A stretch of 64,000 bases of DNA from Sipunculus nudus (taxonomy: Eukaryota > Annelida > Sipuncula > Golfingiida > Sipunculidae). The stretch is from NCBI GenBank assembly GCA_026874595.1, contig CM049315.1, forward strand, positions 4,584,664 through 4,648,663, read 5' to 3'. Shown here one piece after another: positions 1-64,000 of the stretch (within the stretch, counting starts at the first letter, position 1; every line of letters begins with the position of its first letter). Both the position numbers and the translations under genes were made by a program. The notes beneath the pieces are model-generated. The model was not told the DNA's origin. It ran no database searches and saw only the letters and a program-made list of their open reading frames with translations.

Positions 1-831
1 CTGTTCATCTTCCTTGAGTTAAAATCACTCATATCTCTGCAGTCGTTTGACTAATTCACTTAAAATTCTGCATGGGTATACATCCTAGATAGCTTTCTTG
101 ATTTTATGACAGGTGGCGCCACCTACACTCAGGTTAATGCTGCAGACATCCATGCTCATATCTTGGGAACCGTTTGACCAATGAGGAAAAATTTTTTACA
201 CAAATGTAGCCCTTGGATAGCTTTATAACATACATAAAAATGGTGGTGCCACCTGCAGCCATTTTTGCACAGCGTCTATCTGTTTGTCAGCCTTGGGTAA
301 ATAATCACTCATATCTCTGCAGTGGTTTGACCAAATTACCTGTAATTCGGCATGCGTATACATTCTGGATAGCTTTCTTGATGTAATGACAGGTGGCGCC
401 AGCTTCATTCACGTTCACGCTGCAGACATTATTCCTTATATCTCTGGACTCGATTGACCAATCAGGAAAAAAAATTTACACAAATGTAGCCCTTGGATAG
501 CTTTATAACATACACAAAAATGGTGGCGCCACCTGCAGCCTATTTTGCACAGCGTCCATCTGTTTGTCTGCTGTGGGATAAAATCACTCATATCTCTGCA
601 GTGGTTTGACTTTTTCACCTGAAATTTTGCATGTGTATACATCTTGGATAGTTTCTTGTTCAAATAACAGGTGGCGCCACCTGCAGACATGTTTACGTTG
701 CAGAGATCCATTCTAATATGTAACACATGTAACTCTATTTCCCCTTGCCACTCAATCCATGCCTCACTTCACCCGTCCTACTCTGATTTTGGCGGATACA
801 CGTAGTTGCTTGTTGACTACCCGTATTCTAG
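1..831 (+). mobile_element. family B element, 5' part outside window
   Basis: Tandem core with GGTGGCGCCACC-type palindromes at 112, 242 (degenerate), 392 (partial), 522 and 670, spaced 130/150/130/148. The 3' end has GGCGGATA, the stem-loop GTAGTT...GACTAC, and CTAG at 828-831 followed by T. Confidence 0.8.
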
Positions 832-1979
832 TTTCCAGATGATAACTCCATTTTGGTTTGACATATTGGTTTCAAGCTTAACTTATATATGACTCACTAC
901 TAAAGTAAGAGCCGTGTTGATTGTGGGGTCCAACAGTCAAAGGTCCAGGTCACAGGACTCATTTCTTTAAAAATGAATGCATATGTATTTGAAGCCAAAC
1001 TTTTTATCCCAAAGCTATCTTCAAGATATTTCTAACCTGCCAATAAGGGAAGATTCTGTTCAAATTTGGGGTCATGAGGTCAAACATCAAGGTCACAGTT
1101 CCCATTTATTTAGAAAGATTGTGGATGCATTATAAGCCAAACTTTTCATCCCAAACCGTCCATCTTGCACATATAGCTGAGCTGCCAATAGGGGAAGAAC
1201 CTGATTGATTTGGGGGTCACAAGGTCAAAGGTCATAGTTACAAGGGCCCATCTGTCCATATATTTTTTTCTGGATGATAACTCCAGTTTTGATTGACATA
1301 TTGGTTTCAATTTGACTTATATATGACTCGTTTATAATGTAATAACCCTTTTGATTTTGGGGTCATAAGGCCAAAGGTCAGGGTCACAGGACCCACTTCT
1401 TTAAAAAGATTATTGATATATTTTTAGCCAAACTTTCTGTCCCAAACCTACTATCTTCCAGATGTTGCTCACCTGCCAATAGTGGAAGTAACTTATGGAT
1501 TTTGGGGTCACAAGGTCAAAGGTCAAGGTCATTGGGGCAAACAATCCACATATTAGTTTCAAGATGATAACACCAGTTTGGTTTGAAATATTGGTTTCAA
1601 ACTTAACTTATATATGGCCCACCACTAAAGTAAGAACTGTTGATTCTGGGGTCATGAGAGCAAAGGTCAAGGTCACAGGACCCACTACTTTAGAAAGATT
1701 GTGGATGCATTTTAAGCCAAACTTTTCATCTCAATCCTTCCATCATCAACATGTGGTGCACCTGCCAATAGGGGAAGTTTCCTTTTGATTTTGGGGTCAC
1801 AAGGTCAAAGGTTAAGGTCACAGGGCCCATCCATTCACACATTAGTTTATGGATGATAACTCCAGTTTGGGTAGACAGGTTGGCTTCAAACTGATCACAG
1901 GACCAATATTTTGGAAAACCTCTAAACATATATCCATATAGACAAATGCAGCTGAGCGTCGAGACCCATGGATCCCTAG
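832..1979 (+). mobile_element. family D element (AGGTCA-rich core), 5' end missing
   Basis: Roughly 190-bp repeating core with GGGGTCACAAGGTCAAAGGT-type motifs at about 930, 1080, 1220, 1370, 1510, 1660 and 1800. Ends with GCTGAGCGTCGAGACCCATG and CTAG at 1976-1979, then T. It abuts the preceding family B end. Confidence 0.7.
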
Positions 1980-2430
1980 TTGTGAATATAGATCCCTTAA
2001 ATGTTTAAGTGCATATACAAAGTATTATACATTAATGAATAGACCATGTTGAGATTCATGACTTCAGAGTCTGTAAATATATCTATCAGGTAAATATTTG
2101 GACAGTGTCATATGAGGCAGATAAAACTGTTTATTTTTCACAAGCTTTGGAGCCTTTTTCTATGTATTTTACAAACAATGCTCTTCTGTTGCATGTACAA
2201 TCATTATTGGAACACGAGCAACATCACATGTATGTATTTGGAACTAAGAGAGAGGAAACTATTCATCTTATAAATGATATTGACAAATGGCTGTAGCATT
2301 TGGATTAACATTTTAGAGTACAACAAAATAACAAAAGCTGTAACCACTTTTCTTTTCGCAAGTATTTCATATTTTTCTGTCATAGGCAAATTTAGCTGAG
2401 CGCCACGAGTTATGACCCATGGGTGCCTTG
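1980..2430 (+). mobile_element. probable remnant ending in a family A-type tail
   Basis: The tail at about 2394-2430 reads TTAGCTGAGCGCC, GACCCATGGGTGCCTTG, then TTTT. This is the 3' end design of family A. The sequence before it was not matched to a known core. Confidence 0.5.
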
Positions 2431-3590
2431 TTTTGACAGTTTTAAAAAATTCATTACTGGTAGGACAGATTTGAAGTGTGTGGGAATGTATAGCCATAAT
2501 AACAGCTGTCAGCATGTTACAATACATAAATTAAAATCAGACTGCTGGTTGATCTCAGATAGTCTGATTTATCCTTGACAACAACACCTGGATCATGACA
2601 ACAGCATGTTATCTGTGTAACAATACTGGAATGACATCTCTTTAACATTGAAAAGAGAATTCTTTTGCCGGTGTATCTGTTCAAGTGCACGTAATTTCCT
2701 CCTCTTCCATGTCTTGACTTAATGGATCAATATTTCCATGGTGTAGTTTCTCCATAAATGGGTTAAGACATCAATAAGCATGGGATTTGATGATTGTTGT
2801 TCCTGTCCGAAGGTGACATTGCCCTGGGGTGACTGTCTGAGAAAGGGGACAGGATGTCCATAAACTGAACCAGGGTACCGGGCCTTTGTTCAGCTCTCTG
2901 CTGTAAGGTGTAAATTTGATGTGTGGGCAAGATGGATCATAAGTTGATCAATACCAATCTCTTGAAATTAAAACAAATTTTCAAACCGACTGGGTAAGGT
3001 ACTCCTCATATCTCAGACCCCCAGGGAGTAATGAAAGTTTCTTTTACATTCTCTGGAGTAGCTTTGCTTCATCCCTGATTAGAAGATAAAACACCCCACC
3101 TACACAGTTTATGCTTGATTAACCACTGCTTGTTCAATCTGGATTTATGCAACAAGGAAGAGTTCACAAACTGATTGGGTTCATAACTGCTGAGAGGGCC
3201 ACACAAGGGAACTCTAGATTGACTTTTAGAACTTCCTCAGTGGGCAAGATTATCTGTGGTCAAGGGGATGGACATCACCCAGAGGTCAAGGTGTGGAACG
3301 ATGCAGCAAAATGTACCTGGGCATAAATTTCAACAGGAATTGTCTGTTTCAGTCAAATATTTTTTCACTGAAGAAAATTTTTGTTATTTGAGTATAATCA
3401 CTGCCATTAATGAATATGTTGGAAGTAAATAGCATCCCCATGTCTCAATAAGCATCATAAATTAAGAACTTTGGGTATTGTCTTTTGTTAACATATTCAT
3501 TAAGAGGAATGAAACCTGCTAAATTAGGTGCAGGGCTTGGTATTGAGGACTATCTGACTGTCAAGTACATGTATTTTTTTGCAATTTAGA
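2431..3590. other. no recognised feature
   Basis: Unique-looking AT-rich sequence. I looked for a bHLH exon of the PAS gene (basic region ending R-x-R-R/K) and did not see one. Confidence 0.5.
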
Positions 3591-3596
3591 TAGCCT

Positions 3597-3785
3597 TGAG
3601 CAACCATCCAGAATCTTCCTGGGAAGAATGAGAATTCCCAATGTTCCTGGGAATGATGGTAGTCAAGTGATGGTATGAAATAATTCCTGTTCTTCCTGGA
3701 AAAAAGCCTCGAATTCCGTTTTGAAATTCAAACCTGGGAAGAATGAGAATTCTCATGTTTCCAAGAAGAAACAAGAGTCATTTCA
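3597..3785 (+). repeat. dispersed repeat rich in GAATGAGAATTC, copy 1
   Basis: Contains TCCAGAATCTTCCTGGGAAG and two GAAGAATGAGAATTC motifs. It matches 12258-12420 in the opposite orientation; together they bracket the nested element pile 3844-12190. Confidence 0.65.
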
Positions 3786-3843
3786 TGCCAGCTTTGAAAT
3801 TGTTATATTTATCTTTAAAAAGAATCTTTCACATATATTTTTT

Positions 3844-5017
3844 ATGCCCCCGCCACAAAGTGGCCGGGGCATATAGTTTTACCCATGTCCGTCCTTCCGT
3901 CATTCTGAAATCAAACAGTTGTACAGACTTTTTTTCGCAATGCCTGCAGATATTGGCCTGATTTTTGGTGTGTAGGCAGATAATGACCAGTTACAGATCG
4001 AGTTCGCGTTTTGTCCCAGTTGACCTTCTTTTGACTGTTTTACGGCTCCTAAACTTTGAAAATTTCATGAAAAATAGAAATTTTCATGACAAATACACAT
4101 GTACGGACTTTTTTTCGCAATGCCTGCAGATATTGGCCTGATTTTTGGTGTGTGGGCAGATATAGACCAGTTCCAGATTGAGTTCGCGTTTCGTCCAGGT
4201 TGACCTACTTTTGACCGTTTTACGGCCCCTGAACATAGAAAATTTCATGAAAAATATGAAATTTCATGACAAATACACATGTACAGACTTTTCTTCGCAA
4301 TACCTGCAGATATTGGCCTGATTTTTGGTGTGTGGGCAGATAATGACCAGTAACAGAGAGAGTTCACGTTTTGTCCCAGTTGACCTACTTTTGACCATTT
4401 GACAGTGCTCTAACATAGAAAATTTCATAAAAAAGTGCACATGTATGGACTTTTTTTCGCAGTGCCTGCAGATGGGGGCCTGATTTTTTGTGTGTAGGCA
4501 GATAATGACCAGTTACAGATCGAGTTCTTGTTTTGTCCCAGTTGACCTACTTTTGACCATTTGACTGCTCCTGAACATAAAGATGTTTCATGAAAAATAG
4601 AAATTTTCATAACAAATGCATATGTACTGACTTTTTTTCCTCAATGCTTGCAGATACCACTCTGATTTTTATATATGTGGGCAGATAGTGACAGTTACAG
4701 ATCGAGTTCGTGTTTCGTCCCGGTTGACCTACTTTTGATTGTTTTACGGCTCCTAAACATAGAAAATTTCATGAAAGACAGAAATTTTTATGGAAAATGC
4801 ACATGTATGGATTTTTTTTCACAGTGCCTGTATATACTGGCATGATTTTTGGTGTGTTGCTTGATAATGACCCGTTACAGATCGAGTTTGCATTTTGCCC
4901 TTGTTGACCTACTTTTAACCATACGACACCTCCTGAACTTAAAAAAATTTTCAAAATTTTACAAATGTTTCTAATTTGCCCCAGGCAGGGGCATTCGTGT
5001 CATTCCGACACATCTAG
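3844..5017 (+). mobile_element. family C element, complete (1.17 kb)
   Basis: 5' hairpin ATGCCCCCGCCAC...GTGGCCGGGGCAT, a short GTCCGTCC tract, and about six tandem units of 160-190 bp (TGCCTGCAGATATTGGCCTG at 3941, 4121 and so on). A second GGGGCAT precedes the stem-loop GTGTC-ATTCC-GACAC and CTAG at 5014-5017. Flanked by T on both sides. No coding capacity. This is the HINE/pearl type of non-autonomous Helitron-like element by architecture. Confidence 0.8.
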
Positions 5018-5284
5018 TTTTAATTTTGTACTTAAAGATGTTAAGTAAAATAAAGCTACACAAAAAATATCCATTTCTGTTAATACAATAAGACGCATAC
5101 TATTTGCAAGTTGGTTAAGTATCAAATTATGAAATTCATTTTTTGTCATATTTTTTTTTGGCCGTCATATAAAAATGTCAAATACTGGTTCTTGCCACAG
5201 AATTAAAATAAAATAAAATTACCTTCCATTTCAAAAGGTCATAAATGGTTACACCTGATGCTACAAAGAGTGATATGATTTTTT
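5018..5284. other. AT-rich spacer between two elements
   Basis: No core or terminal motif recognised. It separates the family C copy from family A copy A1. Confidence 0.5.
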
Positions 5285-8200
5285 AGCTCAGCTGACTATA
5301 AGTCATCTGAGCTATAGTCGTGGTCCATTGTCCGTCGTCCGTCCGTCTGTCCGTCCGTCCGTCCGTCCGTCCGTCCGTCCGTAGATGTGGCACGTTTTGA
5401 AACCGTAAGACCTAGGAATCCAAAATTCAGCATAATGTTAGATGTCCCCAAGATCTCCTACCAAGCCGAAAACTGGGTCTTTGCGACTTCATTCCTTTGA
5501 GAAATTAAGGAAAAACCTCAATTTTTTATTAAAAACCTATTTTCACACTTCAGGACTGCCTAATATCAAAACCACTCATCTGTTTTTCCTCATATCAACC
5601 ATAAATATTCCTCTATATAATTCCTATGTACTTGCCAGAAATTAGGTCTGTATTATATAATTTAAAAAAGTTATGGGCCCAAACATAATGCATTTTGTAA
5701 ATAATCAGGAAAGAAATTTTATCACTTTACACAAAACTTGTTAAAGCTAAGCACTTTTTTTCCAGTAATATTACTTTTATTAATCAAAAGTAAATTGTAT
5801 ACCCAAAATTAGATCAAAATCTTTTAAATTTTTTAAAATATTAGCAAAAATAAAAAATTGGTACCTTAAATTTTGCCCAACTTTGACCATGGCACGTTTT
5901 TTTTGCTGTAACTGCTGTGGATTTAATTTTCACAGCATGTTTTTGTTAGCATTTCAACTGTTAACACCAAAAATTTGAAACCAGTTGATCAAAAACTGTA
6001 GATTTTATTCAAGTTTTCATGCACCATGTCACATATTGCTAGTGTTATGCAGTTTGCTAGAGCTCAGCTCCCGAGCTTCAGCTCTAAGTTCCTTAAATTT
6101 GGCATACAGTTAGATTTCTCCAAAATCCCCTACCATGCCAAGAATTTGGTCACTAGGACTTAATTCCTTCGAGATATCAATGAAAAACTTCATTTTTCCA
6201 TTAAAAACCCATTGTTACACTTTAAGACTGCCTAATATCAAAACCACTGATCTGACTTTGATCATATATAATATACATATTTTTCTATACATTCGCTATG
6301 CACATGCCAGAAATGATGTCAGTATTGTGTATTTTTTTTAAGTTATGGGCCCAAACATAATGCACTTTGTAAAAAATCAAGAAATATATTTACTCCCTTA
6401 ACAAGGGCATTGCTGAAGCTAGAGATTTTATTGTCAGGGTTGTAACATTATTTAATCAAGTTTCAATTGAATACCCAAAATTAGTTCTGAATTTTTCAAA
6501 TTTTATAAGTTATTAGTATAAATATAAAATTAGTACCATAAATTTTGCCCAACTGTGACCATGGCACGTTTGTTTCCTGAGAGCACTTTTGATATAATTT
6601 CATATCATGCACACATAAGGATTTCAGCTTTTTAGTTTAGAAAGCTGAAAGAAATTGGCCAAATATTGTAGCTTTTATTTATGTTTTTTATGAGACCCTG
6701 TCAGACTTTGGCTCTCTCCAGCCCCTGTTGAGTCACCTGTATGTTGACCTTGTTGACCTTTCATCAAATTATGCACGCTTGAGGCGAGAATCCAGGCAGC
6801 TTATGGCCAGCCACAGTTGATCCAGGTGTCCAACCCAACTCATCTAGTAGTTTTAACCAACAACATAACAATAAACAATAAATTATTAGCTCAGCTGACT
6901 ATAAGTCATCTGAGCTATAGTCGTGGTCCATTGTCCGTCGTCCGTCCGTCTGTCCGTCTGTCCGTCCGTCCGTCCGTCCGTCTGTCCGTCCGTCCGTCCG
7001 TAGATGTGGCACGTTTTGAAACCGTAAGACCTAGGAATCCAAAATTCAGCATAATGTTAGATGTCCCCAAGATCTCCTACCAAGCCGAAAACTGGGTCTT
7101 TGCGACTTCGTTCCTTTGAGAAATTAAGGAAAAACCTCAATTTTTTATTAAAAACCTATTTTCACACTTCAGGACTGCCTAATATCAAAACGACTCAACT
7201 GTTTTTCCTTATATTTACCATAAATATTCCTCTATATAGTTCCTATGTACATGCCAGAAATTATGTCTGTATTATATAATTTAAAAAAGTTATGAGCCCA
7301 AACATAATGCATTTTGTAAAAAATCAGGAAAGATATTTGATCACTTAACACAAAACTTGTTAAAGCTATGGACTTTTTTTCCAGTAATATAACTTTAATT
7401 AATCAAAATTAAATTGTATACCCAAAATTAGATCAAAATCTTTTAAATTTTTTAAAAATATTAACAAAAATAAAAAATTGGTACCTTAAATTTAGCCCAA
7501 CTTTGACCATGGCACGTTTTTTTCCTGTAAGTACTGTGGATTTAATTTTCACAGCATGTTTTTGTTAGCATTTTGTCTGTTAACACCAAAAATTTGAAAC
7601 CAGTTGATCAAAAACTGTAGATTTTATTCAAGTTTTCAAACACCATGTAACATATTGTTTACATCAAGTTAGTGTTATGCAGTTTGCAAGAGCTCAGCTC
7701 CCCAGCTTCAGCTCTCAGTTCCTAAAATTTGGCATACAATTAGATGTCTCCAAAATCCCCTACCATGCCAAGAATTTGGTCACTAGGACTTAATACCTTC
7801 GAGATATTAATGAAAAACTTCCTTTTTCCATTAAAAACCCATTGTTACACTTCAAGACTGCCTAATATCAAAACAACTGATCTGACTTTAATCATATATA
7901 ATATACATATTTTTCTATACATTCTCTATGCACATGCCAGATATGATGTCAGTATTGCGTAACTGTTTTAAGTTATGGGCGCAAACATAATGCACTTTGT
8001 AAAAAATCAAGAAATAATTTACTCCCTTAACAAGGAGATTGCTGAAGCTAGAGATTTTTTTGTCAGGGATGTAACATTATTTAATCAAGATTCAATTGAA
8101 TACCCAAAATTAGTTCTGAATTTTTCAGATTTTATAAGTTATTAGTATAAATATAAAATTAGTACCTTATATTTTGCTCAACTTTGACCATGGCACGTTT

Positions 8201-10470
8201 GTTTCCTGTGAGCACTGTTGATATAATTTTCATGTCATGCACACATAAGGATTTCAGCTTTTTAGTTTAGAAAGCTGAAAGAAATTGGCCAAAAATTGTA
8301 GCTTTTGTTAATGTTTCTATGAGACCATGTCAGACTTTGGCCCTCTCCAGGCCCTCTGGAGTCACCTGTATTTTGACCTTGTTGAACTTTCAGCAAATTA
8401 TGCATGCTTGACGCGAGGCATAAACTGGGCTCCAGGCAGCTTATTATATAATGGCCAGCCACAGTTGATCCAGGTGTCCAACCCAACTCATCTAGTAGTT
8501 TTAACCAACAACATAACAATAAACAATAAATTGATAAATTTGTGTTGGTTTTTAATAACAAATTAAAGAAAAATAGAAAAGGATTTGTTAGTTTATAATA
8601 ACAGGAAATTAACTTGCAGTTACTGATGATATAAGAATCTTGTATCGATGGATAGAATGTCATGTATTCCAAATAACACCATGCAGTCACCTATGGTATT
8701 TTTCAGTTCAATTTTAATGATAAAAAAGTAAATCATATTATTCATTACTAATGATTGGGGATCATATGAAGGAAATTAATGATAGACAAAGATGCAGTTG
8801 ATAATATTAATCTAGATTCCTACTGTGTCTAGTGTGTACATTGATGTGAAATTAGTCCAAAATGAATATATTACATTATTTTTTTAAATATAAATAAAAG
8901 CCATAAAACCAGGTACTTATGATCATTATTTAAATGTGTTAATTTTGTATATTCTGGATTCTCAACATCATTGTTTGGTGAAAACTGAATAAATACCTGA
9001 CATGGTGCGATTAATTTGCAATTGTATTTAAATACGAATATGAATATGTACTCCATTATAAAATTTCTTGCATAAAGAACGGTAAAAATGGAAGTATATG
9101 AATACCAGTGCAAATACTTTCAAAATGTATTCATGAATGCATTCATGAATATATTCTTTAATATTATTTTAATAATCATTTCAGTTATATTTCTTTTTAA
9201 AAAATCATAAGATTCTCTTATTATTTTTAATAAAAATTATATTTGGGACAATATTTGTAAAATTATTTAATAAATAGTTAAACTCTTATATTATATGTTC
9301 TGCTTATAAGTTATATGGCCAAGTCAAAATCTGTGTGACAATAGTACTCCATTTGTTAATAAAATAAATGAAATCAATCCTCTTCCCTGTCTCCAAAGAT
9401 ACTATCAAAATCATACATAAGCTAAACAACAACAACTTATAATACAGCTTATATTTATTACCACACAAAACCAGCACGTGAATCATATCTAAATCATATT
9501 TTTTATCATATATAACAGCTGAGCGCCGTGACCCATAGGTCCCTTGTTAAATTTTTCTTGGTTTTTAATAACAAATTAAAGAAAAATAGAAAAGGAATTT
9601 GTTAGTTTATAATAACAGGAAATTAACTTGCAGTTATTGATGATATAAGAATCTTGTATTGATGGGTAGAATGTCACATATTCCAAATAACACCATGCAG
9701 TCACCTATGGCATTTTTCAGTTCATTTTTAATGATAAAGAAGTAAATCATATTATTCATTACTAATCATTAGGGATTATATGAAGGAAATAAATGATAGA
9801 CAAAGATGCAGTTGATAATATTAATCTAGATTCCTACTGTGTCTAGTGTGTACATTGATGTGAAATTAGTCCAAAATGAATTTTTTACAGTTATTTTTTA
9901 ATATTAATAAAAGCCATAAAACCAGGTACTTATGATCATTATTTAAATGTGTGAATTTTGTATATTCTGGATTCTCAAAATCATTGTTTGGTGAAAACTG
10001 AATAAATACCAGACATGGTATATGAATACTCGTGCAAATACTTTCAAAATGTATTCATGAATGCATTCATGAATATATTCTTTAATATTATTTTAATAAT
10101 CATATCAGTTATATTTCATTTTAAAAAATCATATGATTCTCTTATTATATTTAATAAAAATTATATTTGGGACAATATTTGTAATTTTTTTAATAAATAG
10201 TTAAACTCTTATATTATATGTTCTGCTTATAAGTTATATGGCCAAGTCAAAATCTGTGTGACAATAGCACTCCATTTGTTAATAAAATAAATGAAATCAA
10301 TCCTCTTCCCTGTCTCCAAAGATCCTATCAAAATCATACATAAGCTTAACACCCACAACTCATAATACAGCTTATATTTATTACCACACAAAACCAGCAT
10401 GTGCCTCATTTCTAAAAAATATTTTTTTATCATATATTACAGCTGAGCGTTGTGACCCATAGGTCCCTTG
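5285..10470 (+). mobile_element. family A element copy A1, split by A2
   Basis: A1 occupies 5285-6887 and 9547-10470 (2527 bp without the insert). The 5' end is the hairpin AGCTCAGCTGACT-ATA-AGTCATCTGAGCT, then (GTCC)n. The core contains two diverged internal repeats of about 0.7 kb (AGACTGCCTAATATCAAAAC occurs in each half). The 3' end is CAGCTGAGCG, the stem-loop GACC-CATA-GGTC, and CTTG at 10467-10470. T runs flank it. Open frames within are short and unconserved. Confidence 0.85.
6888..9546 (+). mobile_element. family A element copy A2, complete (2659 bp), nested in A1
   Basis: Begins AGCTCAGCTGACTATAAGTC after AATTATT and ends GGTCCCTTG at 9546 before TTAAATTTTT. The flanks join to rebuild the interior of A1 (compare ATAAATTAATAAATTTTTAT at 39432), so the ends of the family are fixed at AGC...CTTG. 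Confidence 0.9.
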
Positions 10471-10584
10471 TTTTTTATTTTGTGTAGCTGAAAAGAAAAC
10501 AAAATTGTTTTATATATTTATTCATGATAAAAATATATATACGTTGACACATATGTAGTGACTGATGATTAACACATAATTACA

Positions 10585-10791
10585 CTAGAGACAATATGAA
10601 GATAACCTACTTGAACATATTGAACATAATACGTGGCTGTCATATATTAAGCCCTCCGCCTGAGTATATATTGCGTGCACTTGAGTTTTACCGACGCTTA
10701 ACTGCTGAGCCAGTTGGCGCTTACTGCATCCTGGTGTTTTCGCCTTGATTAACACCACTTTCTCCTTCAAGGAGCACTCTTTCCGAGGCAC
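10585..10791 (-). pseudogene. pogo/Tigger transposase N-terminal fragment (CENP-B-type HTH)
   Basis: 68 codons. Residues 1-42 contain MPRKECSLKEKVVLIKAK and CSKRQLAQQLSVGKTQVHAI, the first helix-turn-helix of pogo/Tigger/CENP-B DNA-binding domains. The expected continuation (I-L-K-x-K-x-E) is replaced by unrelated sequence and the DDE domain is absent. Non-functional remnant, ended by truncation rather than by a visible frameshift. Confidence 0.7.
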
Positions 10792-11492
10792 GGTCGCACA
10801 ATAGCAAGCAGTTTAAACGCAGAGTGAACTAGTAGAGCAATAAACTGACAACGATTTATCTGATAAGGCAAGACAACGGATTTGCCCCCATGCAAGCTTT
10901 GTATTTATACTTTGACTGACTGCTCAATACTCAGTGTGAGTAAGGTATGAGCACATTTAGGATTAACTAGATCATTAATTTGACCAATGAAGATCGAACA
11001 TTATGTGATGAGTAAAAATATTAAACTGTCACCCCCGCACTTTTGGTAGCTGTAATAAAGGTGATCACTGAGGGGCAATCAGCATCGCTAGCCCCAGACC
11101 CAAGGGAATTTAGCCAGGCAGACCGGCTATAATCAGCCGATAGTTACCCTCTTTGATCTACAACTTACGCCTCAACGAGTCCCAGCGCGGACACCGAGTC
11201 AGGAAGGGTTACACTAGGGTTGGGAACCGTTGTTACCCGTTTGATCTTTCGCTAAGACACCTGTGACAAGGCGCAGCCATTGACTTATGACAAAAGTTGT
11301 TTCAGTACTTATTAGCGGGGTCGCATTAGCGCTGGGGCCAGGATATCTGGTCGTAATTCTGAATTTAGGGGTGGTCGTAATTTTGTGTCATTTTTAAACA
11401 TAAATAAACTAAAAAAATTCGGGACCAAGCAAAGTGGTCGTTATTGTGGGGTGGTCGCAATTGTGGGGTAGTCGCAAGGCGGGGTTCCACTG
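10585..11492 (-). mobile_element. pogo/Tigger-like transposon remnant
   Basis: On the - strand, the end at 11492 reads CAGTGGAACCCCGCCTTG, next to TA, like a Tigger-type terminal repeat. About 700 bp in, a reading frame starts at 10791. No matching second end was found. Confidence 0.65.
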
Positions 11493-12188
11493 TATCTCAA
11501 AACTTTTACTGTTTTTCTTCATGACAGTCTTATATAAATGAAAAACATTACAATAGAATATTTCTACATCCATCTTTGTGCTGCCCTCACTTTTCCCTTA
11601 CTGAACCCCATCCAAAAGTCAGCCTCAGTAAGCAAGAACAAGATGAATCAGATATATTCATACTTTAATATTTTGTATAACTATTCGTCCATAGGTACCT
11701 ATGTACATGCCAGAAATTATGTCAATATTGTGTAATATGTAGACATAGTGGGCATCACAATAATGTACCTTGTCAAGACTAAAGAGATATTGTGTCTTAC
11801 AGTCACATATTCATAAATCATAACATCATATCTGTCAAATTGAACGCTTGCAGACTACCATACACTTTAGATCCTTCAACAAATAGCTTTATCATCATTC
11901 TACTTCTGCTTATTACTACTGTCATTGCATTCATATTTGCTCAAATATATCACATTTTCAAACCCCTCCTAAATAAATAAAAAATAAACCACTTTGTTTG
12001 ACTCTATTAATCCATCAGTCAGGTCATTTCATTTATCATTTACTCACATATTACATTACATTCCTTTATAATAGCCCAACATGTACATGATATTCATAAG
12101 CTTTATCGACTCGATATAGTATCACAGTGGAGAAACATTTATAGTCCAATCATGATCAGCTGAGCGCCGTGACCCATGGGTCCCTTGT
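11493..12188 (+). mobile_element. diverged family A-related fragment
   Basis: TACATGCCAGAAATTATGTC at 11703 is a family A core segment. The tail at about 12156-12187 reads CAGCTGAGCGCCGTGACCCA then TGGGTCCCTTG and T. The 5' part was probably displaced by the pogo-like insertion to its left. Confidence 0.6.
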
Positions 12189-12257
12189 TTTTTGTTTATT
12201 TTTATTTTAAAAACTGTCCCTACCTACAAAAGTATATCAATTTACAATTTATTTAGT

Positions 12258-12420
12258 TCTGGGAAAAATGAGAAGTCTTATTGTTCCAAGGGATAAAATA
12301 AAACATTCATTTCTCCCTGTTTTTTCCACAGGAAGAATAGGAATTCTTATTTTTCAAGGAAGAATTGGAATTCTCATTCTTCCTGGTAAGATTCTGGATC
12401 TTCCCATTTTCTCATTCTTC
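12258..12420 (-). repeat. dispersed repeat rich in GAATGAGAATTC, copy 2 (inverted)
   Basis: The reverse complement reads GATCCAGAATCTTACCAGGA then AGAATGAGAATTCC, matching 3597-3785. Confidence 0.65.
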
Positions 12421-13202
12421 CCTCAACATATACATGGAAAGGGTGACTGACAACACACTAACTGTGCAATGCCTCTGATTTTACAGGGGGTGATGCCTCT
12501 CACACTCTGTGTTACTTGTATTCTGTTTTTCAGAAGCACTTTCTGTGCTCCCCTGATGCTACCTAAACTTTGCCGTCTGTCTTATTCTTATACTTCAGAA
12601 ATATTTTAAAAGTTGCCAATAACAGTTATGGTAAGTGTTAATTTGGACAAGCCATGCCTGACAGGACAGCCAAGTTGATACATTTATATCACTCCCTGAA
12701 GTGACAGACCTCTGATTTTGGTGATGGTAACTGGGCCTTAGAATCAATTCCAATTGTTGATTCTTTACCTTCAATTGAATTTTTGATTCAATTATTACTT
12801 TAGTCGTACATTTCAGACTTTCTTTAAATAAAAGCTAATATATTGTGCCACAAAGATATTGGGTAATTTAGCAAGTTATGGAACATTGAAGCTCACCTTC
12901 TGTTTATGTATACAGTACTTGTGTATATGCATGTGAAGAGGTCTACTGGTAAGATGTGAGGCACATTCACAATAAATATCCTTGACACTGCGGCAGGCTC
13001 AAATTTACCCGCTCACAGATTGCTTTTGTGAGGCACATGCAAAAAATTCTAAATGAATCTATGCAAAGATCAAGAATTAATTACAATTAAACAGAATGGT
13101 TGCAGTTCAGTGCATGAATTATTTGATGTATTGTTCTATCCCTATAATATATAGATCTGGTTATTTAGTGGATAGCACTTTTAGTTCAGTTTGGCTGAGA
13201 AA

Positions 13203-13395
13203 GATGGTGCAGTTTACACAACCTCAGACCCAGTGTTCTTGACCTGTCTGAAGGCAAATAGGTGCCATCTGGTGATCATTTCCATCAACCACTTGATGAG
13301 ACTCAATGTATTATATGATATAAAGTTGAAAACTATAAAAGTTGTGTCTTCTTATACTGCTTAACTGATTATTAAACCTTTTTGTGTCACTCCAG
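13203..13395 (+). repeat. intron end before exon 13396, first copy of a local duplication
   Basis: Shares CTGAAGGCAAATAGGTGCCA, then TTGAAAAC and TTTTTGTGTCACT, with 14049-14190. This copy ends in the functional acceptor CTCCAG. Confidence 0.7.
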
Positions 13396-13478
13396 TGTTG
13401 AAGCGGAAGCTTTGGAAAGGCAGAAGGTGGAAACAGGATGTTCTTAAAGGCATTGATCTCAACACCCAACTTCTAGAG
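13396..13478 (+). CDS. exon: linker before PAS-A
   Basis: 83 bp between acceptor TCACTCCAG and donor GAG|GTCAGC. Only the frame entered with two split-codon bases is open. It gives a Lys/Arg-rich stretch ending NTQLLE. Joined to the next exon this reads QLLERMDCFLMVVNRSG, which fits the LLExxDxFLxVV lead-in to PAS-A in related proteins. The exon is short and was inferred from phase and motif continuity, so it is less certain than the downstream exons. Confidence 0.68.
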
Positions 13479-16400
13479 GTCAGCAGTGTTTTACAACTCC
13501 TGTGTTGTTACTCTGTATGATTGGGAAATGTGAAGGGTCAGGTTGTTTGGTTTGTCAATCATTATTTGTGTACTTCAAAGGTACCACATGAAATGTTGTA
13601 GCAAAATATATAGATTGTAGGCTAGATCTATACACTTAGTTTAATGGAATATTTTTAAGTTGTGGTAGCCAGTTTTGTCTTCATTGTTGTGAAAGAAAGC
13701 AATTTATGGGATACTGTCATATTAGCTCCTGCATATATGAGTTAATATCAAATGAATAATTTACAAATGAAAATAGTAAGCTGTACTGCATGATTCAGCA
13801 TTTGATTCAAGCATCAGTTCATCAAAGAAAAAATGTTTGAAAAAAGTAAACTTTTGCACCAGATAGTGCTGACAGTGTATGTACCATTATAAATATCTAA
13901 TTACTCTGATTTCATATTTAATTACAATGATTCTTTACATACTGATGCTATAATTCCATTAATAACAAATTCATTGTACTTGAGTAAATGCAGGTACTAC
14001 TGAAGTAATGGCTAAAAACATTTTCAATTTAATGCAGTTCCGCTATGATAAATGGCGCAGTTTACATAATCTGACTGAAGGCAAATAGGTGCCATCTCAT
14101 GGTCATTTTTATTAAAATAAAATTGAAAACTTCAATAGTTATGCCTGCTCATGCACCTTAACAGGTTATTGAAGCTTTTTGTGTCACTTCATTGAACTTC
14201 ATTGAAGTGAATTTGTTATCATTGAAATGTTGTAAATGTTTAAAATTACTTGAGAAATTCAAGAGTTGCAGTTAAATGAACATAATATGAAAACATGTTG
14301 TGTCTGCTGAAGTTGATAGTTGTCAGGTCTATTGCTGTTTGTATTTTGTATTCTACCTGACTTTGCTTGATTCGTTCACATGGCTTAACTTCCAGCGAAT
14401 GGACTGTTTCCTGATGGTTGTCAACAGGAGTGGTGTGCTTGTCTATGTGTCTGATGGAATCTCAAAAATGTTGGGCCATTCTCAGGTAAGAATCAATCAC
14501 ATGACATTTAAACAGAATATTTAACCAGTATTACTAACCACAGTATTTAACTAGTATTATTAACCACAGTATTTAACCAGTATTACTAAACACAGTATTT
14601 AATCAGTATTATTAACCACAGTATTTAATCATTATTACTAACCACAGTATTTACCGTTTTCCCCTGTGGATTTCTCCATGAAATAGAAATAAAAAACATT
14701 GGTGCGTAATATACATGGAAGCATAATTCCAAACTATTTTCCCCATCACATTGGACATTGTTTGGTGGGCCTACGGTGAGTGATAATAAAGGATTTTATG
14801 TAAACAAAGTGTATACACACTGAACTTTATCAAATTAGGCATAAGAAAACATAATAATAGGTTTTATTTACTGTCATAATTTCAAATACTTAAAATATAC
14901 CATTAATGTAGCTTACAGCCGAAGAACATTGATGATTTGTGAACTGAAATATGCATGACTATGCATGGTCTGGCTGCCCTCATTTAATGTCATTGTCAGT
15001 TGGTAGATGGCACCTTGGGCACCAACACTGGGGTTGTTATGCTGGGTCATTGATTCTCTTAGGAAATTATCCGTGATACACTTAATTACTTTCTAAACAA
15101 CTTGAGCCAAGGGAGGAATAATTGCCTAGTGGTTTTCTTTGTTAATTAGCTACCCTATTGTGTACATCGTCATGGTCAGATTGATCAGTTGTACTTCGGG
15201 GCACCTCCACTTACGCGGATTAGCAGGTCGTGTGAGTCTGTCACGTGGTTAGGGGAAATCTAGGGTCGGCCCCAGGTGCCGTTGAAACCACCAGCCAGGG
15301 TTCAGTAGTCGGTACAAGCGCAAAACAATTGAACAAAATGGTGAGCCCATACAGGTGACCGCGACTTCACCCATGGGCAATCAACCGGGTCAGTGCTTGA
15401 TTAGCACGAGTGCCGGTATTAGGCAGGTCAATTTAATAGTAATATAACAATTTGGTCAGAAAAAAAACTTGTAATCTGTAATAGCCAGGTGGTCGTATTT
15501 CACAGCATTTATATATTGATAATATCAAGGAGTTAGGAAAGGGACTGATATAATATAAAGTGGGTGTAATTTGCCCACATTTTACAGGTGGTTGTCCAGT
15601 AAATTGTATCTTACTTAAAACAGGTACATGTCAGTATTGCACACTTGACAGCACCTTTTTTCACACTTGACAGCTAAAAGAGAATAACCTTTTTTCTATT
15701 TTAAGTGTAACTATATTCTTCTAAGAGACTTGTTGGTCTGACTGGCAAAGTTTACCCCCACGGAGCCAGTGAACATTCGATGACTACGGCAAATACAAAT
15801 TGTAGCATTCAAGATTTTGGCCAGAAGCAGGCTGCGTATTATACACAGGGTTATGTGTTTTTCCTCAGAAATTGTTGCTCTAAATAGGGGTGTGGATTAT
15901 CTACGGTAGCGGATTATCCAAAGGGGGAAACAGTAACCAGTATTACTAACCACAGTATTTAACCAGTATTATTAACCACAGTATTTAACCAGTATTACTA
16001 ACCACAGTATTTAACCAGTATTATTAATCACAGTATTTAACCAGTATAATTAACCACAGTATTTAACCAGTATTATTAACCACAGTATTTAACCAGTATA
16101 ATTTACCTCAGTATTTAACCAGTATAATTAACCACAGTATTTAATCAGTATTATTAACCACAGTATTAACCAGTATAATTAACCACAGTATTTAACCAGT
16201 ATTATTAACCACAGTATTTAACCAGTATAATTAACCACAGTATTTAACCAGTATAATTAACCACAGTATTTAACCAATATTATTAACCACAGTATTTAAC
16301 CAGTATAATTAACCACAGTATTTAACCAGTATAATTAACCACAGAATTTAACCAATATTATTAACCACAGTATTAACCAGTATAATTAACCACAGTATTT

Positions 16401-19400
16401 AACCAGTATTATTAACCACAGTATTTAACCAGTATAATTAACCACAGTATTTAACCAGTATTATTAACCACAGTATTTAACCAGTATAATTTACCACAGT
16501 ATTTAACCAGTATTATTAACCAAAGTATTTAACCAATATTATTAACCACAGTATTTAACCAGTATTAATAACCACAGTATTTAACCAGTATTATTAACCA
16601 CATTATTTAACCAATATTTCTAACCACAATATTTAACCAGTATAATTAACCACAGTATTTAATCAGTATTATTAACCACAGTGTTTAACCAGTATAATTA
16701 ACCACAGTATTTAACCAGTATAATTAACCACAGTATTTAACCAGTATAATTAACCACAGTATTTAACCAGTATTATTAACCACAGTATTTAACCAGTATA
16801 ATTAACCACAGTATTTAACCAGTATTATTAACCAAAGTATTTAACCAGTATAATTAACCACAGTATTTAACCAGTATAATTAACCACATTATTTAACCAG
16901 TATAATTAACCACAGTATTTAACCAGTATAATTACCACAGTATTTAATCAGTATGATTAACCACAGTGTTTAACCAGTATAATTAACCACAGTATTTAAT
17001 CAGTATAATTAACCGCAGTATTTAATCAGTATAATTAACCACAGTATTAGTATTTAACCAGTATTATTAACCACAGTATTTAACCAGTATAACTAACCAC
17101 AGTATTTAACCAGTGTAATTAACACAATGTTGTTAACCTGTTCAGTTACTGTGGTTGCCATTTTGTTCGCTAGGGTTTTAATGTTCTGATATTCACAGAT
17201 GTGAAATAAACACAAATATGAAACCTGCAGATTAAGATGTCCAGTCAGGAGAGGGTGAACAAGAGGGGCTGATGCATCTGCACAAACGCTTTAGCTATTA
17301 CACCTTGAATCATAGTCCATTAATCAGTAACCTCATTTAGCTATTACACCTCTTGAATCATAGTCCATTAATCAGTAACCTCATTTAGCTATTACACCTC
17401 TTGAATCATAGTCCATTAATCAGTAACCTCATTTAGCTATTACACCTCTTGAATCATAGTCCATTAATCAGTAACCTCATTTAGCTATTACACCTCTTGA
17501 ATCATAGTCCATTAATCAGTAACCTCATTTAGCTATTACACCTCTTGAATCATAGTCCATTAATCAGTAACCTCATTTAGCTATTACACCTCTTGAATCA
17601 TAGTCCATTAATCAGTAACCTCATTTAGCTATTACACCTCTTGAATCATAGTCCATTAATCAGTAACCTCATTTAGCTATTACACCTCTTGAATCATAGT
17701 CCACTAATCAGTAACCTCATTTAGCTAGTACACCTCTTGAATCATAGTCCATTAATCAGTAACCTCATTTAGCTATTACACCTCTTGAATCATAGTCCAT
17801 TAATCAGTAACCTCATTTAGCTATTACACCTCTTGAATCATAGTCCATTAATCAGTAACCTCATTTAGCTATTACACCTCTTGAATCATAGTCCATTAAT
17901 CAGTAACCTCATTTGTGCAGGAAATCAAGACCGGCCCATACAAACATGCAACAATAATTATTGTAAAAAATGTGGTTATTACCAGGGATATATCTACTGC
18001 AACAGAGGTCATGATAAAAACAAAAACAGTAGAGCACCTTTTTTCTCAATGCTGTTTTTCAGAAAATTTGTTTTTCCTAAATTTTAAATGGGGAACTGAA
18101 AATTTATTTTCGTATTTAAGAAATATTTTCAAGCATACAAATACTTCACATGAATCTTTGTAATGACAAGTCACAAGGGCCTGCAGTTAAGTGTTTCAGC
18201 CCATTGGTGACCCTGATTATTTAGTTTTAGGCTGATGTTATAGCCAGAGCAAAGGTCTGAAAACTATAGCTAGTAGGGCAACAATGTCATTAAGTTTATC
18301 ATAAACTGTTGTATGAACTTGCTGCTAGACCCTTCACCGTTTCTCTGAAAGTTTATATTTCCATACAAAAAGCATGTCCCCGAACCCTCTTGGAAAAACA
18401 GCGCTAAACTGTTCTACTCTTCTTAGATTTTATAGATTCTGGTTTGATCCAAAAATGAAACCCTTGTAAAAGGTTCAAAATAGAGATTTCACAAAATTTC
18501 AGTCTTGTGAATCTAACGCCAGCTACAGAATTGATATGAATCATTTATTGGGAAGAGAGGAATTTCATTTATTTTACTAGTTCTTACATGACTGCAGTGA
18601 TGTATTAAAAGCAAAAAACAGCAAAACTTCAGTTTTACCAGATCCTGTATTACTGATGGGATGTGTGAGGCAACATCATATAAGATATACTGCTAAGTCA
18701 TTAGCTGGATTTTTTTGCGTTACTGCTTAGCAAAATGTGCTATGAAATCAACTGGGTCAGTAGCTGTTGTCACATGAAAGATCTATGTAACATTTGTAAA
18801 ATGGACAACAAATCATTTTGATAATCTTACATTATTATTCTCAATAAGATATTTCAAATATTGATATTTAGTCAGGCGTAAGAAGGGTTGTCATCTGAAG
18901 ATTGGTGGACTGGCTGCTGATAACTGACATGTTTTGCAGGTTGATGTTATGGGAAGCTCTGTTTATAACATCATCCACAAAGAAGACCACGAAATCTTAC
19001 GACGGCAGCTTCAGCCAGATGACAAGGACGTCCAAAAGGCTAACGGGGCTCACTTGTACACAAATTCTAAACGAAAAGGTCAGTTGTGTTGTGAAAATGG
19101 CAATAAAAAAAGTAAGAAGAGTAATAAGAGTGGGACTATTAACAATTAATGCATAGGACCTGTATCAACCCAGGCTTGACCATGGGCCCAAACACAAAAT
19201 AGTGACAATTTGAGAGAACCATAGAGATGAGTTGCTCTATTACTGTAACTACAGGTTATGAATTTCACATTGTTCCTATCCCAGTGTATATAAAACCTGA
19301 AATCCTGAAGGCCTGTAGTAGCATATCATGCCTATCATCTGGTTTTCTTCATCTCCAATCAGTGGTCAGTGCCTTCTATGGGTCATACACTTGCCCTTAA

Positions 19401-22400
19401 GATCATTGTTCACTTACTTTTAATAACAGATGAAGTTCTCTTGTTTACTTGGCCTGGTAAACTTTAACATCATCTTTATTAAATCGACAAAACTTTGTTG
19501 TCCTCCAGTATCTCTGGCACCACACATCAGAAATACCTGATTTTGGTGTTAAAATGTGAGGAATGATGCCAAGCGTGTCCTGAGGAAGGTCATTATTGAT
19601 TTTTTTCTATAAATCCTAAGGAATTTGACATTATTTTGTTAAACTTCTATTAAAGTGGCCTCAGTCAGGCATCAGTCTCACTGACTAGTCCCAGAAGGGG
19701 TAACAAACTTGTATGGAATATAACTAGATGTATAAAGTGCCTTAGATACAGTGCCTTAGATGCAGTCATATTATTTTGCATAGTGGTTGACACATAAAGA
19801 CTGATCTTAATACCTTCTCTTTTTTTGCCCACTTAAACTTCAGCTTTTGATGTAACCTTCTGATGGACAGAAACAAGTGGACAGATTTCTTTCATATTGT
19901 GCATGTGGATAGATATGGGTCAAAGGGTAAAACCTATTTAAATTAGGGTCAAGTCAATATCTCGGGATACTGTGGCATCCTTGATGTAATTTATTTCTTG
20001 TTGGTTTGTTGTTCAGAACTCTGTGTCATTTTATTTCCAGATAATCATCTGCCTTTACAGTGTGAGAAATCTATGTATATACGAATGAAGGACATTGGCC
20101 TCGACCAGAAGAAAATTGGGTATCAGTGTATGAACATCACTGGTCAACTACAAGCCTTAGACATTGATGTTAAAGAAAAAAAAAATAATACAGGTGAGGT
20201 ATTGTACAGCCAAGAGAGCACAACTTTAGATCTTCTTGAAAATAAAAATATTATGTTTAGGCCAGGAAACGTAGCAAAAAATCCTTAAAATCTAGTACAA
20301 TCTTTGTTGACCTTCGATCTTGAATTTGGATAAAAAATATAATGATTTTAGCACTTTCAAACTGTCACCTTAAAGTATTCACACTTCTTCAAATGATCAT
20401 GAAAATGAAATATTATGATCTTTACATGCATATACTTATCTCGCCATGCAAGGTATTAACAAATTCAGCTTGAGCAACTCTTCAGTCCTGTCACAAAATG
20501 TAAACCTATCTGTGCATCCCTAAAAATTCATGACTTGGAATCAGATTTGTCCAGATTGTGATAACTCCTGTGTGAAAAATTACAGGTATACAGAGGACTA
20601 CCAGTTCTGTTTTTGTGGTCTTTCAGCTGAGCTTTGACCTATTTACTTTTACTGTTGTAGATAAACCAGAAAATGGTAGATCTTTGTGTTTGGTTGCCAT
20701 GGTGAAGCCAGTAGCGCAGGAACGGGTGATTGAAATTGTGCCCCAAGACACCTTACAAAACTCCTGGGTGTCACAACACAGTATGTCTGGTCAGTTCATC
20801 TTCTGTGATCAGAGGTTTGTTATGTTTTTTTCTTCCCTGTCACACTTCGTGCTCTCTCTGTGTCCACACACACACACAGTTAATATGTATTCATGCACAT
20901 CGTTTGTATGTCTTCATGCTTAAAGTTGTACATTAACCTTGCTTTGCAAACCACACTTTTTGATCCATCATAATAATGATAATTCTGATGATAAAAACAC
21001 TCTTAGTGATTTCTGAATCTTAGGAAACAGTTATATAAATATGTAAATTAACGCATTTTCATAATGCCTGTAAATGGAGGTTGTGGTGGATATCTTAGCT
21101 TTTTGTTTTTTCAGGTTAGCCACACTCACAGGATATCTGCCTCAGGAGCAGCTCGGCCACTACCCTTATGATTACATCATACCTGAAGACTTGAAATGGG
21201 TGGCCAGTTCTCACCAGCGCAGTGAGTTTTGTTACTAGCTCCAGCTGACTTTCAGTCATGCTGAGGAAGAGGGTTGGGTCTTTGTTTATCATCCTTCTGT
21301 CTGGTATTGCAACCCTCAATTGACAGGGCACATACAGTAACCGTTAGATTTAGACAATTCTAACTCAGCATCTTTTGAGTTCCTGGGGAAACCTGAAATT
21401 AGGTCACCTTGACTTGTATTTTGTGATCTAGGTACCATCACATGAGTACAAATTTATACAAATGCTTCAGTTTCTCAATAACCAATGCATGGATTTCTGT
21501 GATCTTTGATAGCTTGTATTAAAGTAGTGGCTCCACCCATATAAAAATCATAACCATTAGACTTAGAAAGTATTTACTTTATATCCAGACAGGTCTTGGT
21601 GAAATCTCTGTGCTAACTGGAAATTTGGTAAATGTGACCGAAATTTTATACTAAAATTACAAATTGTAAAGAATGTTGAATATTGTTTAAAAATTAGGAA
21701 ACCACTAAATTACAAATATTTTTATCCTGTTTGTTGAAATGAAGCTGGATTGCCTTTAGCTCAGATATGTTTTTTGATATGTTCACATTCCCAAACATCT
21801 GTTTTCAATATCAAGAAACAAAGAAGAAGGCACATAAATATCATTAGGAGAATTAGTAAATTATTGGTCCCCAGGAACACCTAAAACACAGGTGTTTGGG
21901 TACCTGTGATGAAACACCAACTTAACATCTTCAGTTTATAAATTATTACCTGTTGCACAAATTGGTGCTGTATCTAAGCATTCCTGCCTAATATGAGTGT
22001 TTTGTAGGCTCAAAACTGAACATTTCAGGTGCTGAGCTTGTGCTGAGCAGGCCATGCAGATTGCCCCCTTTATAGAACTGTCATAAATTGCTGCCATGTT
22101 TTCCAGTTTTTTTACTCATTCCACTTTATTTCATTTGATTAAGAATTATTTGTATAGAAATATTCAGGTAATTGTTCATCATATGATATCAGTTTTTGGC
22201 TAAACAATTTTATGTTAAATGTTGTTTCATCACAGATACCCAAAACACCGAAGTTTTGGGTTTTGATAGGCATTGCTCACCTTTATCGAGGGATCACTGA
22301 AATATACCTGAATATTTTCTTTTACAGTTTTCTTTCAAAAGAGCATCCCATGGACAATATTCCGCATGTATACCAGGAACATGAACATCATATACTGCAG

Positions 22401-25400
22401 AGCCTCGTCAAACCTGGTGGCTGATCTGTGGACCAGAGAACCCAAGTACATCACCAGTGTCAATGAAGTGTTACCGTATGTATTGTATAGGTTTCTCCAA
22501 GTTTTGGAATATATCTGTATTATTATATGTATTATATACTAGTAATTGATGACGTTAGCACTTGACCATTGTCATACAAATCCTCTATGGCCATACCTCA
22601 AATATGCCCTTTTTGGTCTTGAAATATCAATAAAGATGCCAAGTGTGTCCTAAGGGGGTCATTTTCCATATTTCCCCATAAATCCTGAGAAATTTTACAT
22701 TATTTTGAATGGGCAATTGCATTTTAAACTACACATTTTAACCCAGTGGGGGTGCCATCTATTGTATGGAATGAAACTAAATAGGTTTCAAGTGCAAACA
22801 GAATAAAAACACTTAATATGCTAGTTTACTGCAAGGTATGTTGAGCAGTGCATCTGCTGTTTATATATAGATGCCACAACCCGGGGGGACCCCAGTTTTA
22901 AGTCATTTGGTTCAGCTGACATTTCTTATATAAAATCTGTAGAAATCCTTGGCCTCTGTCCCACCACTTACTCAATCTTCCTGGAGTATGGTTTTTCCCA
23001 GTTTTGCTTGAGATACCATTGGAAAGTTTGCATTATGAATTTGGGCTCCTTAGACATTGTTGCCTGGACCACACGCTGTTATACTGTAGCTGGACAATAA
23101 ATCCACATTATAACTGGCGGTGTTCCCACTCAGGCTTTTTTGTGGGGGTTCTCTTTGGCCACACCTTGGATATGCATGTTTTTGGTCTTGAATTGTCAGG
23201 AACAATGCTAAGCCTGTCCATAGGGATGTTATTTCCTCTTTTTTTCCCAAAATCTGCTGCAGTATCTGTTGGATTTTAACTGAAACTAAAGTACAAAATA
23301 ATGAACTTGTAAAAGCTAGTCCATGAAAAAAAAAGGAAAATATATGGAGGTCCCTGAACTGTCTGACCAACGGTGCCCAGTCTGCTCATCAGGTATGTAT
23401 GTTGGATCCTGTCCCTGGATATTCAGTAATGTCAGTAAAACACTAAACTTAGGGACTTACATGTCAAGTACACTAGTCTGCTGATAATGAGAGTGTGATA
23501 AGGTTGAAAGCTACAGCTATGACTAATGTAAGTCCTGAGTTTGTAGTTTTACCAATGTTACTCTTAATTTGTTCAGTTACTTTTATATGAATATAGACTC
23601 AGGCTGTGGTTACTGAACTTCTCTGTCTAAACAGCTGTCAAGTGTCACCAACAAGAGTCTGAACTTTATTTCTCATATTCTCACTAAGTTTGTTTATGGA
23701 TATTTTAAGTTTTTCTGTAATGATTGAAAAAACTATGTTCTTTCTGTTGTAACATTTGATTTGAAATATAATTTGTGTTGATTATATACAGGGGTAGATT
23801 CAGGATTCTGAGAGGGAGGTGATTACTTTTCACACAAGAGGGACTAATATTGTAAGAATATGTTCACAGCTTCATGAAAGAGGGAGGTTTGGCTTATACA
23901 TATATGGCAATGTGAAAATTTGTAATTTTCTCCCAGAAGGGGGCAGGATTTAAACCCCTGATTTCCCTCTCCCTAAGATCCTACTGTGATTCTTTCTGTG
24001 TTTAATTAATCAAAGACTTCATTGTTGTATGACTCCTCTTCCATATTAATATATTGCTTCAGATCTGTTTTCAAAATTCAGAAATGAAGAAGGCAAGCAC
24101 CTGTTAGAAGTTCAGGAAAAAGTATTTGCGGAATATCTGGCGGAGCTTGGGTTCGAAGAAGGTCACAAAGCTCAGGAGATGCTGGAAACATACAATCATG
24201 GAATTCAATGCAGCACTACCAGAGAAGTGCCTGTCCCGACAGACATTGAAGTCAAAGAAAAAAAAGTAACAATTTCTTTGGACGATCTGTGTTTTAAGAT
24301 TCATTTATCACCAGAAAGTGCCCAGTCAGAAATTGGCAGGCTGAATGCTGAAATAGAATGTCGGATGAAAAATACAGTACTGAACGGCCATGTTGATAGC
24401 ACAGTACCTACACTAGGTTCTATGACTGGAGGTTCGCAAAGTGTTGAATTATTAACTCAAACACACAAGAATGGTTATCACTCTGAGTACACGTTGCCTG
24501 AGCTTTCTTGTGATTCTGTGGGACCTCCAGTGAAAGTTAAGTGTGGACAGTTAAACAAGAGGCAGAACGGTCAAACAGATCACACGCCCAATGGACTGCT
24601 TACCCAGACGTCATTACTATGGCATTCTGAAGCTGAACCTGCTAAACAGGAGCTGATGACAAACAATGGCTGGTCCAGTCAGAATGGACTGCTGCAGCTG
24701 GCTTACTGCTCACAAGATGTCTTACAAGATACTGCTGTAGATTCTACAGGCTGCGTCAGTGGCTGCGTGCATGGCTCAGGGTCGTTATCAAGCCCTAACA
24801 GCTCAGAGACTGGCTCAGTCTTCAGTTCGCAGGTAGGTTAAGTGCTGCACAAGGGTGCAGTCGCAGTGTTTGCATTCACAAACACAGATATATGTCTCCT
24901 CCCATTTGCCTCATCTCTCCATTTGAATTCATATTATGCAGTACTTAGTATTATTGGAATTACAGAAATTGTAGCTTTCCACAAATTTAACCTTGAAGAT
25001 AGAGGTCAAAGTCACAAGGTTTGGAAGTCTGATCAAATCTTGTCAGAAACAGTTCGTGAGTCAAATTTTGGAAAAAAAATGGAATATTTTAAAAGTTAGG
25101 TTCAAATCATTTTTATTTCAGGAGATTTGACCTTAAAGATGAAGGGCACCAGTTTTTAACTTTTTCTTAAAAACAATGTGTGTATCAGTTTTCAGGAGAA
25201 AAGGATGCAGTGCTTTAAAAGTTATTGCATTCATAAGAGTGTTTTGTTTCACGAAAGTCTACTTGTTTTTCTGTTGGCAGGATAATGCAAAAACTATAAG
25301 TCAGTGAAGTTTCTGTTAAATTTGAGTGCAGGTCTGGTTATAGGGGCAGACTAAATAGCATTGTTATGCTGTGAAGAAAGACAAATAATCATTTATACAT

Positions 25401-28400
25401 TTTTAGCCAACCTGTGAGCTTATGCGATGGTGCGTCGTCGTCCGTCGTGCGTCGTCTGTACGTTAACCATAGCTATCTCAAAAACGGCAGGATCTAGCAT
25501 CACAAAAAATTTTTTGCAAATTATCAGTCATCCAAAAAACAATATCGGATTTTGTTTATTTTTAGCTCAGCTGACTATAAGTCATCTGAGCTATAGTCGT
25601 GGTCCATTGTCCGTCGTCCGTCCTCCGTCCGTCCGTCAGTCCGTCCGTCCGTCCGTCCGTAGATGTGGCACGTTTTGAAACCGTAAGACTTAGGAATCCA
25701 AAATTTGGCATAATGTTAGCTGTCCCCAAGATCTCCTACCAAGCCGAAAACTGGGTCTTTGCGACTTTGTTCCTTTGAGGAATTAAGGAAAAACCTCAAT
25801 TTTTTATTAAAAACCTATTTTCACACTTTAGGACTGCCTAATATCAAAACCACTCATCTGTTTTTCCTCATATTTACCATAAATATTCCTCTATATAGTT
25901 CCTATGTAAATGCCTGAAATTATGTCTGTATTGTATAATTTAAGAAAGTTATGGGCCAGAACATAATGCATTTTGTAAAAAATCAGGAAAGATATTTGAT
26001 CACTTAACACAAAACTTGTTAAAGCTGTGGACTTTTTTTCAAGTAATATAACTTTAATTAATAAAAAAAAAATTGTAAACCCAAAATTAGATCAAAATCT
26101 TTTAAATTTTTTAAAATATTAGCAAAAACAAAAAATTGGTACCTTAAATTTTGCCTAACTTTGACCATGGCACGTTTTTTTCCTGTAAGTACTGTGGATT
26201 TAATTTTCTCAGCATGTTTTTGTTAGCATTTTGTCTGTTAACACCAAAAATTTGAAACCAGTTGATTAAAAACTGTAGATTTTATTCAAGTTTTCAAGCA
26301 CCATGTAACATATTGTTTACATCAGGCTAGTGTTATGCAGTTTGCAAGAGCTCAGCTCCCCAGCTTAAGCTCTCAGTTCCTAAAATCTGGCATACAATTA
26401 GATGTCTCTAAAATTCCCTACCATGCCAAGAATTTGGTCACTAGGACTTAATACCTTTGAGATATTAATGAAAAACTTCATTTTTCAATTAAAAACCCAT
26501 TATTACACTTCAGTACTGCCTAATATCAAAACCACTGATCTGACTTTAATCATATATAATATACATGTTTTTCAATACATTCTCTGTGCACATGCCAGAA
26601 ATGATGTCAGTATTGCGTAATTGTTTTAAGTTATGGGCCCAAACATAATGCACTTTGTAAAAAATCAAGAAATATATTTACTCCCTTAACAAGGGGCTTG
26701 CTGAAGCTAGAGATTTTTTGTCAGGGATGTAAGATTATTTAATCAAGATTCAATTGAATACCCAAAATTAGTTCTGAATTTTTAAAATTTTATAAGTTAT
26801 TAGTATAAATATAAAATTAGTTCCTTAAATTTTGCCCAACTTTGACCATTTCACTTTTGTTTAATGTGAGCTCTGTTTATATAATTTTCATATCATGCAC
26901 ACACATGGATTTCAGCTTTTTAGTTTAGAAAGCTGAAAGAAATTGGCCAAAAATTGTAGCTTTTATTAATGTTTTTATGAGACCATGTCAGACCTTGGCT
27001 CTCTCCAGCCACTCTTGAGTCACCTGTATGTTGACCTTGTTGAATTTTCAGCAAATTTTGCACGCTTGAGGCGAGGCAGATACCGGGGCAGCAAGGCAGC
27101 TTATGGCCAGCCACAGTTGATCCAGGTGTCCAACCCAACTCATCAAGTAGTTTTAACCAACAACATAACAATTAATTAATCAATTTTTATTGGTTTTTAA
27201 TAACAAATTAAAGAAAAATAGAAAAGGAATTTGTTAGTTTATATTAATAGGGAAATAACTTGCAGTTACTGATGATATAAGAATCTTGTATTGATGGATA
27301 GAATGTCACGTATTCCAAATAACACCATGCAGTCACCTATGGCATTTTTCAGTTCAATTTTAATAATAAAAAAATAAATCATATTATTCATTACTAATCA
27401 TTAGGGATCATATGAAGGAAATTAATGATAGACAAAGATGCAGTTGATAATATTAATCTAGATTCCTACTGTGTCTAGTGTGTACATTGATGTGAAATTA
27501 GTCCCAAATAAATATATCACATTTATTTTTTTTTAAATATAAATAAAAGCCATAAAACCAGGTACTTATGATCATTATTTAAATGTGTGAATTTTGTACA
27601 TTCTGGATTCTCAACACCATTGTTTGGTGAAAACTGAATAAATACCAGACATGGTGGGAATACTTTGCAATTGTATTTAAATACGAATATGAATATGTAC
27701 TCCATTATAAAATTTCTTGCATAAAGAATGGGAATTCAGGAAAAAATGAAAGTATATGAATACCAGTGCAAATACTTTCCAAATGTATTCATGAATGCAT
27801 TCATGAATATATTCTTTAATATTATTTTAATAATCATTTCAGTTATATTTCATTTTAAAAATCATACGATTCTCTTATAAAAATAGAAAATTATATCTGG
27901 GACAATATTTGTAATTTTTTTAATAAATAGTTAAACTCTTATATTATATGTTCTGCTTATAAGTTATATGGCCAAGTCAAAATCTGTGTGACAATAGTAC
28001 TCCATTTGTTAATAAAATAAATGAAATCAATTCTCTTCTCTGTCTCCAAAGGTACTATCAAAATCATACATAAGCTTAACAACAACAACTCATAATACAG
28101 CTTATACTTATTACCACACAAAACCAGCATGTGCCTCATTTCTAAATCATATTTTTTTATCATATATAACAGCTGAGCGCCGTGACCCATAGGTCCCTTG
28201 TTTTTTTCTAACTGCATTTTCTTAGATTTTATAGGGAAAAAGCTAAAAAAGCTTTAAAAATCTTCTTCTCCGAAACTGTCCAGCCAAATTGTCCAATATT
28301 TCACAGAAATGATCCCTGGAACAATCTTTCTCAAGTTTGTTCGAATGGTTCCAGTTCGGAGATTTTTGGCCGAGTTACAGGAGGTTGAACTTTGTTAACT

Positions 28401-31400
28401 GTGCAAAAAAGCATATTAAAATTTAAATCTCAGAAATGGCTGGAGCTATCATCACCAAATTTTATGCCAATGTTGGTCACATAGGTCATATCTGAAATTG
28501 AGGTATTGGTGGTGCCACCTGCATCGGCCTTTTTAGCTCAGCTGACTTTCAGTCATGCTGGGCTATAGCGATGGGTCTTTGTCCGTCGTCCTTCTGTCTG
28601 TCCGTCCGGCCGGCCGTCCGGCCGTCCGGCCGTTAGCAGGGCACAAATCATAACCGTAGGGGCTAGGGCCATGAACCCTATGCAGTCTTAGAGGTTATAA
28701 AAAGATCTCCTTGCAAACCTGAAATTAGGTCACTGCCACCTATATTCTCGAAGTTATGGGGTGTGTTTGCACCCCCCAGAAATAACTCTTTGAGACAAAA
28801 TTTTCATCCCAAACCTTCCATCTTTCACATACAGCTAACCTACCAACAGGGGAAGAACCATAATTTTTAGCTCAGCTGACTATAAGTCATCTGAGCTATA
28901 GTCGTGGTCCATTGTCCGTCGTCCGTCCGTCTGTCCGTCCGTCCGTCCGTCCGTCCGTCCGTCCTCCATCCGTCCGTAGATGTGGCACGTTTTGAAACCG
29001 TAAGACCTAGGAATCCAAAATTCGGCATAATGTTAGATGTCCCCAAGATCTCCTACCAAGCCGAAAACTGGGTCTTTGCAACTTCGTTCCTTTGAGAAAT
29101 TAAGGAAAAACCTCAATTTTATATTAAAAACCTATTTTCACACTTCAGGACTGCCTAATATCAAAACCACTCATCTGTTTTTCCTCATATTTACCATAAA
29201 TATTCCTCTATATAGTTCCTATGTACATGCCAGAAATTATGTCTGTATTATTTAATTTAAAAAAGTTATGGGCCCAAACATAATGCATTTTGTAAAAAAT
29301 CAGGAAAGATATTTGATCACTTAACACAAAAAATGTTAAAGCTATGGACCTTTTTTCCAGTAATATAACTTTAATTAATCAAAATTAAATTGTATACCCA
29401 AAATTAGATGAAAATCTTTTAAATTTTTTAAAATATTAATAAAAATAAAAAATTGGTACCTTAAATTTTGCCCAGCTTTGACCATGGCACGTTTTTTTTC
29501 TGTAAGTACTGTTGATTTAATTTTCACAGCATGTTTTTGTTAGCATTTCAACTGTTAACACCAAAAAGTTGAAACCAGTTGATCAAAAACTGTAGATTTT
29601 AATCAAGTTTTCAAGCACCATGTAACATATTGTTTACATCAAGCTAGTATTATGCAGTTTGCAAGAGCTCGGCTCCCCAGCTTCAGCTCTAAGTTCCTTA
29701 AATTCGGCATACAGTTAGATGTCTCCAAAATCCCCTACCATGCCAAGAATTTGGTCATTAGGACTTAATACCTTCGAGATATTAATGAAAAACTTCATTT
29801 TTCAATTAAAAACCCATTGTTACACTTCAAGACTGCCTAATATCAAAACCACTGATCTGACTTTAATCATAAATAATATACATATTTTTCATTCTCTATG
29901 CACATGCCAGAATGATGTCAGTATTGCTTAATTGTTTTTAGTTATGGGCCCAAACATAATGCACTTTGTAAAAAATCAAGAAATATATTTACTCCCTTAA
30001 CAAGGGCATTGCTGAAGCTAGAGATTTTTTTGTCAGGGATGTAACATTTTTTAATCAAGATTCAATTGAATACCCAAAATTAGTTCTGAATTTTTCAAAT
30101 TTTATAAGTTATTAGTATAAATATAAAATTAGTACCTTAAATTTTGCCCAACTGTGACCATGGCACGTTTGTTTCCCGTGAGCACTGTTGATATAATTTT
30201 CATATCATGCACACATAAGGATTTCAGCTTTTTAGTTTAAAAAGCTGAAAGAAATTGGCCAAAAATTGTAGCTTTTATTAATGTTTTTTATGAGACCCTG
30301 TCAGACTTTGGCTCTCTCCAGCCCCTCTTGAGTCACCTGTATGTTGACCTTGTTGACCTTTCATCAAATTATGCACGCTTGAGGCGAGGCATACAGGAAT
30401 CCAGGCAGCTTATGGCCAGCCACAGTTGATCCAGGTGTCCAACCTAACTCATGCATCTAGTAGTTTTAACCAACAACATAACAATAAACAATGAATTAAT
30501 AAAATTTTTTTGGTTTTTAATAACAAATTAAAGAAAAATAGAAAAGGAATTTGTTAGTTTATAATAACAGGAAATTAACTTGCAGTTACTGATGATATAA
30601 GAATCTTGTATCAATGGGTAGAATGTCACATATTCCAAATAACACCATGCAGTCACCTATGGCATTTTTCAGTTCAATTTTAATGATAAAGAAGTAAATC
30701 ATATTATTCATTACTAATCATTAGGGATCATATGAAGGAAATTAATGATAGACAAAGAAGCAGTTGATAATATTAATCTAGATTCCTACTGTGTCTAGTG
30801 TGTACATTGATGTGAAATTAGTCCAAAATGAATTTTTTACAGTTATTTTTTAATATAAATAAAAGCCATAAAACCAGGTTCTTATGATCATTATTTAAAT
30901 GTGTGAATTTTGTATATTCTGGATTCTCAACATCATTGTTTGGTGAAAACTGAATAAATACCAGACATGGTGCGAATACTTTGTAATTGTATTTAAATAC
31001 GAATATGATTATATACTCCATTATAAAATTTCTTGCATAAAGAATGGGAATTCAGGTAAAAATGAAAGTATATGAATACTCGTGCAAATACTTTCAAAAT
31101 GTATTCATGAGTGCATTCATGAATATATTCTTTAATATTATTTTAATAATCATATCAGTTATATTTCATTTTAAAAAATCATATGATTCTCTTATTATTT
31201 TTAATAAAAATTATATTTGGGACAATATTTGTAATTTTTTTTAATAAATAGTTAAACTCTTATATTATATGTTCTGCTTATAAGTTATATGGACAAGTCA
31301 AAATCTGTGTGACAATAGTACTTCATTTGTTAATAAAATAAATGAAATCAATCCTCTTCCCTGTCTCCAAAGGTACTATCAAAATCATACATAAGCTAAA

Positions 31401-34400
31401 CAACAACAACTCATAATACAGCTTATATTTATTACCACACAAAACCAGCATGTGCCTCATTTCTAAATAATATTTTTTTATCATATATAACAGCTGAGCG
31501 TCGTGACCCATAGGTCCCTTGTTTTTAGGTCAAAAGGTCAAAGGTCAAGGTCACAGGAGCCTCTTCTTTGAAAAGCCTGTGGATGCATTTTAAGCCAACC
31601 CTTTCATCCCAATTCTTTGATCTTTCACATATAGCTCACTTACTAAGTTGGAGAAGAATCCTATAGATTTTGAGGTCACAAGGTCAAAGGTCAGGGTCAC
31701 AGGATCCACTTCTTTGAAAAGGTTGTGGACACATTTCAAGCTAGACTTTTCATTCCAAACCTTTCAGCACTGATATCGCTTCTCTGCCAACAGGGGAAAA
31801 GACCTGTTGATTTTGAGGTCAAAGGTCAAGTTCACAGCACCCACTTCTTGCGTGGAGTCATTTTCAGGCAAACTTTTCAATCTGTACCTTCCATCTGTCA
31901 TATATGGCTTACCTACCAATAAGGGAAGAAGCCTATTGATGTTGAGGTCAAAAAGTCAAAGGTCAAGGTCACAATATTTAATTGTTCTAAATGCTTGTGA
32001 GCATATTTCAAGTGTAACTGTTCAACCCAAACCTTCAGTCTTTCACATATGCCACATCTATGCATCACTCAGTTTGACTCAAACTTCATATTTATGGGTC
32101 TTTTTGCTTGAATAAATAACTTATTGATTTTGGGGTCAGCTGGTCAGCAAGTTAAAGGTTGCAGGTCAAAGTTATTCACCCATTGGTTGCCAAGTAATTA
32201 CACCAGATTTAAGTGGTTAGTAGTTACCCATCATTTAGAAAAATCCAGTTGATATGTGGGCAAAAGGCCAAGGTCATAGGTCAGGGATGTTCACAATTAC
32301 TTATTTTATAGACCATCTCTATTTTTCTTGTATATATAACCATCCCACTCCAGCTGGTACATCTCCCTCTGTGGCTGTAATTGTGAGTGACACTGGTGAC
32401 ATATGACTTCCTTTTGTATCAGCCTATTAAGTGATAAGGCTCAGTGATAAGTACCTCGTTAATTCATAACAAAAACACTGTTGTCTGAATGCTTCAGCCA
32501 GGCATTAAGACTATGAGAGTATAGTATTAAGGTTTAGCTACTGATTTATAAGATGATGGGAACATTTTGCAGTTTATTTTATGGAATCCTAGCAATAAAC
32601 TTACTTTCCTAGATATCTGAATATTTTAATATATATCACCACATATAAAAGCAAGTGTTTGTTCTCATAATATGTGGATGTGTACCTTGATTTAGGATGG
32701 CTTTTTGTTTTATTTCAAGACTCTTAGTCATGCTTTCTGCATTTCTTTTCCTTCAGGTTTGGCAGTTTACCTACCCTGCTGACCCCATTGAAAAGCAGAG
32801 TGATAATAAAAAAATATTGGACTTTTACAATTGCATATCTATAAATCTGATATGTGCGCCTGGACATGCCTTTGGAATTATTTTGGGCATTCATTACTGG
32901 ATAATTTGCCCCAAGTTTGGTCTCTTATTGGAGAATGTGGGATATAAAATGTCATGCTTGTCAGAAATCCATTATGTCTGCCAGTTAGCCACCTTAGAAA
33001 TTCTTTCTTCAGTGCAGTTTCAGTAATTTTTCTTTAATGTTTGGTCCGATTTAGAGAATGTTTGTTGTCTGATTTCAGACTTGATAGAAGTCCAATATGG
33101 CCACCAGGCAACCATCTTTTAATTCCTTTTGATCATATTATCTCAAGAACAGTTAAAGTGAATGCAGTTGGATGTATATTTATGTAATCTTGTAAAGGAT
33201 TGGGTCAAATATTTCTGAATAAATATTACCATCATTTATAAAAGTGCAGTACAGTTGGCTTGTATTGAATAAAAATTTATACAGAAGCACCTGTTTCTCA
33301 ATAATTGTATCCGCCAAAACAGAGTTTTGCGGATACTATGTTTTCAGCTGCATGCCGCCCCTGCCACGTAGGTGTCCGGAGAACTCCTCCATAACCGCTG
33401 GGCGGAATTTTACGAAACCCCGGATTATGTTCAGGTCACATGTGAACTGCTGCGCCCCGATTTTGTTTTTACCTCTGACCTTTCCTCTGCGCTCTGCATC
33501 AGTTTGTGCGTCTGTTTCCACACATAAACCCATATATCTCGGGAACCGTTTGACCGATCAGGAAAATTTTTTTGCACAAATGTAGCCCTTGGAGAGCTTT
33601 ATAACATACACAAAAAATGGTGGCGCCACCTGCAACCATGTTTGCACAGTGTCCATCTGTTCGTCTGCCTTGGGTTAAAATCACTCATATCTCTGCAGTG
33701 GTTTGACTAATTCACCTGAAATTCAGCATGCATATACATCCTGGACAGCTTTTCTGATTTTATGACAGGTGGCGCCACCTACATTAACGTTTACGCTGCA
33801 GACATCCAAGCTCATATCTCGGGAACCGTTTGACCGATTGAGCCAAAATTTTGCATGTGTATAGATCTCACATAGCTCTGTATCATACGCAAAACTGGTG
33901 GCGCCACCTGAAGCCATTTTTGCACAGCTCCCGTCTATTTGTCTGCCATGGGATAAAATCACTCATATCTCTGCAGTGGTTTGACATATCTGCCTAAAAT
34001 TTTGCAGGTTTATACATCCCCAACAGCTCTCATGATTTTACGACAGGTGGCGCCACCTACATTCTACATTTATGCAGCAGATATCCAAGCTCATATCTTG
34101 GGAACCGTTTGACCGATTGGGCCAAAGTTTTGCATGTGTATAGTTCTCACATAGCTCTTTATCATACGCAAAACTGGTGGCGCCACCTGCAGCCATTTTT
34201 GCACAGCGTCCATCTGTTTGTCTGCCAAGGGCAAAAATCACTCATATACATGTAGTGGTTTGACTTATCTGCCTTAAATTTTGCATATGTATACAACTTG
34301 GACAGCTTTCTGGATTTTGTGGTAGGTGGCGCAACCTACATACACAATTGGGCTGCAGACATCCATGCTAATATGCAACACTTCACTCTATATCCCCTTG

Positions 34401-37400
34401 CAACTCAATCCATGCCTCACTTCACCCGTTCCACTCTGATTTAGGCGGATACACGTAGTCACTTGTCGACTACCCGTATTCCCATGGGTCACTTGTTTGT
34501 ACGGGGTCATCAGTGCCTGTATCACACTGAGGGCTACAAAAAACTTCTTCTCTGAAACCATATGGCCAAAATGTTTAATATCGCACAGAAATGATCCTAG
34601 GGTAGTGCTTTCTGAAGTTTGTTCAAATGGTCTCTTTTCAGTGACTTTTGGCCAAGTAATGGGAAGCTGAATTTAGTCATATGCCATAACAGCCCATTTT
34701 AGCTCAGTGGCTACAAAGATCTTCTTCTCAAAAACCACTGGGCCAAATTCTTAAATCTCACACATTAATTATCCTCAGATGTTGATAGTTTAAGTTTGTT
34801 CAAATGGTTTTGGTTCAGTGCTTTTTGGCTGAGTTACGGGAAGCTGAACTTAGCCAGTTTGCTGAATCTTCCTATATGAGTTATAAACCTACGAAACGTT
34901 TTTCGACTGATGCCACTGAAGCCAGTTTGTTAAATATTTTACAAGAATAATCCTTACAATAATTCTTATAATAATTGTTATTCATGGTTCCACATGAATG
35001 ATATTTGGCTGAATTATGGAAATTGAATTGAGTCATTTTACCATATATGTTAGCCGTGTTATGCTGTTACATCTAGCCTGGCACCAGTTTATCAGCATCT
35101 ATTACCGTAAAAGTCATTGCAGAAGTCGCGACTTGTATTAGGAAATGGAATTCTAAAAACAGGAATTTTCTAGCAAAGTCAGGGTGCAACTTATAATACG
35201 TATTTATCTCGTCTCAGTCAGCTTTCCCGGTATGTGAAACTTAGCCAGTTTGCTGAATCTTCCTATATGAGTTATAAACCTACGAAACGTTTTTCGACTG
35301 ATGCCACTGAAGCCAGTTTGTTAAATATTTTACAAGAATAATCCTTACAATAATTCTTATAATAATTGTTATTCATGGTTCCACATGAATGATATTTGGC
35401 TGAATTATGGAAATTGAATTGAGTCATTTTACCATATATGTTAGCCGTGTTATGCTGTTACATCTAGCCTGGCACCAGTTTATCAGCATCTATTACCGTA
35501 AAAGTCGTTGCAGAAGTTGCGACTTGTACTAGGAAATGGAATTCTAAAAACAGGAATTTTCTAGCAAAGTCAGGGTGCGACTTATAATACGTATTTATCT
35601 CGTCTCAGTCAGCTTTCCCGGTATGTGAAACAACGGCAGTTGAGCGATAATCGGCGATTCTTCTTGACACTTCCTAATCTGCGTTACTGTTATATCATGA
35701 ATCAATTTGATGCATATGCCAGTCTGCCGCTCTTTGATGTACATTTTCTCTCCTTTTAATCTTTATGGATAATTGTGTTATTATGAAAAACTCGAGGTTC
35801 CATATCCGTTTAAACATGTCAAGTTGCGCCAGATTCAAGCTTGATCCACTACAGACACGTGAATTCTATTGCCTGTCCGGTTGATCGCTGGGGTACCAGC
35901 TGACCTTTGAAGCCGTGTACCGGAAGTTCAAGCCCCAGGTCACCCGTGCAATGACCTTTACATCCCCAGGTCAACTAAGACTTCTTGACTAATATCCACA
36001 AGTATAAACTCCAATATTAAGAACCATCAGGTCACAGTCACCGTCTCGTGGTTTTCAAGCGTATTGGATAACAATATTATAACGTTTCACGTGAGCTGCA
36101 AATATACGATTTGTTTCGTGTTTTACCCGTTTCTCATTCATGACGATCGTATGCTCGGTCAACAATATGGCAGCACGCATGCATTACGGTCAATCTGATT
36201 TCTTTTTTATAAAAAGTCAGCTGAAAAGCATTTTGTATTGGGAAAATAAATTTCAAAGTTATTTCAAGTAGGGACCACCTTTTATGTACAGATGGCAGCA
36301 CTGGGTTTACCATTGGCAGATTGCCAGTGCCTTGATGTTGGCCATTAGCCAAGATGATGTCAGCTCTATAAATAGTTTTGGCACAGTGCCAGGATTGGAA
36401 AAAGTGCAGCCAGGTAGAGGTCAAGAGTTCACTCAGTGCAGTAGCTGCATTCTATTTATAGCTTTGGAAGACTGCTAACTGCATCATATTTGACACCAAA
36501 GTTCAGCCTGAATCTATTTATAGCTTTGGCAGACTGCCAACTGTGTCAGATTATGCAATAGGTCAAGAGTTCACTCAGTGCAGCCAGGTACAGGTCAAAA
36601 GTTCACTCAGTCTAGCCAGGTGCAGGTCAAGAGTTTACTCAGTGCAGTAGCTTGAGGCAGCAATTTGTCACAGGTCACTCAGGGGCAACTGCCTTCCTCA
36701 CCTAAGCCTTGTCAGCCTCAACTCTGGGGAAGTTTGATGTATTGGACTGATATTTTGATCTGTCTATGTTTGATGGTATTCTTATTTACAAGACAGGTGG
36801 TGCCACCAACATTGACTTTTGCAGTGTATGCGCCTGCATATTTCTACAGAGGAATTTGATACATCAGCCTAAAATTTGGCATGTTTATACATATCAGGTA
36901 GCTTTATAGTGTACAAGACTGGTGGCGCCACCTACAATAATTTTTGCACAGTGTATGTCCCTGCTTATTTCACAGGAGGGGTTTGACATATCAGTCTGAC
37001 ATTGGGCATATTTATATATCTCTTTGTTGTATATAAGACTGGTGGTGCCAGCTACAATCATTGTATCTGCCAAAACAGAGTTTTGCGGATACTATGTTTT
37101 CAGTCGGACGCTGATCCTGCCGCCATCGCTGCATAGGTTTCCGGAGAATTCCTCCATAAAACTGGGCAGAATTTTTAAAAATTTGGAATTATGATCGGTC
37201 ACATGTGAACTGCTGCGCCCTAATTTCAGTGCAGCCAGGTACAGGTCAAAATTTCACTCAGTCTAGCCAGGTGCAGGTCAAGAGTTCACTCAGTGCAGTA
37301 GCTTGAGGCAGCAATTTGTCACAGGTCACTCGGGGGCAACTGCCTTCCTCACCTAAGCCTTGTCAGCCTCAACTCTGGGGAAGTTTGATGTATGTGACTG

Positions 37401-40400
37401 ATATTTTGATCTGTCTATGCGTCTTTGATAGTATTCTTATTTACAAGACAGGTGGTGCCACCTACATTGACTTTTGCAGTGTATGCGCCTGCATATTTCT
37501 ACAGAGGAATTTGATACATCAGCCTAAAATTTGGCATGTTTATACATATCAGGTAGCTTTATAGTGTACAAGACTGGTGGCGCCACCTACAATTATTTTT
37601 GCACAGTGTATGTCCCTGCTTATTTCACAGGAGGGGTTTGACATATCAGTCTGACATTGGGCATATTTATATATCTCTTTGTTGTATATAAGACTGGTGG
37701 TGGCAGCTACAATCATTGTATCCGCCAAAACAGAGCTTTGCGGATACTATGTTTTCAGTCGGACGCTGATCCTGCCGCCATCGCTGCATAGGTTTCCGAA
37801 GAACTCCTCCATAAAACTGGGCAGAATTTTTAAAAATTTGGAATTATGATCGGTCACATGTGAACTGCTGCGCCCTCATTTTTAGCTCAGCTGACTATAA
37901 GTCATCTGAGCTATAGTCGTGGTCCATTGTCCGTCGTCCGTCCGTCTGTCCGTCCGTCCGTCCGTCCGTCCGTAGATGTGGCACGTTTTGAAACCGTAAG
38001 ACCTAGGAATCCAAAATTCGGCATAATGTTAGATGTCCCCAAGATCTCCTACCTGGGTCTTTGCAATTTCGTTCCTTTGAGAAATTAAGGAAAAACCTCA
38101 ATTTTTTATTAAATACCTATTTTTACACTTCAGGACTGCCTCATATCAAAACCACTCATCTGTTTTTCCTCATATTTACCATAATTATTCCTCTATATAG
38201 TTCCTATGTACATGCCAGAAATTATGTCTGTATTATATAATTTAAAAAAGTTGTGGGCCCAAACATAATGCATTTTGTAAAAATTCAGGAAAGATATTTG
38301 ATCTCTTAACACAAAAAATGTTACAGCTATGGACCTTTTTTCCAGTTATATAACTTTAATCAATCAAAATTAAATTGTATACCCAAAATTAGATGAAAAT
38401 CTTTTAAATTTTTTAAAATATTAATTAAAATAAAAAATTGGTACCTTAAATTTTGCCCAAATTTGACCATGGCACTTTTTTTTCTGTAAGTACTGTGGAT
38501 TTAATTTTCACAGCATGTTTTTGTTAGCATTTCAACTGTTAACACCAAAAATTTGAAACCAGTTAATCAAAAACTGTAGATTTTATTCAAGTTTTCAAGC
38601 ACCATGTAACATATTGTTTACATCAAGCTAGTGTTATGCAGTTTGCAAGAGCTCAGCCCCCCAGCTTCAGCTCTAAGTTCCTTAAATTCGGCATACAGTT
38701 CGATGTCTCCAAAATCCCCTACCATGCCAAGAATTTGGTCACTAGGAGTTAATACCTTCGAGATATTAATGAAAAACTTCATTTTTCCATTAAAAACCCA
38801 TTGTTACACTTCAAGACAAATATCAAAACCACTGATCTGACTTTAATCATAAATAATATACATATTTTTCAATCTCTATGCACATGCCAGAATGATGTCA
38901 GTATTGCGTAATTGTTTTAAGTTATGGGCCCAAACAAAATGCACTTTGTAAAAAATCAAGAAATATATTTATTCCCTTAACAAGGGCATTGCTGAAGCTA
39001 GAGATTTTTTTGTCAGGGATGTAACATTATTTAATCAAGATTCAATTGAATACCCAAAATTAGTTCTGAATTTTTCAAATTTTATAAGTTATTAGTATAA
39101 ATATAAAATGAGTACCTTAAATTTTGCCCAACTGTGACCATGGCACGTTTGTTTCCCGTGAGCACTGTTGATTTAATTTTCATATCATGCACACATAAGG
39201 ATTTCAGCTTTTTATAGTTTAAAAAGCTGAAAGAAATTGGCCAAAAATTGTAGCTTTTATTAATGTTTTTATGAGACCCTGTCAGACTTTGGCTCTCTCC
39301 AGCCCCTCTTGAGTCACCTGTATTATGCATGCTTGAGGCGAGGCATACACGGAATCCAGGCAGCTTATGGCCAGCCACAGTTGATCCAGGTGTCCAACCC
39401 AACTGATCTAGTAGTTTTAACCAACAACATAACAATAAACAATAAATTAATAAATTTTTATTGGTTTTTAATAACAAATTAAAGAAAAATAGAAAAGGAA
39501 TTTGTTAGTTTATAATAACAGGAAATTAACTTGCAGTTACTGATGATATAAGAATCTTGTATCGATGGGTAGAATGTCACGTATTCCAAATAACACCATG
39601 CAGTCACCTATGGCATTTTTCAGTTTAATTTTAATGATAAAGAAGTAAATCATATTATTCATAACTAATCATTAGGGATCATATGAAGGAAATTAATGAT
39701 AGACAAAGATGCAGTTGATAATATTAATCTAGATTCCTACTGTGTCTAGTGTGTACATTGATGTGAAATTAGTCCAAAATGAATTTTTTACAGTTATTTT
39801 TTAATATAAATAAAAGCCATAAAACCAGGTACTTATGATCATTATTTAAATGTGTGAATTTTGTATATTCTGGATTCTCAACATCATTGTTTGGTGAAAA
39901 CTGAATAAATACCAGACATGGTGCGAATACTTTGTAATTGTATATAAATACGAATATGATTATGTACTCCATTATAAAATTTCTTGCATAAAGAATGGGA
40001 ATTAGGTAAAAATGAAAGTATATGAATACTCGTGCAAATACTTTCATTAATATATTCTTTAATATTATTTTAATAATCATTTCAGTTATATTTCATTTTA
40101 AAAAATCATATGATTCTTTTATTATTTTTAATAAAAATTATATTTGGGACAACATTTGTAATTTTTTTTAATAAATAGTTAAACTCTTATATTATATGTT
40201 CTGCTTATAAGTTATATGGCCAAGTCAAAATCTGTGTGACAATAGTACTCCATTTGTTAACAAAATAAATGAAATCAGTCTCCAAAGGAACTATCAAAAT
40301 CATACATAAGCTAAATAACAACAACTCATAATACAGCTTATATTTATCACCACACAAAACCAGCATGTACCTCATTCCTAAATAATATTTTTTTATCATA

Positions 40401-43400
40401 TATAACAGCTGAGCATCGTGACCCATAGGTCCCTTGTTTTTTACCTCTGACCTTTCCTCTCTGCCCAGCGTCCATTTGTGTGTCTGTTTCCACACATAAA
40501 CCCACATATCTCGGGAACTGTTTGACTGATCAGACTAAAAATTTTGCACAAATGTAGCCCTTTGATAGCTTTATAACATACACTAAAAATGGTGGCGCCA
40601 CCTGCAACCATTTTTGCACAGCGTCCATCTGTTCATTTACTTTGGGATAAAATCACTCATATCTCAGCAGTGGTTTGACTTTTCCACCTGAAATTTTGCA
40701 GGTTTATACATCCTGGACAGCTTTCTCGATTTTATGAAGGTGGCGCCACCTACATTCAGGTTTACTCTGCAGACATCCAAGCTCATATCTCGGGAACCGT
40801 TTGACCGATTGGGCCAAAATTTTGCTTGTGTATAGATCTCACATAGCTCTTTACATAGTCAAAACTGGTGGCGCCACCTGCAACCATTTATGCACAGCAT
40901 CCATCTGTTCATCTGCCTTTGGATAAAATCACTCATATCTCAGCAGTGGTTTGACTTTTCCACCTGAAATTTTGCAGGTTTATACATCCTGGACAGCTCT
41001 CTTAATTTTATGACAGGTGGCGCCACCTACATTTAGGTTTACTCTGCAGACATCCAAACTCACATCTCGGGAACCGTTTGATCGATTGGGCCAAAATTCT
41101 GCTTGTGTATAGATCTCACATAGCTCTTCATCATAGTCAAAACTGGTGGCGCCATCTGCAACCACTTATGCACAGTGTCCATCTGTTCATCTGCCTTGGG
41201 ATAAAATCACTCATATCTCAGAAGTGGTTTGACTTATCCGCCTGAAATTTTTCAGGTTTATACATCCCTGACAGCTCTCTTGATTTTATGACAGGTGGCA
41301 CCACCTTCATTCAGGTTTACTCTGCAGACATCCAAATTCATATCTCGGGAACCGTTTGACCTATTGGGCCAAAATTCTGCTTGTGTATAGATCTCACTTA
41401 GCTCTTCATCATAGGAAAACTGGTGGGGCCACCTGCAACCACTCCATCCATGTTAATATGCAACACACCTCACTCTTTTCCCCTTGCCACTTAATCCATG
41501 CCTCACTTCACCCATCCAACTCTGATTTCTGCGGATACACATAGTCGCTTGTTGACTACCCATATTCTAGTTTTAAAATGTCCTAGTCTGAAACTTGCAG
41601 GTCCGAAACATCCATTTTGCTGAAATCATAATGACTAAGGTAGATATGCAGGACTTAAGAGGATCAATATTAAATTTAAAAAATAAACCTCCATTCATAC
41701 TCCCAATCTTTGCACAGGTTCGCATTAGGCCTGTAGGCCTTGTTATATATTATTTATTTAGACTGTTGTCAGTCATTTTCATTGTCATTTATTTCCATAA
41801 ACCTGTTCTAGGTAATTGTCTGTATGAGAAGAACCTGTCACCATTCTGATTGCACTGGTACACTGTATTTTGTAATTCGAGGATCTTTTGTGTTCAATAC
41901 ACAACTAGAATACGGGTAGTCAACAAGCGACTATGTGTATCCGCCAAAATCAGAGTGGAACAGGTGAAGTGAGGCATGGATTGAGTGGCAAGGGGAAATG
42001 GAGTGTTGCATATTAGCATGGATGTCTGCAGCTGAAATGTGTATGTAGGTTGCGCCACCTGTCACAAAATCCAGAAAGCTGTCCAAGTTGTATACATATG
42101 CAAAATTTAAGGCAGATAAATCAAACCACTACATGTATATGAGTGATTTTAGCCCGTGGCAGACAAACAGGTTGACACTGTGCAAAAATGGTTGCAGGTG
42201 GCCCCCACCAGTTTTGCTTATGCTTAAGAGCTATGTGAGATCTATACACATGCAAAACTTTGGCCTAATCGGTCAAACGATTCCCGAGATATGAGCTTGG
42301 ATGTCTGCAGCGTAAACTAGAATGTAGGTGGTGCCATCTGTCAAAAAATCAAGAGAGCTGTCCAGATTGTATAAACCTGCAAAATTTTAGGCAGATATGT
42401 CAAACCACTGTCGAGATATGAGTGATTTTATCCCAAGGCAGACAAACAGACGGATGCTGAGCAAAATGGCTGCAGGTGGCGCCACCAGTTTTCCGTATGA
42501 TGAAGAACTACGTGAGATCTATACACATGCAAATTTTTGGCCCAGTAAGCAAATGGTTCCCGAGATATGAGCTTGGATGTCTGCAGCGTAAACGTGAATG
42601 TAGGTGGCGCCATCTGTCATAATATCAAGAAAGACATCCAGGATGTATACACATGCCAAATTTCAGGTGAATTAATCAAACTGCAGAGATATGAGTGATT
42701 TAAACCCAAGGCAGACGAACAGATGGACACTGTGCAAACATGGTTGCAGGTGGTGCCACCATTTTTTGTGTATGTTGTAAAGCTATCCAAGGGCTACATT
42801 TGTATAAAAATTTTTTACTGATCTGTCAAACAGTTCACAAGATATGTGGGTTTATGTGTGGAAACAGACGCACAAATGGATGCAGAGCACAGAGGAAAGG
42901 TCAGAGGTCAAAACAAATCGGGGCGCAGCAGTTCACATGTGACTCGAACATAATCCCAGGTTTTGTAAAATTCCACCCAGGGGTTACAGAGGAGTTCTCC
43001 AGACACCTACGCGGCTGCAATGGGGGCGGTGGGCTGAAAACATAGATAAACAATTACAGATATGCATTAGGTGTTCTGTAAGGAATAGATATGAAAGTAG
43101 CAGTCAGCCTCTGTCATACCACCCTATTTACAGGGTGTGTACTGCCAGCAGGAGGTCATGGACCAGGACGGCAGTGATCTGTAGTAGTCAGCCTCTGTCA
43201 TACCTGACTTTGTATTCACAGGGTGTATACAGCCAGCAGGAGGCCATGGACCAGGACAGCAGTGATCTGTAGTAGTCAGCTTCTGTCATATCTGACATGT
43301 ATTTACAGGGTGTATACAGCCAGCATCAGGCCATGGACCAGGACAGCAGTGATCTGTAGTAGTCAGCCTCTGTCATATCTGACATGTATTTACAGGGTGT

Positions 43401-46400
43401 ATACAGCAAGCAGGAGGCCATGGACCAGGACAGCTGTGATCTGTAGTAGTCAGCCTCTGTCATACCTGACTTTGTATTTACAGGGTGTGTACTGCCAGCA
43501 GGAGGCCATGGACCTGAAAGCAGTGATCTGTAGTAGTCAGCTTCTGTCATATCTGACATGTATTTACAGGGTGTATACAGCAAGCAGGAGGCCATGGACC
43601 AGGACAGCAGTGATCTGTAGTAGTCAGCATCTGTCATACCTGACTTTGTATTTACAGGGTGTATACAGCCAGCAGGAGGCCATGGACCAGGACAGCAGTG
43701 ATCTGTAGTAGTCAGCCTCTGTCATACCTGACTTTGTATTTACAGGGTGTATACAGCCAGCAGGAGGCCATGGACCAGGACAGCAGTGATCTGTAGTAGT
43801 CAGCCTCTGTCATACCTGACTTTGTATTTACAGGGTGTGTACAGCCAGCATCAGGCCATGGACCAGGACAGCAGTGATCTGTAGTAGTCAGCATCTGTCA
43901 TACCTGACTTTGTATTTACAGGGTGTATACAGCCAGCAGGAGGCCATGGACCAGGACAGCAGTGATCTGTAGTAGTCAGCCTCTGTCATACCTGACTTTG
44001 TATTTACAGGGTGTGTACAGCCAGCATCAGGCCATGGACCAGGACAGCAGTGATCTGTAGTAGTCAGCATCTGTCATACCTGACTTTGTATTTACAGGGT
44101 GTATACAGCCAGCAGGAGGCCATGGACCTGAAAGCAGTGATCTGTAGTAGTCAGCTTCTGTCATATCTGACATGTATTTACAGGGTGTATACAGCAAGCA
44201 GGAGGCCATGGACCAGGACAGCAGTGATCTGTAGTAGTCAGCCTCTGTCATACCTGACTTTGTATTTACAGGGTGTATACAGCCAGCAGGAGGCCATGGA
44301 CCAGGACAGCAGTGATCTGTAGTAGTCAGCCTCTGTCATACCTGACTTTGTATTTACAGGGTGTATACAGCCAGCAGGAGGCCATGGACCAGGACAGCAG
44401 TGATCTGTAGTAGTCAGCATCTGTCATACCTGACTTTGTATTTACAGGGTGTATACAGCCAGCAGGAGGCCATGGACCAGGACAGCAGTGATCTGTAGTA
44501 GTCAGCCTCTGTCATACCTGACTTTGTATTTACAGGGTGTGTACAGCCAGCATCAGGCCATGGACCAGGACAGCAGTGATCTGTAGTAGTCAGCCTCTGT
44601 CATACCTGACTTTGTATTTACAGGGAGTATACAGCCAGCAGGAGGCCATGGACCAGGACAGCAGTGATCTGTAGTAGTCAGCCTCTGTCATACCTGACTT
44701 TGTATTTACAGGGTGTGTACAGCCAGCATCAGGCCATGGACCAGGACGGCAGTGATCTGTAGTAGTCAGCCTCTGTCATACCTGACTTTGTATTTACAGG
44801 GTGTATACAGCCAGCAGGAGGCCATGGACCAGGACAGCAGTGATCTTTAGTAGTCAGCCTCTGTCATACCTGACTTTGTATTTACAGGGTGTGTACAGCC
44901 AGCATCAGGCCATGGACCAGGACAGCAGTGATCTGTAGTAGTCAGCCTCTGTCATACCTGACTTTGTATTTACAGGGAGTATACAGCCAGCAGGAGGCCA
45001 TGGACCAGGACAGCAGTGATCTGTAGTAGTCAGCTTCTGTCATACCTGACTTTGTATTTACAGGGTGTGTACTGCCAGCAGGAGGCCATGGACCAGGACA
45101 GCAGTGATCTGTAGTAGTCAGCCTCTGTCATACCTGACTTTGTATTTACAGGGTGTATACAGCCAGCAGGAGGCCATGGACCAGGACAGCAGTGATCTGT
45201 AGTAGTCAGCCTCTGTCATACCTGACTTTGTATTTACAGGGTGTATACAGTCAGCAGGAGGCCATGGACCTGAAAGCAGTGATCTGTAGTAGTCAGCCTC
45301 TGTCATACCTGACTTTGTATTTACAGGGTGTATACAGCCAGCAGGAGGCCATGGACCTGAAAGCAGTGATCTGTAGTAGTCAGCTTCTGTCATACCTGAC
45401 TTTGTATTTACAGGGTGTATACAGCCAGCAGGAGGCCATGGACCTGAAAGCAGTGATCTGTAGTAGTCAGCTTCTGTCATACCTGACTTTGTATTTACAG
45501 GGTGTATACAGCCAGCAGGAGGCCATGGACCAGGACAGCAGTGATCTGTAGAAGTCAGCTTCTGTCATACCTGACTTTGTATTTACAGGGTGTATACAGT
45601 CAGCAGGAGGCCATGGACCAGGACAGCAGTGATCTGTAGTAGTCAGCCTCTGTCATACCTGACTTTGTATTTACAGGGTGTATACAGTCAGCAGGAGGCC
45701 ATGGACCTGAAAGCAGTGATCTGTAGTAGTCAGCCTCTGTCATACCTGACTTTGTATTTACAGGGTGTATACAGCCAGCAGGAGGCCATGGACCTGAAAG
45801 CAGTGATCTGTAGTAGTCAGCCTCTGTCATACCTGACTTTGTATTTACAGGGTGTATACAGCCAGCAGGAGGCCATGGACCTGAAAGCAGTGATCTGTAG
45901 TAGTCAGCTTCTGTCATACCTGACTTTGTATTTACAGGGTGTATACAGCCAGCAGGAGGCCATGGACCAGGACAGCAGTGATCTGTAGAAGTCAGCTTCT
46001 GTCATACCTGACTTTGTATTTACAGGGTGTATACAGCCAGCAGGAGGCCATGGACCTGAAAGCAGTGATCTGTAGTAGTCAGCTTCTGTCATACCTGACT
46101 TTGTATTTACAGGGTGTATACAGCCAGCAGGAGGCCATGGACCAGGACAGCAGTGATCTGTAGAAGTCAGCTTCTGTCATACCTGACTTTGTATTTACAG
46201 GGTGTATACAGTCAGCAGGAGGCCATGGACCAGGACAGCAGTGATCTGTAGTAGTCAGCCTCTGTCATACCTGACTTTGTATTTACAGGGTGTATACAGT
46301 CAGCAGGAGGCCATGGACCTGAAAGCAGTGATCTGTAGTAGTCAGCCTCTGTCATACCTGACTTTGTATTTACAGGGTGTATACAGCCAGCAGGAGGCCA

Positions 46401-49400
46401 TGGACCTGAAAGCAGTGATCTGTAGTAGTCAGCTTCTGTCATACCTGACTTTGTATTTACAGGGTGTATACAGCAAGCAGGAGGCCATGGACCTGAAAGC
46501 AGTGATCTGTAGTAGTCAGCTTCTGTCATACCTGACTTTGTATTTACAGGGTGTATACAGCCAGCAGGAGGCCATGGACCTGAAAGCAGTGATCTGTAGT
46601 AGTCAGCCTCTGTCATACCTGACTTTGTATTTACAGGGTGTATACAGCCAGCAGGAGGCCATGGACCTGAAAGCAGTGATCTGTAGTAGTCAGCTTCTGT
46701 CATACCTGACTTTGTATTTACAGGGTGTATACAGCCAGCAGGAGGCCATGGACCAGGACAGCAGTGATCTGTAGTAGTCAGCCTCTGTCATACCTGACTT
46801 TGTATTTACAGGGTGTATACAGCCAGCAGGAGGCCATGGACCAGGACAGCAGTGATCTGTAGTAGTCAGCTTCTGTCATACCTGACTTTGTATTTACAGG
46901 GTGTATACAGCCAGCAGGAGGCCATGGACCAGGACAGCAGTGATCTGTAGTAGTCAGCTTCTGTCATACCTGACTTTGTATTTACAGGGTGTATACAGCC
47001 AGCAGGAGGCCATGGACCAGGACAGCTGTGATCTGTAGTAGTCAGCCTCTGTCATACCTGACTTTGTATTTACAGGGTGTATACAGCAAGCAGGAGGCCA
47101 TGGACCTGAAAGCAGTGATCTGTAGTAGTCAGCCTCTGTCATACCTGACTTTGTATTTACAGGGTGTGTACAGCCAGCAGGAGGCCATGGACCTGAAAGC
47201 AGTGATCTGTAGTAGTCAGCCTCTGTCATACCTGACTTTGTATTTACAGGGTGTATACAGCCAGCAGGAGGCCATGGACCAGGACAGCAGTGATCTGTAG
47301 TAGTCAGCCTCTGTCATACCTGACTTTGTATTTACAGGGTGTGTACTGCCAGCAGGAGGCCATGGACCTGAAAGCAGTGATCTGTAGTAGTCAGCCTCTG
47401 TCATACCTGACTTTGTATTTACAGGGTGTATACAGCAAGCAGGAGGCCATGGACCAGGACAGCAGTGATCTGTAGTAGTCAGCCTCTGTCATACCTGACT
47501 TTGTATTTACAGGGTGTATACAGCCAGCAGGAGGCCATGGACCAGGACAGCAGTGATCTGTAGTAGTCAGCCTCTGTCATACCTGACTTTGTATTTACAG
47601 GGTGTATACAGCCAGCAGGAGGCCATGGACCAGGACAGCAGTGATCTGTAGTAGTCAGCCTCTGTCATACCTGACTTTGTATTTACAGGGTGTATACAGT
47701 CAGCAGGAGGCCATGGACCAGGACAGCAGTGATCTGTAGTAGTCAGCCTCTGTCATACCTGACTTTGTATTTACAGGGAGTATACAGCCAGCATCAGGCC
47801 ATGGACCAGGACAGCAGTGATCTGTAGTAGTCAGCTTCTGTCATACCTGACTTTGTATTTACAGGGTGTATACAGCAAGCAGGAGGCCATGGACCAGGAC
47901 AGCAGTGATCTGTAGTAGTCAGCATCTGTCATACCTGACTTTGTATTTACAGGGAGTATACAGCCAGCAGGAGGCCATGGACCAGGACAGCAGTGATCTG
48001 TAGTAGTCAGCCTCTGTCATACCTGACTTTGTATTTACAGGGTGTATACAGCCAGCAGGAGGCCATGGACCAGGACAGCTGTGATCTGTAGTAGTCAGCA
48101 TCTGTCATACCTGACTTTGTATTTACAGGGAGTATACAGCCAGCAGGAGGCCATGGACCAGGACAGCAGTGATCTGTAGTAGTCAGCTTCTGTCATACCT
48201 GACTTTGTATTTACAGGGTGTATACAGCCAGCAGGAGGCCATGGACCAGGACAGCAGTGATCTGTAGTAGTCAGCCTCTGTCATACCTGACTTTGTATTT
48301 ACAGGGTGTATACAGCCAGCAGGAGGCCATGGACCAGGACAGCAGTGATCTGTAGTAGTCAGCATCTGTCATACCTGACTTTGTATTTACAGGGTGTATA
48401 CAGCCAGCAGGAGGCCATGGACCAGGACAGCAGTGATCTGTAGTAGTCAGCTTCTGTCATACCTGACTTTGTATTTACAGGGTGTATACAGCCAGCAGGA
48501 GGCCATGGACCAGGACAGCAGTGATCTGTAGTAGTCAGCATCTGTCATACCTGACTTTGTATTTACAGGGTGTATACAGCCAGCAGGAGGCCATGGACCA
48601 GGACAGCAGTGATCTGTAGTAGTCAGCATCTGTCATACCTGACTTTGTATTTACAGGGTGTATACAGCCAGCAGGAGGCCATGGACCAGGACAGCAGTGA
48701 TCTGTAGTAGTCAGCATCTGTCATACCTGACTTTGTATTTACAGGGTGTATACAGCCAGCAGGAGGCCATGGACCAGGACAGCAGTGATCTGTAGTAGTC
48801 AGCATCTGTCATACCTGACTTTGTATTTACAGGGTGTATACAGCCAGCAGGAGGCCATGGACCAGGACAGCAGTGATCTGTAGTAGTCAGCATCTGTCAT
48901 ACCTGACTTTGTATTTACAGGGTGTATACAGCCAGCAGGAGGCCATGGACCAGGACAGCAGTGATCTGTAGTAGTCAGCCTCTGTCATACCTGACTTTGT
49001 ATTTACAGGGTGTATACAGCCAGCAGGAGGCCATGGACCAGGACAGCAGTGATCTGTAGTAGTCAGCATCTGTCATACCTGACTTTGTATTTACAGGGTG
49101 TATACAGCCAGCAGGAGGCCATGGACCAGGACAGCAGTGATCTGTAGTAGTCAGCATCTGTCATACCTGACTTTGTATTTACAGGGTGTATACAGCCAGC
49201 ATCAGGCCATGGACCAGGACAGCAGTGATCTGTAGTAGTCAGCCTCTGTCATACCTGACTTTGTATTTACAGGGTGTATACAGCCAGCAGGAGGCCATGG
49301 ACCAGGACAGCAGTGATCTGTAGTAGTCAGCCTCTGTCATACCTGACTTTGTATTTACAGGGAGTATACAGCCAGCAGGAGGCCATGGACCAGGACAGCA

Positions 49401-52400
49401 GTGATCTGTAGTAGTCAGCTTCTGTCATACCTGACTTTGTATTTACAGGGTGTATACAGCCAGCAGGAGGCCATGGACCAGGACAGCAGTGATCTGTAGT
49501 AGTCAGCCTCTGTCATACCTGACTTTGTATTTACAGGGAGTATACAGCCAGCAGGAGGCCATGGACCAGGACGGCAGTGATCTGTAGTAGTCAGCTTCTG
49601 TCATACCTGACTTTGTATTTACAGGGAGTATACAGCCAGCAGGAGGCCATGGACCAGGACGGCAGTGATCTGTTGTAGTCAGCCTCTGTCATACCTGACT
49701 TTGTATTTACAGGGTGTATACAGCCAGCAGGAGGCCATGGACCAGGACAGCAGTGATCTGTAGTAGTCAGCCTCTGTCATACCTGACTTTGTATTTACAG
49801 GGAGTATACAGCCAGCAGGAGGCCATGGACCAGGACAGCAGTGATCTGTAGTAGTCAGCTTCTGTCATACCTGACTTTGTATTTACAGGGAGTACAGCCA
49901 GCAGGAGGCCATGGACCAGGACAGCAGTGATCTGTAGTAGTCAGCTTCTGTCATACCTGACTTTGTATTTACAGGGAGTATACAGCCAGCAGGAGGCCAT
50001 GGACCAGGACAGCAGTGATCTGTAGTAGTCAGCCTCTGTCATACCTGACTTTGTATTTACAGGGAGTATACAGCCAGCAGGAGGCCATGGACCAGGACAG
50101 CAGTGATCTGTAGAAGTCAGCTTCTGTCATACCTGACTTTGTATTTACAGGGTGTATACAGCCAGCAGGAGGCCATGGGCCAGGACAGCAGTGATCTGTA
50201 GTAGTCAGCCTCTGTCATACCTGACTTTGTATTTACAGGGAGTATACAGCCAGCAGGAGGCCATGGACCAGGACAGCAGTGATCTGTAGTAGTCAGCCTC
50301 TGTCATACCTGACTTTGTATTTACAGGGAGTATACAGCCAGCAGGAGGCCATGGACCAGGACAGCAGTGATCTGTAGAAGTCAGCTTCTGTCATACCTGA
50401 CTTTGTATTTACAGGGAGTATACAGCCAGCAGGAGGCCATGGGCCAGGACAGCAGTGATCTGTAGTAGTCAGCCTCTGTCATACCTGACTTTGTATTTAC
50501 AGGGAGTATACAGCCAGCAGGAGGCCATGGACCAGGACAGCAGTGATCTGTAGTAGTCAGCTTCTGTCATACCTGACTTTGTATTTACAGGGTGTGTACT
50601 GCCAGCAGGAGGCCATGGACCTGAAAGCAGTGATCTGTAGTAGTCAGCCTCTGTCATACCTGACTTTGTATTTACAGGGAGTATACAGCCAGCAGGAGGC
50701 CATGGACCAGGACAGCAGTGATCTGTAGTAGTCAGCTTCTGTCATACCTGACTTTGTATTTACAGGGAGTATACAGCCAGCAGGAGGCCATGGACCAGGA
50801 CAGCAGTGATCTGTAGTAGTCAGCATCTGTCATACCTGACTTTGTATTTACAGGGTGTATACAGCCAGCAGGAGGCCATGGACCAGGACAGCAGTGATCT
50901 GTAGTAGTCAGCCTCTGTCATACCTGACTTTGTATTTACAGGGTGTGTACAGCCAGCAGGAGGCCATGGACCAGGACAGCAGTGATCTGTAGTAGTCAGC
51001 ATCTGTCATACCTGACTTTGTATTTACAGGGAGTATACAGCCAGCAGGAGGCCATGGACCAGGACAGCAGTGATCTGTAGTAGTCAGCCTCTGTCATACC
51101 TGACTTTGTATTTACAGGGAGTATACAGCCAGCATCAGGCCATGGACCAGGACAGCAGTGATCTGTAGTAGTCAGCTTCTGTCATACCTGACTTTGTATT
51201 TACAGGGAGTATACAGCCAGCAGGAGGCCATGGACCAGGACAGCAGTGATCTGTAGTAGTCAGCCTCTGTCATACCTGACTTTGTATTTACAGGGAGTAT
51301 ACAGCCAGCAGGAGGCCATGGACCAGGACAGCAGTGATCTGTAGAAGTCAGCTTCTGTCATACCTGACTTTGTATTTACAGGGTGTATACAGCCAGCAGG
51401 AGGCCATGGACCAGGACAGCAGTGATCTGTAGTAGTCAGCCTCTGTCATACCTGACTTTGTATTTACAGGGAGTATACAGCCAGCAGGAGGCCATGGGCC
51501 AGGACAGCAGTGATCTGTAGTAGTCAGCCTCTGTCATACCTGACTTTGTATTTACAGGGAGTATACAGCCAGCAGGAGGCCATGGACCAGGACAGCAGTG
51601 ATCTGTAGTAGTCAGCTTCTGTCATACCTGACTTTGTATTTACAGGGTGTGTACTGCCAGCAGGAGGCCATGGACCTGAAAGCAGTGATCTGTAGTAGTC
51701 AGCCTCTGTCATACCTGACTTTGTATTTACAGGGAGTATACAGCCAGCAGGAGGCCATGGACCAGGACAGCAGTGATCTGTAGTAGTCAGCTTCTGTCAT
51801 ACCTGACTTTGTATTTACAGGGAGTATACAGCCAGCAGGAGGCCATGGACCAGGACAGCAGTGATCTGTAGTAGTCAGCTTCTGTCATACCTGACTTTGT
51901 ATTTACAGGGAGTATACAGCCAGCAGGAGGCCATGGACCAGGACAGCAGTGATCTGTAGTAGTCAGCATCTGTCATACCTGACTTTGTATTTACAGGGTG
52001 TATACAGCCAGCAGGAGGCCATGGACCAGGACAGCAGTGATCTGTAGTAGTCAGCCTCTGTCATACCTGACTTTGTATTTACAGGGTGTGTACAGCCAGC
52101 AGGAGGCCATGGACCAGGACAGCAGTGATCTGTAGTAGTCAGCATCTGTCATACCTGACTTTGTATTTACAGGGAGTATACAGCCAGCAGGAGGCCATGG
52201 ACCAGGACAGCAGTGATCTGTAGTAGTCAGCCTCTGTCATACCTGACTTTGTATTTACAGGGAGTATACAGCCAGCATCAGGCCATGGACCAGGACAGCA
52301 GTGATCTGTAGTAGTCAGCTTCTGTCATACCTGACTTTGTATTTACAGGGAGTATACAGCCAGCAGGAGGCCATGGACCAGGACAGCAGTGATCTGTAGT

Positions 52401-54392
52401 AGTCAGCATCTGTCATACCTGACTTTGTATTTACAGGGTGTATACAGCCAGCAGGAGGCCATGGACCAGGACAGCAGTGATCTGTAGTAGTCAGCCTCTG
52501 TCATACCTGACTTTGTATTTACAGGGTGTGTACAGCCAGCAGGAGGCCATGGACCAGGACAGCAGTGATCTGTAGTAGTCAGCATCTGTCATACCTGACT
52601 TTGTATTTACAGGGAGTATACAGCCAGCAGGAGGCCATGGACCAGGACAGCAGTGATCTGTAGTAGTCAGCCTCTGTCATACCTGACTTTGTATTTACAG
52701 GGAGTATACAGCCAGCATCAGGCCATGGACCAGGACAGCAGTGATCTGTAGTAGTCAGCTTCTGTCATACCTGACTTTGTATTTACAGGGTGTGTACAGC
52801 CAGCAGGAGGCCATGGACCAGGACAGCAGTGATCTGTAGTAGTCAGCCTCTGTCATACCTGACTTTGTATTTACAGGGAGTATACAGCCAGCAGGAGGCC
52901 ATGGACCAGGACAGCAGTGATCTGAGTCAGCACCTCAGTGACACCCAGCAGTCCTACACCCAGTCACTGGAGGACATGGAGCAGGTAGGACCTTGCATAA
53001 CACTCAGTAAGACAGTGGTCTTAATTCACAAGTGTCTTATGAGTCAGGTTAGTTATAACTAATTTTGATGCTTTTGGTTCACCCAAGGGTGGTCTCAATA
53101 GACAGGTGGTCTCAATAGATAGGTGGTCTTTTAGCCCAAGTGGTCATGTCTTACTACTGAGCTGCTACCTTTGGACGCAAGATTGGAATCTGACTGTGAC
53201 AGGTGTTGACTAATGCCAGACTTGAACTCAGATTCTTTAATGTGAAGATTACCAGATACTCATGCTGTCTGGTATCAGGGTTGCTTCTGTCTAATTGGGG
53301 ACAGGGATGGTTTCAGAACTTGGAGATTGTAGATGGCAGGGTTTCTGATAAGCACTGCTGGTCTCTCAGGGAAGAACCATTTGTGAACAAGTGTGCTTTG
53401 CAAAATTTTCCCAGTTCTGAAAGTAAGGTGGCACACCCTAGTGCCATTTGCCCCTCTGACATTAGAAAGTCTGTTGAGATATCAGGGTGCTATGCTTAGT
53501 AATGATGAGAACTGCATAATAAAGCTCAATGTGGCTGCAAATCGTTCATTTTTGACAATGACTCATGACCTACAGGTACAGTGTCACTTAAAATAAACCA
53601 GACCAATTGTTAGAAATGTGTGTTTTTTCAAACAACACCTGAACATGCATAAGAAAAAATACATTCTAAATTAGCCTATTGGTGAATCACCCTGCATGTT
53701 TGAGCGATTTCTGACTGCATGGATACAAGCATGTCTTGCACAGGTCATTGGATGATAGCCAACTTTTAATCAACTCAGGAAATGACTTGTTACTATAGAG
53801 AATGATTTACACTTTAGTTTGTGAGCTCACATGTATTATTTTGTGTTAAATCCTCACTGGTAGCCTTATGTTAAGGAAACTGGCGGTTTATCATGATATT
53901 GCTGCAATAGGATGGATGACTGTAGCAGTGGATTACCCTGTATGACATGCGTCATTAATAAAGTAGACTTTATCGGTCTAGTATGAATGCCTTCAGAGTT
54001 ATGTATTCACAGCTAGGCACATTAGGCTAGGGTGTGAGACATGCACATATGATACTTAAGGTAGATAAGTTACATAAGAAATAGAGGTGTTTCCCGTCAT
54101 ACCAAAAATATTATTACCTCAGAGTATATTGATGTTCTTTGTTTCATAAAAATCATGTTAACTTTAAAAAATGATTTTCTTGATCAGAGAAGAATACTGA
54201 TAACTTAATGATAGATTTTCTACTCCACAGGTGCGAAGTAATTGTGAATCAACAGGAAGCAGCCCACTTGGAGCTCTCTACAAAGTTCATCTGACTGAAT
54301 CCTGTCAAGATATTCCTATGAAATATCACCTTTCCCCCCCCCTAAGAGGTAACATGGCAGTCCACGGGTCCAATCAAACCTCAGCATACTAG
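13396..54392 (+). CDS. bHLH-PAS transcription factor, Met/gce-like; 5'-partial gene, ten exons
   Basis: Joined exons 13396-13478, 14396-14485, 18940-19078, 20041-20193, 20661-20814, 21115-21221, 22328-22475, 24082-24832, 52877-52984 and 54231-54392 total 1895 nt: two nt of a split codon, 630 codons and a TAG stop. Every intron is GT-AG and every phase matches. Residues about 24-150 form PAS-A (FLMVVNRSG, YVSDGISKMLGHSQ, IIHKEDHEILRRQL). Residues about 190-290 form PAS-B (FCDQRLATLTGYLPQEQLG, FRMYTRNMNIIYCRAS). Residues 292-630 are a Ser/Gln/Asn-rich tail of the kind used for transactivation. Such proteins act in the nucleus as dimers on DNA, some binding ligands in PAS-B. The CDQR...GY, MYTRN.NIIY and VNEVLPNEEGK patterns recall insect juvenile-hormone receptor Met/gce; NCOA or another bHLH-PAS branch is possible. 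No bHLH exon was found, so the gene starts upstream. The intron before the penultimate exon is 28 kb of repeats. Confidence 0.85.
14049..14190 (+). repeat. second copy of the intron end, acceptor decayed
   Basis: Same order of blocks as 13203-13395, but the acceptor region reads CACTTCATTG instead of CACTCCAGTG. It lies in the next intron, upstream of exon 14396. Confidence 0.65.
14396..14485 (+). CDS. exon: start of PAS-A
   Basis: 90 bp, phase 0 at both ends, acceptor CTTCCAG and donor CAG|GTAAGA. Encodes RMDCFLMVVNRSGVLVYVSD followed by GISKMLGHSQ, the first strands and helix of a PAS fold. A 26-bp minisatellite begins about 37 bp after the donor. Confidence 0.92.
14523..14653 (+). repeat. 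26-bp minisatellite, left part
   Basis: About five copies of AACCAGTATTATTAACCACA plus GTATTT, starting 37 bp after the donor of exon 14396-14485. Interrupted by the 1280-bp insertion at 14654 and resumed at 15934. Confidence 0.93.
14654..15933. mobile_element. 1280-bp TA-flanked DNA transposon, non-autonomous
   Basis: The left end CCGTTTTCCCCTGTGGAT and the inverted right end CTGTTTCCCCCTTTGGAT form imperfect 18-bp terminal inverted repeats with 3 mismatches. Both sides are flanked by TA. Removing the element and one TA restores a perfect minisatellite unit (CAGTATT-TA-ACCAG). This is the signature of Tc1/mariner/pogo-type insertion. No transposase reading frame is visible. The interior has a GC-rich stretch near 15190-15420. 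Confidence 0.85.
15934..17135 (+). repeat. 26-bp minisatellite, right part
   Basis: About 46 copies of the same 26-bp unit, mainly TATTATTAACC versus TATAATTAACC variants. This is the rest of the array cut by the insertion at 14654-15933. Confidence 0.95.
17293..17914 (+). repeat. 48-bp minisatellite
   Basis: About 13 nearly identical copies of a 48-bp unit beginning AGCTATTACACCTCTTGAAT. The first copy lacks two bases. Located in the intron between 14485 and 18940. Confidence 0.96.
17915..18939. other. intron sequence without recognised features
   Basis: Unique AT-rich sequence between the 48-bp minisatellite and exon 18940. Short open frames here (17881-18163) run out of the repeat and show no known motif. 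Confidence 0.6.
18940..19078 (+). CDS. exon: PAS-A core
   Basis: 139 bp, acceptor TTTTGCAG, donor AAAAG|GTCAGT, phase 0 in and phase 1 out. Encodes VDVMGSSVYNIIHKEDHEIL then RRQLQPDD, the PAS helix carrying the usual I-H-x-x-D-H motif. Confidence 0.93.
19495..19650 (+). repeat. short interspersed repeat, copy 1 of 3 in successive introns
   Basis: GATGCCAAGCGTGTCCTGAG, ATAAATCCTAAGGAATTTGA, CATTATTTTG. Related copies are at 22600-22720 (GATGCCAAGTGTGTCCTAAG) and 23160-23280 (AATGCTAAGCCTGTCCATAG). Confidence 0.6.
20041..20193 (+). CDS. exon: end of PAS-A
   Basis: 153 bp, acceptor TTATTTCCAG, donor ACAG|GTGAGG, phase 1 in and out. Encodes LQCEKSMYIRMKDIG and GYQCMNITGQLQAL, the closing strands of PAS-A. 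It ends in DIDVKEKKNNT, coded across an A-run at the exon end that is prone to slippage. Confidence 0.92.
20661..20814 (+). CDS. exon: inter-PAS linker and first strand of PAS-B
   Basis: 154 bp, acceptor TGTTGTAG, donor CAGAG|GTTTGT, phase 1 in and phase 2 out. Encodes SLCLVAMVKPVAQERVIEI, then SMSGQFIFCDQR, the strand that opens PAS-B (G-x-F/I-x-x-C-D-Q-R). Confidence 0.93.
21115..21221 (+). CDS. exon: PAS-B helices
   Basis: 107 bp, acceptor TTTTTTCAG, donor CGCA|GTGAGT, phase 2 in and phase 1 out. Encodes LATLTGYLPQEQLGHYPYDY and IIPEDLKWVASSHQR, matching the G-Y-x-x-E/D-x-x-G and D-x-x-x-V pattern of PAS-B. A family D element remnant starts about 15 bp after the donor. Confidence 0.94.
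21237..21430 (+). mobile_element. family D remnant 15 bp after an exon donor
   Basis: AGCTGACTTTCAGTCATGCT, GGGTCTTTG, ACAGGGCACA, CCTGAAATTAGGTCAC follow the order seen at 28536-28740, with the (GTCC) tract shortened. Confidence 0.65.
22328..22475 (+). CDS. exon: C-terminal strands of PAS-B
   Basis: 148 bp, acceptor TTTTACAG, donor TTACC|GTATGT, phase 1 in and phase 2 out. Encodes IPWTIFRMYTRNMNIIYCRA, then ASSNLVADLWTREPKYITSV and NEVLP, the G-strand region of PAS-B. Another frame is open for longer here (HILQSLVKPGG) but has no PAS similarity and does not join to its neighbours. Confidence 0.92.
22600..22720 (+). repeat. short interspersed repeat, copy 2 of 3
   Basis: TTTTTGGTCTTGAAATATCA, GATGCCAAGTGTGTCC, ATAAATCCTGAGAAATTTTA; same order as at 19495. 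Confidence 0.6.
23160..23280 (+). repeat. short interspersed repeat, copy 3 of 3
   Basis: TTTTTGGTCTTGAATTGTCA, AATGCTAAGCCTGTCC; the most diverged copy. Confidence 0.5.
24082..24832 (+). CDS. exon: large exon after PAS-B, start of C-terminal tail
   Basis: 751 bp, acceptor AAAATTCAG, donor TCGCAG|GTAGGT, phase 2 in and phase 0 out. It begins NEEGKHLLEVQEKVFAEYL, so the junction reads VNEVLPNEEGK, as expected just after PAS-B in Met-type proteins. An acceptor 19 bp upstream (24061-24062) gives an in-frame stop and was not used. The remainder is polar and low in conserved motifs, rich in Ser, Gln, Thr and Asn, ending TGSVFSSQ. A second DIxVKEKK peptide lies near the A-run at about 24245-24267. 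Confidence 0.92.
25564..28200 (+). mobile_element. family A element copy A3, complete (2637 bp)
   Basis: Same 5' hairpin, (GTCC)n tract, two-part core and tail CAGCTGAGCGCCGTGACCCA...CTTG. It sits in T runs inside another fragment at 25404-25563 that begins TTTTAGCCAACCTGTGAGCT with GTCGTCCGTC runs. Confidence 0.9.
28534..32290 (+). mobile_element. family D element, split by A4
   Basis: The 5' end at 28536 reads AGCTCAGCTGACTTTCAGTC, then GTCCG/GGCCG runs and a core up to 28868. The core resumes at 31522 with AGGTCAAAAGGTCAAAGGTC and continues in 100-190-bp units with AGGTCA motifs to about 32290. No clear tail was seen, so the 3' end is uncertain. Confidence 0.7.
28869..31521 (+). mobile_element. 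family A element copy A4, complete (2653 bp), nested in family D
   Basis: AGCTCAGCTGAC...GGTCCCTTG inserted between CATAATTTTT and TTTTTAGGTC. The family D core is continuous across the insertion. Confidence 0.9.
33309..34495 (+). mobile_element. family B element, complete, with a compound tail
   Basis: 5' hairpin TATCCGCCAAAAC...GTTTTGCGGATA. Tandem core with GGTGGCGCCACC at 33619, 33768, 33897, 34046 and 34176 (spacing 149/129/149/130). 3' GGCGGATA and stem-loop GTAGTCACTTGTCGACTAC. Instead of ending in CTAG it continues CCCATGGGTCACTTG at 34481-34495, a family A-like tail. Confidence 0.8.
34496..34846. repeat. tandem fragments with AAACTTCTTCTCTGAAACCA-type units
   Basis: Two or more related units (34540 and 34710: CTTCTTCTC...AAACCA..GGCCAAA). 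Related units also occur at 28255-28390, following A3. Family unknown. Confidence 0.55.
34847..35628 (+). repeat. 391-bp tandem duplication
   Basis: 34847-35237 and 35238-35628 are nearly identical, with a few substitutions (CATTGCAGAAGTCGCG versus CGTTGCAGAAGTTGCG). Both begin AACTTAGCCAGTTTGCTGAA. Confidence 0.92.
35640..36575. other. intronic sequence with short internal repeats only
   Basis: TTTATAGCTTTGGCAGACTGCC-like motifs recur at about 36370, 36455 and 36515. No coding potential supported. Confidence 0.5.
36576..37883 (+). repeat. about 651-bp tandem duplication containing a family B 5' end
   Basis: 36576-37226 and 37227-37883 share CAGTGCAGCCAGGTACAGGT, CTGCCTTCCTCACCTAAGCC and the family B hairpin (37065 and 37720). 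The second copy has a 4-bp gain and is cut by A5 at 37884. Confidence 0.9.
37720..41570 (+). mobile_element. family B element split by A5; left arm of an inverted repeat
   Basis: Parts 37720-37883 and 40437-41570. GGTGGCGCCACC-centred core units, then GCGGATACACATAGTCGCTT...GACTACC and CTAG at 41567-41570 followed by TTTT. Confidence 0.85.
37884..40436 (+). mobile_element. family A element copy A5, complete (2553 bp), nested in family B
   Basis: Inserted between GCGCCCTCATTTTT and TTTTTTACCTCTGACC. The uninterrupted family B copy at 33457-33480 reads GCGCCCCGATTTTGTTTTTA then CCTCTGACC, giving the empty site. Confidence 0.9.
41571..41904. other. 334-bp spacer between inverted family B arms
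   Basis: Unique sequence; a short open frame (41595-41849) has no recognised motif. Confidence 0.5.
41905..43045 (-). mobile_element. family B element, reverse orientation; right arm of an inverted repeat
   Basis: On the - strand the 3' tail is CTAG at 41905-41908, preceded by GTAGTC...GACTAC and GGCGGATA. The core and the ACCTCTGACCTTTCC segment mirror 40437-41570. The 5' hairpin is missing: the copy stops at CTGAAAACATAG. Confidence 0.85.
43097..52923 (+). repeat. 88-bp satellite array made of a duplicated intron-exon junction
   Basis: About 112 tandem units (9827 bp at 88 bp each; not counted one by one). A unit runs GTAGTAGTCAGCCTCTGTCA, TACCTGACTTTGTATTTACAG (branch-like CTGAC and acceptor), then 47 bp matching the start of exon 52877 up to GATCT. 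Variants: GGTGTATAC, GGTGTGTAC or GGAGTATAC after the acceptor; CAGCAGGAGG or CAGCATCAGG; GACCAGGACAG (88 bp) or GACCTGAAAG (87 bp); CAGCCTCTG, CAGCTTCTG or CAGCATCTG. The first unit is the most diverged, and the last merges into the real exon. Long open frames on both strands are a by-product of the 87-bp units. Confidence 0.97.
52877..52984 (+). CDS. exon: penultimate exon; parent of the 88-bp repeat
   Basis: 108 bp, 36 codons, phase 0 at both ends, acceptor TTTACAG, donor GAGCAG|GTAGGA. Encodes GVYSQQEAMDQDSSDL then SQHLSDTQQSYTQSLEDMEQ. Its first 47 bp and the intron end before it are the last unit of the 88-bp array. The sequence leaves the repeat after GATCTG, running on as AGTCAGCACC where the array has TAGTAGTCAG. 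Phase fits the exon at 24832 exactly, implying a 28,044-bp intron. Confidence 0.85.
52985..54230. other. last intron, no repeat recognised
   Basis: Unique sequence between the penultimate and terminal exons. The open frame 53203-53499 has no motif or coding-like neighbours. Confidence 0.55.
54231..54392 (+). CDS. terminal exon with stop codon
   Basis: Acceptor CTACTCCACAG. Opens in phase 0 as VRSNCESTGSSPLGALYKVH and continues about 53 codons to TAG at 54390. The codons include an in-frame run of nine C around 54334-54342, where a one-base error would change the C-terminus. An internal GAG|GTAACA site just after it could be a donor, in which case the gene continues and the last 16 codons are intron. 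A poly(A) signal 500 bp on favours this as the last exon. Confidence 0.65.
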   Translation: MRSNCESTGSSPLGALYKVHLTESCQDIPMKYHLSPPLRGNMAVHGSNQTSAY

Positions 54393-54605
54393 TCAAAGAA
54401 CGAGAAAAACTTCACATGAAGCAGACACGCAACAGATCCAGCCGAGGATGAGTGTGGTATTCAGGGTCATATCCTTGGGCTTCACGGTCATATTTAGGGG
54501 CTCCTGTGTTTTGTCAAAACAACCGAAATCATATCGATGGGCTTTAAGGTCATAACAAAGGACTCTTGCATTCACTTTAAGATGCCATCCAGGGGCTTCA
54601 GCATT

Positions 54606-54753
54606 TCACGAAGGTCACGTCAAGGTCACATCTAGGGCCTGTGTTAATACCAGGGCACTGTAATATCGAGTCCAGAGTGTCACGAAGGTCACGTCAAGGT
54701 CACATCTAGGGCCTGTGTTAATACCAGGGCACTGTAATATCGAGTCCAGAGTG
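54606..54753 (+). repeat. 74-bp tandem duplication in the presumed 3' UTR
   Basis: Two adjacent, essentially identical copies, 54606-54679 and 54680-54753. Each contains AGGTCA-CGTCA-AGGTCA, a direct repeat of the nuclear-receptor half-site spaced by 5. Confidence 0.9.
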
Positions 54754-54882
54754 TCTCATCAGAGACATTAAGTTCTTAAACATTTGTATAAATCACGGTC
54801 ACAGTATTTTTCCTTGGCATGTATATCAAGCGCCTAATGCTGCATAAATGTTTCTGTTTATGGAAAGAAGAAATGTTCTTTA

Positions 54883-54888
54883 AATAAA
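54883..54888 (+). promoter_or_regulatory. poly(A) signal AATAAA
   Basis: Canonical hexamer about 490 bp after the stop at 54392, in AT-rich sequence. It would give a 3' UTR of roughly 500 bp, which includes the 74-bp tandem duplication. Confidence 0.55.
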
Positions 54889-54964
54889 TTACTCGTTACC
54901 ATTTAGCTGCAATCACAAAATCACACATGGATATATTCATCAGGCAGTAATCATGTAATAGTTT

Positions 54965-55100
54965 TCAGTAAAGCAGACTTTCAGTCATGCTATAATTAAG
55001 ATATAGGTCTGTGTTAAATGTTCTTTTATCAGTTAACAGGGCACAAATCATAAATGTTAGCACCAGGAAGTTCTTAATTGACATCCACATGTATTAAATC
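54965..55100 (+). mobile_element. family D 5'-end remnant
   Basis: GCAGACTTTCAGTCATGCTA, then ACAGGGCACAAATCATAA, as at 28536-28650. It lies just beyond the gene's poly(A) signal. Confidence 0.55.
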
Positions 55101-56289
55101 TCATTGGAAACACTATTTTAGTTCAGGATGGTCTATATTCAACAGAAGAGCAAATTATGGTGCTGTTTGGGTAAAATCTGTGTATATCCAGTTAATATCC
55201 AAAGTTTTCATAAATGTGTGTTCTCACATACATGTATATTATCATGTATACTCATGTGTACTCACATTCACCATACAAATATGGATCTTAACAATTGAAA
55301 AAACAGAGTGATTGCTGCCTGCTAATGCCTGACATATCAGAAGTTTATGTTAAAGATAAGGGAAACCCCTCAACCCACAATATAAGTTATGCTGTTACTG
55401 TCTGTGTATTAATGTATGTCTGAGTTGACATTTATTGAGTCTAACAAGATTTATGGAGTGTAACAAGCCAACATTTATTTAGTGTTATGAGGCAGTTCAA
55501 CATGTACAGTTAAGAATTGATTCCAAAAAAGCTCGCAATCAATTATTCAAAATGTATGGCAGCTGAACATTGATAAATAATTGTTTTATTTTTTTATGAA
55601 AAATATTTGTCAAAACCCATACACATAATTTCAATGACCTCATTGTCAATGGTCTCAATATTTTTGGTTCTGCCTCTCTTATGCATTTCTGTCGGCTAAA
55701 TGGATGACTTCAAGGCAGAAACTACAAAAATATGCTGGACATATGCCTACAGTAAAACATAAGATAATCAAGAATAAAACTGTCAGGTTTCCAGTCTGAT
55801 TAATTTAGAATTTTTAGTAAATGTTAAGCACCAGCAGCATACAAATAAAGGTGTGCTTTAGTCCTTTTCTGTGTGATCATTGTTCACATTAGTTTCAATA
55901 TGTTAGTCTAACACATAATTTTAACACAGTTACTGATATAGTTTGATGAGCTGTTTGACAATCATGTATTGATACAAGTGATGAACTTGGCCATTCCAGG
56001 TGTAATCTGCCAAAAATTATCAACCATGACTTAACATATTCTGTGAAGTAGCTTTTTTACCTCCCCCAAGTGTCTGAGCAATTATTCCTAGTTGCTGTTG
56101 GTTGGTTTGTATGTCTGCAATGTTACACAAGAAGCTATGTTCAGATATTGATTAAATTTTTGGAAGGTTTTGGTAACACTCAAGGATTAGTTAATCAAAT
56201 TTGGACATACAAATATCATGTTAATGAATATATATATATTTATAAAATATATACAGATAAACAGATATTTATATATATCATTTTAATAA

Positions 56290-56358
<69 letters not shown>

Positions 56359-58080
56359 GATAAACAGATTTAACAAGGCAGGGCAAGAATCAGTACTAGA
56401 GAGCACATTTAGTACGCAAGGCAACTTAGGCATTAAGTAATTTTTGTATTAATTCAATTAATAATCCATAGAGGCAAACAATTTTCATTTTAGCTGCAGA
56501 CATACTCCAATGTTTGAACTTTATGAGATTTCCCTTGTATTTGATTACATAATAAGGCATTGTTTGTATAAATGTTAAATTTCAAATATCATTCATTCAG
56601 GCTTGAATTTTACAATTTATGTTTTTTTATTTACTACAGATATTCAACTAAGATATTAAAATGTTTCAACTGGCATCAGAAGCAATGTCTACTACAGTTA
56701 GGATGCTTACCAAATATTTGCTTATTTATAATTTAAGCAGCAGTTTAAAAAAATCATTGATATTTGCAGAAAAAATGGACACAGAACAGTTAAAGAATCC
56801 ATTATTTTCTGGAAGTAATGGTTGTATGGTGACAGGCAAACATCTAAACTTTTGCTGGGTTAAGATAGATGGCGCTCCATGTTCCATCTACTTATATTGT
56901 ATTAGGCACAGTTGCACACATTACTTGGAGAGGTATATGTGTCTTGGGGGCCGCCATGTTGTAGGTTATTCAGTAATTAAGGTAATCGGGTATATTACAT
57001 GAACAGCCACAACTACATCTGGGTCCTTTATCATTTTGACCACATATTTAAACAGTGATAAAACATTTATTGCCCTCATGCATTTTGAATATTAGGTTAT
57101 CCAGGTTATTTATGCCTTAAATTTTTAGTACTTTCCTGACTTTGAAATGGTGAAGTTCTAAGAATATGTGGAAAAAGACATATCTTTTGGACAGCCTTTG
57201 GAACATGTCACTTGAATTAGAGGCCTTTATTTTTCTGTAAAACTCTTTATTAGTGATTGATATTGTTTGTTGACTGGTGACACCAAAGGATTTTTTTTGT
57301 TGTGGCATTGTCAGAAGTCATGAAAAATGCATATCTTGAGGGATTTAAACTAGTTAAACAGTATTTTTTGTGTGTATCATGAAAACGTGTTGTATGAATG
57401 CTTCACATTAAATTTTTAATGGTAGAATGTATTGGATTTTTTTGGCATTTTGTTGATTTTTGTATCATTGTTGCTTTTAATTAATGATTTCCTTTTTAAA
57501 CTGTGGAAGGTATTGTTATTCTCGCAGAATGATAACGTGTGTTGTTTCATGTTTAGGGAATGTATCATTGTTCTTGCTTTTTAATGATATGTGGTGTAAA
57601 ATGTCTTTGGATGAATTTATTGTTCCCTGTTATGTTTTGTTATTATGTGATTGCTGCAGATTATTGTGTTTTACAAGGTGGTACTACGGGTCCTAGATGT
57701 AAATGCTGTTATGTTTCGATAGTTCTAAAATATTGAGCTTAAATGTCTAGAAGAAAGCTGATATTATGCTGCACTGAGGTAAGATATAACATAGAAGAAA
57801 TTTTAAATGTTAGTTGCAGAAATATAAGTAATGGATTATCTTTATCTCCGCTTACTAACAGGAATCCTGATGGGTCTTTGTCGACCATCCTTGTGGCCAC
57901 TTGTGGGGCTTTAATTATAATAATGAGTGGTGTTATGCCATTTAATTGATTACATTGATGATTTCTTTTCTTCTTGATAATCAGTTAAATTGGTTGCATT
58001 TTCATATAATTATGTAAGCAAATTTGAAGAAGACATAAGGAAGACCAGATATAAAGGAGTGGTAATTCTTGGGTGATCAC
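55101..58080. other. downstream non-coding region
   Basis: AT-rich, apart from the TA microsatellite nothing was recognised. Open frames 56661-57002 and 57743-57949 lack motifs and were not called. Confidence 0.5.
56228..56352. repeat. (TA)n microsatellite
   Basis: Nearly pure TA run of about 60 bp (56292-56350) with shorter TA tracts before it. The reading frame through it is an artefact. Confidence 0.95.
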
Positions 58081-58530
58081 AGTCCTCAAAACTATAACAA
58101 TAGGGTTTATGAAGTCCTCAAATCTATAACAGCAGGGTTTATGAAGTCCTCAAATCTATAACAGCAGGGTTTATGAAGTCCTCAAATCTATAACAGCAGG
58201 GTTTATAAAATCCTCAAAACTATAACAGCAGGGTTTATAAAATCCTCAAAACTATAACAGCAGGGTTTATAAAGTCCTCATAACTACAACAGCAGGATTT
58301 ATAAAATCCTCAAAACTATAACAGCAGGGTATATCAAGTCCTCAAACCTATAACAGCAGGGTTTATAAAATCCTCAAAACTATAACAGCAGGGTTTATAA
58401 AGTCCTCAAAACTATAACAGCAGGGTATATCAAGTCCTCAAAACTATAACAGCAGGGTTTATAAAGTCCTCAAAACTATAACAGCAGGGTTTATAAAATC
58501 CTCAAAACTATAACAGCAGGGTTTATCAGG
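58081..58530 (+). repeat. 32-bp minisatellite
   Basis: About 14 copies of a unit like TCCTCAAAACTATAACAGCA plus GGGTTTATAAAG, with scattered substitutions. Confidence 0.95.
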
Positions 58531-59516
58531 TCTTTACATGACCAATGGCATGGACTACTATAACTGTGTTAGTTTTTGTGGTAGGAATCGGTTTTAGAAT
58601 CATGTTTGATGAGTTAAGGATAGAAAGTGACTGATGATCAGTAATTAATCAGTTATTTCATGTACCATCTATATTACCATAAAATCTGAAATACTGAGTA
58701 AATTCAGTCCAACTTGTACACCTCACTGAAAATTTAAGGTAAAGGATAAACTTAGTGCTGTTTGCTTTTTAGTGCCAGTATTTCTTATATCTCTGACAGA
58801 ATACTTCATGGGGATAACATGACTATTTTGATGTGCATACATCATCGTTTATGATCAGTTATGCAAAAAATGCAATCAATTTAACCAATTTTGAAAGAAA
58901 ATGACAAATCATCAATATAATCAAATAATTGGTGCACCACAAGTTTGTGTATCAGCACAAGGTTATGGAATTGTGAAATATGAAAGGGTGTCTTTGCTTT
59001 CAGAATAGGTAAAGGTCCTTCAAATATTGAAAAAAATAAACAACTAGAACAGGTTTTGAAATAACTGATTGATAAAATATCATCAGATGCTTTTGTCATA
59101 CCTTCCCTGAACATGGTAAAACATCATGAACATCCAAACACTAACAGACCTAGAGAATTGTAACTTGATAGCCAGATCGGTCCTTGTGAAATCTCCTTGG
59201 AGACCTAAAATTTGGTCATGGTCTGCTGTGAAACAATGAATTTCTGCTATTTAAGCTGGCAAGACATGAGGAATCATTACCGTCTGTTTTGGGTTTGTCA
59301 TTGTCACTTTCTGTCTGAAATCTGTAAAGTTCTCAAACTGACAGGTGGTAATAGTGACACACATCAGCTGTGATTTTAAACTGAGTGTCATGATCTCTGG
59401 GTCACTAGATGTGTGCGTCACTGGTTTAGAATTGTAGAATATGTCATTCTTACAGTATTATGCCACATGTTACAGAATGAATGCTGCTTTTGTTATGATT
59501 TAAAGTTGTGATTACT

Positions 59517-59714
59517 GATTATGGGCCACATAATTGCTGATTATGGGCCACATAATTGCTGATTATGGGCCACGTAATTGCTGATTATGAGCCATGTAAT
59601 TGCTGATTATGGGCCACTTAATTGCTGATTATGGGAGACATATTTGCTGATTATGGGCCACGTACTTGCTGATTATGGGCCACGTAATTGCTGATTATGG
59701 GCCATGTAATTGCT
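59517..59714 (+). repeat. 22-bp minisatellite
   Basis: About nine copies of AATTGCTGATTATGGGCCAC plus AT/GT. Confidence 0.93.
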
Positions 59715-60958
59715 AAGTATTGTACTTTGGGTTGTGGAATGAATTCTTCTTGTGTTAAATTTTAGAATTTTGTTAATATACCACATGTTGGTTAATGGCG
59801 TGTAAAGTGATGAGTGGTGTTGCCTTAGAAAAGAATAACTGCAGGTGAGAAGAAAATGTGTTTCTAAAGCTGACAGCTGATTCTTGTTCAAATCAGAATT
59901 CCATACTAAGAAAGAAAAACTTATTTTTCAGTCCTTTTAATTTTGACAGGTTGAAAGGCACATTAATTACAGGTCTTTTTTATGCTTGACAGATGGTTAA
60001 ATGTGACATTATGGTCAAAGAACCCTTTTTCAAATAAGCCTTCTTTGGTGTATGTCTGTGTGTGTGTTTGTGATGGTGTGTATGTGTGGAGGGATAATTT
60101 TTCTCTAACCAGATACTTATAATTAAGTATTATCATTATATTGAAGATCAGTTAATGGGTGATCTGTTGAAGATTGACAGGCTTTGTATGCATGTCAGAG
60201 AATTGACAATCACATCCACAATGACGAACAACTCTGTCATAGATGAGGGTTCTGCACTCAGTGGTCATTAGTTTTGATTCTCTCCACCAGATGGTGGAAG
60301 TGCAGCAAAGTAAATGTAATCATCTGCTCAGAGACTTAAAAACTGGGTTCCTTAGCACATGAGCTGGAGTTTACCCAGATTTTATATAATCTAACACTAA
60401 CACTTCAGATTAAGAGATTATTTGACAAGTATTATGAGGAAGAATGTAAAACCATCTTGGTGTGGATGTAATATTTATATAAAGCCAAGCTGAGATATAT
60501 CTTAGTTAAGGCCTATTGAACCTTCAGGAAGGATGAATATATATGTTGACCTAGAATAAGTGTTAGACAAAATGACAGCAAAATTTAGCCAGCAAAAATA
60601 GTAAAATTTCGCACCGGACAACATTATATACATATGTTTTTATGATAATTCAAGGAATATTTGATAGAGTATAGAGTTAGGTATGGGATCATTTAAATCT
60701 ACACTGTATGTTTTAATGCTGTGTTTCTTTTGTATGTGACTCATGCATGTTATCTTCTTATGTTGCTTTAAACTGTGGTTTGTTGAATCTGGTGAAAAAT
60801 GAATTCTGTCCGCGTAATGTTGTCATTCAGTTGCAGAGCTCCATTATAGAAACAGAGAAATTTTGCTTTCCATCATTGGCACCTCCCTAATATGAACACC
60901 TCTGTATGAAGGACACCTGAGGTAATCATGTGATAATAGATAGAATTTGACTTCTGTA

Positions 60959-60983
60959 ACATATATATATATATATATATATA
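60959..60983. repeat. (AT)n microsatellite
   Basis: AT dinucleotide run of about 24 bp. Confidence 0.95.
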
Positions 60984-61261
60984 ACAAATTTTTACTAGTC
61001 TTCAGTAAACTGAGAGGTATACTTTGAACCTTGATACAGATAGCTTTAAATATGTGTGCAAGTATTTTCTATATAATCTGACTGTTAAAAGGTGAACTCT
61101 CCTGCATAATAGTGCCTGGTATGCCAGTATATTTGTATGATTTACTGAGGTGGTAATAAATACAAAAACAATGAAATTAACATAAGAGGCTTTTAACAGT
61201 CTGTGGTGCATTTGTCACTTTTGTATGCTTTGATATGGATAAAAATTGATACTCTGTGTCT

Positions 61262-61306
61262 TTGTTCAGCTGATCAGCTGAGTATCATGACTAGTGGGTC
61301 ACTTGT
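61262..61306 (+). mobile_element. isolated family A-type 3' tail
   Basis: GATCAGCTGAGTATCATGAC, GTGGGTCACTTG then TT. Solitary tail with no recognisable core upstream. Confidence 0.45.
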
Positions 61307-61441
61307 TAGTATTTACAGACATCCTGACATAAAAATCAATCATTTAAACCATTTGATATTTTTACATGCTGTATACCATGCGGTATACAAACTTTCATGT
61401 GAGTGTATTTTATCAACATAATTCTGGGGCGAGAAGGCCTG

Positions 61442-61510
61442 ATATAGTGTATACACAGGCTGATATCTGTGTCAGCTATAGTGTATACACAGGCTGATAT
61501 CTGTGTCCGA
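61442..61510 (+). repeat. 34-bp direct duplication
   Basis: TATAGTGTATACACAGGCTG then ATATCTGTGTC occurs twice back to back. Confidence 0.9.
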
Positions 61511-62449
61511 TACAGCGTAGCCTTATAAATATATAGGTGCCTTGAATGTGGAAGAATGAAAAGTTCAGATATCGCAACTATACCTCAGGCAAACTTTACT
61601 GCTAAACATGTATGGTTGAATACATTTTATACAGCCATGTGTTTATGTGACAGTTTTGTCTGTTAAAGTGAACAGACCTTATCAGACTGACTGCAACTGC
61701 TTGTCACAAGGTCACACTTTCAGCCTGAAAAGTTGGTCCCATGTGTGTTCGTGTGATTTGCATCCCCCTTATCTTTAAGTGTTCTCTTCTGTTGCTGGTT
61801 CTGTGTAAACTGACAGATCATTCGGCATTACCTGTCATCCTTATGGTGTCCCTGACAGCAGTTTGCCTTCCACACATTGATATATATTTTCCAGAGATGC
61901 TTTTTTCCAGCCAGGTTTTATGGCAGAGATTTCTCAGTATGTGATGACCCAAAAAATTTAAATGCTGATATTTCAAACTAATTACAGAGCAATTAAATAT
62001 TGTCAAATGCAAATTTGGAAAAGATATCAAAGGCAAATGATTCCTAGTATCAAGGAATTTGAGTATTTTGCAAAGGTCAGTCATGTTATCACATGATTCA
62101 TAATGAAACTTAATTTCTTAATTACACTCTGATAAAATTATTGCACTTGCATTTAAAAATCAAATGGTTTCATATGCAAATTGGGAGATAACTGTACCAA
62201 ATCATTTAAATATGCATTAAGACTTTGTATTATAAACTACTGACTGGTATTAGCAGACAATCTGATCAGCTCTGATGACTTTTAACAGATGAAATGGAAA
62301 GTGACTGCATCAAGAGAACTTAGCTGTTACAGTGTAATATCAGCCTTATGCAATGCTACAAAAAGTTTATTTAAACCTGTTGAAATAGAATAGTAGTGGA
62401 TGAGACCTCTTATATTCTTAATTTTTGATCTGTATGTCCAAGGTTTTTT

Positions 62450-63170
62450 AGCTCAGCTGACTATAAGTCATCTGAGCTATAGTCGTGGTCCATTGTCCGT
62501 CGTCCGTCCGTCCGTCTGTCCGTCCGTCCGTCCGTCCGTCCGTAGATGTGGCACGTTTTGAAACCGTAAGACCTAGGAATCCAAAATTCAGCATAATGTT
62601 AGATGTCCCCAAGATCTCCTACCAAGCCGAAAACTGGGTCTTTGCGACTTCGTTCCTTTGAGAAATTAAGGAAAAACCTCAATTTTTTATTAAAATCCTA
62701 TTTTCACACTTCAGGACTGCCTCATATCAAAACCACTCGTCTGTTTTTCCTCATATTTACCATTAATATTCCCCTATTGAGTTTCTATGTACATGCCAGA
62801 AATTAAGTCTGTAAAGTATAAATTCTTTAAGTTGTGGGCCCAAACATATTGGACTTTGTAAAAAATCAGGAAAAATAATAACTCACTTAACATGAAAAAT
62901 TTTGAAACTAAAGTTTTTTTTTTCAAGTATATAACTATGTTTAATTAAGATTCAATTGTTTACCCAAAATTAGATCTGAATTTTGTAAATTTTTTAAGTT
63001 ATTAGCATAAAAAAAAAATCAGTACCTTAAATTTTGCCCAACTTTGACCATGGCACGTTTTTTTCCTGTAAGCACCATTGATTTAATTTTCACAGCATGT
63101 AAACATAAATATTTAGTTTGTCTAAATCTAAAATTTGGAAATAAAAGCTTGAAAATTAAGCTAGTTATTG
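62450..63170 (+). mobile_element. family A element copy A6, 3'-truncated
   Basis: 5' hairpin, (GTCC)n and the first core repeat, diverging after about 63120. No 3' tail. Confidence 0.85.
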
Positions 63171-64000
63171 ATTTTTTTTCTGTAGTCACTTGCTTTGATT
63201 ACAGATGCAGGGTCCCACTCCAGGTCACTGGAAGTCAGCTATGCCAGGGTTTCTGATTTGTTACAGTCACTGGGGGAGATCCCCTGCTGTGACAGGTGTA
63301 CAGTTATTCTCATATCACCACCCCAATCACCCCCCCCCCCCCCCACAAACCCAACCCACCAAGTGTTATGCGGTAATTGTTATTGTTTTCACTGTATCTC
63401 CTTAATTGGAATGCTGTTTCCACTCCAATATGCAAAAACTTTCAAGGTGTAATCCAGAAGATGCAATGTTGTATAATGTAGCATTTTTAAAGAAATCAAT
63501 TTTCTTTTAAATGAAATTTAACAAATATAAAGGAACCCATCAGTATGCTTAAATTATTATAAAATATGAAGCACATTATGGATAAATAAAGACACAATTA
63601 AAAAATTGTGAAATCTAAATTAATTTTTTTTTTTAGATATTTATTGTTTTGCAGATTTAAAAGATATATTTTTGTGGTAAAAAATAAATAAACATTTGTA
63701 TGCATGATGTGGTGTTATCTGACAAGAATGAGATTTATGATGATACAATTGAGAATTATGAATAAACTTTTATATTCAGATATATATGTTAAATTGGAAA
63801 TGTATAGAAATATAAACTTAAATTAGAAAATAATTGATGTGATAAAAAAATCAGGATTTAATACAAACATTTCTTCATTATTTTCCTGCCTCAGCAGAAT
63901 TTGAGATCAGGCTTTGTTTGCCCTGTTTTATGTTGTTAATTAGCTATATTTCAACTGTATACATTTCATAAATAAAATACATATATATTCAATAATATAT
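63171..64000. other. non-coding end of window
   Basis: Contains a C-run of about 15 near 63329 in a C/A-rich tract, then strongly AT-rich sequence. No gene supported. Confidence 0.5.

Follow-up and report, generated by a model that had tools for sequence, protein, structure and literature searches.

The 64,000-nt stretch of Sipunculus nudus DNA analyzed here (the window) holds, on its forward strand, an 88-bp tandem array that is probably a very long boundary minisatellite of the "mirage" kind in a gene resembling methoprene-tolerant (Met), tolerated by its host, with splicing that pairs a strong donor with the nearest acceptor. The array extends from 43097 to 52924 (TRF: period 88, 112.0 copies, 96% matches, score 17962). 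Cutting it at a fixed internal word gave 111 decoy units plus the edge of the modelled exon that begins at 52877, which is unit 112. The first-pass annotation had described about 111 decoy 3' splice sites abutting the true exon as its last unit, and both statements were borne out. In each unit, 36 bp from the end of the intron are followed by the opening 48 bp of the exon at 52877-52984 (the earlier count was 47 bp) and then by TAGT. On the gene model, the repeat unit thus crosses from intron into exon of the host gene. The decoys are mostly 88 bp long (86 units), with 23 units of 87 bp and one each of 86 bp and 84 bp, and there are 43 distinct forms among the 112 units.

The acceptor signals of the true exon were retained in nearly all decoys. 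The intron part of the unit contains CTGAC and TTTACAG. The AG was intact in all 112 units and CTGAC, which is branch-point-like and had been correctly described as part of the unit, was kept in 111; it was lost only in the leftmost unit (43102..43185, forward strand, 84 bp), the most diverged decoy. The true acceptor region (52841..52876, forward strand) is in register with the array units, and its sequence over 20 intron and 2 exon nucleotides was common to 105 of the 111 decoys. The third exon base was also equal to that of the true exon in 32 of the decoys sharing these 22 nucleotides; this base is T in 79 of the 111 decoys versus A in the true exon. All 48 exon-derived base pairs matched the true exon in 23 decoys, and 12 were identical to the true boundary from -36 to +48. 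In the last decoy unit (52753..52840, forward strand) lies the rival acceptor closest to the true one; its use would, by arithmetic, produce an exon of 196 nt.

The resemblance of the array to the exon is not due to chance. We searched the whole 1.43-Gb assembly with a 33-base probe from the exon part of the unit, allowing up to two mismatches, and found 92 forward matches in the array (these counts are lower bounds) and none elsewhere. A reversed-pattern control of the same probe had no matches genome-wide. To put the array in context, we surveyed 20 stretches of the genome (200 kb) for TRF rows with a period of at least 20 and at least 5 copies. There were eight such rows, two of them overlapping, with at most 19.9 copies, and seven such rows in the 64-kb window. 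Based on this survey, the length of the 88-bp array is unusual, though minisatellites are common. Neither AATAAA nor ATTAAA occurred within the array.

The window is rich in tandem arrays, with other minisatellites at 17290-17914 (48-bp units), 58081-58526 (32-bp units), and 59511-59714 (22-bp units). Two 26-bp minisatellites (14518-14653 and 15934-17123) lie in the intron after the PAS-A exon described below. The first begins 33 bp past the end of that exon (14485), and its consensus unit contains TACTAAC, which is branch-point-like, and CCACAG, which is acceptor-like. There is also a repeat of approximately 280 bp, present as two or three tandem copies at 12-719, 33605-34374, and 40585-41443, with consensus units that contain GGTGGCGCCACC.

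The host gene belongs to the bHLH-PAS class and, by best database similarity, is a relative of Met. We modelled nine forward-strand exons in the window, with boundaries set by eye. Those at 14396..14485 (PAS-A) and 18940..19078 (PAS-A and linker) were supported by Pfam, that at 20041..20193 (between PAS-A and PAS-B) by a PDB match, and the three PAS-B exons at 20661..20814, 21115..21221, and 22328..22475 by Pfam. They are followed by a large exon at 24082..24832 that runs from the end of PAS-B onward and is supported by alignment, the 108-bp exon at 52877..52984, and a last coding exon at 54231..54392 that ends in TAG. We started the large exon at 24082 because the acceptor at 24062 was out of phase with the end chosen for the preceding exon. 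The nine exons are phase-consistent and encode 603 residues plus a stop; the model leaves out the exons between the bHLH domain and PAS-A. A bHLH exon lies approximately 17.4 kb upstream of the window.

The joined exons contained PAS domains (Pfam; PAS_11, 1.5e-19) and had PDB matches that included HIF-1alpha (the best, 5.5e-25), EPAS1, BMAL1, and CLOCK. When the bHLH exon was included, the best match was the Met protein of Platynereis dumerilii (4.5e-36, 30% identity), one of two proteins at E<=0.001 among 3000 candidates, and the alignment extended from the bHLH domain to just past PAS-B. Without the bHLH exon, the sole match of the joined exons was a HIF-1alpha-like protein, and searches with single exons gave no significant match from which to name the gene. 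Orthologues of Met have been reported from an annelid and from molluscs (PMC5127642).

The C-terminal exons fit the gene model by their splice signals, phase, and base composition. Residues 480-603 had no homologue among 135 candidates (none at E<=10), so the case for use of these exons is made by those three features. As the first-pass annotation stated, the exon ending at 24832 ends in phase 0 and the one at 52877 opens in phase 0. The lack of a detected homologue for the tail would also be expected if the exon at 52877 were unused in most transcripts, for example because transcripts end by reading past 24832, in which case the decoys would have no true competitor. Retention of the intron after 24832 (24833-24841) gives an in-frame stop after two codons (VG stop) and, if it occurs, would provide an alternative short C-terminus. 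Against this explanation, the donor at 24832 (CAG|GTAGGT) is strong, with a score of 6.12 on the scale described below, the exon at 52877 is phase 0-0 and has a high GC content (0.583, versus 0.363 in the intron), and the exon after it matches in phase and contains a stop. We therefore think it unlikely that the exon is generally bypassed, and we infer that the exon at 52877-52984 is used and the decoys skipped.

Use of a decoy acceptor is predicted to cause premature termination of translation. We determined the frame outcomes assuming that 24832 is joined to a decoy acceptor and that the resulting exon runs to the donor at 52984. Ninety of the 111 decoy acceptors added 16 residues and a stop, the outcome that had been claimed for every 88-bp unit. 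For these 90, the claimed loss of the final 73 residues is also right: the true tail has 89 residues, 16 of which are shared. The other 21 acceptors added 13 (one decoy), 17 (one), 45 (eight), 74 (six), 103 (three), 132 (one), or 161 (one) residues, and in 19 of these 21 units the exon part carries a change that shifts the frame. The stop triplet that follows the exon part was kept in 110 of the 111 units. In all 111 cases the predicted stop preceded the 52984 junction by 145-9800 nt. In many animals, a stop well upstream of a junction triggers nonsense-mediated decay. The position of the predicted stops makes decay of mis-spliced mRNA plausible, as had been proposed.

We also considered whether the array could be a coding repeat and rejected this: the frameshifted 87-bp units read into the next unit and then reach a stop in a later one. 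Runs of 87-bp units at 45118-47313 are open in one frame per strand, with a 29-residue repeat. These open reading frames might be reported as proteins by ORF finders and are likely spurious.

Splicing to the true exon most likely persists, because the units hold weak donor-like sites and the nearest strong donor is at 52984. We scored donors on a scale built from base frequencies, on which the best possible score is 8.66. The donor at 52984 scored 4.65. The best donor-like site in the units scored 2.99 (16 copies), and otherwise the scores were no higher than -0.31 (63 copies at that value). Between 25000 and 43000 in this intron, 10 of the 1009 GT sites scored at least 2.99. Three of the eight modelled donors of the gene were below 2.99 (20814, 21221, and 22475, with scores of 0.66, 1.84, and -1.17), indicating that the scale is rough or that those exon boundaries are wrong.

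If no cassette forms, use of a decoy can only extend the true exon, to 196 nt for the nearest decoy and by roughly 88 nt more for each one beyond it, up to nearly 10 kb. We suggest that the splicing machinery would still reach the true exon: 52984 is the closest strong donor, and the acceptor nearest to it across the exon would be favored. Exons defined by distant decoys would measure from many hundreds of nucleotides to almost 10,000 nt. In genes with long introns, splice-site pairs that are closest across the exon are favored in a survey of alternative sites (PMC9225289). In section 9 of that survey, for acceptors with long introns on both sides, the preference for the upstream site is reduced and not plainly reversed, and on this account a substantial share of splicing could leak to upstream decoys. 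We therefore expect the nearest decoys to see some use. Splicing to the closest few would result either in a premature stop with decay of the mRNA or in a protein lacking the 73-residue tail, for which no relatives were detected.

Weak poison cassettes are possible in part of the array. The donor-like sequence GGGTGTGT, which is weak, directly follows the acceptor in 16 units. In 15 of the 16, it lies 88-89 nt past the acceptor of the previous unit and could close a stretch of that length, and 14 of these 15 stretches contain an in-frame stop. Recursive splicing at the donor-like site past the acceptor was rejected by reasoning, as one base would be added at each step and the frame would be broken.

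These features bear on the proposal that the array is a functional acceptor sink or a bank of poison exons, in which decoys divert a set share of transcripts and the length of the array tunes receptor output. The 111 decoy AGs in a shared phase, the stop triplet in 110 of the 111 units with every predicted stop preceding the junction by 145 nt or more, and the 15 possible cassettes of 88-89 nt, 14 with an in-frame stop, are what such a sink would have. The donor-like sites of the units are weak, however, and mutations were not significantly depleted in the acceptor or branch-point columns. There were 19 distinct change events across the decoys, a number too small for a strong test in either direction; the counts set aside events seen only in the leftmost unit (unit 0). 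The eight core splice columns (CTGAC and CAG) had 0 of 18 events (p 0.40) and the acceptor region had 2 of 19 (p 0.40), neither a significant depletion with so few events. The intron part had 4 of 18 (p 0.15) and the exon part 12 of 18 (p 0.35), again few events. The stop triplet was altered in one of the 111 units. There was no sign of selection on the decoys, and with so few events this result speaks neither for nor against function. We consider a functional sink distinctly unlikely. Of the first-pass interpretation, the anatomy of the decoys and the premature stop upon their use stand, whereas the proposed role as a sink, tuner, or source of isoforms found no direct support in these tests.

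RNA folding that would hide the decoys was considered as well and was not supported. A four-unit stretch folded no better than shuffled sequences (98 of 100 shuffles were at least as stable; z +2.18), and the fold of the true exon region was ordinary compared to shuffles (z +0.72).

The units most like the true exon are next to it. The mean number of mismatches to the true exon, by quarter of the array from left to right, was 3.71, 3.18, 1.54, and 1.70, and likeness to the exon rose rightward (Spearman -0.46, p 5e-7). Also clustered at the right of the array was a synonymous variant of the first codon, with A (Mann-Whitney p 2.5e-8). We found six runs of at least four identical units at a fixed lag. 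Four of them fall within units 84-109, next to the exon. The longest is 87-92 = 100-105, and the others are 100-104 = 105-109, 87-91 = 105-109, and 84-87 = 96-99. The remaining two runs are farther away (26-30 = 33-37 and 62-65 = 63-66). When the unit order was shuffled 200 times, identical runs reached at most 4. The rightward gradient and the runs near the exon suggest that the true exon edge evolves in concert with the array or recently served as its source.

A duplication made during assembly could also account for the identical blocks close to the right end (five units at 87-91, 100-104, and 105-109), and the copy number in the assembly may be off. That the array as a whole is an artefact, a repeat collapsed or wrongly expanded, strikes us as highly improbable given 43 distinct unit forms, the absence of any N in the window, and a contig of 79.6 Mb. 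The array is shorter than common long reads.

We infer that the array arose within the gene itself. A stretch over the intron end and exon start of the Met-like bHLH-PAS gene would have been tandemly duplicated, and the array would then have expanded to approximately 111 copies through slippage or unequal exchange, with most of the recent growth next to the exon. The 7-base sequence AGTCAGC occurs at each end of the duplicated stretch, once in the intron and once in the exon (at 52925), and these two copies may have facilitated the initial duplication.

Arrays of this kind are known from amphioxus. PMC3087553 and PMC3902484 describe mirage minisatellites in Adh3, the globin genes BflGb6 and BflGb9, and TnC, with similar repeats in PGBD5. 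In these, as in the array described here, the tandem unit includes a junction of intron and exon from the host gene, and many units keep splice signals. The closest likeness is to BflGb6, in which the 3' end of the intron and the start of exon 2 are repeated. The amphioxus mirages reportedly leave regular splicing undisturbed. The fallback of the first-pass annotation, that the array is tolerated junk, is the best fit.

Two other systems are similar in some respects. Like the decoy exons of detained introns (OGT and others; PMC12017769), the units here are sites in a long intron that would rarely be used and that would lead to a premature stop if included. The OGT-type decoy exons are cassettes with both an acceptor and a donor, whereas the donor-like sites here are weak and the best are in only 16 units, 15 of which could close an 88-89-nt cassette. 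Tandem duplication of splice signals is, in PMC3087553, a proposed source of new introns and likewise produces tandem copies of a boundary; unlike in intron gain, no array unit has become an exon of the gene model.

The anatomy of the array is already known from amphioxus, and, compared to BflGb6, the copy number and the host gene are new. The two BflGb6 haplotypes have 6 and 3 units (PMC3087553), so that 111 decoys represent the mirage type at about 20 times that copy number or more. The host is, unlike those in amphioxus, a Met-like, hormone-receptor-like gene, and it lies in a 1.43-Gb genome. We think it very unlikely that array length is a heritable dial on a hormone receptor, with length alleles setting receptor dose or the ratio of C-terminal isoforms. 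If it were, every extra copy of the boundary would bring one more acceptor, some units would also supply a donor that closes a poison cassette of 88-89 nt, and part of the Met pre-mRNA would be diverted into isoforms with premature stops. The locus is a natural experiment in splice-site choice, with 111 acceptors, 105 of them like the true one over 20+2 nt, whose distance from a single donor grows in steps of about 88 nt. RNA reads at this Met-like locus could measure acceptor use as a function of exon length in a living animal.
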